Shown here: one piece after another, positions 1-64,000 of the stretch
How the letters are laid out: each line of letters begins with the position of its first letter
Numbering within the stretch: position 1 is the first letter of the stretch
Assembly (NCBI RefSeq): GCF_011174675.1
Contig: NZ_JAANIG010000019.1
Coordinates: 1 to 64,000 of the forward strand
DNA length: 64,000 bases
DNA from: Perlabentimonas gracilis
GTDB lineage: Bacteria; Bacteroidota; Bacteroidia; Bacteroidales; Tenuifilaceae
Direction of reading: 5' to 3'
Translations under genes and position numbers: made by a program
Notes under the pieces: generated by a model
What the model was told of the DNA's origin: nothing
Database searches by the model: none
The model's input: only the letters and a program-made list of their open reading frames with translations

Positions 1-195
1 TTCGCCTGAAGAGTCCCATAATTTTAAAGTTTTTTGTCGAACTCAAAAATAGGGGATTCTGAGGGCATTTTTAAATTTCGTACTTTCGGATGCTAGTGAA
101 CCATCTATACAAAAGTCCGATTGATAGGGGGCTAAACCATTACAAAATACCTAGTCGGACCCTAGTGATAATCATCCTACAACTAGAATAGAGCC

Positions 196-226
196 TTTGT
201 TCTTAAAGCATTATTGTCTATATTTG
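196..226 (+). promoter_or_regulatory. Bacteroidota-type promoter for the first DUF4143 ATPase
   Basis: A -33-like TTTG (196-199) is followed after 19 bases by TATATTTG (219-226), matching the Bacteroidota consensus TTTG-N19-TAnnTTTG. The expected transcription start is a few bases downstream. This rules out the TTG at 214 as a start and supports the ATG at 265. Confidence 0.65.
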
Positions 227-264
227 CATTGCTGTTGCAAATTTATCCACTCAAATTTTGGTTA

Positions 265-1416
265 ATGTTTATTAAAAGGGATATAGCGGCATTGATTGAG
301 GAGTACCTAGAGTATTTCCCGGTGGTTTGTGTAACTGGCCCTCGGCAGTCGGGTAAAACTACGCTGGTTCGCAAAATGTTTCCCGACTATCATTACTTCT
401 CCTTTGAGGATCCTGACCATAAGCTGTTATTTAACAACGATCCAAAGGGCTTTTTAGAGTCGGTAAAGCAAGGCGCAATACTTGATGAAGCTCAGAAAGC
501 ACCTGAAATTTTTTCGTATTTGCAGGGAATAATCGATGAACCCAACTATAATGGTAAATTCATTATTTCGGGATCACAAAACTTTCTATTACTTAAAAAT
601 GTAACTCAAACCCTTGCCGGAAGAGCAGGAATAGTGAATGTCCTACCTTTTTCGGTGGCTGAAATCGGTAAGGAATTTTCACTCGATGCCAATACTAGAA
701 TACTACAGGGCTTATATCCCCGAGTATTATCAAAAAATATACCCCCAGAGCTTTTCTATCCAAACTATATTCAAACATTTATTGAGCGAGACATAATAGA
801 TGTTAGAAGCATTACCGATAAAACGGCATTCTACCGATTTATTAAACTTTGCGCGGCAAGGTGCGGCCAAATACTTAACTACTCACAGCTCGCTCTCGAT
901 TGTGGAATTGCGGTAAATACAGCTAAAGCATGGTTATCGCTGCTCGAAAGTTCTTTCATCGTATTTCTTTTGCCACCCTACTTTGTTAATATTTCAAAGC
1001 AACTTGTTAAAAGCCCAAAGCTATACTTCTATGATGTTGGTCTTGTTTCCGCATTGTTGCAAATCAAAACTACCGATCAGTTGAAACATCATGCAATGTA
1101 TGGTGCACTGTTCGAAAACCTCCTTGTAGCGGAAATGATGAAGCTTGCTGCATTATCCAAGGGGGCTATGATGAATTACTTTTTGAGGGATAAAACAGGG
1201 CATGAGATCGACCTACTGGTAAAAGGGAGCAAAACATCGTTTGTTGAGATTAAATCGGGCCATACCATAAAGGATGAACACATGAAAAACCTGTTATACT
1301 ATGCGGGTATTATTACCCACGATGATAAATACATACTACACCAAGGCCAAAGTAATCTTAAAGTAAAGGGAATAAATATTCTAAATTGGATAGGTTTATT
1401 AGATATTGATTGGTAA
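265..1416 (+). CDS. AAA-family ATPase with C-terminal DUF4143 domain (array copy 1)
   Basis: An ATPase of the widespread AAA/DUF4143 family, whose biological role is not established. Seen: Walker A GPRQSGKTT at about residues 25-33, Walker B-like AILDEAQ, sensor motif ISGSQNF, then a conserved LAGRAG. The C-terminus carries HEIDLL...FVEIKSG, resembling a PD-(D/E)XK nuclease fold. I chose the ATG at 265 because the paralogues start M-(Y/F)-IKR-(D/E) at the same distance from Walker A and because the promoter lies just upstream; an upstream TTG at 214 overlaps the promoter. It is followed directly by a degenerate 3'-gene fragment. Three close paralogues (4796, 6541, 8091) lie downstream in the same orientation, so this is one unit of an amplified array. 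Confidence 0.85.
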   Translation: MFIKRDIAALIEEYLEYFPVVCVTGPRQSGKTTLVRKMFPDYHYFSFEDPDHKLLFNNDPKGFLESVKQGAILDEAQKAPEIFSYLQGIIDEPNYNGKFIISGSQNFLLLKNVTQTLAGRAGIVNVLPFSVAEIGKEFSLDANTRILQGLYPRVLSKNIPPELFYPNYIQTFIERDIIDVRSITDKTAFYRFIKLCAARCGQILNYSQLALDCGIAVNTAKAWLSLLESSFIVFLLPPYFVNISKQLVKSPKLYFYDVGLVSALLQIKTTDQLKHHAMYGALFENLLVAEMMKLAALSKGAMMNYFLRDKTGHEIDLLVKGSKTSFVEIKSGHTIKDEHMKNLLYYAGIITHDDKYILHQGQSNLKVKGINILNWIGLLDIDW

Positions 1417-1464
1417 ACTAGTTCCAGTTCGTTCCTCATTAGGTTTTTTCGTCAGAAATAAAAT

Positions 1465-1539
1465 TACCAAACCCTGAGCATTATCAGTGAGTCCTACTTC
1501 GATATGGATTTCGACCAGTTTTTCTACCTAACCGATAGG
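1465..1539 (+). pseudogene. Degenerate fragment 1 of a repeated gene 3' end
   Basis: Read in one frame from 1465, this stretch encodes YQTLSIISESYFDMDFDQ followed by FFYLTD. The same residues recur at 3011, 5989, 7783 and 9246. There is no start codon and the frame dissolves after 1539. It looks like a remnant of the C-terminal part of a protein whose 5' portion is absent. From memory it resembles the end of WbmS-like polysaccharide deacetylases, but I am not sure of that. Confidence 0.6.
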
Positions 1540-1714
1540 GCGATTATGCGAGAGGAAACGAGAGGGGTTAGAGCGAAAAGCGAGATCATCGCACATACGA
1601 AAAAACTAACCGATGAGGCGATAAGGCGAAGGGCAAAACGCACACCTCCACCCATAAATTTCCTAAGCAGATAAAAAAATTATGCGAAATGTAATGCATT
1701 ACAAAACAAATGGC

Positions 1715-1722
1715 TAAATTTG
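1715..1722 (+). promoter_or_regulatory. TAnnTTTG promoter box (TAAATTTG)
   Basis: A TAAATTTG -7 box lies 22 bases before the ATG of the ATPase at 1745. It sits in a stretch with direct repeats of GTAATGCA. No clear -33 element is seen. Confidence 0.5.
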
Positions 1723-1744
1723 TGTAATGCAATTCTAAAATGCT

Positions 1745-2962
1745 ATGGAAAACCTATATGAACAAAGCCAACAGTTTATTTATAAACAAGAAAGCAAGAA
1801 GTACAGGAGCCTGTACTCGCAAATAGATTGGAGTAATAGGCTGATAGAGGTAAATGGTGCCAGAGGAGTAGGAAAAACTACCCTTTTGCTGCAGAGAGCC
1901 AAGGAGGTTCTTTCTGGCAATTCGCGGGAAGTGCTGTATGCTTCGCTTGATGATCCTTACTTTTACAGCAATAGCATTGTTGATACCGCCGAAATGTTTG
2001 TTAAGTACGGGGGAAGCTTCCTGTTTCTTGATGAGGTACACAAGTACCCACCAAAGCAAAGGGATTACGACTGGAGTGCTGAGCTCAAGGTTATATACGA
2101 TCGATACCCCGAGCTCCAGATTGTTTACTCTGGGTCGTCGTTGTTGCAACTATACAAGGGGAGTGGTGACCTTAGCCGTCGTAAATGCAACTATAACCTG
2201 CCAGGGCTTTCGTTTCGTGAGTTTGTTAACTGGTACCATGATCAGACCTTTGAAGTTTTTTCGTTAGCCTCCATTCTGAATAGCCACGAAGGCATAGCAA
2301 AAGATATTGTTGCCCAAGTAAAGATTTTGCCACTTTTCCAAAACTACCTTAGGTTTGGCTACTATCCATATTACCATGAGGCCCCAAATCATTTCTATAA
2401 GCGATTGAAGGACACCATCACCGTAGTCCTCGAACAGGATATTCCTGCTGTAGCATCATTCTCTACAGAGAGCAGTATTAAACTTAAAAAATTATTGGCG
2501 GCTCTTAGTATTACTGTTCCCTATACCCCCAACCTCTCTAATCTCCGATCGGAGCTATTTATAGCAGATCAACGCACGCTTCTAAAATACTTAAATGCAC
2601 TTGAAATTGCGGAGCTTATTGCCACCCTAGATAGAGAGGTCAAAGGAATAAAAACGCTACAAAAACCAGAAAAAATATACTTGAATAATACAAATCTTGC
2701 CCATTGCTTGGTGCAAGGCATGCCTAATATTGGAACAATAAGAGAAACATTCTTTTTGAACCAACTAAGAAGTCTGCATAAGGTAAGCTATACCAAATCG
2801 GGTGATTTTCTCGTCAACTCTTCTCTTAGTTTCGAGGTGGGAGGGAAAAGTAAAACGAGCCAGCAGGTGAAGCATATCGAAGGGGCGTCGCTAGCATTGG
2901 ATGATATTGAGATTGGGTTTGGCAATCGCATCCCTTTATGGCTTTTCGGTTTTTTGTATTAG
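1745..2962 (+). CDS. AAA-family ATPase, second type
   Basis: This ATPase is related to the DUF4143 group but clearly different from its four neighbours. Walker A is GARGVGKTT at about residues 38-46, Walker B is FLFLDEVHK, and the sensor region is IVYSGSS. The C-terminal half has winged-helix-like and DUF4143-like segments (NNTNLAHCL, FFLNQL) and ends in a short sequence, PLWLFGFLY, that closely matches the end of the homologue at 56929-58122 (PLWTLGLLY). No clear nuclease D-ExK motif is visible. It is flanked on both sides by the repeated 3'-gene fragments, so it belongs to the same array. Its function is not known to me. Confidence 0.82.
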   Translation: MENLYEQSQQFIYKQESKKYRSLYSQIDWSNRLIEVNGARGVGKTTLLLQRAKEVLSGNSREVLYASLDDPYFYSNSIVDTAEMFVKYGGSFLFLDEVHKYPPKQRDYDWSAELKVIYDRYPELQIVYSGSSLLQLYKGSGDLSRRKCNYNLPGLSFREFVNWYHDQTFEVFSLASILNSHEGIAKDIVAQVKILPLFQNYLRFGYYPYYHEAPNHFYKRLKDTITVVLEQDIPAVASFSTESSIKLKKLLAALSITVPYTPNLSNLRSELFIADQRTLLKYLNALEIAELIATLDREVKGIKTLQKPEKIYLNNTNLAHCLVQGMPNIGTIRETFFLNQLRSLHKVSYTKSGDFLVNSSLSFEVGGKSKTSQQVKHIEGASLALDDIEIGFGNRIPLWLFGFLY

Positions 2963-3010
2963 TCGGCTAGTATTACCTCAGTAGTACTATCGCCTATCAG
3001 AGCACGATGC

Positions 3011-3106
3011 AAGAATCTAATGAAAACCTACGACTACCAAACCCTAGGCATTATTGGCGAGCCCTACTTCGATATGGATTTCGACCAGTTTTTCTATCTA
3101 ACCGAT
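3011..3106 (+). pseudogene. Degenerate fragment 2 of the repeated gene 3' end
   Basis: In frame from 3011 this encodes TYDYQTLGIIGEPYFDMDFD followed by QFFYLTD. It is the best preserved copy of this segment. The frame is lost right after LTD, where unrelated sequence with a hairpin begins (3160-3212). It resumes with the terminal 20 codons at 3280. Confidence 0.65.
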
Positions 3107-3159
3107 CTCATTTAGACTTGGCTCTTCCACAATGGGCCACAGTGCTTTGCCTTGAGCAG

Positions 3160-3212
3160 TTCGACAGGTGGTCAGTGAGTTTATCGAACTGCTCACTGTA
3201 ACGCCTGTCGAA
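3160..3212. repeat. Imperfect palindrome (TTCGACAGG ... CCTGTCGAA)
   Basis: Arms TTCGACAGG (3160-3168) and CCTGTCGAA (3204-3212) are perfectly complementary. Inner arms GTGAG and CTCAC pair as well, around a short loop. It interrupts the repeated 3'-gene fragment. Short relatives of the AGCCTGTCGAA core occur near 12078 and 7950. Confidence 0.55.
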
Positions 3213-3279
3213 AGGTAACTCAGCGGGAACAGAGTGTAACACTCCCGCCATAGAGCGGCGGGACAGGTTGTGGAATTAA

Positions 3280-3342
3280 GAGCTGGTGTTGCAAAATGTG
3301 AAGAATTTGGTTAAGAGGGTTTTAGTTGTAGCTAACCGATGA
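3280..3342 (+). pseudogene. Terminal 20 codons of the repeated gene (ELVLQNVKNLVKR...stop), copy A
   Basis: The sequence encodes ELVLQNVKNLVKRVLVVANR and then TGA. Copies at 4670-4732 and 6264-6326 also run exactly 20 codons from the same Glu to a stop. This shows it is a genuine C-terminus and not random reading. Confidence 0.65.
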
Positions 3343-3516
3343 AGTATAGCTTAAGTTTGAGGGCTTTAGCGGCGCATCTGTTATGCGAAGTTATTATATT
3401 CCTCTGCTGAAGCAAGATCTTTTGATATACAAACATAACGCTCCCAATTCTCCTCAATAGTTCTACTCTGAGATAGAGCTGAACATATGTATATCTGCGG
3501 TTGGGGTGTGGTCTCG

Positions 3517-3548
3517 TCTCGTCTCGTCAAAGTTTTGACGAGACGAGA
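3517..3548. repeat. Perfect 14-bp palindrome, TCTCGTCA family
   Basis: The arms at 3517-3530 and 3535-3548 are perfectly complementary around the 4-base loop AGTT. The core CTCGTCAA/TTGACGAG is shared with the palindromes at 4442-4478 and 18439-18463. No T-run follows, so a terminator role is not obvious. From about 3343 to 3682 I see nothing else convincing. Confidence 0.7.
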
Positions 3549-3682
3549 GGAGTACGAAGCTGTGACTTCATCATTTTGCATTGAACATTCCTGCGACCGT
3601 TGTCTGATCGTGTAACTCATTCACCCAAAACTTGTCCCGCCGCTCTCTGTCGGGATTGGATACACCCCGTGTTGGGGGCTGG

Positions 3683-3991
3683 CTATATTATCTTCATTTT
3701 CTCGGGATTCTGACGACAATCGAACACAGATGCAATTGTAATTGTTTCATTTTCTTGCCAATAAATAATTTTATAGTTACTTTCTACAAGATATCGAAAG
3801 TCTTCTGACATTTCACTTAGAAGTTCTTCTTTGGGTCCAGACACTGGATTTTTAAGTAAAATCTCAACCCTATCAACAATCTTATTTACAATATTCTTAG
3901 CAATACTTGGACTGGCTTTAATAGAGTAGTAATCAAAAATATAATTTAATTGTTTTGTTGATAATTCAGACCATTCAATTTTTACTTCCAT
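3683..3991 (-). CDS. RelE/ParE-family toxin
   Basis: A small basic protein of 102 residues. The fold signature is typical of RelE/ParE toxins: an N-terminal EWSELSTKQLNYIFDYY helix, a central NPVSGPKEELLSE turn, then FRYLVESNYKIIYW and a C-terminal VFDCRQNPEKM. ParE-type members act on DNA gyrase and RelE-type members are mRNA interferases; sequence alone does not settle which applies. Its start overlaps the last 10 bases of the upstream antitoxin gene, the usual toxin-antitoxin operon order. It sits inside the ATPase array. Confidence 0.8.
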   Translation of the reverse strand: MEVKIEWSELSTKQLNYIFDYYSIKASPSIAKNIVNKIVDRVEILLKNPVSGPKEELLSEMSEDFRYLVESNYKIIYWQENETITIASVFDCRQNPEKMKII

Positions 3992-4224
3992 GATTTGATT
4001 CTCTTCTTTAATTCTTCATGCGAAATAACCCGACCGTTTGCTTTGTCTTGTTTTGCTTGGTCAATCATTTCATGGAAATCATTCAAAGACATAGGTTTTA
4101 ATTCCCTATCATATTGTTTCTTTTTCTCAATTCTAATAAAAGATTCTAGTTTCTCAATGATACTCTCATCTGAGATTCTTAAAAATTCTTCTATTAGATT
4201 CAGTTTTCTTGCTTGTATGTTCAT
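3982..4224 (-). CDS. Antitoxin of the RelE/ParE pair
   Basis: An 80-residue acidic/basic protein with an N-terminal helix (RKLNLIEEFLRISDESIIEKLE) and a C-terminal segment (SHEELKKRIKSWK) resembling antitoxins that partner ParE. It is translationally coupled to the toxin by a 10-base overlap. A TATATTTG box on the minus strand at 4246-4253 lies 21 bases before its ATG. It presumably neutralises the toxin and represses the operon; that is family knowledge, not seen here. Confidence 0.72.
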   Translation of the reverse strand: MNIQARKLNLIEEFLRISDESIIEKLESFIRIEKKKQYDRELKPMSLNDFHEMIDQAKQDKANGRVISHEELKKRIKSWK

Positions 4225-4245
4225 TTCTTCAATCTTTACTATCTA

Positions 4246-4253
4246 CAAATATA
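4246..4253 (-). promoter_or_regulatory. TAnnTTTG promoter box of the toxin-antitoxin operon
   Basis: On the minus strand the sequence reads TATATTTG, giving a leader of roughly 18 bases before the antitoxin ATG. The rest of the gap from 4254 to 4660 holds one strong palindrome (4442-4478) and no gene I can support. Confidence 0.55.
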
Positions 4254-4441
4254 ACGAGTTTCGATTGAAAGTGTTTGGGTTGGTCGTCTTTTTTTAGCTT
4301 GCCCCCAACTATCATTTATATCTACTATTCTACGCGCACCACTCCTCTACTCTCACCCTTCAAATCCAAAAACACCCACCCCACCAATTACTCTTCACGC
4401 CAACGCAAATGAGATAAGCTAATCCTCACCCTCGCACTGTG

Positions 4442-4478
4442 TCTCGGATCTCGTCAAAAAAGATGACGAGATCCGAGA
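4442..4478. repeat. Perfect 15-bp palindrome, TCTCGTCA family
   Basis: The arms 4442-4456 and 4464-4478 are perfectly complementary around the loop AAAAAGA. The core ATCTCGTCA/TGACGAGAT is shared with the elements at 3517 and 18439. The long perfect stem without a following T-run argues for a REP-like element over a simple terminator. Confidence 0.7.
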
Positions 4479-4669
4479 TCAACGCATCAACATTGCCACC
4501 ACTAGAGCAACTCGGCAGTGCCGTGGCTAAAGGAGTTGTTTTGGCAAAACACTAGAACCTATTAAAGAAGGCTTAAATTTATATTAGATAGCCACTCACA
4601 TTAAGATGTGCGAAACAACTAACCACCGTGTAACTCAGTGTATGACATAGTGTAACTCAGTGGAATTAA

Positions 4670-4732
4670 GAGTTGGTATTGCAGAACGTGAAAAATTTGG
4701 TTAAGAGGGTAATTGCTGCAAAAAAACGATGA
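4670..4732 (+). pseudogene. Terminal 20 codons of the repeated gene, copy B
   Basis: This encodes ELVLQNVKNLVKRVIAAKKR and then TGA. The upstream bases TGGAATTAAGAG are also shared with copy A. Two direct copies of TGTAACTCAGTG lie just before it (about 4629-4662). Confidence 0.6.
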
Positions 4733-4760
4733 GCGCAAATAGATTATAAAATTTAATATG

Positions 4761-4768
4761 TATATTTG
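4761..4768 (+). promoter_or_regulatory. TATATTTG promoter box of ATPase copy 3
   Basis: A TATATTTG box lies 27 bases before the ATG at 4796. All four DUF4143 ATPases in the array use this same TATATTTG octamer. Confidence 0.55.
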
Positions 4769-4795
4769 CAGTTCTAATGCATAATAGCATATTGT

Positions 4796-5941
4796 ATGTA
4801 CATTAAAAGAGAGATTCAGCCACATCTAGAGAAAATGCTGGGTCAATTCCCCGTTCTTTCTCTCACAGGGCCAAGGCAATCGGGCAAAACCACGCTCCTG
4901 CTTAACGCCTTTCCAAGCTATAAGTACTACAATTTGGAAAGGGTGGATTATCGTCAGCTTATTATGGAAGACCCTTTAGGCTTCCTAAAAAGCAATGGGC
5001 CAGGTATTATTTTTGATGAGGCTCAGAATCTTCCCGAGCTATTTAGCTACATTCAGGTAGTTTCCGATGAGAGTGGTGCGGCTGGGCAGTATGTGCTATC
5101 GGGTTCTCAAAGTTTTCTAATGAACCAGCACATTTCGCAATCACTAGCAGGCAGGGTTTACATTAGCCATCTGTTGCCTTTTTGCTTCAGCGAGGTAGGT
5201 GTATCAGCTGACCTGTTCAGCTCCATTCACAACGGTTTTTACCCGCGTTTAGTGGAAAAGGGAATTAATCCCACCGATTTTTACCCATCGTACTTGCATA
5301 CATATGTAGAAAGGGATATAAGATCGTTAAAGGCAATTGAGGATTTAAATACATTCACAAGGTTTCTATCTTTATGCGCCGGAAGGGTTGGTCAGGTACT
5401 TAACCTCACCTCGCTTGCCAACGACGTGGGTGTTGCCGTAAATACAGTAAAGTCGTGGATATCATTGCTTGAGGCAAGCTACATTATTTTTTTACTGCAA
5501 CCCTACCATAACAATTTTAGCAAAAGGATAATAAAATCACCAAAGCTTTACTTTACCGATACTGGTGTTGTCTGCTCTTTGCTGCGCCTAGAAAGTCCAG
5601 AGATGTTGAAAACACATTACCTATATGGATCACTTTTCGAGAATTTGGTAATTAGCGACATCCGCAAACAGCTCTATAACCTTGGAAAGGAACCAAATAT
5701 ATACTATTGGCGCGAAAGTAATGGTACCGAGATTGATTGCATCCTTGAACTTAGCGCCACAAACCGTATGGCCATTGAAATAAAGGCAGGTCAAACTTTT
5801 AGCAAAGATTACTTCAAGAATTTAAAAAATTATCCTGATAATACAGCAAAGAAAGTTGTTGTTTACGCTGGCGAGGAATCTATTAGCACGGGGGGTTTTT
5901 CATTGATACCGTGGTCCAAACTCACCAATATTGTTGATTAG
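4796..5941 (+). CDS. AAA-family ATPase with DUF4143 domain (array copy 3)
   Basis: A 381-residue paralogue of the gene at 265. It starts MYIKREIQPHLEKML, with Walker A GPRQSGKTT at about residues 24-32, Walker B GIIFDEAQ, sensor LSGSQSFLM and SLAGRVY. The C-terminal part contains TEIDCIL...MAIEIKAGQ, the nuclease-like D...ExK pattern. The order of motifs and the length match copies 1, 4 and 5, with extensive substitution between them, so the duplications are old. A frameshifted but long copy of the repeated gene tail follows it directly. Confidence 0.85.
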   Translation: MYIKREIQPHLEKMLGQFPVLSLTGPRQSGKTTLLLNAFPSYKYYNLERVDYRQLIMEDPLGFLKSNGPGIIFDEAQNLPELFSYIQVVSDESGAAGQYVLSGSQSFLMNQHISQSLAGRVYISHLLPFCFSEVGVSADLFSSIHNGFYPRLVEKGINPTDFYPSYLHTYVERDIRSLKAIEDLNTFTRFLSLCAGRVGQVLNLTSLANDVGVAVNTVKSWISLLEASYIIFLLQPYHNNFSKRIIKSPKLYFTDTGVVCSLLRLESPEMLKTHYLYGSLFENLVISDIRKQLYNLGKEPNIYYWRESNGTEIDCILELSATNRMAIEIKAGQTFSKDYFKNLKNYPDNTAKKVVVYAGEESISTGGFSLIPWSKLTNIVD

Positions 5942-5988
5942 GGTTTAACAAAGCAGAGTCCACCATAGAAAAAACCAGCTTAAGGAAA

Positions 5989-6326
5989 AACGACTACAGC
6001 CCCTGGGCGTAATTGGCGAGTCCTACTTCGATATGGTTTTCAACCAGTTCTTCTACCTTACCGACACCGCCCGCCGCTGGGATGGCTGGCGCACTAGCGT
6101 GCGGGATAGGGTTCCCCAGCAGGAGCGTTGGATTAAAGAGGGTCTGGTTTTTAAAACCACAAGCAATATTATTAAAGCTGCCATTTGCGGAAAACTTCCC
6201 CCTCAAATAATGATTACCGTTCACCCCCAGCGCTGGAGCAGTTCGGCTGCGCCGCGGGTAAAGGAGTTAGTGTTGCAGAACGTGAAGAATTTGGTTAAGC
6301 GGATTTTAATTGTTGGGTATAGATAG
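5989..6326 (+). pseudogene. Longest copy of the repeated gene 3' end
   Basis: From 6009 to the TAG at 6324-6326 one frame stays open. It encodes VIGESYFDMVFNQFFYLTDT..., GWRTSVRDRVPQQERW, EGLVFKTTSNIIKAA, KLPPQIMITVHPQRW and ELVLQNVKNLVKR. Compared with the copy at 3011 it lacks one base near 5995, which breaks the upstream reading. The central HPQRW and the ordering suggest the C-terminal third of a carbohydrate-active enzyme; from memory it resembles WbmS-like polysaccharide deacetylases. The rest of the 5942-6540 gap holds no other gene. Confidence 0.65.
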
Positions 6327-6393
6327 CAATTCATATTTAGTCTGGTTCCTCGAGAACGAGCCCGCCTGTGGCAAGATTATGAAGATGCATCCA

Positions 6394-6415
6394 GATTATC
6401 AGTATAATTTTAAAT
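6394..6415 (+). repeat. Short repeat GATTAyArTATAATTTTAAAT, copy 1
   Basis: Twenty of 22 bases match 7997-8018. Both copies lie between a gene-tail fragment and the next ATPase promoter, so this is another conserved piece of the repeating cassette. Confidence 0.5.
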
Positions 6416-6507
6416 GAGTTAAGAACTAAGAGTTAAGCTATACCCACTACTCATCGCTTAAATCTCACTACTTCCGGTTCACCGCTAAATAAATGGCGTT
6501 TTGCGGA

Positions 6508-6536
6508 TTGTGATTCCATATATTTCCATATATTTG
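6508..6536 (+). promoter_or_regulatory. Promoter of ATPase copy 4, leaderless spacing
   Basis: A TTG (6508-6510) and TATATTTG (6529-6536) are 18 bases apart. The ATG follows only four bases after the box, so transcription should begin at or next to the start codon. Confidence 0.6.
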
Positions 6537-6540
6537 CTGT

Positions 6541-7695
6541 ATGATAACAAGAATCGCTTTACATAGGCTTAGGCATCTATCCTCAATGTTCAAAGTTGTT
6601 GCCATTACCGGGCCGCGGCAATCGGGTAAGACAACGCTGGTAAAAGTCGCTTTCCCTAACAAACCATACATTACATTGGAGAATCCCGACACCAGAAGGT
6701 TTTCAATTGATGATCCCCGTGGTTTTTTATTGCAATTTCCCGAGGGCGCTATCTTAGACGAAATACAGCGAAGTCCTCTTTTGTTTTCATATTTACAGGA
6801 AATTGTAGATAACAATACAATGCCCGGTCAGTTTGTACTAACTGGTTCAAACAACTTTTTGCTCAACGAACAGATTAATCAATCTTTAGCCGGTAGGGTT
6901 GGATTCTTAAACCTTTTTCCCTTTTCACTTGCAGAGATTAAAGCATATGATTTACCTTATTCTGAGAATGATTACATAATCAATGGGTTTTATCCACCTG
7001 TTTACGACCAGAATATCAGCATTAAGGAATGGATGCCCAGCTATATTAGAACGTATATCGAAAGAGATGTTAGGCAAATAAAAAATGTAACGGATTTGCT
7101 TGTTTTCGAAAAGTTTATGAGGCTACTAGCAGGGCGAGCCGCTCAGGAGCTTAACTATACATCCCTTGCGGTTGAGGTTGGGGTAGATGTGAAAACAATA
7201 CAATCGTGGCTAAGTATTCTGGTAAGTAACTTTATTGTGTACTTACTCCCTCCCTTCTATAAAAACTATAATAAAACAGTTGTTAAACGGCCAAAACTTT
7301 TCTTTTACGACACCTCCCTAGCGTGTTCATTGCTTGGCATCCATAAGGTTGAACATCTGCAATCCCATCCGCTAAGGGGTCCTTTGTTCGAATGTCTTGT
7401 AGTTTCAGAAATAATCAAACAAAAGAATAATTCAGGCAGTACAGAATCCCTCTACTTCTGGAGAGATAAAACGGGTCGGGAAATTGATCTGGTAATAGAC
7501 AAAACCACTTCCTTTATTCCTTTAGAGATTAAATCGGGTAAAACCATACACGATGACTTTTTTAAAAACTTAAGGTACTGGCTAAAGCTTACGGGAGAGA
7601 AACAGGGGAAGCTTATTTATGCTGGAGCCGAAAACCAGAAGCGTTCGGAAGGCATTGAGGTTATCAGCTGGGGGGAAATATCGCTTTTCGATTAA
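6541..7695 (+). CDS. AAA-family ATPase with DUF4143 domain (array copy 4)
   Basis: A 384-residue paralogue. Walker A is GPRQSGKTT at about residues 24-32, Walker B GAILDEIQR, sensor LTGSNNFLL, then SLAGRVG. The C-terminal motif is REIDLVID...IPLEIKSGK. This ATG is the only sensible start, since the residues before Walker A match the paralogues in number. There is no room for a 5' leader or ribosome-binding site, because the promoter box ends at 6536. The gene-tail remnant follows at 7783. Confidence 0.85.
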   Translation: MITRIALHRLRHLSSMFKVVAITGPRQSGKTTLVKVAFPNKPYITLENPDTRRFSIDDPRGFLLQFPEGAILDEIQRSPLLFSYLQEIVDNNTMPGQFVLTGSNNFLLNEQINQSLAGRVGFLNLFPFSLAEIKAYDLPYSENDYIINGFYPPVYDQNISIKEWMPSYIRTYIERDVRQIKNVTDLLVFEKFMRLLAGRAAQELNYTSLAVEVGVDVKTIQSWLSILVSNFIVYLLPPFYKNYNKTVVKRPKLFFYDTSLACSLLGIHKVEHLQSHPLRGPLFECLVVSEIIKQKNNSGSTESLYFWRDKTGREIDLVIDKTTSFIPLEIKSGKTIHDDFFKNLRYWLKLTGEKQGKLIYAGAENQKRSEGIEVISWGEISLFD

Positions 7696-7782
7696 CTTCA
7701 ACATAACACTCTAAGCCAGAATCGAGAGGCAGGATCGAGAAGCCCATTGTCAAAATACGATAGTAAGGATCTATGTAAATAC

Positions 7783-7881
7783 TACATCTACATGGGGTTA
7801 GGCATTATTGGCGAGCCCTACTTCGGTATGGATTTCGACCAGTTCTTCTACCTTACTGACACCGGCCGCCGCTGGGATGTT
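7783..7881 (+). pseudogene. Degenerate fragment 4 of the repeated gene 3' end
   Basis: In frame it encodes LGIIGEPYFGMDFDQFFYLT followed by DTGRRWDV, then diverges. After it comes a short inverted repeat around GGTTTGACT/AGTCAAGCC (about 7917-7984) and the second GATTA repeat. Confidence 0.65.
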
Positions 7882-7996
7882 ACCTTGGAGGAGCACATTG
7901 AGCGCAGGGCAAGTGAAGGTTTGACTGTCGCTGAGCCTGCGTTGCACTGAGCGTGTCGAAGTGTCGAAATGCAAAGTCAAGCCTTCACTGGTAGCC

Positions 7997-8018
7997 GATT
8001 ACAAGTATAATTTTAAAT
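7997..8018 (+). repeat. Short repeat GATTAyArTATAATTTTAAAT, copy 2
   Basis: This is the partner of 6394-6415. It lies about 60 bases before the promoter of ATPase copy 5. Confidence 0.5.
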
Positions 8019-8078
8019 TCACAAACTCGATTTTATTTTTTCTTAGCCTTACAATTCGGGAATTCAATTCCGATATTG

Positions 8079-8086
8079 TATATTTG
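8079..8086 (+). promoter_or_regulatory. Promoter box of ATPase copy 5, leaderless spacing
   Basis: TATATTTG ends four bases before the ATG at 8091, the same spacing as copy 4. The in-frame TTG-like start at 8076 would lie upstream of the box and is rejected. Confidence 0.6.
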
Positions 8087-8090
8087 TGCT

Positions 8091-9245
8091 ATGGTAAAAC
8101 GCGATGCAGAGAAAGAGTTGGTAGCGCTGTGTAAGCAGTATAAGGCAGTAGCACTAGTGGGTCCGCGACAATCGGGCAAAACAACACTTGCCCGTAGCGC
8201 ATTCGCCCATCTTCCCTACGTAAGCCTCGAGAATCCCGACACCAGAAACTTTGCTCTTAACGATCCACGAGCCTTTTTAAAGCAGAACTCATCCGGTGCC
8301 ATACTCGATGAGGCTCAGCGAGCCCCAGAGCTATTCTCATACCTGCAACAGGTGTTGGACGATAGCCCCGAAACAGGTCGCTTTATCATTACTGGTTCCA
8401 ACAACTTCCTGCTTCAGGATAACATATCTCAGAGTTTAGCTGGCAGGGTGGCATACCTTTACCTTTTACCATTTACATTGGGTGAAGCGGATTCTACCAA
8501 CGATATTGACTCCCTGATCCACAAAGGACTTTACCCAGCGATATACGATCGAAGTATTGAACCATCAAAATGGTACGCTAACTACATCAGAACCTATGTG
8601 GAGCGCGATGTGAGGCTGATAAAAAATATCACTAATTTAATTGCCTTCGAGAAATTCCTGCGGCTATGTGCGGGTAGGGTAGGCCAATTATTGAATATGA
8701 ACAGCCTGGCCATCGAGTCGGGAGTCGACGGTAAAACCATAGCCTCTTGGATTGGAGTGCTGGAGAGTAGCTTCATAGTTTTTAGGCTACAGCCTCACCA
8801 CGTTAGCTTTAATAAGCGCATAGTAAAAATGCCCAAGCTCTATTTCTACGATACGGGGTTGGCCTGCTCCCTGCTGGGTATTGGCTCGCCTCATCAGGTG
8901 AGCACTCACTATGCGAAGGGAAGTCTTTTTGAGAACCTCGTAATAGCCGAACTTGTAAAGCATAGGTATAACAAGGGCGAGAATCACAACCTTTTCTTCT
9001 GGCGCGATAATATTGGTCACGAGGTTGATATTCTGGCCGATACGCCCAATGGCATACTCCCTATTGAGATTAAAGCAGGGAGCACCATAAATGAAAACTT
9101 CTTTAAGGGCATTGAGTTTTGGAAAAAACTAACGGGCAGTAATAGGGGTATTGTTGTTTTTGCTGGCGATACTAAACAGGAACGGAGCTCGGGCATAAGC
9201 ATTGTACCCTGGCTTAATTTACGTAGCATTTATGATCTTTTATAA
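8091..9245 (+). CDS. AAA-family ATPase with DUF4143 domain (array copy 5)
   Basis: A 384-residue paralogue starting MVKRDAEKELVALCKQY. Walker A is GPRQSGKTT, Walker B GAILDEAQR, sensor ITGSNNFLL, SLAGRVA. The C-terminal motif is HEVDILAD...LPIEIKAGS. It is closest by eye to copy 4: both share LENPDTR near residue 48 and SGKTI or KTI segments in the middle. A gene-tail fragment begins at 9246, one base after the stop, so gene and fragment appear to have been duplicated as a unit. Confidence 0.85.
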   Translation: MVKRDAEKELVALCKQYKAVALVGPRQSGKTTLARSAFAHLPYVSLENPDTRNFALNDPRAFLKQNSSGAILDEAQRAPELFSYLQQVLDDSPETGRFIITGSNNFLLQDNISQSLAGRVAYLYLLPFTLGEADSTNDIDSLIHKGLYPAIYDRSIEPSKWYANYIRTYVERDVRLIKNITNLIAFEKFLRLCAGRVGQLLNMNSLAIESGVDGKTIASWIGVLESSFIVFRLQPHHVSFNKRIVKMPKLYFYDTGLACSLLGIGSPHQVSTHYAKGSLFENLVIAELVKHRYNKGENHNLFFWRDNIGHEVDILADTPNGILPIEIKAGSTINENFFKGIEFWKKLTGSNRGIVVFAGDTKQERSSGISIVPWLNLRSIYDLL

Positions 9246-9347
9246 ATGGATTTCTACCAGTTTTTCTAACTAACCTATACCGGCCGCCGTTGGGATGGCT
9301 GGCGCTCTAGCGTGCACGATAGGGTTCTCCAGCAGGAGCGTTGGAAC
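9246..9347 (+). pseudogene. Degenerate fragment 5 of the repeated gene 3' end
   Basis: It reads MDFYQFF-stop-LTYTGRRWDGWRSSV and onward to DRVLQQERW. An internal TAA and several substitutions show it is dead. It marks the right edge of the ATPase array. From 9348 to 9513 there is CTTTCGAC-type degenerate repeat (about 9383-9432) and a weak promoter box, TACCTTTA at 9473-9480. Confidence 0.65.
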
Positions 9348-9513
9348 ATACTTGGTCAAACAGGCAGGGATAACAGGTTTTTACGACTCTCGACTTCCAA
9401 CTTTTGACTTTTGACTTTCCACTTTCCGACATTCAACCTTCCCACCCTCATCCACATAAATAAACAATTTACTACCTTTACAGTTACCTATAAAATCGAT
9501 ACACTAGACATTG

Positions 9514-11193
9514 ATGAGACGAATTGCATACACACTCACCCTTATAATAACGGGTTTAACCCTACACGCACAGGTGGCATACCAGCATGTTAGCGATAGG
9601 GATATCTACAATTTCCTCGATGAGCTAGCCAGCATACACGTTATCTGTATCAACTCAACCGTGAAACCCTACCCCCGCACCACCATTGCAGGGTACCTGC
9701 AAAAGGCCAGCGAACAATCGCAAATGCTTAGCCGCTCGCAGAGGGCACGCCTGAGTCATTATATGGAGGAATACCAGATGGAGCTGGGCGAACTGAAGGA
9801 GGGCGAATGGCAGCTATTTAAGCGCGACTCATCCGTGTCGGTTCATTTCCTTCCCCCTGAGGTGGCCTACAGGGACTCGTTCTTTAGGGCGCTCATGCGC
9901 CCCGTTTATGGCTTTCGCTACTTCTCAGGCGGAGAAAGGGACTTCTGGGTATCGTACGGAGGGGCCGAAGCCATTTCGTACATGGGCGATACCTGGTCGG
10001 TTTACGCCAGTCTTCGCGACAACTACCAGGCGGGTGAGCGCTTGGCGCAACCGTCGTTCCTAACGCAGGAGCTGGGTGGAACATACAAGGCGCTAACAGG
10101 TGGTGGTCCAGGGGGCGAGTTTAGCGAGATGCGAGGTGGTATAACCTGGAGCTGGAACTGGGGATCCTTTGGATTAATAAAAGATCATATGATGTGGGGT
10201 GACAACCAGAACGGCAGTAATATCTTCTCGGGGCGCACGCCATCGTTTCCCATGGTAAAGCTGTATTTGAATCCTGCCAAATGGTTAGAGTTTAGCTACT
10301 ACCACGGCTGGTTGGTATCGGAAGCTATCGATAGCGTTAACTCAATATTCCCAGCCGAGGGAAACGCACGCACCGTTCATAGACGGATGTACATAGCCGC
10401 CAATATGTTTACCGTTAAACCACTCGAGCGGCTAAACATCTCCTTTGGTAACTCCATTGTGTATGGCGATATGGATGTGCAGCCCGCTTACCTAATCCCA
10501 TTCTTCTTCTACAAATCGTTAGTACACACCATTCACTGGGGATCGTCGTTTCAGAATAATGCCATGTTTATCAATATCAGCTCAAGGCAGCTAAAGCACC
10601 TGCATCTGTTCGGAACACTTTTTATCGATGAGTTCTCGGTGAAGCGTATCGGCGACCCCACGCGGCACAACTTTAACAGCTACAAGACCGGATTCACGCT
10701 GAGCCACTGGCCAATACGTAACGTGGTGCTGGGAGGTGAATACACCTTCACCAACCCCATTACATTTTTGCACGACGAGCCCACAACCAGCTTCTCCTCC
10801 AATAAATACAACCTGGGGCACTACCTAAAGGATAATGCCGAGGAGTTTTACGCTACCCTTCGGATATACCCAGCGGGAACACTGCAGCTTTCGGCATCGT
10901 ACACCTATGCCCGCAAGGGGCATTACTACGAGTATATCCGTGGTATGCGCAATCCGCGGATTGATGAGCTACCTGTGCTTGAGGAGATTACCTGGGATAG
11001 CAGTAGCTTGGTATTCGCTGCACAGGTTAATCCGCTTCCAAATATCCGCATCTTTGGTAAGTACACCATTAGCAACGTGCAGGGTTACGATGTGGATGGC
11101 CGCACCGCCCAGCAGTACCTCAACATGTTCTCGGCACCCTACCTACACGGCAAAAACAACATTTTTGAGATGGGATTTGGAATGGGATTTTAA
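9514..11193 (+). CDS. Wzi-like capsule assembly / outer-membrane beta-barrel protein
   Basis: A 559-residue exported protein with a signal peptide (MRRIAYTLTLIITGLTLHAQ). Family features include the N-terminal region with IYNFLDELA and a long run of alternating aromatic/polar beta strands with repeated W-G and Y-G motifs (GGGPGGEFSEM, WGDNQNG, LYLNPAKWLEF). The Wzi family anchors or assembles surface polysaccharide in the outer membrane. I chose the ATG at 9514 over the adjacent TTG at 9511. It stands alone between repeats. The assignment rests on overall resemblance, so another barrel family is possible. Confidence 0.7.
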   Translation: MRRIAYTLTLIITGLTLHAQVAYQHVSDRDIYNFLDELASIHVICINSTVKPYPRTTIAGYLQKASEQSQMLSRSQRARLSHYMEEYQMELGELKEGEWQLFKRDSSVSVHFLPPEVAYRDSFFRALMRPVYGFRYFSGGERDFWVSYGGAEAISYMGDTWSVYASLRDNYQAGERLAQPSFLTQELGGTYKALTGGGPGGEFSEMRGGITWSWNWGSFGLIKDHMMWGDNQNGSNIFSGRTPSFPMVKLYLNPAKWLEFSYYHGWLVSEAIDSVNSIFPAEGNARTVHRRMYIAANMFTVKPLERLNISFGNSIVYGDMDVQPAYLIPFFFYKSLVHTIHWGSSFQNNAMFINISSRQLKHLHLFGTLFIDEFSVKRIGDPTRHNFNSYKTGFTLSHWPIRNVVLGGEYTFTNPITFLHDEPTTSFSSNKYNLGHYLKDNAEEFYATLRIYPAGTLQLSASYTYARKGHYYEYIRGMRNPRIDELPVLEEITWDSSSLVFAAQVNPLPNIRIFGKYTISNVQGYDVDGRTAQQYLNMFSAPYLHGKNNIFEMGFGMGF

Positions 11194-11310
11194 GGTTTGG
11201 TTTAGCATCATTCCTTCGATCCTTAAACCCAAAGACACTAAGCCACAAATTTAATCTAGATTGACTTGATTGTAGCCTTCTGTCTATGTCTTCGGTCTTT
11301 GGTCTTCGGT

Positions 11311-12048
11311 CAATCTTATAGTTGGCAGTTGACAAAAAATGCAGCTGGCAATGGTTTACCATCGTAACTTGTTTAAAACCCGACGCTGCCAGCTTGCCTG
11401 CCCTTTGGTTGGTTTACCTGCCCTTGGGAGGGACATACGAATCCTGCCTACCGCTTACTGAATACTGATTACTGATTACTGATCACTGATTACTGTTTAC
11501 CGCTCACTGATTACTGATCACCGCTCACGGATCACTTTCCTCCGTCGTTATACTTCGCCTCCCGAGACAAGCCGAGGCAGGCGTCTTCTGTCACCCGACT
11601 CCTGTCTCCTGTCTTCGGTCTTTGGTCTTCGGTCTTCTGTCTCCTGTCTCCGGTCTTCGGTCAATCTTATAGTTGGCAGTTGACAAAAAATGCAGTTGGC
11701 AATGGTTTACCATCGTAACTTGTTTAAAACCCGACGCTGCCAGCTTGCCTGCCCTTGGGAGGGACATACGAATCCTGCCTACCGCTTACTGAATACTGAT
11801 TACTGATCACTGATTACCATTTACCGCTCACCACTCAATGCCTACCGCTTACTGAATACTGATCACTGATCACTGATTACCGTTTACCGCCCACTGATTA
11901 CTGATCACCGCACACGGATCACTTTCCTCCATCGTTATGCTTCGCCTCCCGAGACAAGCCGAGGCAGGCGTCTTCTGTCACCCGACTCCTGTCTCCTGTC
12001 TTCGGTCTTTGGTCTCCTGTCTTCGGTCTTCTGTCTCCGGTCTTCTGA
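11311..12048. repeat. 351-bp tandem duplication in noncoding DNA
   Basis: The block starting CAATCTTATAGTTGGCAG at 11311 recurs at 11662 with few differences and runs to about 12048. Each copy contains a non-repetitive stretch (GACAAAAAATGCAG...GTTTAAAACCCGACGCTGCC), a degenerate ACTGATTACTGATCAC run, a CGCCTC...GAGGCaGGCG hairpin (11557-11584 in copy 1), and a CTTCGGTC/CTTCTGTC run. I find no gene in 11194-12405. Confidence 0.85.
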
Positions 12049-12190
12049 CTTTCGACCCTGCGGCAAGAGGTTAGTAAGCCTGTCGAACTACTCAGCGCAT
12101 GCTTTCGCTTTCCACTGTAGGCACTTTATAAAAAAAACATTTTAACCTCAACTTTTGGGCTAGTTTTCGCCATACATCCACTAAAAAACG

Positions 12191-12221
12191 CTGTCATGCC
12201 CTACGGACAATGACAGGTTTT
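12191..12221. terminator. Hairpin with T-run (CTGTCAT...ATGACAG), repeat copy 1
   Basis: A 7-bp stem CTGTCAT/ATGACAG is flanked by AAAAAACG before and GGTTTTT after, so it could work on both strands. A related, stronger hairpin with the same flanks lies at 13549-13580. Confidence 0.5.
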
Positions 12222-12235
12222 TCCCTCTTCGGTCT

Positions 12236-12345
12236 CCCTATTTCTGACTTTCCAACTTTCGACTTTCTGACTTTCCAACTTTCGACTTTCCGACTTTCCA
12301 ACTTTCGACTTTCCGACTTTTGACTTTCGACCCTTCGGATTTCAA
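12236..12345. repeat. Degenerate CTTTCGACTTTCCGA tandem repeat
   Basis: About twelve imperfect 7-8 base units (GACTTTC, AACTTTC, GACTTTT, CGACTTTC) occur in a row. The same pattern recurs at about 9383-9432, 13440-13500 and 13600-13680, always between genes. Confidence 0.75.
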
Positions 12346-12364
12346 CTAAAATAAACATTTTCCG

Positions 12365-12372
12365 TACCTTTG
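12365..12372 (+). promoter_or_regulatory. TAnnTTTG promoter box (TACCTTTG)
   Basis: TACCTTTG lies 33 bases before the ATG of the M48 protease, giving a normal leader. Confidence 0.55.
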
Positions 12373-12405
12373 CGTACAAACAACAACCATCAAACTAACA
12401 AGATT

Positions 12406-13197
12406 ATGAAAAGGATTCTGCTACTACTCTTTCCCGCCATTGTGCTGTTGGTTACAAGTTGCGACGACGGAAGGGTTAACTTTTTCACCCTTGATGACGA
12501 TATCGCTTTTGGGCAGCAGCTCGACTCCACCATCATGGCCGACCCCACCACCTATCCCATCCTCGATGAGGATGAGTACCCCGAGGCATACGATCACATC
12601 AACAGAATTCTTAACAACATATTACAGTCCGATGATCTGCGCTATCCCACCACATTTCCATGGACCGTTAAAATAATCGATGAGGATATTCTTAACGCAT
12701 TTGCTGCACCTGGCGGATATATGTACTTCTACACCGGCCTTATAAAATTTCTCGATAACGAGGCACAGTTTGCGGGTGTTATGGCTCATGAGATTGCCCA
12801 TGCCGACCGTAGGCACTCCACGGCCATGCTTACCAAACAGTACGGATTTAGCGTTTTAGCAAGCATTATCCTGGGCGATAACCCAACCATTCTAGAGGAG
12901 ATCGTTGTTTCTCTGGCCCAAGGCCTTGGCTCGCTTAAGTATAGCCGTGATAACGAGTACGAAGCCGACGAGTATGCAGTGAAATATCTTTGCGATACCG
13001 AGTATCATCCTAGGGAACTGGCTGGATTCTTCGAGAAGATGGAGGGCGCACCACAGCCCCCCGAATTTTTAAGTACACACCCCTCACCCGAGAACAGGAT
13101 TGAGGCCATTGAGGCGGCTTGGCAGGCACAGGGCGGTAAAGATGGAGAACTATTTATTGAGAGATATCAAGAATTCAAGAATAGCCTACCCCAATAA
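12406..13197 (+). CDS. M48-family zinc metalloprotease lipoprotein
   Basis: A 263-residue lipoprotein with a type II signal peptide and lipobox LVTSC (Cys19). The zinc site HEIAH is at residues 128-132, with the downstream glutamate in YEADEYAVKYL. The usual family features YMYFYTGL and STHPSPENRIEA are present. Members are Loi/BepA-like envelope proteases acting on misfolded or assembling outer-membrane proteins. I start at 12406 because the lipoprotein signal begins there and the upstream in-frame start overlaps the promoter. It is monocistronic, with its own promoter and terminator. Confidence 0.88.
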   Translation: MKRILLLLFPAIVLLVTSCDDGRVNFFTLDDDIAFGQQLDSTIMADPTTYPILDEDEYPEAYDHINRILNNILQSDDLRYPTTFPWTVKIIDEDILNAFAAPGGYMYFYTGLIKFLDNEAQFAGVMAHEIAHADRRHSTAMLTKQYGFSVLASIILGDNPTILEEIVVSLAQGLGSLKYSRDNEYEADEYAVKYLCDTEYHPRELAGFFEKMEGAPQPPEFLSTHPSPENRIEAIEAAWQAQGGKDGELFIERYQEFKNSLPQ

Positions 13198-13238
13198 TTT
13201 ACCATTGATTAGGTAGATGATAGTTGTTCCACAAACAG

Positions 13239-13280
13239 AACTCCCGATTGGTACCATCAGGTACTTTCGGGAGTTTTCTT
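13239..13280 (+). terminator. Rho-independent terminator of the M48 gene
   Basis: AACTCCCGA (13239-13247) pairs with TCGGGAGTT (13267-13275), followed by TTCTT. It lies 42 bases after the stop codon. Confidence 0.7.
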
Positions 13281-13548
13281 GTATTCACATCTGTGTTTTA
13301 TTCATGCATTCCCCGTCTTTCAAATTTTAACGCGAATACACAAAGACGCTAATGCTGGTTAGATAGCCTGACAAGTTTTCCCATCTTCTGACATCTCTCG
13401 TCATCCGCCAAAGAACAGCGGTTTACGAGACAGGCGTCTTCTGTCTTCGGACTTCGGTCTTCCGACTTTTCGACTTTCCGACTTATGACTTTTGACTACT
13501 TTTAACTCCACACAATCAAATCAATAGTTCTAAATATCCCAAAAAACG

Positions 13549-13580
13549 CTGTCAGGTTCTACGAACCCTGACAGGTTTTT
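13549..13580 (-). terminator. Bidirectional hairpin terminator, repeat copy 2
   Basis: CTGTCAGGTTC (13549-13559) pairs with GAACCCTGACAG (13563-13574) with a one-base bulge. It is flanked by an A6 run on the left and a T5 run on the right, so it can end the minus-strand uvrA-like transcript. Flanks and arms match 12183-12222. The rest of 13281-13660 is CTTTCGA-type repeat. Confidence 0.6.
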
Positions 13581-13660
13581 CCTACTTCCGTCTTCTGACT
13601 TCAGACTTTCAGACTTTCAGACTTTTGACTTTCGACTTTCAGACTTTCGACTTTCAACTC

Positions 13661-16600
13661 TCAGACTTTCGACTTTCTTAACCCCACATAATCCGCCAAC
13701 GGTTCAACCTCCTGTGAGTCGGCAATTACAATGGTGTGACCCTCGCGTATTAACCTATCGAAAAGTTGAAACAGCTTCTGAGTGTTGGCCCAATCGAGCC
13801 CTCGAGTGGGCGAATCGAATAGGATAATGGCCGGCTCACGCTTCAGCCCGGCAATACTCTCGGCCAGCATTAACCTACGCCGCTCGCCGTGCGATAGCGT
13901 AGAAATCTCTTGCCCACAGGTTAGGTAACCCAGCCCCACCAACTGAAGCTGCAGCAGCATCTTCTTGCTTTTGGGTGACATAAAACTTGCTCCGTAGATT
14001 TCATCCACAGAAACCCTAAGCCATTGGCTTAAGGTTCTACCCTCCACTTGATAGGTTAACCATTCATCCTTATACCTTAGCCCATTGCACTCGGGACACA
14101 CCTCCTTTACATCGGGTAAAAAATCGAGCGTGGTGGTAACAAAACCCAGCCCTTTACACCTTGGGCACTGCGATTTTTTGCTGTTAAAGCCAAAATCGGC
14201 TTCCGCAATTCCCTTCGCAATGGCCTCGGGGGTTACAGCAAAGGCTTTTTTCAAATCATTCATTAGGCCAACTCGGGTAGCTATAGCGCTCTGGCTATTT
14301 GCCTGCGGCAGTCGATTTGTTGCTCTTATCAACTTCAGCTCATCCTGATGTTCGCATTCCAAAGCAATTCTACCCAGCAGTTGCGTTTTGCCACTTCCAA
14401 TTGATCCTGTAATAAGGTTTATGCGCTGTGGATAAATTGTGGCTGATTTAATTTGCGGAATGGGCTCAACACCATGCAGGCTCATCTTTTCTCTCACAAA
14501 CCTATCCCCCTTGTAAAGAATTCTGGCTGCAACGGGCGATATTTGGCTATCTATGTCCTTTGGATGAATATCAGCAACTATCTTTCCTCCGTCCTCGCCT
14601 GCGCTAGGGCCAAGCTCAATAACCCTATCGGCTACGTTAATAATCTCAGGCCGATGGTCGCTAACCAATATTGTGTTTCCCCTCTGCTGTGCCTGCTTAA
14701 GTGTATGCACCAGGTGCTCTCGCGATTTGGAATCCATTCCCCAGGTGGGCTCATCGAGTATAATACACATCCCGCTTTGATGCGATGAGAGAACACCCCC
14801 CAGCTGAATCCACTTGAGCTCGCCGCTCGATAGCCATGCGGCCGGCCGACCCAACGTAAGGTAACCTAATCCGGCTTTCGATAGAAATTCTAACTTTTCG
14901 CGCAGTTGCATCACCAAAGGCTGAGATACTTGCCCGTAAGCAGGTTGTTTGGTCTGCTTCAGCAGCCCATCGATAGGTTGCTCTAAAACCTGGCCAATAC
15001 TTAATCCATTGAAGGTGTATTTTAGCAACTCGGGTCGCAGCCTGTGTCCTTTGCACTCCGTACAGGGCATATCGGTAAGCAACTCCAGAGCACTCCTACC
15101 CTTTGCCGAAGGAAAATGAGTACGATACTCCTCTTCAATCAATTTACACAGCCCATCCCAAGTCCCATCAAACAAGTGGCTCCCCTCGCCTCCCTTGCGT
15201 TTAAACTGCCATTGCGCCTTGTACTGCTGGCTGCCAGTACCCCACAGAATCATCCCCCTTTCGCACTCACTTAAATCGTTCCAAGGCTTTTCGGTATCAA
15301 TCCCATGATGCTGACCCATTGCCTGCAGGAGCCATCGATACTTATTCCTCTCGTCGACAAAAAACTGAACCGTTTTGTGTGATGATAACGCACCATGGAG
15401 CAAGGGCCGGTTGGGATTAATTACAACCCTATCGATACTACAACGCTTTATGTGCCCAGTACCCTCGCAAACCTTGCATACCGAATGCTTATTTACTAGC
15501 GAAAAGTCGGCAGCCGTAAGCTTTCTGCCATCGGGATTGTTGGCAAAGCGAGCGTAGAGTAACCTCAGCAAATCGTAGATTCCGCTGGCCGAAGCTACGG
15601 TCGATTGCACATCGGGCCGAGGAGTATCGGCCTCGATGGCCACCGTGGGCAGCATGCTGAGCACTTTGCCTATCTGACCCGAGGTGTTAAGCCTCATCTG
15701 TAGTCGACGAAAACCAGAGATGTTCTCGGTAAAAAGGCGCTGCCCCTCGGCATGCAGGGTTTGCATAAGTAGCGACGTTTTTCCGCTACCCGACACTCCC
15801 GTGAAGGCAACCAGCTGCCCAGCATCGATATGCAGGTCGATATGCTTGAGGTTGTTGGTGTAAATATCTTGCAGATGAATTGCTGGCGATGCACTTTTCA
15901 CCTCAGCATAATTGTATTCTTGTTTCTTACCAATTGCTTGGGTTGTGGGTGAACTATGCGATGTGAAAAACTGCTGAGTGGATCCACAGAAAAGGGATTT
16001 TCCCCCATCATTGCCTCCCTCGGGACCAATATCTACAATCCAGTCGGCCGAGGCAATTAGCTGTGTGTCGTGCTCAACCACCACCACGGTATGCCCCTTG
16101 GCTGTGAATGCGTGCAGCGCATCAATAAGCTTCTTAATATCCATAGCGTGCAAACCGGTGGTGGGTTCATCGAGCACGTACATACATTGCCCCTTGGGCA
16201 ATTGGTAGAGTGCGCTGGCCAGCTTCACCCGCTGCGCTTCGCCCCCCGATAGTGTGGTCGACGACTGCCCTAGGTGTAGATACCCCAAGCCCAGCTTTTC
16301 CAAAGCCTGTAGGTACGGTAACAAGCTTGGAGTATTTGAAAAATGCTGCAAAGCTTGGTTAACGCTTAGCTCCAACACCTGAGCAATGCTTAATCCCTCC
16401 ACCATTACCTTGAGCACCTCGGCATTGTACCTTGTGCCACCGCAAACAGAGCAGGGTTGCACCAAATCCTCAAAAATATGCATACCAGTTTTTACAACCC
16501 CTGTACCCAGACAGGCTTCGCACTGACCCTGCTTCCCGTTAAACGTAAAGTGACTAGCCGTTAGATTAGCTGATTTAGCATCTGCCGATTGGGCAAATAT

Positions 16601-18274
16601 CTTTCTAAGCACATCGAGAAGCCCAGTGTAGGTTGCGGCATTACTTCGCGATGTGCGACCGATGGGTTTTTGATCGACATGTATTACCTGCTTAAACCCA
16701 TCAACCTTTAGTAGTCCGTAATTTACCAAAGTGCTCTTGCCAGCACCCGAAACACCTGTTATTACATTTAGTGCACTTCGGGCAAAAGTGAACATTTGAT
16801 TTTGGATATTATGCTGGTTTTGGATAAAAATATCGAAGGTATCAAAATGCTCCGTTCTACTGCTTAAAAGTTTATGAGGATTGGCAAAGCCATTATTAAG
16901 CATCTGTATTGTAGGGCTCTCCAGTGATTTATGGTTAACCATTTGGCTAACCGAACCGCTATATATCAGCTGTCCCCCCTTTGCGCCTGCGCCTGGCCCT
17001 AGCTCGATAATGTTCTGTGCGGCACGAATAACCTGCTCGTTATGCTCCACCACAACCACCGTGTTGCCCTGCTTCACCAGCGAGTACATGGTGTCGATTA
17101 GGGTATGGGTATCGCGCTGATGCAACCCAATGGAGGGCTCATCGAAAAGGTATAATACCCCAGTTAGTCCACTGTGATTTAGCTGCGCCAAGCGCATTCG
17201 GCGGAGTTCACCCTGCGATAGGGTTTCGCTTAGACGATTGCAAGCAATATGGCCAACGCTTAGGCAGCATAGCATATCCAGTCGGCTTGCTATGGTGCTA
17301 AGTAAAGCACTTTCGGCCTGCTGAGTTGATTTGTGTAGCTTAATACTCTCGTATAAATCGCGAATGGGAAGCGATTCGTAATCGTAGTAGGTTTGCCCGT
17401 TCCAAGTAACCCCAAGCGACTCGCTATTTAATCGATTGCCTTGGCAAGCTGGGCATTCGCGAGCCGACATAAACCTAAGGATATTGTCGTTCCTATCGCG
17501 CCGAAGAATATCCTCCATAACGGGAATAATTCCCTTGTAGTAGCCCTCCTCCCTTGGCCGTGCGGTTATGCCTGTCCACTTTAGTCTAGACTCGAGGGAG
17601 TGTTTGCCGTAAAGCACTTTCACCTTGTCCGATCCATTAAGGATTATGGCTCTCTGATCGTCACTCAAATCTTTCCAAGGGGTATCAACGCTAAACCCAT
17701 AGTGTTGGCAAACCTTGTTAAGTTCATCAATAGTTACCTGCGAGTAAATGGTATATCCATTGGGTAGGGTAATAACCAGTGCCCCTTGCCTAAGCGACAA
17801 GTTGGGGTTGGCAATCAGTTTGCCGATATCAATAAACTCTTCAATACCCAAGCCCTTACAATGTGGGCACCACCCCTTATCGGAATTGAACGAAAAGGCA
17901 TTACGGTTTAGGGTCATCCCCTGATCGTTGAAGCGAGAGAACAGCTGGCGCAGCAAGGGCGATATCTCGCTAAATGTACCTGCGGTGGAGCGCCTATTGG
18001 CCTGAACCTGCGTTTGACCAACGCTTACCACAGGAAGCATCCCCTCGATGCTAGCCACTTTAGCTGGACGGATTTTACCCAAACGTGAACGGGTATACGA
18101 CGAGAAGGTTTCGAAGTACATCCTTTGTCCCTCTCGGTTCAGAACATCGTACACCAAGCTACTTTTACCGCTTCCCGAAACGCCAGTAATAACCGTTAGC
18201 TTGTTGTGCGGGATGCAGACATCAACACCCTTTAGGTTGTTCTCCTCGGCACCCCGTATAATTATTTGCCCCAT
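13661..18274 (-). CDS. Giant UvrA-like protein with four ABC cassettes
   Basis: Normal UvrA is about 940 residues with two ABC cassettes; this protein is about 1537 residues with four. Walker A motifs lie at about residues 33 (GVSGSGKSS), 508 (GVSGAGKST), 828 (GVSGSGKTS) and 1291 (GSIGSGKTQ). Signature motifs are at about 353 (LSQGELRRM), 680 (LSGGEAQRV), 1153 (LSSGELKWI) and 1465 (LSHGERRRL). Each half also has two CxxC-type zinc modules (CPHCKG/CPACQG, CEACLG/CSVCGG; CKVCEG/CTECKG, CPRCKG/CPECNG). It is a head-to-tail fusion of two compact UvrA-like units, each near 780 residues. UvrA proteins find DNA lesions; compact forms are linked to resistance to DNA-binding drugs. I start at ATG 18274 because the upstream start overlaps the promoter. 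The last residues (RKSKV) are encoded by CTTTCGA repeat. Confidence 0.88.
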   Translation of the reverse strand: MGQIIIRGAEENNLKGVDVCIPHNKLTVITGVSGSGKSSLVYDVLNREGQRMYFETFSSYTRSRLGKIRPAKVASIEGMLPVVSVGQTQVQANRRSTAGTFSEISPLLRQLFSRFNDQGMTLNRNAFSFNSDKGWCPHCKGLGIEEFIDIGKLIANPNLSLRQGALVITLPNGYTIYSQVTIDELNKVCQHYGFSVDTPWKDLSDDQRAIILNGSDKVKVLYGKHSLESRLKWTGITARPREEGYYKGIIPVMEDILRRDRNDNILRFMSARECPACQGNRLNSESLGVTWNGQTYYDYESLPIRDLYESIKLHKSTQQAESALLSTIASRLDMLCCLSVGHIACNRLSETLSQGELRRMRLAQLNHSGLTGVLYLFDEPSIGLHQRDTHTLIDTMYSLVKQGNTVVVVEHNEQVIRAAQNIIELGPGAGAKGGQLIYSGSVSQMVNHKSLESPTIQMLNNGFANPHKLLSSRTEHFDTFDIFIQNQHNIQNQMFTFARSALNVITGVSGAGKSTLVNYGLLKVDGFKQVIHVDQKPIGRTSRSNAATYTGLLDVLRKIFAQSADAKSANLTASHFTFNGKQGQCEACLGTGVVKTGMHIFEDLVQPCSVCGGTRYNAEVLKVMVEGLSIAQVLELSVNQALQHFSNTPSLLPYLQALEKLGLGYLHLGQSSTTLSGGEAQRVKLASALYQLPKGQCMYVLDEPTTGLHAMDIKKLIDALHAFTAKGHTVVVVEHDTQLIASADWIVDIGPEGGNDGGKSLFCGSTQQFFTSHSSPTTQAIGKKQEYNYAEVKSASPAIHLQDIYTNNLKHIDLHIDAGQLVAFTGVSGSGKTSLLMQTLHAEGQRLFTENISGFRRLQMRLNTSGQIGKVLSMLPTVAIEADTPRPDVQSTVASASGIYDLLRLLYARFANNPDGRKLTAADFSLVNKHSVCKVCEGTGHIKRCSIDRVVINPNRPLLHGALSSHKTVQFFVDERNKYRWLLQAMGQHHGIDTEKPWNDLSECERGMILWGTGSQQYKAQWQFKRKGGEGSHLFDGTWDGLCKLIEEEYRTHFPSAKGRSALELLTDMPCTECKGHRLRPELLKYTFNGLSIGQVLEQPIDGLLKQTKQPAYGQVSQPLVMQLREKLEFLSKAGLGYLTLGRPAAWLSSGELKWIQLGGVLSSHQSGMCIILDEPTWGMDSKSREHLVHTLKQAQQRGNTILVSDHRPEIINVADRVIELGPSAGEDGGKIVADIHPKDIDSQISPVAARILYKGDRFVREKMSLHGVEPIPQIKSATIYPQRINLITGSIGSGKTQLLGRIALECEHQDELKLIRATNRLPQANSQSAIATRVGLMNDLKKAFAVTPEAIAKGIAEADFGFNSKKSQCPRCKGLGFVTTTLDFLPDVKEVCPECNGLRYKDEWLTYQVEGRTLSQWLRVSVDEIYGASFMSPKSKKMLLQLQLVGLGYLTCGQEISTLSHGERRRLMLAESIAGLKREPAIILFDSPTRGLDWANTQKLFQLFDRLIREGHTIVIADSQEVEPLADYVGLRKSKV

Positions 18275-18292
18275 AAATATCGAATTGTATAG

Positions 18293-18300
18293 CAAATATA
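18293..18300 (-). promoter_or_regulatory. TATATTTG promoter box of the giant UvrA-like gene
   Basis: On the minus strand TATATTTG lies 18 bases before the ATG at 18274. It decides against a start at 18295. Confidence 0.6.
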
Positions 18301-18438
18301 GGGTTTTGTGGGGGGATTGATAAGTATTATCAGAATAGTAACCTAGATAATATAGCTTGGTTTGTTTGTAGAATGTTTGTATAAAACTAAAAAACGCTTA
18401 CCTAGTATTTGTAAATGCTTTATTTTATGCGGTCATCA

Positions 18439-18463
18439 CGTCTCGTTAGAAAGTGACGAGACG
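18439..18463. repeat. TCTCGTCA-family palindrome, third member
   Basis: CGTCTCGTTA (18439-18448) pairs with TGACGAGACG (18454-18463) with one G-T pair, loop GAAAG. It has the same core as the elements at 3517 and 4442. Confidence 0.6.
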
Positions 18464-18485
18464 ACCCCCAAGATTATGAGCCTAC

Positions 18486-18528
18486 AAATAAAAAAAGCAG
18501 AAAAAGCGCCGATTGGCGCTTTTTCTGC
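18486..18528 (-). terminator. Strong terminator of the CAU tRNA
   Basis: GCAGAAAAAGCGCC (18497-18510) and its perfect complement (18515-18528) form a 14-bp stem with a 4-base loop. On the minus strand it is followed by a T6 run, right after the tRNA 3' end. Confidence 0.8.
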
Positions 18529-18533
18529 AAATG

Positions 18534-18607
18534 TGGGCCCAGCTGGGCTTGAACCAGCGACCCCCTGATTATGAGTCAGGTGCTCTAACCAGCTGAGCTA
18601 TGGGCCC
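18534..18607 (-). tRNA. tRNA with CAU anticodon, probably tRNA-Ile2 (lysidine-modified)
   Basis: The minus strand folds as a cloverleaf. The 7-bp acceptor stem is GGGCCCA/TGGGCCC with discriminator A. The D arm is GCTC...GAGC, the anticodon arm CCTGACTCATAATCAGG, and the T arm GCTGGTTCAAGCCCAGC. CCA is not encoded. The GACTCATAATC anticodon arm and the GGTCGCTGGTTCAAG stretch match what I recall of E. coli tRNA-Ile2 (CAU) rather than elongator or initiator Met, so I favour Ile2. The assignment between Ile2 and Met is inference. Confidence 0.85.
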
Positions 18608-18647
18608 TTATCGGGAAATTAATATTTCTTAGAACTACTTTATTTTT

Positions 18648-18728
18648 AACCCCTGATTATGAGTCAGGTGCTCTAACCAGCTGAGCCTGCTTGTTGCGAG
18701 GCAACCGAGCAGACAGGCTATGGACCCC
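18648..18728 (-). pseudogene. Broken tRNA copy with a 32-base hairpin insertion
   Basis: Thirty-seven bases spanning the anticodon and D arms are identical to the intact tRNA (18650-18686). A 32-base insertion (18687-18718) then interrupts the D-stem/acceptor junction, and TATGGaCCCC resumes. The insertion folds as a hairpin (CTGCT-t-GTTGC / GCAAC-cg-AGCAG). The T arm is missing, so it cannot be a functional tRNA. Confidence 0.75.
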
Positions 18729-18731
18729 GAC

Positions 18732-18751
18732 AAAAACCTCAAAAGGTTTTT
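18732..18751. terminator. Short A/T-flanked hairpin
   Basis: AAAAACCT pairs with AGGTTTTT around CAAA. It may end transcription on the plus strand into this spacer, but the stem is weak. Confidence 0.35.
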
Positions 18752-18813
18752 TTATTGGATTGCAAAAGTACATATTTGTATCCGAATTTTACAACCCTAA
18801 CATTACTTTTTTT

Positions 18814-19464
18814 ATGTCGAAACCCATTTTTATCCCTTTTGCCAACCAAAACATCAAGAACATTATCTTCGATTTGGGCGGCGTTATTCTAAATATCGAT
18901 TACCACCTAACCATCGATGCCTATAAAAATCTGGGGATTACAGATTTTGATTCGATGTTCACCCAAGCCCAACAGGTTGGGCTGTTCGATCAGCTGGACA
19001 AGGGATTGGTTACCCCAGCACAGTTTCGTGATGGAATCCGCCAAATAAGCAACCCAGCGCTTACCGATAAGCAAATTGACGATGCGTGGAACGCCATGCT
19101 GCTCGATTTCCCTCCTCAGCGACTGGATGTGCTAGAAAAAGTAAAGCCACATTACAGTACTTTTCTGCTTAGCAATACCAATGCCATTCATATTGAGGAG
19201 TACAACAAGGTTCTGCACAAAACTTTTGGAGTCGATAACCTATCAGTATACTTCGATAAGGAGTACTACTCGCATCTAATACATATGCGCAAACCCGATG
19301 CCGAGGCCTTTGAAATCATCCTAAGGGAGAATAACCTTAACCCAAGCGAAACTCTTTTTATTGACGATACCCAACAGCACGTTGAGGGAGCGAGAAAATT
19401 AGGTATCTTAGCTCATCATTTAAACATCCCTGCTGGGGAGTGCATCGAAAAACTTTTCACATAA
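18814..19464 (+). CDS. HAD-family phosphatase (YihX-like, subfamily IA)
   Basis: A 216-residue haloacid-dehalogenase-type hydrolase. Motif I is FDLGGVILN (nucleophile Asp; Gly at the second position as in YihX relatives), motif II LLSNTNA, motif III MRKPD with the Lys, and motif IV FIDD. YihX-like enzymes dephosphorylate sugar phosphates such as glucose-1-phosphate; the substrate here is unknown. I start at ATG 18814; an upstream in-frame TTG would run through tRNA-like sequence. A near-consensus box CATATTTG at 18771-18778 precedes it. The next gene begins 14 bases after it, so they are likely cotranscribed. Confidence 0.85.
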   Translation: MSKPIFIPFANQNIKNIIFDLGGVILNIDYHLTIDAYKNLGITDFDSMFTQAQQVGLFDQLDKGLVTPAQFRDGIRQISNPALTDKQIDDAWNAMLLDFPPQRLDVLEKVKPHYSTFLLSNTNAIHIEEYNKVLHKTFGVDNLSVYFDKEYYSHLIHMRKPDAEAFEIILRENNLNPSETLFIDDTQQHVEGARKLGILAHHLNIPAGECIEKLFT

Positions 19465-19478
19465 TTACACCGATTGAT

Positions 19479-20321
19479 ATGAGCAACACCATACAAATCA
19501 CTAAAGCCACTGGCGAGAAGGAGTCGTTTCAGAGTGAAAAACTTACCGAGTCGCTAAAGCGTGCTGGTGCCAACGAGAAGCTAATTGCCGATATAGTTGC
19601 CGAGGTGGAGAATTGGCTCACCGAGGGCGTTAGCACCAAGAAGATTTACGCCAAGGCATTCACCCTACTGCGCAAAAAGCGCCGTAGCTTTGCCGCGCGT
19701 TACAGTTTGAAAAATGCCTTAATGGATTTGGGGCCAACAGGGTACCCGTTTGAACACTTCGTTGGACAAATCTTTGCCATTCAGGGTTTCGACACTAAGG
19801 TTGGACAGCTGGTGCAGGGTCAGTGCGTACAGCACGAGGTGGATGTGGTGGCGTCGCAAAATCATACTCAGTACCTTGTGGAGTGCAAGTTCTACAACAC
19901 ACAGGATAAGCACGCCAATGTGCAGGTTCCGCTATACATTCGCTCACGGGTAAACGACATTGAGGCCAAGCGCAAGCAGCTGCCCGAGTTCAATGGCTAC
20001 ACATTTTATGGTTGGATTGTTACCAACACCCGATTCACCACCGACGCTATGGATTTTGGGAAATGCTCGGGGCTACATCTGGTAAGCTGGGACTACCCCA
20101 AAGGACATAGCCTTAAGGATATGATTGATAAGTACCGCATGTTCCCCATTACCACCCTTACGGAGCTCAACAAGAGGGAGAAGCAGCAATTAATGGATAA
20201 GGGCGTTGTGCTTTGCCGCCAGGTGGTTAGCAACCCTAAGGTTTTGGAGGATATTGGAATCAAGAAACCAAAAATTACCAAGGTCCTGGATGAGGCAAAT
20301 GATTTGTGTACTGAAAAATGA
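19479..20321 (+). CDS. ATP-cone domain fused to an Mrr-like restriction endonuclease fold
   Basis: The 280-residue protein begins with an ATP-cone domain at about residues 3-85 (IQITKATGEKESF, LTESLKRAGA, TKKIYAKAFTLL), the nucleotide-sensing module of ribonucleotide reductase and NrdR. It continues with an Mrr/PD-(D/E)XK nuclease domain: GYPFEHFVGQIF, HEVDVV as catalytic Asp and LVECKF as the ExK pair, then QVPLYIRSR. The architecture suggests DNA cleavage or repair gated by ATP/dATP; that is inference. Start ATG 19479, 14 bases after the HAD gene. It converges with lplA, whose stop lies 20 bases away. Confidence 0.8.
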   Translation: MSNTIQITKATGEKESFQSEKLTESLKRAGANEKLIADIVAEVENWLTEGVSTKKIYAKAFTLLRKKRRSFAARYSLKNALMDLGPTGYPFEHFVGQIFAIQGFDTKVGQLVQGQCVQHEVDVVASQNHTQYLVECKFYNTQDKHANVQVPLYIRSRVNDIEAKRKQLPEFNGYTFYGWIVTNTRFTTDAMDFGKCSGLHLVSWDYPKGHSLKDMIDKYRMFPITTLTELNKREKQQLMDKGVVLCRQVVSNPKVLEDIGIKKPKITKVLDEANDLCTEK

Positions 20322-20341
20322 TGCTTTATTGATACAGATTT

Positions 20342-21322
20342 TTAGAACATCCCCCCTACAAACTCCTCAACCTTAATGTTTTTGAAGTAGCTGTTGAAAT
20401 CGAACTGCGATAGGGTTTGCATAATGGCTGCGTGCTCGTGCTTAATGCCCACTAAAGATTTTTGCACCTCATCGATATCATGCTTGTGGAAAAAGTCGCC
20501 AAAAATGCGGATATCCTTAATAACACCTTTAGATACGTTGATATGAAACTCAACGTTTCCACCCTCGGTGCGGATTAGCTTTTCGAAATCGTACTTTGGC
20601 GAGTCGCCAAAATTCCATTCCCACTGCGAGAACTTCTCATCGCGCAGCTTCTCAATACCTGCAATATCCTCGGGGCTGTACTCGTACTCCTTCGAGTCGG
20701 GGTACATTTGCATGATGTGCTTCATAATCCTGTCGCGAAACTCCAGCACATCCATCTTTTCAGTCAGGTGCTCGCTGATATTGGTAACCCGCGATCTCAC
20801 CGATTTTACGGCTTTATCCTGAAACTTAAGCGGGTTTACCTTTAGCGCAGCCGACAGATCGGTCATTACGGCGGAGAAAAGCAGCGTTCCGTGGTGTAGC
20901 ACCCTGTTCCTCCAGATGCTCTCGGCATTGCCCGAGAATTTTTTCCCATCTATGGTAAGGTCGTTACGCCCCTCAAACTTGGCATTTATGCCCATACTCA
21001 GCAAAACGTCGAGGATAGGCTGGGTAAACTTGCGAAAATCGCCTTGTGCGCCTTCGCCAGCGTTTTTCACAAAGGTGAAATTTAGGTTGCCTAAGTCGTG
21101 GAAAACGGCCCCACCTCCCGAGATTCGCCTAACAACCTTTATGTTGTTCTCTTTAACGTAATCGACATTGATCTCGGCAAGGGTATTCTGGTGCTTCCCA
21201 ACAATTATCGATGGCTCATTACGCCAAAGCATGAAGCAATCGTCTTTTAAATACTTAAGCGCGTACTCGTCGGCTGCAATGTTGAAGTATGGATCGGTGT
21301 GGGAATCTTTAATGCAAAGCAT
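20342..21322 (-). CDS. lplA: Lipoate-protein ligase A
   Basis: A 326-residue enzyme that activates free lipoate with ATP and attaches it to lipoyl domains of 2-oxoacid dehydrogenases and GcvH. Hallmarks: NIAADEYAL near the N-terminus, RRISGGGAVFHD lipoate-binding loop, GRNDLTIDGKKFSGNA, and HHGTLLF. The C-terminal accessory domain of bacterial LplA follows (about residues 245-326). A minus-strand box TATTTTTG at 21386-21393 lies upstream, giving a leader of about 60 bases. Confidence 0.92.
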   Translation of the reverse strand: MLCIKDSHTDPYFNIAADEYALKYLKDDCFMLWRNEPSIIVGKHQNTLAEINVDYVKENNIKVVRRISGGGAVFHDLGNLNFTFVKNAGEGAQGDFRKFTQPILDVLLSMGINAKFEGRNDLTIDGKKFSGNAESIWRNRVLHHGTLLFSAVMTDLSAALKVNPLKFQDKAVKSVRSRVTNISEHLTEKMDVLEFRDRIMKHIMQMYPDSKEYEYSPEDIAGIEKLRDEKFSQWEWNFGDSPKYDFEKLIRTEGGNVEFHINVSKGVIKDIRIFGDFFHKHDIDEVQKSLVGIKHEHAAIMQTLSQFDFNSYFKNIKVEEFVGGMF

Positions 21323-21385
21323 AGCTATTGGGGTTTATTCTGATTTTTAACTCTAACTAAAACAAGCAATAGGTTTAAAGGTTGA

Positions 21386-21393
21386 CAAAAATA
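21386..21393 (-). promoter_or_regulatory. TAnnTTTG promoter box of lplA
   Basis: The minus strand reads TATTTTTG, 63 bases before the lplA ATG. Confidence 0.45.
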
Positions 21394-21465
21394 CAAATGT
21401 TTACCAACATTGACTGGCAAAAGGCTTTCGATAAGCTATTCGGGTGCGCTTTCGGCTATAAATGC

Positions 21466-21473
21466 TAATTTTG
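21466..21473 (+). promoter_or_regulatory. TAnnTTTG promoter box (TAATTTTG)
   Basis: TAATTTTG lies 27 bases before ATG 21501 of the dehydrogenase. It overlaps an alternative in-frame start at 21462, which is therefore rejected. Confidence 0.55.
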
Positions 21474-21500
21474 TGGATCCGAAAAAAAAATCAACATACA

Positions 21501-22448
21501 ATGATAAAAATAGTTTTTGCAGAGCCCATAGGCCTTGCCGAAGATGACAAGGCGGCCTTTACCTCCCAAATGGAGCAGCAGGGAAACTCCGTAACATTCT
21601 ACAACGATGTTCCACGGGATAACGATGAGCTAATCCAACGAATAGCCGATGCTCAAGTGCTTGTGGTTAGCAACCTGCCTGTTCCCGAAACAGCCATAAA
21701 TGCTGCCCAAAACCTAAAGTACATATCGGTGGCATTTACTGGTATTGATCATATTGCGCAGGATGCCTGCAAAAAGCGCGGAATAACCATATCGAATGCT
21801 GCTGGATATAGCACGCAAGCCGTTGCCGAGCTAACCATTGGTATGACAATCGATCTATACAGAAAGATTACCCCCGCCGATGCGGTTACACGTAGCTTGG
21901 GTGGCCGCAATGGATTTCTTGGGCGGGAACTAGCTGGCAAAACCTTTGGTATTCTGGGTGCTGGAGCCATAGGGCAACGAGTTGCCCAGCTGGCAAACGC
22001 CTTTGGATGCAACGTGGTGGCTTGGTCGAGAACTCGAAAAAACATCGCTAACGCAAAGTTTTTAGAGTTTGATGAGGTAATTCGTACCGCCGACATTCTA
22101 TCGCTACATCTTCCGCTAACCCCGCAGACCGAGAATTTAGTTGGTATGCGTGAATTTGAGATGATGAAACCCGATGCCATCATAATCAACACGGCAAGAG
22201 CAAAGGTGGTAAACACCGAGGCGCTTGTTGATGCACTGTACCAGAAATTAATTGCAGGTGCTGCCATAGATATTTACGAATACGAACCGCCGCTAAAGCC
22301 TGAGCATCCCTTGCTAACTGCAACCAATACGCTTCTACTGCCACATATTGGGTTTGCAACCCATGAGGCCATAGCGCTGCGCTCGCAAATTGTGATGGAT
22401 AACGTTAGGCTATGGCTAGAGGGAAACCCACAGAATGTGATAGCCTAA
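21501..22448 (+). CDS. D-isomer-specific 2-hydroxyacid dehydrogenase
   Basis: A 315-residue NAD(P)-dependent dehydrogenase of the phosphoglycerate/glycerate dehydrogenase superfamily. Seen: substrate-domain VSNLPVPE and VAFTGIDHI, the Rossmann loop GILGAGAIGQRVA, catalytic Arg in INTARAKVVN, Glu in YEYEPP, and His in LLPHIGFAT. The substrate cannot be told from sequence; glyoxylate/hydroxypyruvate-type and lactate-type members share this pattern. It has its own promoter and diverges from lplA. Confidence 0.88.
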   Translation: MIKIVFAEPIGLAEDDKAAFTSQMEQQGNSVTFYNDVPRDNDELIQRIADAQVLVVSNLPVPETAINAAQNLKYISVAFTGIDHIAQDACKKRGITISNAAGYSTQAVAELTIGMTIDLYRKITPADAVTRSLGGRNGFLGRELAGKTFGILGAGAIGQRVAQLANAFGCNVVAWSRTRKNIANAKFLEFDEVIRTADILSLHLPLTPQTENLVGMREFEMMKPDAIIINTARAKVVNTEALVDALYQKLIAGAAIDIYEYEPPLKPEHPLLTATNTLLLPHIGFATHEAIALRSQIVMDNVRLWLEGNPQNVIA

Positions 22449-22467
22449 GGCCAGGTAAACCACCCCT

Positions 22468-22914
22468 TTATTCCTTATTCTGCCTTATGCCAATGTAAAG
22501 CATCCTAAGCATAACAAGCATAAGGGCTGGAAAGATAACCGTTTGCAGCAGACGAAAGAAGAGGTAGTCGATTACGTCGATATGAATAAGTAAGGCCAGC
22601 ACAACAATAATAAGCATATCAAAAAGCATAACCACCATATTGGATGAGCGGGTGCGAAAGATTTGCGGCAATGGGCTGTCCTCCAAATTACCCAGCATTG
22701 GCATCAGTGAGTATAGGCAAAAGGTGAAAAGGAGTGGCGACACCACCCCGAATACCACCAGCATATACATCGATGGCCATACACTAAAGCTAAAAAGAGT
22801 TCCGCCCGTAAGGGTTAGCATTATGTTAAACCCGAACCGCCCAGGGGTTCCAACCAGGTTGTCGACCCAGTGTATGGCAATATTCGATTCCTTATTCGGC
22901 TCTCTATTTGGCAT
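22468..22914 (-). CDS. Small integral membrane protein of unknown function
   Basis: A 148-residue hydrophobic protein with about four predicted transmembrane segments (around residues 28-45, 48-68, 93-113 and 118-138). The N-terminus is polar and carries NREPNKESN. I recognise no family. It lies 19 bases after the convergent dehydrogenase gene. It is downstream of the Ca/Na antiporter gene on the same strand with a 55-base gap, so they may share a transcript. Confidence 0.65.
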   Translation of the reverse strand: MPNREPNKESNIAIHWVDNLVGTPGRFGFNIMLTLTGGTLFSFSVWPSMYMLVVFGVVSPLLFTFCLYSLMPMLGNLEDSPLPQIFRTRSSNMVVMLFDMLIIVVLALLIHIDVIDYLFFRLLQTVIFPALMLVMLRMLYIGIRQNKE

Positions 22915-22969
22915 CTAACAAATTATCAAAATACATCTTGCTTTAGCTGATATCTTACACAAGTCAACC

Positions 22970-23929
22970 CTAAACGCTTATCATCAGGTAAACAAGGTAC
23001 GCTAAGTAGATTATGACGAATATGCTGCCCTCTATCCTCGAAATTTTTTGCCCTTTGCCAAAAAGCGCAAAGGCAAACAGCAGAATGCTAGCCAAACCAG
23101 CCACCATAATATCGATGTTTGCAGCTGGATAGAAAGGTAGCGGACGTATTACGCTCGATATACCCAGTACCATAAAGATGTTGAAAATATTTGACCCCAA
23201 CACGTTACCTATGGCAATATCGGCATTGCCCTTGTAGGCCGCCACCACCGAGGTTACCAGCTCGGGCAACGAGGTGCCCACAGCCACCACGGTAAGTCCT
23301 ATTATGGCATCGGAAACGCCCAGCGAACGGGCAATTTCAGTGGCAGAATCAACTATGAGCTTTCCACCAAAGTAGAGGCCCAAGATTCCCCCTGCTATCA
23401 TCAGCAATGAAATGTAGTTCTTACGCTCCTTCACCTGTGTGACGGGGGCGTACTTATCGGACTTTGCAGAATAGTACGTGTAGTAAAGGAAAAGGCCAAG
23501 GAAGGTAACCAGTATTAATCCATCTACACGCGACAGGATTGAGGCCTCGGCTCCATCAATCAGCATATCGTTGGCCAAAAAGAAAAGTACTACAGCCGCC
23601 AGCAGGCTATAAGGTATCTCAATTCTTATGGTTGAACTCAACACCCTTATGGGCCTAATTATGGCCGTAATACCCACCACAACAAATATATTGATGGTGT
23701 TACTACCTATCACATTGCCTATGGCCAAACCGCTATTCCCACTGAACGATGCGATAATATTCACCACCATCTCGGGCATAGATGTACCAAAGGCCACCAC
23801 GGTAAGGCCAATGATGAACGCCGAAACTCCAAGCTTAGCCGCCACCGACGATGCCCCCTCAACCAGCTTATCGGCACCATAAATAAGTAGAACCAGCCCT
23901 AATATCAGCAGAAAAATTTCAAGTACCAT
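22970..23929 (-). CDS. Calcium/sodium antiporter (CaCA family, YrbG-like)
   Basis: A 319-residue inner-membrane exchanger with ten predicted transmembrane helices in two inverted halves. Both alpha-repeat motifs are clear: GLTVVAFGTSMPEMVVN with IGNVIGSNTINI in the first half, and GLTVVAVGTSLPELVTS with IGNVLGSNIFNI in the second. It is the typical length and is probably involved in Ca2+ efflux driven by Na+. It starts divergently from the Ig-like lipoprotein gene, with a 233-base spacer between them. Confidence 0.92.
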   Translation of the reverse strand: MVLEIFLLILGLVLLIYGADKLVEGASSVAAKLGVSAFIIGLTVVAFGTSMPEMVVNIIASFSGNSGLAIGNVIGSNTINIFVVVGITAIIRPIRVLSSTIRIEIPYSLLAAVVLFFLANDMLIDGAEASILSRVDGLILVTFLGLFLYYTYYSAKSDKYAPVTQVKERKNYISLLMIAGGILGLYFGGKLIVDSATEIARSLGVSDAIIGLTVVAVGTSLPELVTSVVAAYKGNADIAIGNVLGSNIFNIFMVLGISSVIRPLPFYPAANIDIMVAGLASILLFAFALFGKGQKISRIEGSIFVIIYLAYLVYLMISV

Positions 23930-24130
23930 ACTCTATGTTTTGATTGCTCCCCTCAACATTTATAAACCATCGAAATGTATTACCACAGCATACTAACAGG
24001 CAGAAATGAATATGCAAAGATTGCAAAATATTTCCTGCTTCCAAAGGGTGCTCGTCGGCTCAATGGCATCGTATTAACATTATTTACGGTTAATAACACT
24101 CACAGCCATAAAGGTCTGCCCAAAGATTTG

Positions 24131-24138
24131 TAAATTTG
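24131..24138 (+). promoter_or_regulatory. TAnnTTTG promoter box (TAAATTTG)
   Basis: TAAATTTG lies 24 bases before the TTG start at 24163. It overlaps the in-frame TTG at 24136 and thereby excludes it. Confidence 0.6.
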
Positions 24139-24162
24139 CTTCGGAAATTTAAACCATCAACA

Positions 24163-26016
24163 TTGAAGCGACTAGTTTACCTCATTCCTTTGGCTTTCAT
24201 CCTTAGCCTTCTGTTCCCCCAGTGTGCAATACAGGTGGCCCCAACGGGTGGCCCCAAAGATACCATCCCACCCGTACTGCTGCGAAGCGTACCACCAATG
24301 TACGCCACCAATGTTACGCGCGATAAGATAATCCTAACCTTTGATGAGTACATTAAGCTTGAAAAGATTAGCGAAAAGCTGGTGCTGTCGCCACCTCAGG
24401 AGCAGCTGCCTTCGTTCAGAATTAGGGGAAAAGGCATTGAGATAACCTTTGAGGAGGCGCTGGACGACAGCACAACCTACACCCTATACTTTGCCGATGC
24501 CATTGTGGATAACAACGAGGGCAATAAGCTCGAGAACTTTGAGTTTGCCTTCTCCACTGGCCCCATAATCGACTCGCTGCGTTTTGCTGGAAAAGTTCTG
24601 GATGCCTACACGCTTAAACCTCGCGAGGGAGTGTTCGTAATGCTTTACACCAGCCTTGAGGACTCAATCCCAATTAAAGAGCGCCCACGCTACGTAACCA
24701 AAACCAATAAAGAGGGGCAATTCTTCCTCAGCAACCTAAAGTGTGGGAACTACAAGATATTTGCGCTAGCCGATGGCAACTCGAACTACAAGTTCGATCA
24801 AGTGTCGGAGGAGATCGCTTTTCTCGATTACCCCATCGACACCTCGATGCTAAGAAGGCCATCGGAGATGATGCTAAACACCGAAAGTTCCGTTACTCTG
24901 CACCTTTTTGAAGAGGAAAATAGGGTGCTAAGCCTTACCGATTATAGCCGACCCCAGAGACGCAGACTCAAAATGGGTTTCTCACGACCTATTGTTGGAG
25001 ACATTGAGATGAGTCCAGCTAATGTTGAGGTTGACACATTGGAGCCTTGGTTTGTAAAGGGTAGTAGCGTGGCTGGCGATTCCATTGACTTTTGGATAAC
25101 GAACAACGAGCTAAGCATTGTTGATACTTTGGTGGTACTTGCCTCGTATCAAAAAACCGACTCGCTTATGAATTTGGTTCAAACCCATGATACGCTTAGG
25201 ATGTTCTACCAGGATCGCCCTCAAGCCGCTCGCCGACCCAGACGAGGGGAAGAAGAAACAAAGGAGGAGCAGAAACCCGTGGTAAAAAAGTTATCCGTTA
25301 GCACATCTGTAGGTAGAGGCGCAAGCCTTACCCCCACCGAAAAAATTCGATTAACGTTTGGTATGCCCCTACAAAAGGTTGATACCACTCAAATCTCGCT
25401 ATTCAACCAAAGCGATAGCATAATGATTCCTATGCTTGGGTTTAAAGCCGACACCCTTGACCCTCGGCTTTATTACATCAATCATCAATGGGAAAATAAT
25501 AAAAGCTATGAATTAAGCTTACTACCTAATGCATTTACAAACCTCGATGGTGCTACAAACGACACCCTAACCTACAACTTTAAAGGGGCAAACCCCGAGC
25601 AATTTGGAGTAATTAAGGCAAGCCTAACTGGGGTTTCTCCCAATGTTATTGTTGAACTCTTGACGGATAAGGAGAGTGTAGTAACGCAAAAAATAGTGGA
25701 TACCGATGGCGAGGTAGTTTTTAGCTATGTGAAACCTGGGAAATACTTTATCCGATTTATTCTTGATGCCAACAAGAATGGAAAATGGGATACAGGTTGG
25801 TACTTGAAAAACCGCCAGCCCGAAACAGTATTCATATACGAAGACCAAAGTGCAAATAATGAGATACAGGTAAGAGCCAACTGGGAGTACGAGCTAAACT
25901 TTAACCTAAAAAAAGATAACGATGTCAGTAGTGATGAATTTCGCGATGTTCCCAACCAGGAAGAACACGAGCATCAGCCCCTACGTATCCCGAATAGTGA
26001 AGAGCGTTCGCTCTAA
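24163..26016 (+). CDS. Ig-like domain (Big_5) lipoprotein
   Basis: A 617-residue exported lipoprotein. The best start is the TTG at 24163, which gives MKRLVYLIPLAFILSLLFPQC with lipobox Cys21 followed by AIQVAPTGGPKDTIPP. That PTGGPKD stretch after the Cys is characteristic of Bacteroidota Ig-like lipoproteins. An N-terminal Big_5 domain (about 30-130, ITFEEALDDSTTYTLYF) is followed by a carboxypeptidase-regulatory-like fold, a proline/arginine-rich linker, and a second Big_5-like domain. The role is unknown, presumably envelope-associated. The last 31 residues are out-of-frame translation of the next gene, which it overlaps by 95 bases, so the native stop was probably lost. Confidence 0.8.
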   Translation: MKRLVYLIPLAFILSLLFPQCAIQVAPTGGPKDTIPPVLLRSVPPMYATNVTRDKIILTFDEYIKLEKISEKLVLSPPQEQLPSFRIRGKGIEITFEEALDDSTTYTLYFADAIVDNNEGNKLENFEFAFSTGPIIDSLRFAGKVLDAYTLKPREGVFVMLYTSLEDSIPIKERPRYVTKTNKEGQFFLSNLKCGNYKIFALADGNSNYKFDQVSEEIAFLDYPIDTSMLRRPSEMMLNTESSVTLHLFEEENRVLSLTDYSRPQRRRLKMGFSRPIVGDIEMSPANVEVDTLEPWFVKGSSVAGDSIDFWITNNELSIVDTLVVLASYQKTDSLMNLVQTHDTLRMFYQDRPQAARRPRRGEEETKEEQKPVVKKLSVSTSVGRGASLTPTEKIRLTFGMPLQKVDTTQISLFNQSDSIMIPMLGFKADTLDPRLYYINHQWENNKSYELSLLPNAFTNLDGATNDTLTYNFKGANPEQFGVIKASLTGVSPNVIVELLTDKESVVTQKIVDTDGEVVFSYVKPGKYFIRFILDANKNGKWDTGWYLKNRQPETVFIYEDQSANNEIQVRANWEYELNFNLKKDNDVSSDEFRDVPNQEEHEHQPLRIPNSEERSL

Positions 26017-26236
26017 AGGGTACCAAAATCAGCTTACCGCCATGGGCACAATTGTTGAAACAAGCACATTAAGAGAAGCCCTAGAGGTTGTTGAGGATGC
26101 CTACAAGGAGTTGGAAAACGACTGCGATAGGGTTTATGTTACCCTAAACCTCGACATACGAAAAGGCGAACTTGGTAGAATTGAGTCGAAGGTTCAATCG
26201 GTTGAACAAAAAATAATATTAGCAGACGATAAGTAA
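25922..26236 (+). CDS. MTH1187-family (DUF77/YkoF-like) thiamine-binding protein
   Basis: A 104-residue protein starting MSVVMNFAMFPT, with GYQNQLTAMGTIVETST and the helix REALEVVEDAYKEL, then a final beta strand RVYVTLNLDIRKG. This matches the MTH1187 family of small tetrameric ferredoxin-like proteins, some of which bind thiamine. The start lies inside the preceding reading frame (95-base overlap). It must be real because family features are present from the first residues. It is followed 21 bases later by the beta-barrel gene. Confidence 0.8.
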   Translation: MSVVMNFAMFPTRKNTSISPYVSRIVKSVRSKGYQNQLTAMGTIVETSTLREALEVVEDAYKELENDCDRVYVTLNLDIRKGELGRIESKVQSVEQKIILADDK

Positions 26237-26257
26237 ACCAATACGCATACCCCTTTC

Positions 26258-26968
26258 ATGAAGAGGATTTTAACACTATTTGTAACGCTACTAATTAGCC
26301 TATACTCTTTACAAGGCTACAGCCAACTTTTGCTTGGGGTTAGGGGTGGACAAAGCATCTCTGGAATCACTTTTACCCCCGAGCAGGACACACGACCCCT
26401 TACCAACCCTTTGATAGACGTGGGGCTAATACTTAAACACTTTGCTCACGAGCACGTTGGCTTTCAGGGTGAACTAAATTATACGCAACGAGGTTACCTC
26501 TCGTTTGTTGATTCAACATACTACTACAAAAGGGTAAACTCCTTTGTTGAAATTCCACTCTTTTTTCAGGTTCGAACTACTAGGAACAGTTTTTTTGCCC
26601 ACGTTAACATTGGGTTCTCCGCATCGTTTTTAACCCACTCTAAAGCAGGGAAAAACACTACCATAAGCCAAATTGAACTTTCGAACTACAAACTTAACGT
26701 ATTGCGCGACAACTACTTTAACTACGGGTTGAAGGGAGGCGTTGGATTAGGCTACGACTTTAGCTGGGGCACCATACAGCTTGATGTAAGGTATTTGTAT
26801 GGCTTGGGCGATTTGTACTACTACAACTACTCCGGAAACCCAACACGATCGCCAGCCTGGGCTTTAAACGGTTCGGTAAGCTTTATGTTTAATCTTTCCA
26901 ATGCTAAAAAAGAAAGAGCTATTTTTGAAGATAATAGAGATATTAGTCCCAATATTAACCAAATATAG
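26258..26968 (+). CDS. Outer-membrane beta-barrel protein (PorT-like family)
   Basis: A 236-residue exported protein with a signal peptide (MKRILTLFVTLLISLYSLQGYSQ). It starts its mature part with LLLGVRGGQSISG, contains GFQGELNYTQRGY and VEIPLFFQV, and ends in alternating strands. These are hallmarks of Bacteroidota outer_membrane_beta-barrel proteins (PorT-like). Function is unknown; it is probably cotranscribed with the thiamine-binding gene before it and rlpA 6 bases after it. Confidence 0.78.
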   Translation: MKRILTLFVTLLISLYSLQGYSQLLLGVRGGQSISGITFTPEQDTRPLTNPLIDVGLILKHFAHEHVGFQGELNYTQRGYLSFVDSTYYYKRVNSFVEIPLFFQVRTTRNSFFAHVNIGFSASFLTHSKAGKNTTISQIELSNYKLNVLRDNYFNYGLKGGVGLGYDFSWGTIQLDVRYLYGLGDLYYYNYSGNPTRSPAWALNGSVSFMFNLSNAKKERAIFEDNRDISPNINQI

Positions 26969-26974
26969 GTAGCC

Positions 26975-27805
26975 ATGCGAAACTTCTTCTTACTCCTCAC
27001 CATTTCCTCTCTACTGTCAACATCCCTCAGGGCACAAACAGGATACGTTCAGGAGGGAAAAGCATCCTTCTACGCCGACAAGTTTGAAGGGAGAACCACA
27101 GCATCGGGCGAGAGGTACAGCCACTCGCGCAGCACCTGCGCTCACCTCACCCTTCCGTTTGGCACCCTTGTAAGGGTAACTAATTTAGAAAATAGCCAAA
27201 CAGTAGTTGTAAGGGTGAACGATAGGGGTCCGTTTGTGGCCAACCGAATTATTGACCTTAGCCGATCGGCTGCCGAAAAGTTAGGGTTTGTTGATAAAGG
27301 CCTTGCCAATGTTCGAATTGAGGTGATTGATGAGGACGGCAAGGTAGTGGCAACGGCTCAGCAGTCAAGCAAAGCTCAAACAACACCCACACCCCAAAAA
27401 CCAATTGAGACTGGTACACCAGCCAATAAGCAAGACCAAACAGCGAAACAACCCGAAAGGGTAGAACCAGTAGCTAAGCCTAGCACCCCCACCCCCAAAG
27501 CAGTGCTCAATTCGCCTATGGTTGATTCCGGCATTGAGCTTTACGAGTTGAAGGTAACCCGTCAGAAACCAAATGGTTTCACCGTGCAAATTGGTAGCTA
27601 CAAGGAGTTGGTAAACCTGCTCCGAATTGCCGACGACCTTAAATCATCGCTCAAAAAAGATGTTAGGGTTCAGGTAGCAGAAGTAAACGGCGAAAAGATA
27701 TATCGACTAATGGTGGGTGAGTTTAACTCACGCAGAGAGGCCGATGCATTTAAAAGTAAAGCAGCCCAGCTTTACCCAGACTGCTTTATTGTTGAGCTAA
27801 AGTAA
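26975..27805 (+). CDS. rlpA: RlpA-family septal ring lytic transglycosylase with SPOR domain
   Basis: A 276-residue exported protein. A signal peptide is followed by a double-psi beta-barrel at about residues 24-115, with GKASFYADKFEGRTTASGE and the catalytic VNDRGPF motif. A Pro/Thr/Gln-rich linker follows (about 128-180). The C-terminus is a SPOR domain (about 195-276: FTVQIGSYKE...YRLMVGEFNSRREAD) that binds denuded septal peptidoglycan. RlpA cleaves naked glycan strands. No lipobox is visible, unlike the E. coli lipoprotein. It converges with the serine dehydratase gene 3 bases away. Confidence 0.9.
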   Translation: MRNFFLLLTISSLLSTSLRAQTGYVQEGKASFYADKFEGRTTASGERYSHSRSTCAHLTLPFGTLVRVTNLENSQTVVVRVNDRGPFVANRIIDLSRSAAEKLGFVDKGLANVRIEVIDEDGKVVATAQQSSKAQTTPTPQKPIETGTPANKQDQTAKQPERVEPVAKPSTPTPKAVLNSPMVDSGIELYELKVTRQKPNGFTVQIGSYKELVNLLRIADDLKSSLKKDVRVQVAEVNGEKIYRLMVGEFNSRREADAFKSKAAQLYPDCFIVELK

Positions 27806-27808
27806 TAG

Positions 27809-29023
27809 CTATTTCTTCTCGCTAAAGGGTTCCCAGCTTTTGGCTAGGCCACCCATACCTGTTTCGCGGTAAGCCACCTGAATGTCGCGACCAGTTTCGG
27901 CCATAGTGCTAACCGCCTTGTCGAAGGAAATCTTGTGGCCACCATCCGACGATAGTGCATAAACAGCACACGAGTAAGCCTTTGTTGCTGCAATGGCGTT
28001 ACGCTCTATGCAGGGAATTTGTACATATCCCAATACAGGGTCACAGGTTAGACCGAGGTTGTGCTCCATTCCCATCTCAGCGGCGTACTCTATTTGGTTG
28101 GGCGAACCACCCAATATTTGAGCCATAGCAGCCGAGGCCATTGCGCAAGCTGTGCCAATCTCTCCTTGGCACCCAACCTCGGCTCCTGAGATTGAGGCAT
28201 TGGTTTTGACAAGGTTGGCTATTAAACCTGCCGTTGCCAGCCCTCTTAGTATTTTGGGCTCGGTTAGATGCTCGTCGCGGCTCAGGTAGAATAGTACTGC
28301 TGGCAGCACCCCCGACGAGCCGCAGGTTGGTGAGGTAACAATTCTTCCTCCAGAAGCATTCTCCTCCGATACGGCCAGTGCAAAGGCAAAAAGTAGCCCA
28401 ATGTTTTTAACTGTACCATGCGCATTAAGTGCTTTAGTATAATGCGACGATGCCCTTCGGGCTAGCTTTATGGGGCCAGGTAGCACACCCTCATTATCAA
28501 TTCCCCGCTGAATAGTCTCCTTCATGGTGAGCCACACATCATGCAGAAAAGGCCAAATCTCTGGCCCCTCATTATCCTCAACAAACTCCCAAAGCGATTT
28601 ACCTTCGCTCTTACACCACTTAAGTATATCGGCCATCCTGTTATGACTATATATCTTATTGCTGTTAAGCACTCCTGTAGCATCGCGCAAATCGCCTCCA
28701 CCAATGCTGTATACCTCCCAGCTATCGATAACTACGTCGGTATCCTCCGAAAGGGCCTCGAAAACCATACCGTTGGGATGCAATGGCAACTCCTGCGAGT
28801 CATTCCACACAATCTCCAAGTCGTTGGGCATAAACTCCTTTTGCAAAGCATGATCGGTGTGGTGACCTTTACCTGTTAGCGAAAGGCTCCCGTATAAGGT
28901 TACTCTAAACTTATGCACACCAGGATGCTTCTGCGCAAAAATTGCGGCTGCTCGAACTGGCCCAATGGTATGACTGCTGGATGGGCCATACCCAATTTTG
29001 TAAATCTCTCTAATTGACTGCAT
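27809..29023 (-). CDS. sdaA: L-serine ammonia-lyase (iron-sulfur type)
   Basis: A 404-residue single-chain L-serine dehydratase converting serine to pyruvate and ammonia. The N-terminal beta domain carries GPSSSHTIGPVRAA. The C-terminal alpha domain has the cysteines used for the 4Fe-4S cluster (CGSSGVLPA, GCQGEIGTACAMA, AYSCAVYAL). The length is a little short of E. coli SdaA (454) but all motifs are present. A TACTTTTG box on the minus strand at 29046-29053 is its likely promoter. Confidence 0.93.
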   Translation of the reverse strand: MQSIREIYKIGYGPSSSHTIGPVRAAAIFAQKHPGVHKFRVTLYGSLSLTGKGHHTDHALQKEFMPNDLEIVWNDSQELPLHPNGMVFEALSEDTDVVIDSWEVYSIGGGDLRDATGVLNSNKIYSHNRMADILKWCKSEGKSLWEFVEDNEGPEIWPFLHDVWLTMKETIQRGIDNEGVLPGPIKLARRASSHYTKALNAHGTVKNIGLLFAFALAVSEENASGGRIVTSPTCGSSGVLPAVLFYLSRDEHLTEPKILRGLATAGLIANLVKTNASISGAEVGCQGEIGTACAMASAAMAQILGGSPNQIEYAAEMGMEHNLGLTCDPVLGYVQIPCIERNAIAATKAYSCAVYALSSDGGHKISFDKAVSTMAETGRDIQVAYRETGMGGLAKSWEPFSEKK

Positions 29024-29045
29024 GGTTGTGGTTTTTATTGGCCAG

Positions 29046-29053
29046 CAAAAGTA
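29046..29053 (-). promoter_or_regulatory. TAnnTTTG promoter box of the serine dehydratase gene
   Basis: The minus strand reads TACTTTTG, 22 bases before the ATG. The 171-base spacer to the next gene is otherwise unremarkable. Confidence 0.5.
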
Positions 29054-29194
29054 TTAAAAAAAAGTGTACGAATTAAATCATAATCTGTACGAATACGAAC
29101 ACCAAACCAAAACACTAAAATCTTCATTCACATTGACTATCTGCATATTAAATCGGTTGGCATTGCGATTGGATTGGCATAAAAAAAGATAAAT

Positions 29195-31603
29195 ATGAGA
29201 ATACTAAGTAGAATATCATTTGCCTTTAGGTTTGTATTTAAAAGGAAGGGTTATGCCGCAATAAATATTCTGGGGCTGGCCCTAGGCATATCGGCATGTA
29301 TTTACATTACCCAGTACGTAATGTTTCATCGTTCATTCGACAAGCACATTCCAGAACCAAATCGAACCTATAGGGTAACCTACCAACGTTGGAAAGATAA
29401 TGGAGACCGGGTTGAGTTCGCTTCGGCGAGTCCTACCATTGGGCCAACAATAGCAAGGCTATTCCCCGAAGTTGAAAAGTTTGGCCGCGCATATAGGGTT
29501 GGTGGAGTTTTTGCCTACAACGATTTTGTGTGGGAAGAGGAGAATGCCTTCTGGGGAGAAACTGAGCTTATCAAGATCCTTGGGTTCGAAATTATAAATG
29601 GTTCAATCGACTCATGCCTTACCCTGGCCAATCAAACCGTAATATCTGAGAGTATTGCAAATAAATACTTCCCCAATATCGATCCGGTTGGCAAGGCGTT
29701 ACTACATAATGGGAATGAAAAGTATATTGTTACTGCAGTTTACAAAGATCCTCCTGCTAACTCCCACTTTAAACCCGACCTATTCATCTCCTTAGAAAAC
29801 TGGATTAGACAGGACCAACAATTTTTTGATCAAGGATGGTTCTACAGTGGGTTTTATACGTACGTTCTGCTTACGGAAAATGCCAACCCCAAAGATGTTG
29901 ATAAAAAAATAGAGGAGTTCATTTCTGATGAGTACGGCGAGTTCCTTGAACAGTATCAAACGGGAATATCCTTCTGTCTCCAGCCACTTGCCGACATTCA
30001 CCTTAACTCGCACTACATGCACGAGCTGGAGCTCAATAGCGATAGCAATTCCATTGCGCTTCTTCAGATCATTGCATGGTTCATACTAATTGTCGCTTGG
30101 GTAAACTTCTTCAATCTAAGTACTATAAGTTCTCTTAAGAGAGTTAAAGAGATCGGTATTAGGAAAGTGAATGGCGCTACCCAAAGGCAGCTCATTGGGC
30201 AGCTGCTTCTAGAGTCTGCCATTTTAAATCTATGCGCTATTCTGGCTGCCATTGTAATATTTGAGCTGGGTTATAATACATTTGCCAACATAGCAGGTCT
30301 GCCTCCGCAAACCGACTACTATCAGCATACATGGTTTTATATACTAGTTTGTGTTGCATTTATTGTAGGTACATTCTCCTCTGGAATATACTCTATTACT
30401 AGGGTAAAAGACAGCAGCCTATCGGAGAGCCTACGTGGTGCGCTTGTCAATGTAAAAGGAGGCACAATAGTTAAGAAGGGGCTTGTAACTTTTCAATTCG
30501 CCATAGCCATAGCCCTTATTGCTGCTACAATGGGAGTATATAGGCAATTCAATCTGTTGCAAGAGATAGACCTTGGTTTTAGGCTCAACGATATGCTGGT
30601 AGTTAAAGTGCCTAGAGTTGGCGACAACACCTTACATAGCAAGTTTGATGTGTTTATCAATACGGCATCAACGGTACCATCGGTCAAAGGCGCTACCTAC
30701 TCTTCAGTTGTTCCAGGTAAGCCCAATACTTTTAACCGTGGAGGAATACATAGGCAGGGCGATGACCCAAATAATGGGAAAAATATGCGCCTTACCGAAA
30801 TTTTTTCAAACTTCCCAGATACTTATAGCATTAACCTCCTTGCTGGGAAGGGGTTCACTGGCAATCCTACTGAAGACGCCAATAACGTAATGCTAAACGA
30901 ACAAGGAGCACTATGGCTGGGCTTTGATAATTTTGAAAATGCAATAGGGTCACAAATTGTACTGGAAGGTATTCCCAGAACCCTTGTGGGTATACTTTAC
31001 AACTTTAAACAGCTCTCACCCAAAGAAGAAATTGAACCTCAAATATTTCGATACCCACAGCGCTTTCAAGGCTACTTCACAGTGCACATTGATAGAGAAA
31101 ACAGGGAGAAAACCATTAGAAAGATTAAGGATGTCTTTGATTCAATCTTTCCGGGCAATGCGTATGAATATTTCTTTCTCGACGAGTTCTACAACCAGCA
31201 ATACCAGCACGACAAACGATTCAGTCTGGTATTCGTACTTTTTGCAGGATTGTCAATAGTAGTAACCATAATGGGATTACTTGGACTCTCGGCCTACTCG
31301 GCCGAACAGAGAAAGCGCGAAATTGGTATTAGAAAGGTGCTGGGTGCATCACCCTCATCGGTAGTTCGTCTTCTCTTCAGAGAATACTTACTGCTACTTG
31401 TAATTGCTAGCGGGGTAGCTATTCCCGTTGTGTATAAATTCCTAAATGAATGGCTCAACAATTTTGCCACAAGGATTGATGTAGAGTGGACTCTGTTCAT
31501 GCTCCCTCTCGTTGTTGTATTCTCTGTAGCTTTTGTTACTGTATTCGCTCAATCACTTAAGGCTGCTCTAGTAAATCCGGTGGAAAGCGTAAAGCAAGAG
31601 TAA
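29195..31603 (+). CDS. ABC transporter permease (MacB/FtsX type, two-domain)
   Basis: An 802-residue inner-membrane permease with eight likely transmembrane segments in two halves. An N-terminal helix plus MacB periplasmic domain is followed by an FtsX domain (about 290-420, SLKRVKEIGIRKVNGATQRQL). The pattern then repeats, with a second MacB-PCD and FtsX domain (EQRKREIGIRKVLGASPSSVV near 705). Such stand-alone long permeases are common in Bacteroidota and usually work with a MacB-like ATPase encoded elsewhere; none is adjacent. The substrate is unknown. Confidence 0.88.
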   Translation: MRILSRISFAFRFVFKRKGYAAINILGLALGISACIYITQYVMFHRSFDKHIPEPNRTYRVTYQRWKDNGDRVEFASASPTIGPTIARLFPEVEKFGRAYRVGGVFAYNDFVWEEENAFWGETELIKILGFEIINGSIDSCLTLANQTVISESIANKYFPNIDPVGKALLHNGNEKYIVTAVYKDPPANSHFKPDLFISLENWIRQDQQFFDQGWFYSGFYTYVLLTENANPKDVDKKIEEFISDEYGEFLEQYQTGISFCLQPLADIHLNSHYMHELELNSDSNSIALLQIIAWFILIVAWVNFFNLSTISSLKRVKEIGIRKVNGATQRQLIGQLLLESAILNLCAILAAIVIFELGYNTFANIAGLPPQTDYYQHTWFYILVCVAFIVGTFSSGIYSITRVKDSSLSESLRGALVNVKGGTIVKKGLVTFQFAIAIALIAATMGVYRQFNLLQEIDLGFRLNDMLVVKVPRVGDNTLHSKFDVFINTASTVPSVKGATYSSVVPGKPNTFNRGGIHRQGDDPNNGKNMRLTEIFSNFPDTYSINLLAGKGFTGNPTEDANNVMLNEQGALWLGFDNFENAIGSQIVLEGIPRTLVGILYNFKQLSPKEEIEPQIFRYPQRFQGYFTVHIDRENREKTIRKIKDVFDSIFPGNAYEYFFLDEFYNQQYQHDKRFSLVFVLFAGLSIVVTIMGLLGLSAYSAEQRKREIGIRKVLGASPSSVVRLLFREYLLLLVIASGVAIPVVYKFLNEWLNNFATRIDVEWTLFMLPLVVVFSVAFVTVFAQSLKAALVNPVESVKQE

Positions 31604-31622
31604 CCTATTCGTTCGGGTTTTG

Positions 31623-31630
31623 TATCTTTG
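31623..31630 (+). promoter_or_regulatory. TAnnTTTG promoter box (TATCTTTG)
   Basis: TATCTTTG ends 24 bases before ATG 31655 and overlaps the alternative TTG start at 31628, which is rejected. Confidence 0.55.
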
Positions 31631-31654
31631 AAGCAATACTCTACACTAAAAAAG

Positions 31655-32101
31655 ATGAGCGAAAAGAACTATGACCCCCAAATGCATACAGCCGAACATA
31701 TCCTGAATCAAACAATGGTTAAGATGTTCGGCTGTTCGCGTTCAAAGAATAGCCATATAGAGCGAAAAAAATCGAAATGCGACTACCAGATACCCTTCGA
31801 GCCTACAATCGAACAGATTCAAGAGATTGAAAAATCGGTAAACAATGTAATTGCATTAAACTTACCTGTAACCGATGAAGAGGTAGCTAAAGATGCAGCC
31901 TCTGAGTTTCTCGATCTATCGAAGCTACCCAGCGATGCTCCTGAACTCATAAGGGTTGTTAGAGTTGGCCATTTCGATGCCTGCGCATGCATAGGCCCAC
32001 ACGTCGAAAACACTAGCCAGGTGGGCGAATTCTGCATCACATCGCACAGCTACAGCGATGGAACCCTGCGGTTGCGATTCAAGCTTAACAGGCCTAGCTA
32101 G
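31655..32101 (+). CDS. AlaX-like alanyl-tRNA editing domain protein
   Basis: A 148-residue free-standing protein of the threonyl/alanyl-tRNA synthetase second-additional-domain family. Zinc ligands appear as HTAEHIL (HxxxH) and CACIGPH (CxxxH). AlaX proteins deacylate mischarged tRNA-Ala (Ser or Gly); whether this short variant is catalytic cannot be told. Start 31655 is fixed by the promoter. It has its own transcript start, 52 bases after the permease gene. Confidence 0.8.
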   Translation: MSEKNYDPQMHTAEHILNQTMVKMFGCSRSKNSHIERKKSKCDYQIPFEPTIEQIQEIEKSVNNVIALNLPVTDEEVAKDAASEFLDLSKLPSDAPELIRVVRVGHFDACACIGPHVENTSQVGEFCITSHSYSDGTLRLRFKLNRPS

Positions 32102-32152
32102 CTTTAGGTGAATTAAAATACCTTTCAGCTCAAGTGTATCTTGAGGAACTCC

Positions 32153-32181
32153 TTGGCTTTTTCAAAAATTCTTTACCTTTG
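32153..32181 (+). promoter_or_regulatory. Promoter of the yraN homologue
   Basis: TTG (32153-32155) and TACCTTTG (32174-32181) are 18 bases apart, close to the Bacteroidota consensus. ATG 32209 follows after 27 bases. Confidence 0.6.
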
Positions 32182-32208
32182 GTAGGGTACAATCACAAAT
32201 GCTGCTCA

Positions 32209-32589
32209 ATGGTCTCAAGTGGAAATAAATCGAAGCACTACGCCCTGGGCAAACAGGGCGAAGCATATGCACAGGAGTACGTTAGGGCAAACGGGTACAA
32301 AATCCTTCACACCAACTGGAGACACGGCCAAAAGGAGCTGGATATAGTTGCGCTAAAAAACAACATCCTAGTTGTGTTCGAGGTGAAAACCCGTACCGAC
32401 AGCTACTGGGAGGAACCAAAGGATGCTGTAAAGTTTCGAAAGCAAAAGAATATGGTGGAGGCTGCCGATGCTTATGTTCAAAATTACGATTACAACTTTG
32501 AGGTTCAATTCGATATCATTAGTTTAGTTTACAATGGCAAAGGGTTTGATCTTGAACATATCCCCGATGCTTTTTACCCACTTGCATAG
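32209..32589 (+). CDS. UPF0102 family protein (YraN-like nuclease fold)
   Basis: A 126-residue protein with the UPF0102 signature: GKQGEAYAQEYVRANGYKIL, then ELDIVA (Asp) and VVFEVKTR (ExK) of a PD-(D/E)XK fold. No function is firmly established, though it resembles archaeal Holliday junction resolvases. Start 32209 follows the promoter. The MmcQ-like gene begins 9 bases later, so they form an operon. Confidence 0.88.
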   Translation: MVSSGNKSKHYALGKQGEAYAQEYVRANGYKILHTNWRHGQKELDIVALKNNILVVFEVKTRTDSYWEEPKDAVKFRKQKNMVEAADAYVQNYDYNFEVQFDIISLVYNGKGFDLEHIPDAFYPLA

Positions 32590-32598
32590 GAACACCAT

Positions 32599-32952
32599 AT
32601 GAATGTTGAAGAGATTCGCAACTATTGCATTTCACTAAAGGGTGCAACCGAAAGTTTTCCTTTCGACGATGTAACGCTTGTTTTTAAGGTGGGCGGCAAA
32701 ATGTTTGCCCTGCTAAGCCTTGACGACCCCTTGGCCATTGGGCTCAAATGCGACCCCGATTTGGCCATTGAGCTAAGGGAGCATTACCCCTGCGTTACCG
32801 CAGGCTACCATATGAACAAAAAGCATTGGAACACCGTGCTAATTGACGGCTCGGTTAAGCCAAGTACAATACAAGGCTGGATAGACGATTCCTACAAGCT
32901 AATTCTTGAGTCTCTTCCAAAAATCAAGCGGAATGCTATTCTTAATCAGTAA
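32599..32952 (+). CDS. MmcQ/YjbR-family protein
   Basis: A 117-residue cytosolic protein with the CyaY-like fold signature of MmcQ/YjbR: NYCISLKGATESFPFDD, FKVGGKMFALLSLDD, LKCDPDLAIELRE, and HWNTVLIDG. Often annotated as DNA-binding, but this is weakly supported. It is cotranscribed with the yraN homologue. Confidence 0.88.
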   Translation: MNVEEIRNYCISLKGATESFPFDDVTLVFKVGGKMFALLSLDDPLAIGLKCDPDLAIELREHYPCVTAGYHMNKKHWNTVLIDGSVKPSTIQGWIDDSYKLILESLPKIKRNAILNQ

Positions 32953-33019
32953 GATTTAATACTTTTGGTACAAGAGTTGTATGTTAACGTTGAAATTTGA
33001 AATCCAAATCCATAAGAAT

Positions 33020-33859
33020 ATGAAACCTATAAACTTAGCATTCGCGTTGTTAGCACTCCTAGCGTTCAGCTCGCAAGCACAGGAGGCTTACCACATTACA
33101 AGGGTAAGTGGAGAGATTACCATTCTTAGCTCAGGCAAGGAAGTGGTTGCTGGAGACATACTTGCCCCCGATGAATTTCTGCTGTTCGAAAGCCTTGAGA
33201 GCTACGCCATTGCCATTAACGATGAGATGGGACGGTTCCAAATCAAGATTCACGATAACCTTATTGATGGCGATCCACAGATGCTAACCTCAACCGTGAA
33301 GGATGCCGCTGTACCCACTAAAATGCGCAACCTTATGCTTGCCCGTTTCGATCCTGGACAGCAAGAGATATCAGACCTTAGGCAGTACTTCGGAAACGAT
33401 AAGTTTTCGGTTATAGGCGATGCCGTGAATGTGCCGCTTAACAATCAGAAGTACCCACTATCCGACGATAAATTCATCGTTTTTTACTACCGTGTAGATG
33501 ATAAGCCAGTTTCGAAAAAGGTTGGCCATGACCAGCATACCCTAATCCTCGAAAGGGACAAGCTTTTCACCAGTAGTGCCGGATCCATTGATGGTAACGA
33601 AATTTCTAACCTTGCTGTTTACGAATACGAAAACACCACTAAGCGTGGAAACGAGATTACCCGCTTTACCCTCGTTTTTGTCGATAAGGACGAGTTGCTA
33701 AAAGAGTTCCACACCATAATTCCAATCCTCAAGCGACAGCGAATGGGCAACGACGAGATTAAAAAATATCTGATTGAGTACTACTACGATTTTTACGGAG
33801 CAACCGACTCTAAAACTATCGATACCTTCACCGAGCAGATTGTTAAGAGCTACGAATAG
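33020..33859 (+). CDS. Exported protein of unknown function
   Basis: A 279-residue protein with a clear signal peptide (MKPINLAFALLALLAFSSQAQ) and no family I recognise. The mature N-terminal part (about 25-105) looks like a FecR/PEGA-style beta domain (YHITRVSGEITILSSGKEV). The C-terminal third is charged and helical (LLKEFHTIIPILKRQRMGN, TIDTFTEQIVKSYE). Probably a periplasmic or surface protein. Start 33020 is chosen because the signal begins there. A strong terminator follows. Confidence 0.7.
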   Translation: MKPINLAFALLALLAFSSQAQEAYHITRVSGEITILSSGKEVVAGDILAPDEFLLFESLESYAIAINDEMGRFQIKIHDNLIDGDPQMLTSTVKDAAVPTKMRNLMLARFDPGQQEISDLRQYFGNDKFSVIGDAVNVPLNNQKYPLSDDKFIVFYYRVDDKPVSKKVGHDQHTLILERDKLFTSSAGSIDGNEISNLAVYEYENTTKRGNEITRFTLVFVDKDELLKEFHTIIPILKRQRMGNDEIKKYLIEYYYDFYGATDSKTIDTFTEQIVKSYE

Positions 33860-33879
33860 CACACCAAATGGTTGATATT

Positions 33880-33908
33880 AGCCCCGTAAATGCGGGGCTT
33901 TTTTTTCG
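33880..33908 (+). terminator. Rho-independent terminator
   Basis: AGCCCC and GGGGCT form a GC-rich stem around GTAAATGC, followed by a T8 run. It lies 20 bases after the stop of the exported-protein gene. Confidence 0.85.
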
Positions 33909-33959
33909 CTTTAACCCATCGATGTTTCGAAATGCTAATGGAATTACCCTAAGGTTTAG

Positions 33960-33967
33960 TATTTTTG
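33960..33967 (+). promoter_or_regulatory. TAnnTTTG promoter box (TATTTTTG)
   Basis: TATTTTTG lies 18 bases before ATG 33986 and overlaps an in-frame TTG at 33965, which is rejected. Confidence 0.55.
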
Positions 33968-33985
33968 CAACCTATTGCAAAACAA

Positions 33986-34780
33986 ATGAAAAGCTTCTCG
34001 GACAAGTTTTCTCGTTTCGAAGTGTGGCTCGATGTGATTGCCCATCGATTTTTTAATTTTTGGGAAAGGCACAAAGTCGGGATTCTTGGTACCGTAGCTT
34101 TAAACCTATTGCTAACCATACTTTTTTTTGTATTCGAACTCAAAAGCCGCCCTTACCTGCACGATACGATGGTATTGGTTGATTTTGAAAGGGAGTATGA
34201 AATTGCTCCCGAACATGAGCCCGACCCAAACCAACCCCTCCTACCCGACGATGCCCTTGATCCAATGCAAGAATATGAGGCCATTAGAAACATTGCTGTA
34301 GATGCCACCAAGGAAGACCTAAACCCAGGATTAGTCGACGAAAAAAACATAAATGCCGATGAGCTGTACCAAGAGGCGCAGCGCATAAGGGAACAGATGG
34401 AGCAAAACCGACAACTCTGGGAGGAGTCGCAGTCCGAAGAGGCTATCAATATCCCAAATGTAGAGGATAAAAACATAACTACCGATGAGGGGCAATTCAA
34501 AGGCCCATCGGTTATAAGCTACTTTTTGGAGAATAGAAGAGCTTTGCGTTTACCTGTACCTTCGTATAAGTGTGAGAATGGGGGTAAAGTTGTTGTTGAT
34601 ATTGAGGTGCAGCGCGACGGGACTGTATCGAGAGCCAGTATCGACCAAGCAAATTCAGTTCTCGACGATTGTATGAATCAAGCTGCCATTGAGGCTGCGC
34701 GCCGAAGCGTTTTCACCGTGTCGAGTGGGGCACCACATCGTCAGGGCGGGAGCATCACCTATCTATTCGTTGCGCAGTAG
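33986..34780 (+). CDS. TonB-like energy transducer domain protein
   Basis: A 264-residue protein with one transmembrane helix (about residues 37-56, VGILGTVALNLLLTILFFVF). An acidic, Pro/Glu-rich periplasmic linker follows, with coiled-coil-like LYQEAQRIREQMEQNRQLW. The C-terminal TonB-like domain is at about 185-264 (GGKVVVDIEVQRDGTVSRA, CMNQAAIEAARRSVF). It probably belongs to the TonB/AgmX family that couples inner-membrane energy to outer-membrane receptors. No ExbBD genes are adjacent. It converges with the alanine dehydrogenase gene 5 bases away. Confidence 0.75.
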   Translation: MKSFSDKFSRFEVWLDVIAHRFFNFWERHKVGILGTVALNLLLTILFFVFELKSRPYLHDTMVLVDFEREYEIAPEHEPDPNQPLLPDDALDPMQEYEAIRNIAVDATKEDLNPGLVDEKNINADELYQEAQRIREQMEQNRQLWEESQSEEAINIPNVEDKNITTDEGQFKGPSVISYFLENRRALRLPVPSYKCENGGKVVVDIEVQRDGTVSRASIDQANSVLDDCMNQAAIEAARRSVFTVSSGAPHRQGGSITYLFVAQ

Positions 34781-34785
34781 TTCAA

Positions 34786-36003
34786 CTAAAATGCTGCCAT
34801 TAGCAAGTTAATATCCCTAGCAGGGATATTGTAAAGCCCCCCAAGGTAACTGTTAGTAAGTATCCCATTGTATATGTATACTCCGTGCCGTAGGCCAGAG
34901 TCTTCCTTCAGGTGCTGCTTAATACCTCCCGTATCGGCAATATCAGAAAGTAGGGGGGTAAATACGTTGCTCAAGGCAATGGAGGAGGTACGTGCTACCC
35001 GGGCAGTAATATTTGGTACGCAGTAGTGTATAACGCCGTGCTTTACAAATGCAGGATCAGTATGTCGCCTAACTTCAGAAGTCTCAAAACACCCACCCTT
35101 ATCAATGCTTAAATCGACGATTACAGAACCTTTCTTCATAAGTTTCACCTGATCCTCAGTAATCATTAGCCTACCCTTGGTTTCCTCGGGAATAATGGCC
35201 CCAATAACAACATCAGCTGTTTTAAGCACACGCTCAAGCACCTGCCTATGAAATATGGATGTGTACAGTCGTTGTCCCAATATATCCTGCAGCTCCATTA
35301 GTCGCTTCACCGAATCATCAAAAATCTTCACATTTGCACCAAGCCCCAGTGCTGCCCTGGCGGCAAACTCACCAGCTGTTCCGGCTCCCAGAATGACCAC
35401 CTCTGTGGGCGTAATTCCCGACACACCACCCAGCATTACGCCTTTACCCTCATTTACATTGCTTAGGTACTCGGCTGCCACGAGTATTGATGTGCTGCCT
35501 GCAATTGAACTCATAGCCCTAACCACAGGGTAGGCTCCATCATCGTCGCGTATACTCTCAAAGGCGATAGCTGTGGTTTTCTTTTTCATCAAACCCTTAA
35601 TCTGTTGCCCAGCTTCTGGGGTAAGGTGTAGCGACGACATCACCACCTGATTCTCGGTAAGCATATCGATCTCAGCGTGAAGAAGAGGTGATATCTTAAG
35701 TATGATCTGGGCTTTAAATACCTCCTGACTTGTTTTTACAATCTGGGCGCCTTTCTCGCTGTAGTCATGATCGGTGTAGTTGGCCAATTTGCCGGCCTCA
35801 GACTCGATTATAATCTCATGCCCCCAGTTCACAAGCAGCTCAACGGCCTCGGGGGTTAGGGGTATTCTACTTTCGGTTTCGTCACTCTCCTTGGGAATTC
35901 CAATTACAAGCTTCTTGTTCTGTCTGCTTACCTCGAGCATCTCCTCCTGGGGTAGCAAGCCTCTAACAAATGAAAATTCTTTTGATGAGGATAAACGGGT
36001 CAT
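34786..36003 (-). CDS. ald: Alanine dehydrogenase
   Basis: A 405-residue NAD-dependent enzyme of the alanine dehydrogenase/PNT family, converting alanine to pyruvate plus ammonia. Seen: IGIPKESDETESRIPLTPEAV at the N-terminus, the Rossmann loop VILGAGTAGEFAARAALGLG, VIGAIIPEETKG, and VIVDLSIDKGGCFE. This is the Bacteroidota variant with an N-terminal extension of about 30 residues. No promoter box of perfect consensus is seen upstream. Serine dehydratase and this enzyme both feed pyruvate, but they are not in one operon. Confidence 0.9.
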   Translation of the reverse strand: MTRLSSSKEFSFVRGLLPQEEMLEVSRQNKKLVIGIPKESDETESRIPLTPEAVELLVNWGHEIIIESEAGKLANYTDHDYSEKGAQIVKTSQEVFKAQIILKISPLLHAEIDMLTENQVVMSSLHLTPEAGQQIKGLMKKKTTAIAFESIRDDDGAYPVVRAMSSIAGSTSILVAAEYLSNVNEGKGVMLGGVSGITPTEVVILGAGTAGEFAARAALGLGANVKIFDDSVKRLMELQDILGQRLYTSIFHRQVLERVLKTADVVIGAIIPEETKGRLMITEDQVKLMKKGSVIVDLSIDKGGCFETSEVRRHTDPAFVKHGVIHYCVPNITARVARTSSIALSNVFTPLLSDIADTGGIKQHLKEDSGLRHGVYIYNGILTNSYLGGLYNIPARDINLLMAAF

Positions 36004-36147
36004 GGGGTGTTTAGGTTAGGTTAACGGCTATTTTTACGCAAAAGATACGCAAAAGTTTTAAACCGTTGGTTGCCCTGCAGATATTTAATGCTTAGGGCGG
36101 CTGTAAACCTTAATAGAATTTTTTATGATAATACATCCCGCTATAGG

Positions 36148-38715
36148 CTATGTAGCCTTCTCCTTCATGCTATCAATATCGCGACGGAGTAGGGTTTGCA
36201 CCTTCTTAACCTCCGATAGCACCTCATCAACTGTGGTATGTAACCACTGGTCGTCAATCTTAGTTGGATCGATGTTCTCTAGCTCTTCGAGCATTTGGCC
36301 CAACCCCTCAACCTTAAGCTGCCTAAAGGCCGACTTCATACGATGTGCAACCTCGCCAATGCCCTTCCAATTTTTTTGCTCAACAAACATTTTTAAATAC
36401 TTGACGTTGGCCATAGAGTTGTCGATAAACGATTGCAGAATCTCACAGGTTGACTGATCATCGTCGCCAGAGAAGCGTCTGATTTCGGCAATGTTGTAAC
36501 CCTCTGTTTTATCTACTGGGTGTGCTAATCTATTTTTCACGGTTGAAAGGCCAAGAATTGGGGCTATAGTATTGTATAGTGTAATCTCGTTAAAGGGTTT
36601 TGTTATGGCGCAATGAAAGCCAGCGTCGATATACTTATCCTGATTCCCAGATGTTGAATTTGCCGTTAAGGCAATTACGTTAGGCCGCTTACCCCTTCGA
36701 ATGGTACCAATTTTTTTTACCATATCGAAACCACTCATCATAGGCATTTGAATATCGGTAAGGACTATGGATGGCGGATTCAATTTAATGTCGTTAATGG
36801 CATCGAATGGATTCCCGAAAACCTTGGGTGTAGTCCCCAGCGTTTTTAGCATCTCCTCAACCAACATTTGGCTAATGGGGTCATCGTCAACCACCACAAT
36901 ACTCAAGTCGCTTGGAAGTTGTGGTGTGTTCTGCGCAAGGGTATCGTTACTCTCCGTATGCTCGCCCTCAAAAATTCTGTAGGGCATTGATACGGTAAAC
37001 GTTGAACCTTTCCCATATTCGCTTTGCACCTCCACCGTCCCCCCTTGCAGCTCGGTTAGCTTCCTAACAATGGCCAGCCCAAGCCCAGTGCCACCATACA
37101 AGCGAGTCGTACTTGAGTCCACTTGACTAAACTCATCGAATATGGTATCAATCTTATCACTCGGAATGCCAATTCCAGTATCGGCAACGCTGAAACGACA
37201 AATAGCAGTGGTGTTCGAACTTGTCTCCAGGGTAACACTAACTGAGACCCTTCCTGAGTTGGTAAATTTAATGGCGTTCCCTATCAGGTTAATAAGCACC
37301 TGCCTAAGCCTAAAGGCATCACCAATAACTAGCGCATCGTCATTTACTGGCGACACCTCGAGCTCAACTCCCTTTTCGTCGGCTTTTATGGCAAAGGTGT
37401 TGGCCACCTCGTTAGCAATAGCATAGGGGTTAAAAGGAGCTTTCTCGAATCGCAGATGTCCGCCCTCAATCTTGGACAGATCAAGAATATCGTTCACAAT
37501 ATCGAGCAGATGCTGTGATGAACTATTGAGTGAGTCTACAATAAACCTCTGCTTTCCCTCGAGTTTCTGTCCACGGAGCTGTTTCGACAGGCCAACAATT
37601 GCGCTAAGCGGTGTGCGGATTTCATGGTTCATATTGGCCAGAAACTCCTCCTTTACCCTAAGCAACTTCTCGGCATACTGCTTGGCGTTTAGCAACTGGT
37701 TACGGTAAAAATTGGCCTTTGACACATCGCGAAAAATAAGCGCCGTGAAAAGCACAAACATAATAAAAGCCATACCGCCTAATACCAATAGGAGCTGGGT
37801 GGAACTTTCAACGGCCAAATCTACATCTTCGGCCATTTTAAGGGAGTTCATCAGCTCTTCTCGCTCAAGCAAAGATACGATGGTTCGGATTTGATCCATA
37901 ATCTCCTTATCGCTGCGTAGCAGCTCCAGCTCCTTCTCACCAATATTGTATAACGACATCTCCTGCTGAGTCTGTATCTCGGTTAGTATCTTTACCACTT
38001 CATTTAGGAGGCTATCGGAGGGCGACATGACAGATCGCTCCAGGGTGTCGATCTGCGTTTCCACCTCAACAATGAGCTTGGTGATGATGCTATCTGTGGG
38101 TTCGCGCTTTGAGAACCAGCTGAAGAATCGACTAAAGCCACTTTGAGAACTCTCCTCAGGCACCTTGCTTATAACTGAGTCGCGATGCGATGTGCGTGTG
38201 GTTGTAACACTGGTAATAACAGATGATTCCTGAATAGAGTCGAGATTAATCATCTCAACCTGTTCAAGTGCCTTTTGGTAAAACCTTGAGGTTTGATCGT
38301 CCTGCTTAAGCACCACCAGCTCGTTTAGCACCCTTTGCTTACGTCGTAAAAGATTCTGAATGAAGTTTATCTTCTCTGCCTGCACCGGGTCGTCAAAAGC
38401 TAGCGCCTGTAGCGAGTCTACCTTGCTATTGATGGTTCCCATGAACGAAAGGTAAATCGAAAGGTAGCTCTCGTTCTGAGTTAAGGTATAGGTTCGAATG
38501 TTGCTCTCGGCCTCATAGATATCTGCAATAATGGAGTTAAGCATTATAAGCTTTTGGCTGGGAGTGGATAGGGTATGCCTTGTTTCGGATAGCTCTACAA
38601 AAGCCTTGTAGGTTACAAAGAGTGCCGCTGCAGCAATACTGAGTATTACTACAAACCCCAAAAAGACTTTGGGTTTAATCCGCCCCGTCCTAACCTTATC
38701 TTTACTCTTTTTCAT
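36148..38715 (-). CDS. Hybrid sensor histidine kinase with REC and Hpt domains
   Basis: An 855-residue inner-membrane sensor. Transmembrane helices at about 16-37 and 305-327 enclose a mostly helical periplasmic sensor. A HisKA domain with phospho-His near residue 361 (NHEIRTPLS) follows, then HATPase_c ([17 protein letters not shown]), a receiver domain with phospho-Asp near 652 (VLTDIQMPM), and a C-terminal Hpt domain with His near 790 (VAHRMKSAF). This is a complete internal phosphorelay; the final response regulator is not encoded here. The signal is unknown. It lies on the same strand as, but 213 bases from, the next kinase. Confidence 0.9.
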
Positions 38716-38928
38716 TCTGTTTAACCATTATCTACATATAGCCACAAAACTTTTTAATGGGCTAAAACTATGCTGTGCCAAATTTGTACCAATATATGAA
38801 GTATTATTGATATCGTAAACCAAATGGGCTAACGACAGGGATTTGGGAGGATGTTGGGCACACAAACGAGTTTAACCATGTGCAATAAAATCAACAATAT
38901 GAGACTGTTTGCAATGGCCAGTGCCACA

Positions 38929-41409
38929 TTATGCTAGTGTTGGCTTTTTAAGGTGGAATGCAACAATCCTTAAAAACTCATCGGGATCGATGGGCTTGGG
39001 CATATAGTCGTCGCACCCTACGCCAATACACTTCTCCCTATCGTAACTCATGGCATTAGCGGTTTGCGCTATAATGGACATGTGGGGATTAATGGATTTT
39101 ATCCTTACGGTAGCCTCATACCCATCGATGAAAGGTAACCGCATATCCATCACAACCAAGTCGATATCCGATCGTATCTTAACGATTTCTATGGCATCCT
39201 CGCCGTTCTTTGCATGTAAAATCTTTGCCTCTGTGGGCCTTAGCAATGCTTCAATAAATTGGTAGCTTATCAGGTCGTCCTCAACCACAAGGATTACTCT
39301 ACCCTTAAAGGAGATGTTTTGGACAGAAGATCGGGATACATAGGAGCTGTTCTCGCTTTTACCGGGGATAAAGGGAATAGTAAAGAAAAAGGTTGTGCCC
39401 AGATCGACCTCGGTTTCGAACCAAATTTTCCCGTTCAACAGCTTCACCAGACCCTGACAAATGGGGAGTCCAAGACCTGTTGTAGTGTACCCTTGAGCTA
39501 GCTCCTCATCGGTTCGGTTAAACCTTTTAAACACGATATCAACCTTTTCTGGAGGAATTCCAGGGCCTGTGTCGCGTACAAAAAACTTAATGGTATTATT
39601 TGGCTGTACGGTATAGCCATACTCTATTTCGCCGTGAACGGTAAACTTAAAGGCATTGTCAATAATATTGCTAACTACTTGTTCAATACGATTTGGGTCG
39701 GACACAATCATGCTTCGCGAATCGCTTAAGGATAGGCTCAACTTTAGCTCAATCCCTGGTTTCCTTTTGTCGTAATCGCTGGATGTAAAAACGTTATATA
39801 TATCGTACATAAGCTGATTTAGGTTGAACGAGATGTTGTTTACCTGAACCTTTCCCGAATCGATAAGCGAGATATTAATTATATCATTAACTATTTGAAG
39901 TAGATTACGCCCTCTGCGGTTAATTAACCCTACATACTCATTACGTTCGCTTGATGTTAGTGAGTCGTCGGTAAGGAGCTTGGAGAACCCCAGTATACCA
40001 TTAAGCGGGGTGCGAATTTCATGACTCATATTGGCCAGAAAGGCCGATTTCTGCTTGTCGCTTTCCTGAGCTTTCTTTAGGGTTTCGAGGAGGTCGTGGG
40101 TACGGGAGTCTACAATTGTTTCGAGGTGTGAGTTTATATGGTTTAGCTCCGTGTTTAAGGCCTCCAGCTCAGCACCTTTCCTCTTGTAGTTTCTTACAAA
40201 CAGTAGCGATACAACTAGTAAGACAAAGAAAAGTATGGCAAAGAAGGCTATTGCATATTGTTTTATCATCGCTTTCTGCACCCTCAAACGCTCAATGGCA
40301 AGGTTCATTTCCAGCAAGTGCTTTTCTTGATTTACCCTGTCGCTTTCGTACACAAACGACAGCTCCGCTATTTGGTTGTTAACCACAGCGTTTTGCACCT
40401 CCTGATAGCGTTTTACATAATCGGCTAAGAGTTCTCTAGATTTTATATAATTACCTGTCCCAAGATAGTAATCGGACTGGAGCTTAAGGTTGTCGAGGGA
40501 TAAGTTACTAGTTTCATCAGGATTAATAAGTTCCTTCGCCTTATCGATATACTCTTTGACGCGAGTATAGCTACCCAGTGAATTGTACACTTCGGCGATT
40601 GCATTATAGGTATCGGCAAGGCCATAGCTGTTCTTGGCTGCCGAATAGAAGCTTGCAGCTATCTTTAGTTTTTTTAACGCTAGATCGTTTCTTCCAGTTT
40701 TATAATAAACCTTTCCCAAACTATTGTAGGTAGTAGCCATATTAAGGGTATCGGCTATCTGGGATTTAAGGTCGAGCGTCTGTTTTAAAAACTCTACTGC
40801 ACCAGAATAATCCTCCTGGTTAATAAGTACACGCCCTATGTTATTCAGAGAGAACGACTGCCCAACCACATCACCCATCTCCTTATACAGTTCGTAGCTA
40901 CGCCTGTAGTTTGCTAGTGCTGCTTCGTACTGCTGGGTCGATCTAAAGCAAATGGCAATATTATTGAGTGTAGAGGCCAAAAGTAGCTTGTCACCAATCT
41001 CCTCCCGAACTTCAAGGGCCTTTTTGAAAGTTTCAATTGCCTTACCATGCTGATAAATACGAGTTAGCGAAATACCCTTTAGGTTTAACGCCCTGGAATA
41101 CTCTAGTTTATTGCCAGACTGTAAGGTCTCGTCTATGGCTTTATCGTAGTAACTGATTGCCGAACGGAACTGGTTAATCCTTGAGTATCCTAATCCTACT
41201 TCGATGTATGCTTTCGCTTTCTGATCGCTCGATAGATTGGGAAGGGAATCGAGAAGCGCAGCAATAATTTCGACTCTTTGCTGGGGAGGAGTATTCTTAT
41301 GCTGCTCAAGAATTGAGTCCAGCACCACATTATGGTTAATCTGCGCTAGGGTTACCGGTTGAAACCCTATGGAGAAAAATATGCTAAGGATAAATGCCAG
41401 CCGAGCCAT
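38929..41409 (-). CDS. TPR-containing hybrid histidine kinase
   Basis: An 826-residue protein. A signal peptide (MARLAFILSIFFSIGFQPVTLAQ) is followed by about six to seven tetratricopeptide repeats (about 60-330), one transmembrane helix (about 381-404), a short coiled coil, HisKA with His near 461 (SHEIRTPLN), HATPase_c (DTGPGIPPEKVD), and a C-terminal receiver with Asp near 753 (VVMDMRLPF). A periplasmic TPR sensor with a cytosolic kinase is common in Bacteroidota. I start at 41409 because the box TATTTTTG (41428-41435) overlaps the earlier in-frame start. Confidence 0.9.
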   Translation of the reverse strand: MARLAFILSIFFSIGFQPVTLAQINHNVVLDSILEQHKNTPPQQRVEIIAALLDSLPNLSSDQKAKAYIEVGLGYSRINQFRSAISYYDKAIDETLQSGNKLEYSRALNLKGISLTRIYQHGKAIETFKKALEVREEIGDKLLLASTLNNIAICFRSTQQYEAALANYRRSYELYKEMGDVVGQSFSLNNIGRVLINQEDYSGAVEFLKQTLDLKSQIADTLNMATTYNSLGKVYYKTGRNDLALKKLKIAASFYSAAKNSYGLADTYNAIAEVYNSLGSYTRVKEYIDKAKELINPDETSNLSLDNLKLQSDYYLGTGNYIKSRELLADYVKRYQEVQNAVVNNQIAELSFVYESDRVNQEKHLLEMNLAIERLRVQKAMIKQYAIAFFAILFFVLLVVSLLFVRNYKRKGAELEALNTELNHINSHLETIVDSRTHDLLETLKKAQESDKQKSAFLANMSHEIRTPLNGILGFSKLLTDDSLTSSERNEYVGLINRRGRNLLQIVNDIINISLIDSGKVQVNNISFNLNQLMYDIYNVFTSSDYDKRKPGIELKLSLSLSDSRSMIVSDPNRIEQVVSNIIDNAFKFTVHGEIEYGYTVQPNNTIKFFVRDTGPGIPPEKVDIVFKRFNRTDEELAQGYTTTGLGLPICQGLVKLLNGKIWFETEVDLGTTFFFTIPFIPGKSENSSYVSRSSVQNISFKGRVILVVEDDLISYQFIEALLRPTEAKILHAKNGEDAIEIVKIRSDIDLVVMDMRLPFIDGYEATVRIKSINPHMSIIAQTANAMSYDREKCIGVGCDDYMPKPIDPDEFLRIVAFHLKKPTLA

Positions 41410-41427
41410 ACCAAAAGTGTATTGCCA

Positions 41428-41435
41428 CAAAAATA
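41428..41435 (-). promoter_or_regulatory. TAnnTTTG promoter box of the TPR kinase
   Basis: The minus strand reads TATTTTTG, 18 bases before the ATG at 41409. Confidence 0.55.
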
Positions 41436-41533
41436 GGGTTTTATTGGATATGGATATTAAAAAAACACTTTTTATGCCAAAGGTGACGTGAATGAGTGGC
41501 TAGACTACAGCGTGGGTTGGATTTATAAGAAAG

Positions 41534-42214
41534 TTACACGTCTCTACTCAACAATATAGCTTCGGCAATTGCAATGTCGGCAGGGGTAGTAATCTTGATG
41601 TTTTCCCTCTCACCTTCAATTATCCTAATCGACTCTCCCCCATGCTCAGCCACCGATGCATCGTCGGTAAAATTGGGGTTATAGGGGCTAGTGTAACATC
41701 TTTTGATAACGCTTAGATTGAATACCTGTGGGGTTTGTACCAGCCAGCAGTTCTCTCTACTTACCTGTTTACTATTGCTTTCACCTCCCATACGAACCGT
41801 TTCGACAGGTCTTACTGCAGGAATTGCATTGCCATAGCGCAGGGCTTCGTTGAAACATTTATCGAGCAGTGCCAAAGAAACCAATGGCCTCACACCATCA
41901 TGTATTGCCACAAGCCCATCGCCCTTAATGGAGTTAAGCCCATTCTTAACCGACTGGTAGCGAGTATCGCCTCCAACAACAAGGGTGTGAGGGATTGTGA
42001 ATGAGTGTTGCTTACACAAATTGTCCCATCTACTATGTTCTCTTTCGGGTAATACCAAGAATATTGATGGGCAAGGCGTAAGGTGCTGAAAAGCCTTAAG
42101 AGTATGCATTAGTATAGGCAGTCCATTTACACAAAGGAACTGTTTGGGAATTTCTGCTCCCATTCTCACGCCAGAACCCCCGGCTACTATAAGTGCATAC
42201 CTACTACTCGGCAT
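41534..42214 (-). CDS. ispD: 2-C-methyl-D-erythritol 4-phosphate cytidylyltransferase
   Basis: A 226-residue enzyme of the MEP isoprenoid pathway that couples CTP to methylerythritol phosphate. Motifs: the nucleotide-binding GGSGVRMGAEIPKQF at the N-terminus, VGGDTRYQSVKNGL, IHDGVRPLVS, and TDDASVAEHGG. The length is normal. It overlaps the end of lspA by 11 bases, so the two are translationally coupled. Confidence 0.95.
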   Translation of the reverse strand: MPSSRYALIVAGGSGVRMGAEIPKQFLCVNGLPILMHTLKAFQHLTPCPSIFLVLPEREHSRWDNLCKQHSFTIPHTLVVGGDTRYQSVKNGLNSIKGDGLVAIHDGVRPLVSLALLDKCFNEALRYGNAIPAVRPVETVRMGGESNSKQVSRENCWLVQTPQVFNLSVIKRCYTSPYNPNFTDDASVAEHGGESIRIIEGERENIKITTPADIAIAEAILLSRDV

Positions 42215-42842
42215 CTATTTCAATTACCTCGTCATGAAAAAGTCTCTTGCGCTGGAATAAAAGAAGATAAAAAACACCAATGGTAATGGCTGAGTCGGCC
42301 ACATTAAACACTGGCCTGAAGAAGATAAACCGCTCTCCACCAACCCAAGGTACCCAGCTGGGCCAGATGGTATTAATTATTGGAAAGTAAAACATATCGA
42401 CTACCCTACCATGCAGAAACGAGGCGTATCCACCGTCGGGGGGTAGAAAAGTTGCTGGGGTGGCGTACCCCGATTCACTGAAGATAAGACCATAAAAGGC
42501 GCTGTCGATAATATTACCTATTGCCCCAGCCATAATAAGTGCTATGCCAAGAACTAAACCTGCTGGCATTTTCTTTTTAATTAGCGATGCGATGTAGAAA
42601 CCAATGAGAATAACAGCTACAATCCGAAATATACTAAGAGCCAACTTTCCGTACTCCCCCCAGAACTGAAGGCCAAAAGCCATTCCATAGTTCTCGGTGA
42701 AATGGATAAGGAACCAGTCTCCAATCACATTAAAACTTTGGCCTAGGCTCATGTTGAGCTTAATCCAAAATTTTGAGACCTGGTCAACAACAAGTATGCT
42801 GCTAATCAAAAAAACCACCTTTGCTTGTAACGATATCTTCAT
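42204..42842 (-). CDS. lspA: Lipoprotein signal peptidase (signal peptidase II)
   Basis: A 212-residue inner-membrane aspartyl protease that cleaves lipoprotein signal peptides, fitting the several lipoproteins in this window. Four transmembrane helices; DQVSKFWIK near the N-terminus, GAIGNIIDSAFY, and the catalytic aspartates in GRVVDMFYF and FNVADSAIT. The insertion between the two catalytic regions (GLIFSESGYATPATFLPP) is typical of Bacteroidota LspA. I start at ATG 42842 (MKISLQAK); an ATG nine bases earlier is also possible. Confidence 0.92.
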   Translation of the reverse strand: MKISLQAKVVFLISSILVVDQVSKFWIKLNMSLGQSFNVIGDWFLIHFTENYGMAFGLQFWGEYGKLALSIFRIVAVILIGFYIASLIKKKMPAGLVLGIALIMAGAIGNIIDSAFYGLIFSESGYATPATFLPPDGGYASFLHGRVVDMFYFPIINTIWPSWVPWVGGERFIFFRPVFNVADSAITIGVFYLLLFQRKRLFHDEVIEIDAE

Positions 42843-42921
42843 GATACCCATTCCATTAAAAACACAGAAAAGTGGCAAGTTGATTGCCACCTTTCACATT
42901 TATATCGTAAAATTGGACTCA

Positions 42922-43299
42922 CTACCTCTGGTTATTCTTAGCCTCAATGCTAAGGGTAGCATGGGGTACAATGCGAAGCCTTTCCTTGTCAATCAGCTTA
43001 CCGGTCTCCCGACAAACCCCATAGGTTTTATTCTCTATGCGCACCAAAGCGGCCTCCAAGTGCTGGATAAACTTAATTTGGCGTTGGGCTAATTTTCCTG
43101 CCTCTTCCTTTGAGAGGGTTGCAGCTCCCTCTTCAAGCACTTTAAAAGTGGGCGATGTATCCTGAGTATCGTTGCTCTCGCTCATGGTAATGGCACTCTT
43201 AAGGATATCGTAATCCTTACGGGCCTTATCGAGTTTTTGCAGAATTATCTCCTTAAATTCTGCCAACTCCTCATCGTTATACCTAGTTTTTTCTGCCAT
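42922..43299 (-). CDS. TraR/DksA-family regulator with degenerate zinc finger
   Basis: A 125-residue protein with an N-terminal coiled coil (FKEIILQKLDKARKDYDIL) and a C-terminal DksA-type finger. The finger reads GVCRETGKLIDKERLRIVPHATLSIEAK, so only one of the four cysteines of a classic DksA finger remains. This form is usual for the Bacteroidota homologue. DksA-like proteins bind the RNA polymerase secondary channel and modulate stringent-response promoters. It lies between ileS and lspA on the same strand, a gene order often seen in this phylum. Confidence 0.88.
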   Translation of the reverse strand: MAEKTRYNDEELAEFKEIILQKLDKARKDYDILKSAITMSESNDTQDTSPTFKVLEEGAATLSKEEAGKLAQRQIKFIQHLEAALVRIENKTYGVCRETGKLIDKERLRIVPHATLSIEAKNNQR

Positions 43300-43347
43300 A
43301 ACACAAAAATTTGCTAAATGTAGTAATAAACCGTTATATCACCAATA

Positions 43348-46300
43348 CTACCCAATCTTTTCTACCTTGATTGATGTAAATAGATCGGTATCGAGCTCTA
43401 CGCTCGATGCGCTTCCACAAGGCATTGCATCAACCATCAGAATATCAAGCGCTAGGGTTTGGCTTGCAATGTACTCCTTGTGGTTCTCAATGGCTTGTTC
43501 TATCAGTTCATGCTTCAATATACTTATTTTTACCTTATCGGTTACATCAAAACCGGCATCTTTACGTAGATTTTGAATTCGATTAATTAGCTCGCGGGCA
43601 ATACCCTCCTGCTTAAGCTCCTCGGTAAGGGTTACATCGAGTGCCACGGTAAGCCTATCCTCGTTGGCCACAAGCCAACCGGGTATATCTTCAGAGATAA
43701 TTTCTACGTCTTCCAGGGTTACTGCCTGATTTTCACCAGCCACCGTAATCTCGAACTTGCCATCACGCTCAATCTGGCTAATATCAGCCTGCGACATTCC
43801 CATGATGGCTGAAGAAACCTCTTTCATCGATTTTCCAAAGCGTGGCCCAAGGGTTTTAAAGTTGGGCTTTATCTTTTTCACCAGAACGCCAGTGGAATCA
43901 TCGAGATACTCGAGCTCTTTAACGTTTACCTCCGCTAGGATTAAATTCTCAACACCCTGCAACTGCTTACGGAACTGCTCGTTAAGCACAGGAACCATCA
44001 TCTTGCTAAGGGGCTGCCTTACCTTGATGTTCACCTTGCGCCTTAGGCCAAGCACCATCGACGAAAGGCTTTGTGCAATCTCCATCCTCTCTTCCAAATC
44101 CTTGTCAATTAGCTCTATTTGGGCTTTGGGGAATGTTGATAGATGTACACTATCCTCGCTGTAGCGCGATGTAACAACATTAAGATCTGAGAAAAGTTGA
44201 TCGGAAAAGAATGGTACAATTGGAGCAGCCAGCATAGCCACTGTCTCCAAGCAGGTATATAGGGTTTGGTATGCTGCAATCTTATCGGTATCGTACTCGC
44301 CACCCCAAAAACGCTTGCGATTAAGCCTTACGTACCAGTTACTCAGGTTCTCAATCACAAAATCCTGAATTGCCCTGCCTGCACGGGTTGGCTCGTAGCT
44401 GTTGTACGCATCCTCCACCTCGGCAATTAGGGTGTTTAGCAGCGACATAATCCATCTGTCTATCTCTTGCCTCTGGGCAATGGGCACCTCTGGCTCGCTG
44501 TAGGTAAAGCCATCAACATTGGCATACAGCGAAAAGAAGGAGTATGTATTGTAGAGGGTTCCGAAGAATTTACGCTTCACCTCATCCACCCCATCGATAT
44601 CGAACTTGAGGTTATCCCATGGCTGTGCATTGGTAATCATATACCAGCGCAGTGGGTCGGATCCGTACTTTTCAATCACCTCGAATGGGTCAACAGCATT
44701 ACCCAAGCGTTTGCTCATCTTGTTCCCCTTCTTGTCGAGCACCAAACCGTTGGATATGATATTTTTGAACGCCACCGAGTCGAACAGCATAGTGGATATG
44801 GCATGCAAGGTAAAGAACCATCCACGGGTTTGGTCAACCCCTTCTGCAATAAAGTCGGAGGGAAACTCCTCGCCAAAGTTCTCTTTATTCTCAAACGGAT
44901 AGTGAACTTGGGCATATGGCATTGCTCCCGAGTCGAACCAAACATCAATCAAATCGAGCTCACGGAACATCTTTTTCCCCGATGCAGATACCAGCACTAT
45001 ATCGTCGACAAATGGGCGGTGTAGGTCAAACTTCTCATAGTTTTCCATTGAGTTATCGCCGAGCTGGTACCCCTCAAGTGGATTGGTTGTCATAAAGCCA
45101 GCCTTTACCGATTTTTCGCACTCAGCCTTCAACTCCTCAACCGAACCGATGCAGATTAGCTCCTGACGGTCGTCGGTTGCCCAAATGGGGAGCGGTGTAC
45201 CCCAATAGCGCGAGCGCGAGAGGTTCCAGTCCACCAAGTTCTCGAGCCACTTGCCAAATCGTCCGGTTCCTGTACTTGCGGGTTTCCAGTTGATGGTGTT
45301 GTTCAGCTCGAGCATTCGCTCCTTAACGGCAGTGGTTTTAATAAACCAGCTATCGAGCGGGTAGTAAAGTATTGGCTTATCTGTTCGCCAGCAGTGAGGA
45401 TAGTTGTGCGTCTGCTTCTCGATTTTGAAAGCCCTTCCCTCCTTCTTAAGCCAAACGCTCAGATCCACATCGAGCGACGATCCATCAGCAGGAGGATTAG
45501 GGTTGTAGTCGTTCTTCACAAAGCATCCGGCAAATTCATTGTAGGCATCTATGTTTACGTAATTCTTAACGAATTCGGGATCTAGATCCTCGATGGAGTA
45601 GAATTTACCAGTCCGATCGACCATGGGCTCGGGGTTGTTCTGCTTATCGCGAAGGATAAGTGGCGAAATGCCTGCCACCTTGGCCACGCGGTCATCGTCG
45701 GCTCCAAAAGTAGGCGCGATGTGTACCACACCAGTACCGTCCTCGGTTGTAACGAAATCTCCAGCAATAATCCTGAAAGCATCACCTTCAGGCTTAACGA
45801 ATGGGAATAGCTGCTCGTACTGAACGCCTACCAAATTGGTTCCAACGTACTCGGCTAAAACTTTGAATGGAATATTCTTGTCGCCGGGTTTGTAGTCATC
45901 AAAAGAGCGTTCAGCGTTCTCGGGTTTGAAGTATACGTTCTGCAGATCCTTAGCAAGGATAACGATTACGGGATCGCCTGTATATGGGTTAAAAGTTCCT
46001 ATTTTAACGTACTTAATTTTAGGGCCAACGGCCAATGCTGTGTTCGAGGGCAGGGTCCAAGGTGTGGTAGTCCAAGCCAGAACAAAAAGATCGGAGGTGA
46101 TATCGCCAAAGAGCGGCTCCGATTTCTTGTTGCGAACCACCTTGAACTGCGCCACAGCGGTTGTATCCTTCACATCGCGATAGCAACCGGGCTGGTTAAG
46201 CTCGTGGGTACTTAGCCCTGTGCCTGCAGCAGGCGAGAATGGCTGTATGGTTTTCCCTTTGTAAAGCAAACCCTTTTCGAATAGCTGCTTTAGTAGATAC

Positions 46301-46785
46301 CATAACGTTTCGATGTATCGGTTATCGTATGTGATGTATGGGTCGTCCATATCGACCCAGTAGCCCATCTTTTGGGTAAGATCTTCCCACAGGTCGGTGT
46401 ACTTCATCACCTCGCGCCTACAGGTTTGGTTGTACTCCTCAACGGAAATAGATTTTCCAATATCCTCCTTGGTAATACCAAGCAATTTCTCAACGCCAAG
46501 CTCTACAGGCAAGCCGTGTGTATCCCATCCAGCCTTACGATGCACCTGAAAGCCCTGCTGGGTCTTGTATCGGCAAAAGATATCCTTAATGGCTCTGGCC
46601 ATTACGTGATGAATACCTGGAATACCATTGGCAGATGGAGGTCCCTCGTAAAAAACGTAGGCTGGGTGCCCCTCGCGAATGGTTAAGCTCTTACGAAATG
46701 TATCGTTCTCTTCCCAGGATTTAAGAACATCCTTGTTTACCTGCGATAAATCTAACCCTTTGTACTCTTTAAACTTGGCTTTCAC
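43348..46785 (-). CDS. ileS: Isoleucine-tRNA ligase
   Basis: A 1145-residue class Ia synthetase charging tRNA-Ile. The HIGH motif appears as GPPSANGIPGIHHV, the KMSKR loop as GNKMSKRLGNAVDP, and the editing-domain region includes WTTTPWTLPSNTALAV. The length and C-terminal architecture fit the long type 2 IleRS found in many Bacteroidota, eukaryotes and archaea. That form is usually less sensitive to mupirocin; this is family knowledge. A near-consensus box (CATATTTG, minus strand 46807-46814) lies upstream. Confidence 0.95.
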   Translation of the reverse strand: MKAKFKEYKGLDLSQVNKDVLKSWEENDTFRKSLTIREGHPAYVFYEGPPSANGIPGIHHVMARAIKDIFCRYKTQQGFQVHRKAGWDTHGLPVELGVEKLLGITKEDIGKSISVEEYNQTCRREVMKYTDLWEDLTQKMGYWVDMDDPYITYDNRYIETLWYLLKQLFEKGLLYKGKTIQPFSPAAGTGLSTHELNQPGCYRDVKDTTAVAQFKVVRNKKSEPLFGDITSDLFVLAWTTTPWTLPSNTALAVGPKIKYVKIGTFNPYTGDPVIVILAKDLQNVYFKPENAERSFDDYKPGDKNIPFKVLAEYVGTNLVGVQYEQLFPFVKPEGDAFRIIAGDFVTTEDGTGVVHIAPTFGADDDRVAKVAGISPLILRDKQNNPEPMVDRTGKFYSIEDLDPEFVKNYVNIDAYNEFAGCFVKNDYNPNPPADGSSLDVDLSVWLKKEGRAFKIEKQTHNYPHCWRTDKPILYYPLDSWFIKTTAVKERMLELNNTINWKPASTGTGRFGKWLENLVDWNLSRSRYWGTPLPIWATDDRQELICIGSVEELKAECEKSVKAGFMTTNPLEGYQLGDNSMENYEKFDLHRPFVDDIVLVSASGKKMFRELDLIDVWFDSGAMPYAQVHYPFENKENFGEEFPSDFIAEGVDQTRGWFFTLHAISTMLFDSVAFKNIISNGLVLDKKGNKMSKRLGNAVDPFEVIEKYGSDPLRWYMITNAQPWDNLKFDIDGVDEVKRKFFGTLYNTYSFFSLYANVDGFTYSEPEVPIAQRQEIDRWIMSLLNTLIAEVEDAYNSYEPTRAGRAIQDFVIENLSNWYVRLNRKRFWGGEYDTDKIAAYQTLYTCLETVAMLAAPIVPFFSDQLFSDLNVVTSRYSEDSVHLSTFPKAQIELIDKDLEERMEIAQSLSSMVLGLRRKVNIKVRQPLSKMMVPVLNEQFRKQLQGVENLILAEVNVKELEYLDDSTGVLVKKIKPNFKTLGPRFGKSMKEVSSAIMGMSQADISQIERDGKFEITVAGENQAVTLEDVEIISEDIPGWLVANEDRLTVALDVTLTEELKQEGIARELINRIQNLRKDAGFDVTDKVKISILKHELIEQAIENHKEYIASQTLALDILMVDAMPCGSASSVELDTDLFTSIKVEKIG

Positions 46786-46806
46786 TTGACTACTGTATTA
46801 TTATTA

Positions 46807-46814
46807 CAAATATG
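46807..46814 (-). promoter_or_regulatory. Near-consensus -7 box of ileS
   Basis: The minus strand reads CATATTTG (one mismatch to TAnnTTTG), 21 bases before the ileS ATG. Confidence 0.35.
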
Positions 46815-46976
46815 ATAAACAAATAGTTACACTAAAATATGCGTTATTATTTACCTTTTATTAAAATCTCACAAAGATAGGTTACAACGTGATAAAAACA
46901 AACCGTATTAACCGAAAAGGAGTATTTTGGCTGTTCAAAAATTGTGTGGTAAATTGCATCCTTAATTTGTAAATCG

Positions 46977-47366
46977 ATGAAAGCACTAAAATACTGGAGG
47001 TCTAGCGTTTGGACTGTAATAATAATTCTGGCGACAACATTGCCAAGCAGTAGTATTCCCAAAAGCTCCCTGCTTCAAATTCCACACTTCGACAAGCTGG
47101 TCCATTTTGTGCTATTTTTTGTACTGGCCCTATTCATCCTGTCGGAACGAAACTCGCTTAGGCAGCAAGGGAAACTAGCTAACAGGGCGATAACTTTTGC
47201 TTTAAGCATATCGATTGCATACGGATTAATAATTGAGCTGCTGCAGTATTTTCTGCTACCGACTCGCAGTGGTAGCCTATACGATTTTATGGCCAATGTG
47301 CTGGGTGCCATAATGGCTGTGGTTTTATACCGACTGGCTAATAGAATAACAGCTGGTTGGATATAG
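46977..47366 (+). CDS. VanZ-family membrane protein
   Basis: A 129-residue protein with four predicted transmembrane helices. The VanZ signature is visible: FDKLVHFVLFFVLALF, AYGLIIELLQYFL, then RSGSLYDFMANVLGAIMAV with the conserved Asp and Asn. VanZ homologues confer low-level teicoplanin resistance in enterococci; most members have no defined role. It is followed after 72 bases by the Na/Pi gene. Confidence 0.88.
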   Translation: MKALKYWRSSVWTVIIILATTLPSSSIPKSSLLQIPHFDKLVHFVLFFVLALFILSERNSLRQQGKLANRAITFALSISIAYGLIIELLQYFLLPTRSGSLYDFMANVLGAIMAVVLYRLANRITAGWI

Positions 47367-47438
47367 ATATCATTTGACCTGAATAGCGAAAGCGTTTTAT
47401 TGCTAATTTTACTATTCATTTCTATTTTGATTAATTGA

Positions 47439-49544
47439 GTGCACAGACTATTAGCCGCCATAGCATTTTCCCTAATTGCCTCGTTAGGCCAAGCCAACGA
47501 AAGGGATAGCACTGCCAGCAATTGGAAGGAAACCATTAGCTACCGAATTGAAAAGCTGGGCAAGGGCCTAAACCCAAAACTTTCGGGTAATAACCAGTAC
47601 CAAGTTGCAGAAAAAAAACTGAGCAAGCCATTTGCTGTAAGGGTTACCGATAGTCTTGGTGAACCCATAGCCAATGTTAGGGTGTTCTTTGAAATTATTC
47701 AAGTTCCCGATGATGCTGAAGAGTTCGCTATAGAGCCGCTCTAATCGCGCACCGATAGCCTGGGCGAAGCCCATTGCTGGCTAACTCTTGGGAGCAAGCC
47801 GGGCGAATATCAGGTAGCCGCTAAAATTAAAACCGAAAACCTTGAATCGTTTGTAATATTTACAGCACACGCCCCTAAGCAGAATTGGGTTCTGATGCTA
47901 AGCGTTGGGCTGCTAGGTGGCCTTGCCCTGTTCCTTATGGGAATAAACCTTATGAGCACTGGGTTTAGACATAGTGCGGGCGAAAAAATCCGATCGGTGC
48001 TTGGTACCCTAACGCAAAACAGGATATATTCAACCGGATTTGGTGCATTTATCACCATGGTTACCCAAAGCAGTAGCGCCACCACCGTTATGCTGGTTGG
48101 GTTTGTGCAATCGGGGCTATTGAAGTTTAGGCAAACCATTGGGATGATCTTTGGTGCGGCCATAGGAACCACCATCACCGTGCAGCTTATTGCATTTAGA
48201 ATTGCCGACTACTCTCTACTGCTCGTTGCCCTGGGGTTTGCGCTTAATGCCTTTGGCAAAAGGGAGGGTGTAAGATTTGCAGGCGAAGCCATTCTGGGTT
48301 TCGGAATTCTTTTCTTTGGGATGCACCTCATGAGCGAGGCGATGTACCCGCTCAGAACCTTCGAGCCCTTTATCGATTTGCTGGGCAAGCTGCAAAAACC
48401 CATTCTGGGAATAATAGCTGGTACCATTTTTACGGCACTAATACAAAGTAGCGCCGCATTTATTGGAATTATGCTAACCCTGTCCACACAAGGGCTACTA
48501 AGCCTTGAGGCTGCTATCCCCTTGCTGTTAGGCGCCAACCTAGGAACATCAATTACTGGAATAATTGCAGGTATTACATCAAGCCGAGAGGCTCAAAAAG
48601 TGGCCATGGCCTACACGCTTTTCAAGCTGGTGGGTGTAGTAATTCTGGTTTGGATTATTGACCCCTTTGCTCAACTGGTGAGATATATAACCCCCGATAC
48701 CATAACCATTGGAACCAACGTAGCAGTGGAGAATACTCCTCGATTGATTGCAAATGCTCACACCATTTTCAATGTTCTTCTCACTTTGGTTGTGCTTCCG
48801 TTTACGAATGTTTACGCACGATTTATCGACTGGCTAATGCCAGCAAGGCCACCCAAAAGCCCAACCTTCTCAACAAAATTTATCGACAAAAATTTGCTTT
48901 CCACACCTACCATTGCCCTAAAGCTGGCTAAGCAAGAGGTAATAAGGCTAAGCGAGATTGTGGATAGAATGGTAAATGATATCATTACACCCTTTGTGGC
49001 CAAGGACAAATCGACCCTAAGCCGTATTGAGCGCGACGAGGTAAAGGTTGACTACCTTAGGGATCAGATTAATGCATACCTACTTGACCTTACCCGACAA
49101 GATGTTACAGACCAAAGCATACAGGAGGCTTTTCAGATAATGTACGCCGTAAAGGAGCTGGAACAAATTGCCGACATTGTCTCGAAAAACCTTTTGGAAC
49201 GGGCAAAGTGGTGGTTACAAGTTGAGCATGAATTCTCACCTGAGGGGAAAAAAGAGCTGCTGGAGTTTCACCAGCTTACCCAAAAGCAGCTAAAAAGGGC
49301 AAAGGCTGTGTTTTCGGATCTGAACCTTGAGAAGGCACAAAAAATGGCGCGAAAATACCAGGAGTATAAAGACTTTGGCCGTGAGCTGGAGCGGCAGCAC
49401 TTCTCGCGGTTAAAACAAGATGTGAACAAGTCGGTTGCCAGCTCCAAAACCCACCTCGAGCTGGTGTCGATGTTCCGAACCATAGGTAGCCACGCCAACA
49501 ACGTTGCCCAAATTATACTGGAGTGGCCTAGCAACAGGGAGTAA
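47439..49544 (+). pseudogene. Na/Pi cotransporter with N-terminal Ig-like domain, interrupted by an in-frame TAA
   Basis: One reading frame runs from a GTG at 47439 to 49544, broken only by TAA at 47742-47744. Before the stop are a signal peptide (MHRLLAAIAFSLIASLGQA) and a Big_1/invasin-like domain (KPFAVRVTDSLGEPIANVRV). After it the same domain continues without shift (SRTDSLGEAHCWLTLGSKPG, EYQVAAKI) into the transporter. A single base change (for example C or G to T, restoring Gln or Glu) would heal it. It may be a true nonsense mutation, a sequencing error, or a readthrough/suppression site. Confidence 0.75.
47895..49544 (+). CDS. Na/phosphate cotransporter family protein with PhoU-like C-terminus
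   Basis: The intact part of the interrupted gene, 549 residues. From the ATG at 47895 the first transmembrane helix begins at once (MLSVGLLGGLALFLMGINLM). Both inverted QSS repeats of the Na/Pi cotransporter fold are present (QSSSATTVML near 58, QSSAAFIGI near 184). A PhoU-like helical domain follows (about 330-549, VKELEQIADIVSKNLLER). If the stop at 47742 is real, translation could restart here and yield the transporter without its Ig-like domain. Confidence 0.82.
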   Translation: MLSVGLLGGLALFLMGINLMSTGFRHSAGEKIRSVLGTLTQNRIYSTGFGAFITMVTQSSSATTVMLVGFVQSGLLKFRQTIGMIFGAAIGTTITVQLIAFRIADYSLLLVALGFALNAFGKREGVRFAGEAILGFGILFFGMHLMSEAMYPLRTFEPFIDLLGKLQKPILGIIAGTIFTALIQSSAAFIGIMLTLSTQGLLSLEAAIPLLLGANLGTSITGIIAGITSSREAQKVAMAYTLFKLVGVVILVWIIDPFAQLVRYITPDTITIGTNVAVENTPRLIANAHTIFNVLLTLVVLPFTNVYARFIDWLMPARPPKSPTFSTKFIDKNLLSTPTIALKLAKQEVIRLSEIVDRMVNDIITPFVAKDKSTLSRIERDEVKVDYLRDQINAYLLDLTRQDVTDQSIQEAFQIMYAVKELEQIADIVSKNLLERAKWWLQVEHEFSPEGKKELLEFHQLTQKQLKRAKAVFSDLNLEKAQKMARKYQEYKDFGRELERQHFSRLKQDVNKSVASSKTHLELVSMFRTIGSHANNVAQIILEWPSNRE

Positions 49545-49671
49545 TATCTCCAAAATATTATATGTTGGATAGGTAAACCTATTGGCTATAAATCGGTCAT
49601 AATGGTTGTAAAACAGTTACCCTCATCATCTTAAAAAACACAGCAATTACTCACTACTAGCACTGCGCACC

Positions 49672-50274
49672 ATGGATTACAAACTGTTAATGGGTTGCTT
49701 TGTGGCTTTTGTCGCCCTGGTAAATCCTTTTCAAAAGGTTTTTGTGGTAACCTCGCTCCAGCAGCAGTTCGATGTTAGGACCACCCGCTCAATTTCGGTT
49801 AAGGCCACTTTCACTGCATTTGCAATTCTACTCTTCTTTCTACTAGTTGGAAATGTGGTTTTTAACTACGTGTTCCGAATTGAGCTCTTTGCCTTTCAAA
49901 TAACCTGCGGAGTGGTTCTGTTTTACAACGGCATCAATGGGTTGCAAAAGGGAATGTTTATTAAGCTTGACAACAATATGACGATGAAGGATATTGTTAC
50001 CGTGCCCATTGCGTTGCCGATGATTGCCGGCCCAGCAACAATAACTGCAGCAGTAACCTTTCCTGCGGAGTTTGGTAAACTTTTCACCATTATATCGATG
50101 GTGGCAGCGCTGGGGATAAACCTAATATTTATGCTGTATGCAAATGTAATAGGCAAGGTAATGGCGCGATACAACATGATGAACCCCTTGATTAGAATTT
50201 TTGGACTTATTGTGGCAACCATTGGGGTACAAATGGTGTTCAATGGCCTGAAAAGTTTTATTGCTTCTATATAG
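49672..50274 (+). CDS. MarC-family integral membrane protein
   Basis: A 200-residue inner-membrane protein with six transmembrane helices. Family features: FVALVNPFQKVFVVTSL at the N-terminus, GVVLFYNGINGLQKG, and PIALPMIAGPATITAAV in the fourth segment. MarC was once linked to multiple antibiotic resistance, a link since withdrawn; the function is unknown. It lies alone 127 bases after the Na/Pi gene and converges with the sugar transferase gene. Confidence 0.88.
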   Translation: MDYKLLMGCFVAFVALVNPFQKVFVVTSLQQQFDVRTTRSISVKATFTAFAILLFFLLVGNVVFNYVFRIELFAFQITCGVVLFYNGINGLQKGMFIKLDNNMTMKDIVTVPIALPMIAGPATITAAVTFPAEFGKLFTIISMVAALGINLIFMLYANVIGKVMARYNMMNPLIRIFGLIVATIGVQMVFNGLKSFIASI

Positions 50275-50317
50275 TGGAGGGCGATAAAAATTAAGGACTT
50301 TCTGTAAGTATTTAAAG

Positions 50318-50854
50318 TCAGAATTTACGGAGGATAAGCTTAACGAAAACATATGCTGTTTGGGCTACAATGCCAATATCGAGCCACAAGTTCCACTCTC
50401 TAACATATCTAATATCATCCTCTATACCCTCGGAAAACTCAATCTTTTCGTAGGGGTTTTTAAGCTGCCGAAGGCAGGTGATGCCAGGCTTCACAGCCAA
50501 CCGTTCGCGCTGCCAGGGCATATACTGTGCAACATGCTCGGGGGTATGTGGCCTTGGGCCAACCAGCGACATTGAGCCAGTGAGGATATTAATGAGCTGG
50601 GGTAACTCATCGATATGTGTAACTCGAAGAAAAGATAAGACTTGTTGCATTCTACTCCCCGGTTTCTCGGCTAGGGTTTTTAACTTAATAATTCTGAAGT
50701 GCCTGCCATTCTTACCTACTCGCTCCTGGACAAAGAAAGGATTTTCCCATAAACCAATCCAAAGCCATAGGCAGATAATGAGAAGAAAGGGGAAAAGGAT
50801 TAGCAATAGGATGAGGGCCAAAAATCTATCGGAAATATTCTTAATCAACAGCAC
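50318..50854 (-). CDS. Sugar transferase initiating surface polysaccharide synthesis
   Basis: A 178-residue bacterial sugar transferase (WcaJ/PglC-like phosphoglycosyl transferase) moving a sugar phosphate to undecaprenyl phosphate. One N-terminal membrane helix (LALILLLILFPFLLIICLWL) is followed by FFVQERVGKNGRHFRIIKLK, then THIDELPQLINILTGSMSLVGPRPH. It is slightly shorter than usual, with a GTG start at 50854; an in-frame TAA nine codons upstream excludes a longer one. No glycan cluster is adjacent. Confidence 0.88.
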   Translation of the reverse strand: MLLIKNISDRFLALILLLILFPFLLIICLWLWIGLWENPFFVQERVGKNGRHFRIIKLKTLAEKPGSRMQQVLSFLRVTHIDELPQLINILTGSMSLVGPRPHTPEHVAQYMPWQRERLAVKPGITCLRQLKNPYEKIEFSEGIEDDIRYVREWNLWLDIGIVAQTAYVFVKLILRKF

Positions 50855-50986
50855 GGCAACAGCAAGTTTCTTTGGTTAAACAGTAAAAATTGATACCAAA
50901 GATAGCACAATATGCTGGCAAACCTAAGCCCTTTTCTTGCATATGCTAGAAATTTGGTGACCAATTGTTAAATCCATAGAAGAGTG

Positions 50987-51580
50987 CTAACACCCACCAC
51001 GCGGCACCGACACATCTACCACCACCTCATCGTTGGCTGGTTGCGATGATTTTGCTCCGTTGGGCATAAGCGTACCGTAGCTATGGCGCATCTTCTCGTC
51101 GGAGTAGTGAAAGAACGATGGCGTAGGGTTCTTAACCACTCGATTGTTGGCAATTTCGAAACCTCCATTGAGCACCTTAAACCCATAAAAGCCATTCATC
51201 GTTAGCAGGGCGTTAGCCCGTATGGCTTCAGCCTCACTATTTGCATACAGCACCTTCAACTTATCGCTGCGCCCCTCTATATACTCGGCATAATCGCTGT
51301 GAAAAAGTTTGCTCAAAGGTACATTTATGGCGTTGGGAAGATGACCCTGTTGGTACTGCTCATCAGTTCTAATATCGATAAAAAGGATATTGGGATCATT
51401 AGACCTAACTGCCAACGCCAGATCGTAGAGCGAGAATGATGACTCCAAGCTAACCATCATCTCCATCTGCTCCTGCACGGAGTGCTTGTAGGGCGATGTA
51501 AGTAGCTTCTTACCCACCATCGACAGAAGGAGAATACCTGCAATTATGCTTATAACAATAGTTAGTATATGCTTTTTCAT
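50987..51580 (-). CDS. Membrane-anchored rhodanese-like protein ending in RGGC, catalytic Cys missing
   Basis: A 197-residue protein with an N-terminal membrane anchor or signal (about 5-23) and a rhodanese fold at about 45-150 (NILFIDIRTDEQYQQGHLPN, then FKVLNGGF). The active-site position reads VLYANSEAEA: the catalytic Cys is Ala113. After a flexible linker the protein ends VSVPRGGC, with Cys197 the last residue. Two other proteins of the same operon end in RGGC as well. I infer a periplasmic protein that carries sulfur on its terminal cysteine. It is the last gene of the sulfur operon, 28 bases after the transporter. Confidence 0.82.
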   Translation of the reverse strand: MKKHILTIVISIIAGILLLSMVGKKLLTSPYKHSVQEQMEMMVSLESSFSLYDLALAVRSNDPNILFIDIRTDEQYQQGHLPNAINVPLSKLFHSDYAEYIEGRSDKLKVLYANSEAEAIRANALLTMNGFYGFKVLNGGFEIANNRVVKNPTPSFFHYSDEKMRHSYGTLMPNGAKSSQPANDEVVVDVSVPRGGC

Positions 51581-51608
51581 GGCTTATCGGTTTTTTATTT
51601 TGATAGTT

Positions 51609-52817
51609 CTAGCATCCTCCTCTGGCCGCAGCGGTTTCGGAGAAATCAATCTTCGGGCTGGGCTCAGCCTTTTTGGCCTCCAGAGCTCCCTCGCGGAAAG
51701 CCTTTTTGGCACGCTCGCGGAACCTGTAAGCAAATTCTGCCTCCATCTTAAGATTGTTGGGCATAGTATTGTTCTCAAGTATATCGAACAGTCCATTTAG
51801 TCCGCCCTCCATAACGTAGATATTTTTAAACCCCATACGACGTGCGGCGATCCAAGCCTTCTCTGCAAGGGCGGTACCATTGGAGTAAAGTATTACCTTT
51901 TCGCCCTTAGGCGATAGAACCTCTCGCCACCGCTTCCGGGTAATCTGCTCGATGGGGATATTTACCGATCCGGGCAGGCTAAACTCTGCGGCATCGGATC
52001 GTGAGCGAACATCAACGAGTGTGGCTGGATGGTAATCGTTTAGCAACTTAAAGGCAACCTCATCGGGGTGTACGTAGTGGCTTCCGGCGAGTATCTCATC
52101 CTGTAGCTGTTCCTTGTCGATCTCATTTACACCGGTAATGCTTTTGAATGGGGTAAAGATTAACACCACTCCCATAAGTAACGCGATGCTAATAGGCAAG
52201 AAGTAGCTCGTTCCCTTGGTATCGGCCAAACCGTTCTCGGGGTCAACCTTTGCCTCAATCATTGCGGTAACACCAAAAGCAATTAGCGCAATAGCTATAA
52301 GAAGAAAGGCAAACCAGCCAGCTGAAATTCCTAAAGAGTCGAAGATAAACAGACGACCAAGATTACCGCTTACGGAAAACTCCTCGATTAGAGGGAATGC
52401 CTCACCGTAGAGAGTAATACCTAGAAAAATTCCGATGAGAAACACCATAGCATCGACCTTGCCAATGGCCGCTGCGGTTACGCTTGTTCCCGGACAATAT
52501 CCTCCCAGAATAAACCCAAACCCCATAACCACACCACCCACTATGGCTGGCCAGATAAATGTTGGGTTTACGTAAACCAGCGACATATCAATCCACCCCA
52601 GGTAGTTCATGGCAAATACCCCCACCATGGCGGTAACACCTGCGGTAAAAAACACGCGTAGCACGGTAAAGTCGTATCCGTAAAAAACGCCTGCCAACCT
52701 ACGAGACGAGGAGAACCCAGCAGATTCGAGGACATATCCAAATGCTATTCCAATAAGTAGGGCAAAAACAAGATCCCATTCCATTCCAATAATTCCTTGT
52801 GGTATAAGTGGTCCCAT
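51609..52817 (-). CDS. YeeE/YedE half-transporter fused to a Cys-less rhodanese, ending in RGGC
   Basis: A 402-residue protein. Residues about 12-222 form a YeeE/YedE (TsuA-like) membrane half with the conserved Cys108 in GGYCPGTSV. TsuA-type channels move thiosulfate or related sulfur species. Residues about 255-350 are a rhodanese domain (TLVDVRSRSDAAEF...YVMEGGL) whose catalytic position reads LYSNGT, with Ser312 in place of Cys. A charged helix (about 355-385) and a flexible tail end in ETAAARGGC, with Cys402 terminal. The partner half (52888) is encoded just upstream. Confidence 0.85.
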   Translation of the reverse strand: MGPLIPQGIIGMEWDLVFALLIGIAFGYVLESAGFSSSRRLAGVFYGYDFTVLRVFFTAGVTAMVGVFAMNYLGWIDMSLVYVNPTFIWPAIVGGVVMGFGFILGGYCPGTSVTAAAIGKVDAMVFLIGIFLGITLYGEAFPLIEEFSVSGNLGRLFIFDSLGISAGWFAFLLIAIALIAFGVTAMIEAKVDPENGLADTKGTSYFLPISIALLMGVVLIFTPFKSITGVNEIDKEQLQDEILAGSHYVHPDEVAFKLLNDYHPATLVDVRSRSDAAEFSLPGSVNIPIEQITRKRWREVLSPKGEKVILYSNGTALAEKAWIAARRMGFKNIYVMEGGLNGLFDILENNTMPNNLKMEAEFAYRFRERAKKAFREGALEAKKAEPSPKIDFSETAAARGGC

Positions 52818-52887
52818 AGCAAAGGGTTGTTTTGTAGTAAGATGTTTTTAACTGTGTTTTGTATGATCGATATATAGACCTAACTTA

Positions 52888-53412
52888 TTAAATCCATAGC
52901 TTACGGAAGAAATAGGCAACGGCGTAGCCTGAGCCAAAAATTGCCATCATGGTAATTATTCCTCCCGTTGACATTACTGCCATTCCGCTTAGCGCAGCAC
53001 CACTGGTACAGCCTCGGCCAAGCTGAGCCCCAATGCCAAAAAGCATTCCGCCTAACAGGGCAAAACCAAGGCGAGTGCCAGCGTTAACACGCGGACCTCT
53101 CTCTACTTTAAACTTCATCCTACCAGAGAGAATGCCCGAAAGCAAACCACCAATAAGCACACCCAGCACTTCGATGGAAAGCCATGATTTCAGGGGATGC
53201 GTTTCACCCGACAGGTTGGGCCCCCAAAAGGTTGACTCCGCTGCATGCTCGGGGGCAACAGCACTAACAGTAACCGTGGCCAAATCTTTAAATGCTCCGC
53301 TGGCACCAAGTCCCCGACCCGCTATAAATATGGCCATTAGCAGCACTAGGCCTAGCAGAACACCTGCTAGGTATGGATTGATGTATTGGCTTTTTGACTG
53401 TTCCATGATCAT
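52888..53412 (-). CDS. YeeE/YedE second half-transporter (DUF6691-like)
   Basis: A 174-residue membrane protein with about four helices. It carries GVLIGGLLSGILSGRMKFKV and GAQLGRGCTSGAALSG with the conserved Cys135. Full-length YeeE/YedE proteins have two such halves; here they are separate genes, as in split PmpA/PmpB-type pairs. This copy has no rhodanese and no RGGC tail. ATGs at 53412 and 53406 are equally good. Confidence 0.85.
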   Translation of the reverse strand: MIMEQSKSQYINPYLAGVLLGLVLLMAIFIAGRGLGASGAFKDLATVTVSAVAPEHAAESTFWGPNLSGETHPLKSWLSIEVLGVLIGGLLSGILSGRMKFKVERGPRVNAGTRLGFALLGGMLFGIGAQLGRGCTSGAALSGMAVMSTGGIITMMAIFGSGYAVAYFFRKLWI

Positions 53413-53458
53413 CTAATTAAATTTTGGTAACCCAATATTTACTGCCTACAATATTAAC

Positions 53459-54517
53459 TTAACAACCACCCCTGGGAACTGCAACCACCTCAACCTTCTC
53501 AAGGTTTTGAGGAGCACCACTACCCGAGGAAACAGGCAATCCATATATCTCCTTCTCGGTAAATGCATTACCCGTATTCTCCTTAACCATAACGCTATGC
53601 ATAAAGCTATTGGCTCCATACACAAGGGTTAGGGCATCGTAACCAAGCAATCGTAAGTAAGCTGTTACAAAGGCACTATGCTGACCTGTAAAGCAGTACA
53701 CCACAATACTTTTATCCGTTGGTAGGGTGTTTAGCTGCTCCGATCGCTTCAGCGATTTTTTGGGTTGATACTGAATTGCTCCGGGGATATGGCCAATATT
53801 ATACAACGGTTCGGGCCAGTAGTTGGCAATGTAAAAATTTTGTCCTGCCTCAAATAGCGTGTCGGCTGTAATGGTAATTGGACTAAAGTCCTCGGCAAAA
53901 AGCATATGCGCTCTTTCTCTCAGAATGGCAAAGCCATAGCTCTCGGAGGTTACTATTTTCGGAAACTCACCTGCCGGGTTCTTTCGGTTGGCTTCGCGCT
54001 GCAGCACCTCGGAATATTTACTGGATCTACGCGCCATCCAGCGCTTTTGTGCGGTGTCGTTATGCCAGCTGCTAAAGCCCCATTTTAAGGCATACACATT
54101 GTCGTAACCCAAAAAACGGAGTATCGATGTAGCATACGATGCAGTTTGCCCAGCATTGCACACCATAGCAATTGCACTAAAGCAAGATGGATTGATTTTA
54201 TTCTCGAAAAAGTTTAGCACCTGCGTAAATGGTACATTCACGGAATTGGCTATGTGTGCCGACGCAAACTCTTCGGCGCTACGCATATCTATAACCAACA
54301 CGTTGCTGTCGAGCTTGGCATATAGTTCTCCAGCCGAAATCATTGCAGGCACCTGTGGGCTGTTTATAAAATCACCCGATCGCTCAATGTAGGTAATCAG
54401 CGAGTCGAATGCTACTTCTGGTGCTAACGCTGTATAGCTTTTCTGCTCAACACCTCCACCACAAGCCGATAGTAAACCAGCAACAACAATGAAATAAGTA
54501 ATCTTTCTAACATCCAT
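53459..54517 (-). CDS. Double-rhodanese lipoprotein ending in RGGC
   Basis: A 352-residue lipoprotein (lipobox LLSAC, Cys19) with two rhodanese domains. The first (about 60-155) has VCNAGQTAS with catalytic Cys120, the second (about 220-320) VYCFTGQHS with Cys275. Rhodaneses transfer sulfane sulfur from thiosulfate or persulfides to acceptors. A flexible stretch follows, and the protein ends VVAVPRGGC with Cys352 terminal. It is therefore the only one of the three RGGC proteins with intact catalytic cysteines and is the likely sulfurtransferase of the set. It lies 8 bases after the cytochrome b gene. Confidence 0.85.
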   Translation of the reverse strand: MDVRKITYFIVVAGLLSACGGGVEQKSYTALAPEVAFDSLITYIERSGDFINSPQVPAMISAGELYAKLDSNVLVIDMRSAEEFASAHIANSVNVPFTQVLNFFENKINPSCFSAIAMVCNAGQTASYATSILRFLGYDNVYALKWGFSSWHNDTAQKRWMARRSSKYSEVLQREANRKNPAGEFPKIVTSESYGFAILRERAHMLFAEDFSPITITADTLFEAGQNFYIANYWPEPLYNIGHIPGAIQYQPKKSLKRSEQLNTLPTDKSIVVYCFTGQHSAFVTAYLRLLGYDALTLVYGANSFMHSVMVKENTGNAFTEKEIYGLPVSSGSGAPQNLEKVEVVAVPRGGC

Positions 54518-54525
54518 AGTAAAAC

Positions 54526-55182
54526 TTATTTAGATTTCTCTGATTGCTCAACTGTATTCTCCCCTTCGTCTTCATCATGGTCCAGCTCTTCCCAACCGGT
54601 AATCATAGCCTTAATGGCTGCAGTGGGTTTGTGACCAGTAGTTGTTAGGTACACATGGGCAATTACAAATGCTATTAGCGCAAAGGCACCTATGGTGTGG
54701 ATAATTGCTACCAATTCGAGGTTTATCATGTCGATGGATTGAATCTCACCCCCTGAGGGGTACTTGTAGTAGTAGTACAAGAAACCAGTGATAATCTGTA
54801 CCGGTATGGCGAAAATCTTTAATCCAAGGTAAACCATCCTTTGCAGGGGATTAAACTTATTGTAAACCGTTTTCTTGGTTGGGTGCGGTGCTCCCTTAAA
54901 AATTCCGGTGATATAGTACTCAACCTGAGCTTTAATAAACTTGGTTGTGGGGATATATTGTCGCCACTCGCCCGTGGTGAAATGCCAAAAGATGGCAAAT
55001 ACTATGAGCCAAACCAACGCCCATAGGGCGTAGTTGTGCCAGCGCACAGCGGCATCAAAACCCATTAGATCGAACGAACCATGTATTTCGAATCCAGTTA
55101 CTGCCAAAAAAAGGATAAGGAAGGCCTGGCTCCAGTGCCAAAACCTTTCAAAAATCTTGTAAACATATGTGAGCTTAGCCAT
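54526..55182 (-). CDS. Cytochrome b (thiosulfate-reductase/b561-like membrane subunit)
   Basis: A 218-residue membrane cytochrome with about five helices. Histidine candidates for heme b: RFWHWSQAF, AAVRWHNYAL, IIHTIGAFALIAFVIAHVYL. Such b-type subunits pass quinol electrons to periplasmic reductases, or take electrons from periplasmic oxidations. Its neighbour is the octaheme cytochrome (23-base gap), so they should form the electron-transfer module of the operon. The C-terminal tail is acidic. Confidence 0.87.
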   Translation of the reverse strand: MAKLTYVYKIFERFWHWSQAFLILFLAVTGFEIHGSFDLMGFDAAVRWHNYALWALVWLIVFAIFWHFTTGEWRQYIPTTKFIKAQVEYYITGIFKGAPHPTKKTVYNKFNPLQRMVYLGLKIFAIPVQIITGFLYYYYKYPSGGEIQSIDMINLELVAIIHTIGAFALIAFVIAHVYLTTTGHKPTAAIKAMITGWEELDHDEDEGENTVEQSEKSK

Positions 55183-55205
55183 TGTGATAGTATTTCGGAG
55201 GTTAA

Positions 55206-56789
55206 TTACTGATTACGTTTACGAGCCATTACAATGCGTAGTGTTCCGTGGAAAAGCACCCCGCCCAGCGTACCCAGTATTAATAGGATGCCGATTATAT
55301 CAACAGTAGCGCTCCGGTCGCGCCCAGGCATGTAGAAATCGGTTAGCCCCTCAAGGCGTGATCCCTCGCGGGTATGGCAATCGGTACAGCTTAGCGCCAT
55401 TTCCTTGGGCGATACCATATGCGAAATGGGCAGGTACATTTCGGTTTCTACAAACTCCCACTCGCCACTCCAAGGCAAACCGGCCAATTTCATCCCCTCT
55501 GTTAGCGATGCTTCCCAATCGAAATCGACCCAAAGTCCTCCCTTACCTGGCTCCTTATCCCAAAGCTTTGCCTTCAGTACTCGTTGGTAATTGGGGTCGA
55601 ATGGTTGTTTGCCTCGATGGATTTTCACTGGCCATATTTGTGCTTTGGAATCGTTGTAATCGCCAAAAAGAGTATTGATTTTAACTGGAAACTCGGTAAT
55701 TGTGTCGCTAGCTAACATATGATCGGCTTGGCCGTTAAACCAAACGTACTCTGGTGCGGCATTGCTCTCCCAGTGGCCTGTACCCTTTATGGATTGGTAC
55801 GAAATACGCCCTGTTGAATCCATCATCTCGTATGGTTTGCCATCCTGCAAATCGCAAGCGGTGGACCAGTCCCAGTACATCTTAGTTGGATTAACCTTAG
55901 CATAGGTTGGAATGTGACAGGTTTGGCACGCAACCTTTACCGTGTGCTCGTTGAGCTTGCCTACGGCATGGGGCTTTACTCCATGGCACTGCGTACAGGT
56001 GGCACGGTTATAGTCGTTCGATGCCGTACCGTAATACCGGCCTTGCATAACATGGTTTTGGGTTTTGTGGCAATCGGTACAGCTCATATCCATACCCTCA
56101 CGATTCATATGTACGTCCACATCGCGGGTGGTGTTGAGCAGAGCCTCCTCGAGATGACCATGCTTTATGTTATTACCCCCAGCGCTATAGAAGTGACAGT
56201 ATCCGCAGTTATACTTTGTGGGCATACCCACATTGGCTGTAATAAAGTTATAGTCGGGAGCAAATGGACCATCGACTGGTGGGTAACCTGCTGCTCCTCC
56301 GCTGGCTTTCTCGTAGGTACGTGTATTATCATGGCATACTAAGCAGTCCATATTGTGCTGCTGGGTAAAATCGAAGCCATTTTCGTCCCAACCATAGCCA
56401 GCATGGCACTTATTACAGGTAGACTCGCTACCGCCAATACCTGTACAGAAGTTGTTTATCAGATTCTTTTTACCCAGATAAACAACACCGCGCCCTTCGA
56501 TAAAAGCCTCTCGCTCCCACAGCCAGTGGTGATTATTTAGCAATTCCTCACCTCGCTCGGTATGGCATGAAAGGCAAGCCTGGGTAACCTCCTGCGGCGA
56601 ATTAAACTCCTTTTGCAGCTCGGCAAGCTTACCATGGTCAACAGCCTTCTTTGGCTTATTCCCAACTTCAACCTTAAGTGCTTCCAGAACCTCGGGGTTC
56701 ATCTGCTTTGGCTTGTCGAGTATGGCAACTGCAATAAATATTTGGGGTATTAGCACAATGGCCAGAAAGGGGATCAACTTGTTCTTCAT
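55206..56789 (-). CDS. Octaheme c-type cytochrome, tetrathionate reductase family
   Basis: A 527-residue exported multiheme cytochrome with an N-terminal signal/anchor and a C-terminal membrane helix (VDIIGILLILGTLGGVLF). There are eight CxxCH motifs: CLSCH, CNKCH, CLVCH, CGYCH, CTDCH, CTQCH, CQTCH and CTDCH. This is the octaheme tetrathionate reductase (OTR)-like family; OTR of Shewanella reduces tetrathionate, nitrite and hydroxylamine in vitro. It is the first gene of the six-gene operon, with a TATATTTG box upstream. The operon contents favour a sulfur substrate, but nitrogen oxides remain possible. Confidence 0.88.
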   Translation of the reverse strand: MKNKLIPFLAIVLIPQIFIAVAILDKPKQMNPEVLEALKVEVGNKPKKAVDHGKLAELQKEFNSPQEVTQACLSCHTERGEELLNNHHWLWEREAFIEGRGVVYLGKKNLINNFCTGIGGSESTCNKCHAGYGWDENGFDFTQQHNMDCLVCHDNTRTYEKASGGAAGYPPVDGPFAPDYNFITANVGMPTKYNCGYCHFYSAGGNNIKHGHLEEALLNTTRDVDVHMNREGMDMSCTDCHKTQNHVMQGRYYGTASNDYNRATCTQCHGVKPHAVGKLNEHTVKVACQTCHIPTYAKVNPTKMYWDWSTACDLQDGKPYEMMDSTGRISYQSIKGTGHWESNAAPEYVWFNGQADHMLASDTITEFPVKINTLFGDYNDSKAQIWPVKIHRGKQPFDPNYQRVLKAKLWDKEPGKGGLWVDFDWEASLTEGMKLAGLPWSGEWEFVETEMYLPISHMVSPKEMALSCTDCHTREGSRLEGLTDFYMPGRDRSATVDIIGILLILGTLGGVLFHGTLRIVMARKRNQ

Positions 56790-56830
56790 TCGATTACAAG
56801 TTTGGTTAACAACTCGTGTAACAATATATG

Positions 56831-56838
56831 CAAATATA
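56831..56838 (-). promoter_or_regulatory. TATATTTG promoter box of the sulfur operon
   Basis: The minus strand reads TATATTTG, 41 bases before the ATG of the octaheme cytochrome. No further consensus box is seen between the six genes, whose gaps are 8-70 bases. Confidence 0.55.
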
Positions 56839-56928
56839 TCGAAATATAGAAGTTAAAAGTTGCGAAGACACATACAAAAATGATATGGTGTCGAAAATTT
56901 AGAACGATTTTAAAGAACAATACGTGGG

Positions 56929-58122
56929 CTAATACAAAAGCCCAAGTGTCCATAAAGGAACATTATCTTTAGCCCCCACCTCATATCCATCAGCAAAGGT
57001 ATAGATAATCCTATCGGTTGGTGTTCTGCGTATCCTTTGGTTTAGGGTAGAGACCACCATATGCCAGTTTGAATCAATCTCAAAAGTATTCCTATTAATC
57101 AGCGTAACCGGATAAAGTGCACTAAGATGATTCAGAGCAAAGCCATGTGCCACGGTACTTCGGTTGGGTTGAATGGTGGCCAGCATATTTGCCATATTTG
57201 TATTGCTTAGGTAAACCCTTTCGGGCTTTTGCAGTATGCTAATGCTAACCCCAGCCGGATATATAAGGCTTATAAGTTTTGCTTTCTCCAGATGAAAAAA
57301 GTAGCCAATAAGGGTATTCCGGTGTACACCAACCTCCTCACTTAGCTGAACCAGGTTGGGTTTAAATGGTGCATTCTGCGCAATAATGTTTACAAGTTGC
57401 CTCACCTTGCTTGTGTTCCGCGGGTCAAATCCTTCTAGGGACTTCATATCGGTCTCTATCGTAGCGTTAACAAAACCTTCGAGATGCCGCTTGTACTCCT
57501 CGTACGAGTCGTTGGCAACGGGGTAGCAACCTCGAGTTAGGTAGTCGTCGATATGAAGGTTTGGCGAGAACTGCTGAATATGCTCAGTGGCTATCTCGAT
57601 GTGCGAATCGAGAATTGTTTGCAAGTCGTATCGAGGTAGCTTGGCAATCCCCTTAAAACTAAGGTACTCGCGAAACGAAAACGTGCTAAGGTTATAGATA
57701 ATCGCGCGTTGGCTGAGGTTGGCGTAGTGCTTAACCATCTCAATGGTCGACGATCCGGCAAAGGCTATTCTTAAATCGGGGAGAGTTTCGTAAATGTTTT
57801 TAAGCTCCAACGACCACTGTGGGTGTTTCTGTATTTCGTCGATGAATAGGTGCTTGCCACCCCGGCTGCGAAACTCAACGGCAAACTCGCGCAACGATTT
57901 TCCCGCCAGGTATATATCGTCCAATGTGATGTATAGAGCTTGAGGGTCGAATCCGTAGTGCAGCTTTATTTGCTGCAACAAAATGGTAGTTTTACCTACA
58001 CCCCTAGGGCCAATTAGTCCAACCAGCGGCTTATTCCAATCGATGGTGGGCTGTGTTGTGCGCACAAAGAAGGTTGGGATACCACTAACAAGGTGATTCG
58101 ATTTTAATCTTAATTGCTCCAT
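56929..58122 (-). CDS. AAA-family ATPase, second type (homologue of 1745)
   Basis: A 397-residue ATPase. Walker A is GPRGVGKTT at about residues 38-46, Walker B HLFIDEIQKHP, sensor IAFAGSS. A winged-helix-like segment follows (LSEEVGVHRNTLIGYF), then SNTNMANML and the terminal PLWTLGLLY. The same motifs in the same order are in the gene at 1745, some 54 kb away. Here there is no gene-tail fragment nearby, so the association seen in the array is not obligatory. Function unknown. A TATATTTG box (58139-58146) precedes it. Confidence 0.83.
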   Translation of the reverse strand: MEQLRLKSNHLVSGIPTFFVRTTQPTIDWNKPLVGLIGPRGVGKTTILLQQIKLHYGFDPQALYITLDDIYLAGKSLREFAVEFRSRGGKHLFIDEIQKHPQWSLELKNIYETLPDLRIAFAGSSTIEMVKHYANLSQRAIIYNLSTFSFREYLSFKGIAKLPRYDLQTILDSHIEIATEHIQQFSPNLHIDDYLTRGCYPVANDSYEEYKRHLEGFVNATIETDMKSLEGFDPRNTSKVRQLVNIIAQNAPFKPNLVQLSEEVGVHRNTLIGYFFHLEKAKLISLIYPAGVSISILQKPERVYLSNTNMANMLATIQPNRSTVAHGFALNHLSALYPVTLINRNTFEIDSNWHMVVSTLNQRIRRTPTDRIIYTFADGYEVGAKDNVPLWTLGLLY

Positions 58123-58138
58123 TGAACTGCTATTTCAG

Positions 58139-58146
58139 CAAATATA
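58139..58146 (-). promoter_or_regulatory. TATATTTG promoter box of the ATPase at 56929
   Basis: The minus strand reads TATATTTG, 16 bases before the ATG at 58122. Confidence 0.5.
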
Positions 58147-58209
58147 TAATATATTTTGATAATAGCAACAGCAAATCAGTTATTTAAGGTTTGCTTTTAA
58201 ACCAAATGG

Positions 58210-58635
58210 CTATTCCATTAGATTAATATCTCTACCACCGTCGTCTCGCACACTAATCAGAAATCGCATTACCCCCTCGGTGGGTAAAATATCCTCAATC
58301 AGTTCGGGCCACTCAATTAAACAAAACCCCTGCGATGAGTAGAAGTACTCCTCGTAACCAAAATCGAAAACCTCTTCGAGCTTATTTATCCTGTAAAAAT
58401 CGAAATGGTAAACAGGTTCTCCGCTGGTAGTGCTATACTCATTTATTAAGGCAAAAGTGGGACTCACCACCGTATCGGTTACTCCCAGCACCTTACATAT
58501 AGATTTTATAAGGGTAGTTTTTCCTGCGCCCATAGCTCCATATAAGCAAACAATGCGGTTAGGATGAACGACCTTTAGCAACTTCGCTGCTGCATCATCC
58601 AAATCGCTAAGACTATTTATCTGAATCGTTTCCAT
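58210..58635 (-). CDS. tsaE: tRNA threonylcarbamoyladenosine biosynthesis ATPase TsaE
   Basis: A 141-residue P-loop protein needed with TsaB, TsaC and TsaD to make t6A in tRNAs. Walker A is GAMGAGKTTLIKSIC; SPTFALINEY and YHFDFYRI follow, with LIEWPE near the end of the catalytic part. The length is normal. It lies 7 bases after porX, a gene order seen in several Bacteroidota. Confidence 0.93.
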   Translation of the reverse strand: METIQINSLSDLDDAAAKLLKVVHPNRIVCLYGAMGAGKTTLIKSICKVLGVTDTVVSPTFALINEYSTTSGEPVYHFDFYRINKLEEVFDFGYEEYFYSSQGFCLIEWPELIEDILPTEGVMRFLISVRDDGGRDINLME

Positions 58636-58642
58636 ACGGTTT

Positions 58643-60193
58643 TTAAAGTGGTTTTAGCTCAACAAACGGTATTAACATCTCCTCAATGGAAATGCCGCCG
58701 TGCTGAAAGGTATCGCGATAATAACTAACGTAGTAGTTGTAATTGTTGGGATAAGCCAAAAAATCGTTGCCAAGGGCAAAGATATACGAAGAGCTCACGT
58801 TGGCTTTGGGCAAATGCGCCTCCTCGGGCTTGCGAACCTCAAAAACCTGTTTTGCGTTATAGTTTAAGTTCTTGCCCATCTTGTACCTTAGGTTAGTTGA
58901 AGTGGCCCGGTCGCCCACAACCTTTATGGGATTTTTAACCCTAATGGTACCATGATCGGTAGTAATAATCAACCGCACCCCATGGGCTGATGCCTCCTTA
59001 ATAAGAGCGAATAGGTCGGAATGCTTAAACCAGCTACGGGTTAGGGAGATGTATGCGGCCTCATCGCTGGCTAGCTGACGCATCATCTCCATCTCGGTGC
59101 GGGCGTGCGAAATAACATCGATAAAGTTGTAAACCAGTACCGACAGGTCATTTTGCAACACCTGTTTAAGGTTTGAGCCAAATAACGATCCTGATTTAAT
59201 TGTGCTGGCCTTCTCGTACTGCATCTTATAGTTCTTACCCAAACGCTTCATTAGCTGAGTTAGCAGCTCCTGTTCGAATAGGTTCTTGCCTGTATCCTCC
59301 TCATCGAAAACCCACAAGTCGGGAAAACGCTGCTGAATCTCCATGGGCATTAGGCCTGCGAAGAGCGCATTGCGAGCATACTGGGTTGCCGTGGGTAAGA
59401 CACTTGAGTAAAGCTCCTCGCGCTCAACTCGCCAGTAGGGTGCTATTAAATCTTGAATGGCCATCCACTGGTCGTACCTAAAGTTATCAATAACCACCAG
59501 CAATACCCTATTCCCTTTATCGATGGTTGGAAAAACTAAGTTGCGCATTACGTTATGCGACATCATAGGTTTGTCCTCCGCATTGGGGCCGAACCAGCTT
59601 AGGTAGTTCGATTTTACGAATTTACCAAACTCGTTGTTGGCCTCGGACATCTGCATTGCGAAAACCTCGGCTATACCCGAGTCGCTAGACTCGGCAAGCT
59701 GCATTGACCATTGCGAAAGCTTTCGATAAATTTTGGTCCAGTCGTCAAAAGTGCGTGCCATACCTATCTGTTGACCAATGGCACCAAAGGCCTGCTGATA
59801 ATCTGAGGTTGTTTTCTCGCTAATTAGCGTATGCTGATGGACGTTCTTTTTAATGGAGAGCAATATCTGTTTAGGGTTAACGGGCTTAATAAGGTAATCA
59901 GCAATTTTAGCGCCAACGGCCTGATCCATAATGCTCTCCTCCTCGCTTTTGGTAACCATTACCACGGGTAGGTTGGGCTTTATCTCCTTAATGCGGGCAA
60001 GGGTTTCCATGCCTGTTAGGCCGGGCATATTCTCGTCGAGAAAGACAAGGTCGAAATTTTGAGCCGATACCATATCCAGCGCATCCTCGCCATTTGTTGC
60101 TGTGGCAACAGCGTACTCGCGCTGTTCTAAGAAGATAATGTGCGGTTTAAGAAATTCTATCTCGTCATCAACCCAAAGTATGGAAACGGCCAT
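58643..60193 (-). CDS. porX: PorX, PglZ-domain response regulator of type IX secretion
   Basis: A 516-residue protein. The N-terminal receiver domain (1-120) has WVDDEIEF, the phosphorylatable Asp near 52 in VFLDENMPG, and MVTKS. The C-terminal PglZ/alkaline-phosphatase-like domain carries VIDNFRYDQW and TTDHGTI metal-site motifs. PorX acts with the kinase PorY and sigma SigP to switch on type IX secretion genes; its PglZ domain has been reported to act on oligonucleotides. Start ATG 60193, with a GTG just before. It lies 6 bases after porW. Confidence 0.92.
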   Translation of the reverse strand: MAVSILWVDDEIEFLKPHIIFLEQREYAVATATNGEDALDMVSAQNFDLVFLDENMPGLTGMETLARIKEIKPNLPVVMVTKSEEESIMDQAVGAKIADYLIKPVNPKQILLSIKKNVHQHTLISEKTTSDYQQAFGAIGQQIGMARTFDDWTKIYRKLSQWSMQLAESSDSGIAEVFAMQMSEANNEFGKFVKSNYLSWFGPNAEDKPMMSHNVMRNLVFPTIDKGNRVLLVVIDNFRYDQWMAIQDLIAPYWRVEREELYSSVLPTATQYARNALFAGLMPMEIQQRFPDLWVFDEEDTGKNLFEQELLTQLMKRLGKNYKMQYEKASTIKSGSLFGSNLKQVLQNDLSVLVYNFIDVISHARTEMEMMRQLASDEAAYISLTRSWFKHSDLFALIKEASAHGVRLIITTDHGTIRVKNPIKVVGDRATSTNLRYKMGKNLNYNAKQVFEVRKPEEAHLPKANVSSSYIFALGNDFLAYPNNYNYYVSYYRDTFQHGGISIEEMLIPFVELKPL

Positions 60194-60199
60194 CACAAT

Positions 60200-62884
60200 T
60201 TAATTTAAATAGTTTTCGCGGAAAAAGTTTAGGTAGCCCGCTACGGATTTATCGCCCTTGAAAACCTCAAGGTTATCTCGGCTTATCACCACGTATGAGT
60301 AATCGGCTTCGGGAAGCCCCCCCATAAGCCCCTGCTCTGCATTTACCTTTATGAAGTACTCCATGGCCTCCTGCCTGCTCTTAAAGCTCTCTACCTGTAT
60401 TAACACCACAAAATCGGTTAGCTCGGTGCTGGTAACGTTCAGGTTAAGGTTAATATAATGATCGACATTGAACGACACCAAATTGAACCTGAGCTGATTT
60501 ATAGGTGAGTTTTTAGGCACTATGGCCAGAAACAGATGCTCGCCTTGTGGTGTGCTATACCCAACAACCGGTGCGGTTACTCCATCGGCTGGTTGTGACT
60601 CTCCAACTTCATCTGGCTGAGCTGATGCCAGCTGCAGCTCACGCTGGTCGAGCATTGTAATAATGGTTGCCGCAGACTGCGCCACCTCGCTTTGTGGGTA
60701 CTGCTCAATAACCGTGTTCAGCTCGGCCCTATATGCTCTTATGTTGCCCGACCGCCCCGCGCACTGAGCAATGATGAACTGAAACATGGGGGCAACATCG
60801 GAGTCGGCATACCTACTCAACCCCTCACGAGCCATACGGGTTGCATCGTTACATTGACCTTGTCTATAAAGTTCGAATGTATTCTGATAGTACTCCTCCC
60901 TTAACCTATTTTCCTTCTGAAGATTCTCAAGGTAGTTTGGGTTACTTAGCATCAACGCGTAAGTACTATTGGGAAACTGAGAAATTAGCCTTTGCTTATG
61001 GCGTTCCATTTGGTCGGGCTGCTGGTTAAACCTTGCAATTTGGTATAGGTTATAGTAAGCCGACAGCGTGAATTCACTTTGCGGATAACGCTGAGCTAGA
61101 AGTTCGTAAGCCTTTATTGCCTCAGGATAATCCTTAAGTTGATTCTCGTAGGTTTCGCCTACCCTGAAGAGGGCTTCTTGAATCTGCTCATGCGATTGAG
61201 CCAGCAGGGAATCATTCAAGGGGAGATACTGCAGGTAAAACTCGCGGCTTTTGTTATCAAGCACCTTGGCCGGCATACCCGATGTATCGGTGGCTGAGGT
61301 TTGGGTTTGCGCTAGGGTCTGATCGAGGGCTTCACGCTTATTAGAGCGCCTCCAGTTATCCTCAAGCTTGCGCCTTCCCCAGCGCATCTGAAATTCCGAC
61401 AGCCCATAGCTTAACGACGATTGGTTGTAGAAATACCACTTACCACCCTGGTCGGGCTGAGTGCGCCCCCGCTGGGTTTGCTGGAAATGCGCAAACCTAT
61501 CGCGGCCTTCACGTTCCTCTTGCCTTAACCTTTCCTCTTCCTCACGAACTGCCTTTATTAACTCAGCAATAATGGCATCCCTTTCCCGAGGACTCATGGC
61601 AGCAACCCTTTGCAAACTATCCTCGCGCGAAACTATATTCAAATTCTCAACAAGTTTATTCAAATTCTGCGCCTTCACCTCAAGCTCGGTATACCCGGGA
61701 AAATCTTGGTCGAGGGCATGGTATGCGCTGTCGTAATAGGCTTGACTCTGAGTATAGTTTGGCTTCTCGAAAAAGTAATCGGCAAGGATAAGGTACGAGA
61801 GCCCTTTCTGATGATTATTATTTACACTCTTTTGCGCCGATAGCTGGTAGTACTCAATGGCCTTGTCCATATTGCCTCGGGTTTGCTCAATGTTGCCAAG
61901 GGCAAAGTATATCTGATCGAGAAACTCGGTGTTCTTTTCGTCGTTAGCCATTTTGTTTAGCTCTCTAACCATCTCGTTACCGCTGCCTCGCCCCTGAAAG
62001 TTTGATGCTATGTTAACCCTTGCATTAAAGCTCATTTCGTATGAGGGATTGGCTCTTATAACCCTTTGGAAGTAACGGTTCGATTCTGCAAACTTTTTCT
62101 CAATTTGATAAAGCTGGGCAAGCAAGAACATATAACGGGTACGATGCTCCTTATCAGGGGCATTCTCAAGCGCTCTCTCCAAATACTTTATGGTTTGTGG
62201 AACATTCTCCTGCCTTTGGTAAAGCAAGGCATATGTAGACTCAAGTAGATGCCTGAAGTGCTTATCCTTGGGATATCTCCTGTTTGAAGATAGTGCCCTC
62301 AACCGATCCTCGGCTGCAACAAAATCGTTGGCCAGAATATCTAGCCTAGCAAGCCAAATTTGCGACTCGTAAAAAATTGGAGTTTCCGGAAACTGAACCA
62401 AGTTGTACTCTAAGGTCATCCGTGCCTCATCATACGCTCCCTTCCATGCACGGGCTTTACCAATTAAAAGCCAGCCCTCACGAACCCACCGCACAAACTC
62501 ATTCTGGTTGTAAAACTGTCGTTCCTTGGGGCTTTGCACCCCTCTCTTTCGCTCGGGTTTTACGGTAATGGAGTGGCGACTAATCATGTCGGTACACTTA
62601 GTAATTGCTCTGTCCATATCGCCGCCCACCATGCTGGCCACCTGCTTATCGCCAAGCAACAGCACCGGCAACGGAAAGGTATAGTTGTAGCTAAAACTTT
62701 CCTCAACCCGATTCAATGCGCTATTGTAACTCTCCTTGGCGTTAAAGTAGTAGTTATACCTTGAAGTAATATTATGATAGGTTCTTGTAACTGGTGTGTT
62801 CTTTTGGGTAGAACACCCGCTAGCCAATGCAAGAACAAAAAGTAATGTAGTGAATAAAAACCTATTGAGTTTATATTTTATCAT
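60200..62884 (-). CDS. porW: PorW/SprE, type IX secretion TPR lipoprotein
   Basis: An 894-residue lipoprotein (lipobox ALASGC, Cys24) with many tetratricopeptide-like repeats from about residue 130 to 730 and a long charged coiled-coil stretch (ELIKAVREEEERLRQEEREG). The start of the mature protein (TRTYHNITSRYNYYFNAKESY) is characteristic of PorW (SprE in Flavobacterium). PorW links the translocon to outer-membrane components and is required for secretion and gliding. Its adjacency to porX fits a T9SS role. Confidence 0.92.
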   Translation of the reverse strand: MIKYKLNRFLFTTLLFVLALASGCSTQKNTPVTRTYHNITSRYNYYFNAKESYNSALNRVEESFSYNYTFPLPVLLLGDKQVASMVGGDMDRAITKCTDMISRHSITVKPERKRGVQSPKERQFYNQNEFVRWVREGWLLIGKARAWKGAYDEARMTLEYNLVQFPETPIFYESQIWLARLDILANDFVAAEDRLRALSSNRRYPKDKHFRHLLESTYALLYQRQENVPQTIKYLERALENAPDKEHRTRYMFLLAQLYQIEKKFAESNRYFQRVIRANPSYEMSFNARVNIASNFQGRGSGNEMVRELNKMANDEKNTEFLDQIYFALGNIEQTRGNMDKAIEYYQLSAQKSVNNNHQKGLSYLILADYFFEKPNYTQSQAYYDSAYHALDQDFPGYTELEVKAQNLNKLVENLNIVSREDSLQRVAAMSPRERDAIIAELIKAVREEEERLRQEEREGRDRFAHFQQTQRGRTQPDQGGKWYFYNQSSLSYGLSEFQMRWGRRKLEDNWRRSNKREALDQTLAQTQTSATDTSGMPAKVLDNKSREFYLQYLPLNDSLLAQSHEQIQEALFRVGETYENQLKDYPEAIKAYELLAQRYPQSEFTLSAYYNLYQIARFNQQPDQMERHKQRLISQFPNSTYALMLSNPNYLENLQKENRLREEYYQNTFELYRQGQCNDATRMAREGLSRYADSDVAPMFQFIIAQCAGRSGNIRAYRAELNTVIEQYPQSEVAQSAATIITMLDQRELQLASAQPDEVGESQPADGVTAPVVGYSTPQGEHLFLAIVPKNSPINQLRFNLVSFNVDHYINLNLNVTSTELTDFVVLIQVESFKSRQEAMEYFIKVNAEQGLMGGLPEADYSYVVISRDNLEVFKGDKSVAGYLNFFRENYLN

Positions 62885-63097
62885 TAAACAACAGCTATTT
62901 GGTATACAAACTAAAATGATAACAAGTTATTATTTTTAATTTTGCTAAAATACGCAAAAAAGAGGGGAAACAATATTTACAGAGAAATTATGGTTATAAC
63001 TTTCAAATGATTATATTGAGGGGCTTAGCGGTTTTGCTATCATCTTTCAACTTTGTTTGCACACAATCTACCGTTAGATTTTCAGGCCAATACTTAA

Positions 63098-63105
63098 TAT
63101 CTTTG
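63098..63105 (+). promoter_or_regulatory. TAnnTTTG promoter box (TATCTTTG)
   Basis: TATCTTTG lies 41 bases before ATG 63147. The 262-base spacer from 62885 is otherwise AT-rich and without clear features. Confidence 0.55.
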
Positions 63106-63146
63106 CATCGCAACATTAAATTCTATCTACACACATCAAGCTGTTA

Positions 63147-64000
63147 ATGAAAAAAAAGGTTTTATTCATACTGTTGGGGTCTGCTGCTGTTGCTGGGTTA
63201 ATTTTAGGTACAATACTACTATTTGTTACACTTGGTAAAGGCGAAACATCCGAGGCAATAAACGCCATACCTGTGGATGCAGCTGTTGTGGTAAAAGTTA
63301 GCAGCTTGGAACAACTTTCGGGGCAACTTCACCAAGGTAATACGTTTTGGAACGCCATAGGGAGCCTTTCAATGGTTTCGAGGGTGAACCAGTTTTTTGA
63401 ATTTGCCAACAAGCAAAAGGCCTCATCCGTTATTTTTGACCAGATGGTGATGAACTCCGAGTTGTTCATGTCGGTTCATGTGATTGGCAAAGGAGTTCCT
63501 GCAACGCTTTTTGTTGCCAATCTCCCCGAGCGGGTAAAGGCTGCTGAGGTAAGTAGCCATATTGTCGCAATAGCAGGTGCAGACTACAAGCTAGACGAAA
63601 AGGAATATAACGGAACAAAAATTCACACCCTCACGCACAGAACCAACGACGAAAGCAATAGCTACTCCTTTGCCACCCGGCATGGAGTTTTAATTCTTAG
63701 CCAATCGCTTCTGCTGGTTGAGTCATCGGTTGGGCAGCTTAGCAGCGGACTATCGTTAACCCACGATAAGAGTTTTGTGGACGCCTACAAAACTGCTGGA
63801 ACTAGGGTTAATGCCAATGTGTTTGTAAATCACACAAAACTCCCAACTGCTTTTGCATCGCAAATTCACGCCAGCAAGCAAAATGGATTTAGCTGGCTGG
63901 CCAACACGGGACGATGGACTGAACTCGATCTCTCGCTGCGCGACGAAGCTTTCTACCTAAACGGATTTGCTCAGGTTCCCGATTCGCTCAACGTTTTTTA
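63147..64000 (+). CDS. Membrane-anchored DUF3352-like protein, truncated by the window end
   Basis: At least 284 residues, with no stop before the edge. An N-terminal membrane helix (VLFILLGSAAVAGLILGTILLFV) is followed by a large extracytoplasmic part beginning AINAIPVDAAVVVKVSSLEQL. This pattern (IPxDAxxVxKV and repeated substrate-like beta segments) resembles DUF3352 proteins, which have no defined function. The start is the only ATG before the helix and follows the promoter. It diverges from porW. Confidence 0.65.
   Translation, partial: MKKKVLFILLGSAAVAGLILGTILLFVTLGKGETSEAINAIPVDAAVVVKVSSLEQLSGQLHQGNTFWNAIGSLSMVSRVNQFFEFANKQKASSVIFDQMVMNSELFMSVHVIGKGVPATLFVANLPERVKAAEVSSHIVAIAGADYKLDEKEYNGTKIHTLTHRTNDESNSYSFATRHGVLILSQSLLLVESSVGQLSSGLSLTHDKSFVDAYKTAGTRVNANVFVNHTKLPTAFASQIHASKQNGFSWLANTGRWTELDLSLRDEAFYLNGFAQVPDSLNVF

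Follow-up and report, generated by a model that had tools for sequence, protein, structure and literature searches.

How did five intact ATPase genes come to alternate, on one strand, with pieces of a single other gene? The question is raised by the window, a stretch of 64,000 nucleotides forming the start of contig 14 (G000:C14:1-64000) in the draft genome (4.37 Mb, 100 contigs) of Perlabentimonas gracilis. A sequence-only reading had suggested either that ATPases repeatedly arrived at the 3' end of a surface-polysaccharide gene or that a cassette grew by tandem duplication. Following this up, we consider it on balance probable that the array is a hotspot for insertion and recombination that occupies the right border of a surface-polysaccharide locus, between a deacetylase-like gene (hereafter DEAC) and a wzi-like gene, and that it has received compact single-gene units, with broken DEAC copies remaining as scars.

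Organization of the array

The window opens, at the contig end, with a 98-bp repeat (1-98, no strand assigned) that is probably the end of an insertion sequence. Six further contigs carry it at 100% identity, among them contig 55 at its right end. Five intact ATPase open reading frames follow within 265-9245, all on the plus strand: A1 (265-1416), A2 (1745-2962), A3 (4796-5941), A4 (6541-7695) and A5 (8091-9245). Interleaved with these on the same strand are pieces of DEAC at 1478-1537, 2998-3106, 3280-3328, 4505-4713, 5951-6362, 7756-7879 and 9246-9345, bearing out the alternation first described. The mid-gene pieces match intact DEAC by blastn at E 2e-18 to 3e-124 and are therefore not chance matches.

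Remnant R1 (1478-1537; codons 169-189) begins 62 nt past the A1 stop and is 92% identical in nucleotides to intact DEAC, R2 (2998-3106; codons 152-188) has a 62-bp core of 97% identity, and R4 (5951-6362) runs from codon 151 to 40 nt beyond the DEAC stop, in frame over 6006-6323 and with 87% nucleotide identity over 6006-6362. R5 (7756-7879) covers codons 154-195. R6 (9246-9345; codons 178-211) begins at the first base past the A5 stop and ends 166 bp before the wzi-like gene (9511-11193, plus strand), which has a weak PF14052 match below cut-off and, by synteny, is the gene directly after DEAC in relatives. The remnants had been described as C-terminal coding sequence, but the pieces at 1478, 2998, 7756 and 9246 are mid-DEAC segments (about codons 150-211) without the 3' end, and a near-complete 3' half is present only in R4.

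Each of the five ATPase stops is followed by a mid-gene DEAC piece beginning 1-62 nt downstream, within the roughly 100 bases originally proposed. By a hand estimate that assumes uniform placement in intergenic gaps, the chance of such closeness is ~1e-7 to 1e-6. R4 is followed by the 3'-end remnant of a DUF354 gene (6382-6414, plus strand; ending DYQYNFK before the stop), the intact relative of which belongs to Pfam PF04007.

The 2963-4795 gap holds a ParE/RelE-type toxin gene (3683-3991, minus strand; PF05016, E=2e-9) and, by position and overlap, a probable partner antitoxin with no Pfam match (3982-4224, minus strand), the pair spanning 3683-4224. It also holds terminal DEAC codons (3280-3328, plus strand) within a repeat common to contig 55 (14238-14447), a further repeat (4298-4535, no strand assigned) found on contig 55 at 15620-15865 (85%), and two degraded DEAC 3'-end pieces (4505-4713, plus strand). 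In the contig 55 interval that matches the 4298-4535 repeat region, an Rpn gene stands in place of the toxin pair. A single breakpoint sequence (GTGGAATTAAgAG) is common to the 20-codon ends at 3280 and 4670 and to contig 55 pieces at 14050 and 14246, which makes them duplicates of one truncated piece rather than products of separate truncations. These end pieces had been taken as the mark of a real source gene, and such a gene does exist, although the pieces themselves trace back to a single truncation.

The fragmented gene

The sole intact copy of DEAC in the host genome encodes 273 aa on contig 55 (13108-13929), where it is the final gene of a surface-polysaccharide cluster containing epimerases, a Wzy-like protein and glycosyltransferases. 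No match to DEAC was found in Pfam or NCBIfam. A profile search matched it to peptidoglycan GlcNAc deacetylase (2c1g) at E 2e-4, and its HDVD and HxxEVGYHYE metal-site motifs (HDVD...H..E.GYHYE) are invariant across 12 homologues. DEAC thus appears to be a distant CE4/NodB-type polysaccharide deacetylase, at best a divergent member of that group. This supplies the two things that had been suggested as checks, a donor family for the remnants and an intact copy elsewhere in the genome.

At the DNA level the remnants, where aligned, match intact DEAC at 81-97% identity, and their alleles differ, variants common to R4 and R5 being absent from R1, R2, R6 and the intact gene. Within the host genome, DEAC pieces are confined to contig 55 and the window's contig. 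We infer that contig 55 abuts the window, because both ends carry the multi-copy 98-bp repeat and no other contig has DEAC pieces. In relatives a DUF354 gene precedes DEAC, and remnants of this gene lie on contig 55 (12753), in the window (6382) and at loci L045 and L099. DEAC fragments unaccompanied by ATPases were found on contig 55 and at loci L156, L196 and L200.

The ATPases and their separate ancestry

A1, A3, A4 and A5 carry AAA_14 and DUF4143 domains (Pfam) fused to a PD-(D/E)XK-like tail with the motif E-I-D...(V/L)EIK(S/A)G (EIDLL...VEIKSG in A1), and most of their length matches the PADLOC model PDC-S01, at E ~1e-91 to 1e-100 (3e-91 for A1). A2 has AAA_14 and a distant DUF4143 match below cut-off, is without the tail and matches PDC-S01 at E 3e-24. 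It is only ~21% identical to the other four and grouped with another window gene (56929-58122). Judged by sequence, A2 belongs to a distant subfamily and the array ATPases are not one kind of gene. Sequence inspection revealed a TAnnTTTG-like motif near the start of every array ATPase, which we take to be a Bacteroidota promoter.

Even the four similar ATPases are only 42-51% identical to one another as proteins, and closer kin are found elsewhere. A5 is 55-63% identical to relatives in other families vs 51% to A4, and A4 is 53-65% identical to genes of other families, the best (65%) being a gene beside a DEAC remnant in genome G238, from another family. A3 has relatives at 70% (G208) and 63% (G003, adjoining DEAC), and the best relative of A2 (70%) comes from another genus (G020), where DEAC lies ~320 bp upstream of it. 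The relatives of A1 and A5 are not located at DEAC. Approximately unbiased (AU) tests reject clades of A1+A3+A4+A5 (p=0.011), A3+A4+A5 (p=0.0014) and A4+A5 (p=7e-6). With ATPase identities of 42-51% against remnant identities of 81-97%, closer kin elsewhere and the AU rejection of one clade, these comparisons show that the five ATPases reached the array independently. On the ATPase tree, ATPases at DEAC loci do not group (7 changes vs 7.4 when shuffled), so a fixed travelling pair of ATPase and DEAC is unsupported by the tree, though the best relatives of A2 and A4 adjoin DEAC or its fragments.

PDC-S01, a single gene in which an ATPase is joined to PD-(D/E)XK, is an unvalidated candidate for defence (PMC12988326) and is among the commonest candidate defence genes detected in prokaryotes (PMC12988326, PMC13356809). 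A1, A3, A4 and A5 resemble it in their profile matches, in being single genes of patchy distribution and in joining an ATPase to PD-(D/E)XK (PMC12988326). The array ATPases have probably been kept for a putative role against phage or plasmids, in line with the candidate status of PDC-S01. An IMG/VR search for viral carriage with single-sequence patterns gave no match, and phage records yielded seven distant ATPase matches. Distant homologues were present on 380 plasmids, every one at <60% identity. Full-text literature searches on DUF4143 and its Pfam names returned nothing relevant.

A probable loading site at the border of a polysaccharide locus

In relatives DEAC directly precedes the wzi-like gene, so the array occupies the space between DEAC and wzi at the cluster's right-hand edge. 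Uninterrupted, this interval measures 130 bp in G025 and 300 bp in G010, with 1.6-5 kb in several other relatives. Of the 120 DUF4143 ATPases counted in the family, 12 are <=10 kb from DEAC, a zone amounting to ~0.3% of sequence (P=7e-15), and 5 of 14 DEAC loci are occupied by ATPases (P=2e-5), counts that were taken by hand from tables and that overstate independence, as congeners are related. The occupants vary among congeners, with an A3-like ATPase (63%) and an unrelated one in G003 and others in G005 and G006, so that different ATPases stand beside DEAC in G003, G005, G006 and G020. The right flank in G005 is a tRNA-HAD pair, which in the window is found at 18532-19464. Across 114 DEAC loci (some redundant), ATPases were located downstream of DEAC in 17 cases and upstream in 13, 29 of the 30 on the DEAC strand. 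Given the similar upstream and downstream counts, the attraction may be to the whole polysaccharide locus.

DEAC fragments of like kind are also present in G003, G227, G238 and at locus L143. In G238, intact DEAC is followed by further genes, a DEAC remnant from ~codon 165 and, 400 bp on, an A4-like ATPase; the remnant does not belong to the same allele as the intact copy. G227 has an A2-like gene with three DEAC fragments around it, and the order at L143 is DEAC codons 1-107, ATPase, intact DEAC. The ATPase stops 6-12 nt ahead of DEAC 5' sequence in G003 and G006; in G003, DEAC sequence from codon 2 begins 6 nt past the stop. The earlier proposal of repeated arrival at a surface-polysaccharide gene is thus largely upheld by the donor cluster, the independent arrivals and reuse of the site elsewhere, but its restriction to the 3' end fails in G003 and G006.

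Boundaries of the units

G005 and G006 have an ATPase in common (90% nucleotide identity over 1387 bp) as well as a HigBA pair (97%, 971 bp), which lie on opposite sides of DEAC in the two genomes. In G006 some 12 nt separate the ATPase stop from the DEAC start codon downstream, and homology with G005 ceases 6 nt past that stop. For other closely related ATPases found in differing contexts, the pairwise homology breaks off at -1, +1, -1, +1 and +4 nt relative to the stop, and on the upstream side it reaches only tens of nt. The mean identity across seven pairs drops from 0.95 immediately ahead of the stop to ~0.3 from +18 onward. Closely related ATPases also occur at many loci without DEAC, where homology likewise ends at the stop, and the genes elsewhere sit in repeat-rich intergenic regions. 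Repeats often flank the ATPases, but long direct repeats as a general rule were dismissed, since on inspection these belong to varied dispersed intergenic repeat families, with one being a BRO-like gene fragment.

The ATPases of G010 and G011 are 88% identical vs 73-78% for DEAC and wzi, which indicates that the ATPase moved more recently than DEAC and wzi diverged. There, post-stop sequence falls to chance level despite 95% identity just before the stop. Fast intergenic divergence may partly explain the lost flank homology. Alignment of close relatives shows a unit that runs from ~60-110 nt upstream of the ATG, a segment with its own putative promoter and often an inverted-repeat operator, to the gene's own stop, and that turns up in new contexts with no homology in the flanks.

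Origin of the array

Under the hotspot reading, each ATPase arrival, or the accompanying exchange of the polysaccharide cluster, would have broken the resident DEAC; a newly supplied DEAC would then have taken over on the left while the broken piece stayed, leaving ATPases and DEAC scars in alternation. Toxin-antitoxin and Rpn genes also load into this interval. Among the DEAC loci, junctions are one-sided, with no ATPase found between two halves of one DEAC, and in the array we identified no integrase or recombinase, terminal repeats or target duplications; the left unit ends are not sharp enough to show target duplications. A more specific version, which we regard as rather unlikely, would make the PDC-S01/DUF4143 ATPase genes minimal mobile elements, each a promoter/operator and one open reading frame ending at the stop, self-moved by the ATPase and PD-(D/E)XK nuclease and repeatedly inserted in or beside DEAC. 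Homologous exchange through DEAC may act alongside unit insertion.

That exchange, the main rival, could also be the whole explanation: crossovers in DEAC homology would add or remove units of DEAC segment plus ATPase during cluster replacement, much as in displaced-module arrays of Rhs/CDI loci or in minimal mobile elements, with donors already bearing arrays and the ATPases not mobile themselves. The mid-DEAC fragment after all five stops is consistent with this, as are the differing alleles among remnants and between intact and remnant DEAC in G238, and in other genera or families the closest relatives of A2 (G020, G227) and A4 (G238) have DEAC, whole or fragmentary, as a neighbour. However, close ATPases with homology ending at the stop occur at many non-DEAC loci, the relatives of A1 and A5 lie away from DEAC, and DEAC-locus ATPases are unclustered on the tree, so we treat exchange alone as possible rather than probable.

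Growth of a remnant-plus-ATPase unit by tandem duplication in the host lineage would account for the regular one-strand alternation and for the resemblance among remnants, yet the two components have incongruent histories. The ATPases do not form one clade and have diverged much further than the remnants, and A2 comes from a different subfamily; gene conversion homogenizing the remnants would not explain why A4 and A5 have closer kin in other families. We reject this half of the original proposal as highly improbable. The remnants might instead be decay left by polysaccharide-cluster turnover, with the ATPases merely filling neutral intergenic space and the tight junctions coincidental. DEAC and DUF354 fragments without ATPases, and the repeat-rich intergenic settings of ATPases elsewhere, agree with such decay, but the junctions, 1-62 nt from each of the five array stops and at 6 nt in G003, together with the strong enrichment of ATPases near DEAC within the family, make it improbable too.

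Relation to known systems and significance

Displaced module arrays of Rhs/CDI loci, in which a conserved-gene fragment and a diverse module recur serially, are alike in description. There, what is exchanged is the C-terminal part of the gene that is fragmented, whereas the array ATPases are separate intact open reading frames, each with its own start and promoter-like sequence, showing neither fusion as C-termini nor toxin/immunity pairing. Integron cassettes are similar in that array units are compact, consist of promoter and open reading frame and share one orientation, but the array stops are followed by DEAC fragments instead of an attC-like pair. A GCCAGTG..CAAC-like motif follows some stops; no consistent RYYYAAC/GTTRRRY (attC) pair was found among 15 close relatives, nor, as for insertion sequences, a consistent inverted repeat after ATPase stops.

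Minimal mobile elements of Neisseria, as the definition is cited in PMC4269198, are genes in cassette form that lie between conserved genes and often encode restriction systems. The array resembles them in that the conserved flanks enclose varied small genes, candidates for defence or toxins, in different genomes, without mobility genes of its own (PMC4269198). Different genes do occupy the same flanks, the DEAC-wzi interval being empty in G025 and G010 and filled by five ATPases in the window, with a differing right flank in G005. As to exchange through the flanks, remnant alleles differ, yet close ATPases lack common flanks. The array departs from minimal mobile elements in that its units pile up serially, leaving broken copies of a flanking gene. 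In the literature searched we found no description of a five-gene array at a polysaccharide border, of DEAC scars or of sharp unit ends at stop codons.

The locus is probably a hotspot or minimal-mobile-element-like locus, loaded with candidate defence genes. Its independent loading at one defined border and its sharp gene-unit ends make both the mobility of PDC-S01 and any role in defence testable. Ultimately, these findings suggest that candidate intracellular defence genes may also be loaded at the border of a surface-polysaccharide locus, itself likely a locus for phage receptors.

Other features of the window and related loci

In the rhodanese/YeeE-like sulfur cluster, which is adjoined by a multihaem cytochrome gene (55206-56789), three adjacent minus-strand genes (50987-51580, 51609-52817 and 53459-54517) encode proteins that all end in RGGC immediately before the stop codon. 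Such a common C-terminal cysteine tail across unrelated proteins is unusual. Also on the minus strand, a UvrA-like protein of 1544 aa (13661-18295), approximately twice the normal size, apparently comprises two UvrA units within a single ORF.

Short dispersed repeats, AACTTTTGACTTTTGACTTTCC and the palindrome GAGACGAGACGAG, were detected at 9385-9441 and 3513-3552 of the window and are present on many contigs. Tandem arrays of ~54-bp units were located on contig 55 of the same genome, both at 4297-4796, amid polysaccharide genes, and at the left end of the contig.

Beyond the ATPase array, the window carries an additional minus-strand ATPase (56929-58122) of the type of A2, the array's distant subfamily member, to which it is 33% identical; no pieces of the deacetylase gene DEAC were found adjoining it. 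Among the loci compared, an inverted repeat, AATGAC...GTCATT, was conserved immediately 5' of the promoter in one ATPase subfamily (L072, L077, L093 and L256-L263), which suggests that this subfamily is autoregulated.

Between the same repeat flanks, contig 55 (L016) carries an Rpn (PD-(D/E)XK) gene (14675-15562), whilst the window carries a ParE/RelE-type pair (3683-4224). This difference in content within shared flanks is a second indication that genes have been exchanged at the border of the polysaccharide locus.

Follow-up and report, generated by a model that had tools for sequence, protein, structure and literature searches.

SoxY bears a C-terminal arm that ends in GGCGG, and the sulfur carrier DsrC/TusE has a C-terminal arm too, with the reactive cysteine at its end. 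The periplasmic rhodanese Sud of Wolinella succinogenes, which works through the cysteine of its rhodanese loop, is said to supply polysulfide sulfur to PsrABC. The YeeE-like transporter SoxT has been proposed to receive sulfur from the SoxY cysteine (PMC11582611), thiosulfate is handed along the channel cysteines of YeeE/TsuA (PMC11073785), and the octaheme tetrathionate reductase (OTR) of Shewanella is known from reduction of nitrite, hydroxylamine and tetrathionate (PMC4484225).

Within the window analyzed here (64,000 nucleotides of Perlabentimonas gracilis DNA), an operon on the minus strand encodes an N-terminally anchored single rhodanese of 197 amino acids (rho1, 50987..51580), a protein of 402 amino acids in which the first half of a YeeE/TsuA transporter is followed by an extra transmembrane helix and a cysteine-less rhodanese (YeeE1-rhoF, 51609..52817), the second YeeE/TsuA half of 174 amino acids (YeeE2, 52888..53412), a lipoprotein of 352 amino acids with two rhodanese domains (rho4, 53459..54517), a membrane cytochrome b561-type subunit identified by domain search (54526..55182) and an octaheme cytochrome of the OTR family (55206..56789), which scores 533 bits against TIGR04315 (cut-off 375). 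The rhodaneses of the locus match PF00581 above its cut-off, as expected of members of the superfamily, Foldseek also finds the rhodanese fold in the AlphaFold (AF2) model of rho1, and both YeeE halves match PF04143 (Sulf_transp). The architectures that an initial annotation of this DNA had assigned to the three rhodanese proteins (anchored single rhodanese, fusion of a YeeE half to a rhodanese, double-rhodanese lipoprotein) were all recovered by domain search.

A C-terminal GGC tail conserved among relatives

The shared tails noticed in the initial annotation are confirmed: rho1 ends in VSVPRGGC, rhoF in TAAARGGC and rho4 in VAVPRGGC, with RGGC encoded at 50990..51001, 51612..51623 and 53462..53473 and directly followed by the stop codons TAG, TAG and TAA, respectively; YeeE2 has no tail. 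DNA patterns for GGC followed by a stop have 71 matches in the whole 4.37-Mb genome, of which four end open reading frames of at least 60 amino acids, namely the three operon proteins and one periplasmic HMA/MerP-like protein, so chance does not explain the shared tail. The check also covered all 15 places in the genome that fit [R/S]GGC, and none of the remaining rhodanese genes encodes the tail. The tails are not the result of a recent DNA duplication, because their codons differ among the three genes (CGT GGT GGG TGT, AGA GGA GGA TGC and AGG GGT GGT TGT).

Across 80 homologous loci and the P. gracilis window, the tail is present on 52 of 55 anchored rhodaneses (rho1), 57 of 59 YeeE-linked rhodaneses (rhoF) and 56 of 90 double-rhodanese lipoproteins (rho4), and on 0 of 794 unrelated open reading frames. 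Lack of conservation of the terminal cysteine in homologous operons had been named beforehand as evidence against a carrier role, and the counts for rho1 and rhoF show the opposite. The rho1 tail is lost or changed in loci L068, L109 and L122, rhoF has no tail in L113 and L114, where rho1 keeps VIGGC, and the tail is missing from flavobacterial rho4 and from many stand-alone rho4. The tail is conserved and specific to this type of operon, but RGGC as such had to be given up as the motif: the unit that is kept is a terminal -GC or -GGC (GGC, sometimes GGCx, EGC or DGC), and the arginine is particular to the P. gracilis lineage. Residues preceding GGC vary freely between genomes (VPRGGC, EEEGGC, GGGGGGC, KKREGC) while G-C stays, and within a locus they are alike, rho1 and rhoF sharing 3.50 of 6 residues versus 1.14 after shuffling (maximum 1.92 in 5000 shuffles). 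The codon identity of like tails is near random (0.56 versus 0.49 expected), on which ground recent gene conversion was rejected as their origin; because the residues match within an operon while the codons differ nearly randomly, selection acts on the tail peptide. In agreement with the flexible stretch described in the initial annotation, the AF2 model of rho1 has a confident rhodanese domain and a disordered tail; the model of the YeeE1-rhoF fusion is of low confidence (mean pLDDT 67.5) and was left out of the analysis. Retained throughout the phylum Bacteroidota, the tail points to a flexible sulfur-carrying arm on rhodaneses; no description of GGC-tailed rhodaneses was found in the open-access papers searched, and such an arm seems to have gone undescribed so far.

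Cysteines, topology and gene company

The catalytic loop cysteine, and with it the mark of an active sulfurtransferase, is missing from 112 of 112 rho1 and rhoF proteins of the homologous loci and from 29 of 31 rho1/rhoF proteins collected phylum-wide; L153 and L154 carry a loop cysteine and a terminal cysteine together. In the window, the corresponding loops (LYANSEAEA in rho1, LYSNGTALA in rhoF) have no cysteine, and the only cysteine of rho1 is its last residue. The terminal cysteine is likewise the sole cysteine in 22 of 53 rho1 and 45 of 59 rhoF domains. This loss of the loop cysteine had not been remarked upon in the initial annotation. The rho4 of the window keeps both catalytic cysteines, C120 and C275, each of which is kept in 88 of 90 rho4 proteins, and a lipobox cysteine is found in 80 of 90. 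Although all three proteins of the window bear the tail, as had been claimed, they are not equivalent, because rho1 and rhoF are catalytically cysteine-less whereas rho4 keeps its active sites and often has no tail.

Like TsuA/YeeE, the two YeeE halves keep the first and second channel cysteines. By motif, the invariant Cys108 of YeeE1 (GGYCPGTS, 52494..52496) corresponds to the second channel cysteine (C91) of StTsuA, and the cysteine of the GRGCTSG motif of YeeE2 (within 52888..53412) to the first (C293), in the numbering of PMC11073785. Unlike TsuA/YeeE-TsuB/YeeD, the transporter is encoded by two genes, the position of the cytoplasmic third cysteine of StTsuA is serine in 49 of 54 YeeE1 sequences, and the fused or linked partner is a probably periplasmic rhodanese with a cysteine arm instead of a cytoplasmic TusA-like protein. 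The terminal cysteine was considered as a substitute for a periplasmic entrance cysteine of YeeE; this was rejected, the missing cysteine being the cytoplasmic one. Sulfur import through the YeeE pore is not assured, because the third cysteine is so often serine and the operon contains no TusA gene. Where rhoF is split from YeeE1, it has more Lys/Arg residues ahead of its transmembrane helix in 31 of 32 cases, and the C-termini of split YeeE1 have a net charge of +3.1, because of which the rhodanese should be periplasmic. The tailed rhodaneses are membrane-tethered and probably periplasmic; the charges are informative for the split form of rhoF, not for the fused form.

In the homologous loci, the tailed proteins are always encoded beside sulfur genes. 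A correlation of the tail with octaheme cytochrome operons had been put forward as a check; a strict link was rejected, since in about half of the cases a PhsA/PsrA-like molybdenum enzyme takes the place of the cytochrome. The smallest unit of the one kind is OTR-cytb-YeeE2-YeeE1-rhoF(GGC) and of the other Mo enzyme-FeS-NrfD-YeeE-rhoF(EGC), each combining a sulfur oxidoreductase with a split YeeE transporter and a single cysteine-less rhodanese that bears the tail. Type II relatives, among them the cultured Lutimonas saemankumensis (L126), encode a predicted periplasmic rhodanese with a Psr-type molybdenum enzyme; the P. gracilis window encodes OTR together with cytochrome b561, YeeE and GGC rhodaneses. 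A plasmid search for the module outside Bacteroidota gave two matches to YeeE halves only.

The tail as a putative sulfur carrier

The most probable interpretation, at roughly two chances in three, is that GGC is a mobile arm that carries sulfane sulfur as a persulfide and links an oxidoreductase, a sulfurtransferase and the YeeE pore in the periplasm, so that the carrier arm proposed in the initial annotation is borne out in part. The losses of the tail in some loci, the two loci with both cysteines and the serine at the third YeeE position count against it. In rho1 and rhoF, the reactive cysteine of the ancestral rhodanese would have been lost and its role passed to the cysteine at the tip of a disordered linker some 20-40 residues long, and the cysteine-less domain would persist as a docking body tethered to the membrane. 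From a soluble donor in the periplasm (thiosulfate, polysulfide or products of tetrathionate), rho4 may take up sulfane sulfur and pass it to the GGC arms. These would deliver it to a quinol-linked oxidoreductase (in the window OTR with cytochrome b, in other loci a PhsA/PsrA-like enzyme with NrfD), to the entrance of the YeeE1-YeeE2 pore, which rhoF adjoins or is fused to, or to both.

Both periplasmic SoxY and the probably periplasmic GGC proteins combine a flexible C-terminal Gly-Gly-Cys arm with a sulfur context and a YeeE-like transporter, but the latter have a membrane-tethered rhodanese body and an arm that ends in GGC or GGCx, usually with cysteine as the last residue. Pfam and NCBIfam searches gave only Rhodanese, Sulf_transp and related models and no SoxY domain, and no Sox gene was identified beside the GGC rhodaneses; of the suggestion that the arms are convergent or related, relatedness is not supported and the likeness is convergent at most. 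As with Sud, a rhodanese (here a putative carrier) lies beside a Psr-type NrfD enzyme, and the sequence relatives of rhoF include PDB 1qxn ("sulfide dehydrogenase"), presumably Sud, yet the GGC rhodaneses differ from Sud in the absence of the loop cysteine, the terminal cysteine on a disordered arm, the membrane anchor and the coupling to YeeE. DsrC/TusE is cytoplasmic, of another fold, and has a penultimate cysteine. The GGC arms would act like the arm of SoxY and like Sud while belonging to neither family.

A single reactive thiol on the flexible tail of an exported protein, and the CxxC-like loop of some rho1 (DQCGACGPW), would also suit an arm that engages persulfidated rho4, or the products of OTR or the molybdenum enzyme, in mixed disulfides or reduces them, delivering reducing equivalents in the manner of DsbD/thioredoxin instead of sulfur. 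This is unlikely: many carriers have a single cysteine and hence no intramolecular disulfide cycle, the body is a sulfurtransferase fold adjoining a sulfur transporter, and no DsbD or thioredoxin gene recurs among the identified neighbours. The genome's one further protein with a GGC end is a periplasmic metal-binding protein of HMA/MerP-like type, which recalls a metal ligand: the tails would supply a thiolate to a metal centre or heme iron, or carry a soft metal ion. Given a single cysteine, no conserved histidine or second cysteine near the tail, and identified neighbours that serve sulfur and redox functions and include no recurring metal transporter or chaperone, such a role is very unlikely.

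Within an operon the residues ahead of GGC are alike, which would fit a docking peptide for one shared partner, in which the cysteine is needed for structure, but it is G-C that persists while those residues change from genome to genome, and this explanation ranks lower still. The same likeness, and the look of a short conserved terminal motif behind a variable linker, could indicate a prenyl-like or CTERM-like signal for sorting, lipidation or cross-linking that has no part in catalysis. This is the least probable alternative, the proteins being anchored already by a signal anchor, the rho4 lipobox or the polytopic YeeE, the motif being confined to this operon type, and GGC being the very C-terminus with no transmembrane helix behind it, at variance with CTERM-type signals.

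The persulfide arm may have a wider, more tentative extension, against which the odds are somewhat tilted: a Bacteroidota-wide class of rhodanese-derived carriers, with the cysteine moved from the loop to the tip of an arm, would plug into two unrelated respiratory enzymes (OTR or PsrABC-type) and split YeeE, and what OTR actually acts on in these bacteria would be protein-bound sulfane sulfur on the GGC arm. If the carrier interpretation is right, the arm would be a second, independent invention of a sulfur arm of the SoxY type, and a clear example of how moving one residue can turn an enzyme fold into a carrier. It would provide a candidate substrate for OTR-family cytochromes, known mainly from the activities of the Shewanella enzyme, and the three-residue tail would mark an uncharacterised sulfur-respiration or sulfur-uptake module that many uncultured Bacteroidota from sulfidic habitats possess.

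The GGC tail in the operon, the genome and the relatives

When the minus-strand genes are read to their stop codons, RGGC stands directly before the stop, as the initial annotation had claimed, in rho1 (50987-51580), an N-anchored protein with one Pfam rhodanese domain, in the YeeE1-rhoF fusion (51609-52817; Pfam Sulf_transp and rhodanese domains), and in the lipoprotein rho4 (53459-54517), with two Pfam rhodanese domains. The same operon encodes YeeE2 (52888-53412), the other half of the split YeeE/TsuA transporter, a cytochrome b561-type protein (54526-55182) and an octaheme cytochrome of the OTR (octaheme tetrathionate reductase) family (55206-56789; TIGR04315, 533 bits versus a cut-off of 375). 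Inspection of all DNA matches to GGC-stop in the 4.37-Mb genome of the organism (65 with TAA/TGA, 6 with TAG) yielded four ORFs of at least 60 aa that end in GGC: the three operon proteins and a periplasmic HMA/MerP-like protein of 125 aa; the tail was not found on the remaining rhodanese genes of this genome. The exported HMA/MerP-like protein (L254:922-1299, contig C33, about 34421-34798; L-numbers denote homologous loci or genome segments) ends in KTGGGC, where a tail of this kind may serve to carry metal. A rhodanese on contig C23 (L140:5520-5963) has no signal peptide and ends in SGGCGGCGCGC; nearby genes resemble those for arsenic resistance, and a small protein encoded close by (L140:5059-5340) has the end MQGGCCGCGG.

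A rho4 homolog was present in 93 of the 295 Bacteroidales genomes sampled, and a scan of species genomes, nearly all metagenome-assembled, gave 80 loci in Bacteroidales, Flavobacteriaceae, Chlorobiota and Kapabacteria. By six-frame recount, a GGC or GGCx end is present in 52/55 rho1, 57/59 rhoF (the YeeE-linked rhodanese, fused or split) and 56/90 rho4, on none of the YeeE2, cytochrome b and OTR proteins of the loci and on 0 of 794 other ORFs. No complete operon that was read is without an arm; where one protein has lost it (rho1 in L068, L109 and L122; rhoF in L113 and L114), another keeps it. The rhoF model is matched in 20 of 21 genomes with stand-alone rho4, by a rhoF/rho1-type protein in 19 and by a double rhodanese only in that of L074; the rho1/rhoF-type proteins readable to the end have GGC/GGCx in all but one, which is of the EECPDLN type. 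This end (DFDEECPDLN), possibly a different arm, replaces GGC in a lipoprotein-type rho1 variant (L109:9256-9867, L180:2225) whose partners keep GGC(x); another variant with Cys near the end is PSCG, on stand-alone double rhodaneses (L070:9971-11026, L076:9968-11020). When 395 genomes were sampled across the phylum, further classes were included; their YeeE1-rhodanese fusions and split rhodaneses have GGC, GGCx or KKREGC-like ends. The Gly-Cys end is therefore the invariant feature, and Arg is local.

Proposed carrier rhodaneses and their arms

The catalytic loop cysteine is missing from every one of the 112 rho1 and rhoF sequences in the first locus set (LYANSEAEA and LYSNGTALA in the window's rho1 and rhoF, respectively) and from 29 of 31 in the phylum-wide set, and the tail cysteine is the sole cysteine in 22/53 rho1 and 45/59 rhoF domains. 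In contrast, each of the two domains of rho4 keeps the catalytic cysteine in 88/90. This loss, which the initial annotation had not included, indicates that rho1 and rhoF, the putative carriers, have exchanged the loop cysteine for one at the tip of an arm, whereas rho4 likely stays an enzyme. Some rho1 proteins (L042:2536-3213, L044:684-1331) carry a CxxC-like sequence, DQCGACGPW, in the place of the loop but away from the canonical catalytic site.

The AF2 model of rho1 shows an N-terminal helix followed by a rhodanese domain mostly above pLDDT 90, the fold of which was confirmed by Foldseek; beyond about residue 161 the remaining chain has low confidence and no secondary structure. Aligned homologs differ in linker length and linker sequence and share the end. 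Among the six residues before GGC, proteins of the same operon have on average 3.50 (rho1/rhoF), 3.26 (rho1/rho4) and 2.86 (rhoF/rho4) identical residues, versus 1.0-1.1 in shuffled controls and 1.7-1.8 when shuffling was confined to loci of the same operon type; 0 of 5000 shuffles reached the observed likeness, a guide rather than an exact probability because the set includes related species. Identical tail residues have identical codons in 56% of cases versus 49% expected from local codon use, so it is mostly the peptide sequence whose likeness is maintained, as would be expected of arms that all visit one partner.

Rhodanese and arm should be periplasmic, judging from sequence features: rho4 has a lipobox cysteine in 80/90, the single N-terminal transmembrane helix of rho1 and of split rhoF has K/R commoner before than after it (split rhoF, 31/32; rho1, 28 versus 10), and the C-terminus of split YeeE1 is strongly basic (net +3.1) and hence cytoplasmic. 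In fused YeeE1-rhoF the charges favour neither side, and the side of its rhodanese would be that of the split homologs.

The initial reading of RGGC as a persulfide arm is partly supported, by conservation and anatomy, with Gly-Cys in place of RGGC as the conserved motif. The closest arm is that of SoxY, membership being excluded by the domain content of the tailed proteins. The closest system is Sud with PsrABC, in which a rhodanese presents sulfur to the Psr enzyme; membership is excluded by the missing loop cysteine of rho1 and rhoF. PDB 1qxn, taken to be Sud, is among the relatives found for rhoF. SoxT comes closest to the concept of a YeeE protein that receives sulfur from a carrier cysteine (PMC11582611). 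No paper describing GGC-tailed rhodaneses was found in the open-access literature searched, and other journals may have such work.

Neighbouring oxidoreductases, the YeeE pore and a proposed sulfur relay

The tail is not tied to octaheme cytochrome operons alone, a link that the initial annotation had proposed to check. Fused YeeE1-rhoF is accompanied by OTR and cytochrome b in 22 loci (one also with the Mo enzyme), and split rhoF by NrfD, an NrfC-like FeS protein and a PhsA-like Mo enzyme in 22 loci; 5 further loci have both sets. Other classes have small units, OTR-cytb-YeeE2-(YeeE1-rhoF-GGC) or Mo enzyme-FeS-NrfD-YeeE-rhoF-EGC, without adjoining rho1 or rho4. Thus, the core is a periplasmic quinol-linked sulfur oxidoreductase, a split YeeE pore and a single rhodanese that bears the arm, to which rho1 and rho4 are additions. 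Genes flanking the flavobacterial operons of the tailed-rhodanese type (L126:1253-18994, L090, L104, L111) encode a 12-heme cytochrome similar to ExtM and a porin with weak similarity to ExtI of the Geobacter selenite/tellurite cluster; L126 additionally has SQR (type III), DsrC and DsrE2-like genes.

In StTsuA, the channel cysteines from outside to inside are C293, C91 and C22, and thiosulfate is passed to the TusA-like YeeD (PMC11073785). By motif alignment, YeeE2 and YeeE1 retain the first two, whereas 49/54 YeeE1 have Ser in place of the third. At this cytoplasmic position (Ser36 in the window's YeeE1, 52710-52712), the residue is always Ser, Gly or Thr in the window and its relatives; sulfur transfer from this YeeE subgroup to a TusA-type acceptor may therefore not take place. 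The window operon has no TusA gene, and the sole TusA/YedF of the genome sits in a selenium cluster (L141:553-7617, contig C46) with genes resembling SelA, SelB, cysteine desulfurase and SelD, a gene set that makes selenocysteine synthesis probable in this organism.

From the observed anatomy and conservation we infer a sulfur relay from rho4 through the arms to the oxidoreductase and YeeE. Most likely, rho4 would take sulfane sulfur from a donor and then persulfidate the arms, which would bring sulfur to the oxidoreductase for reduction, or away from it if it acts as an oxidase, and also to the YeeE pore, either for import or for exchange at the outer face only.
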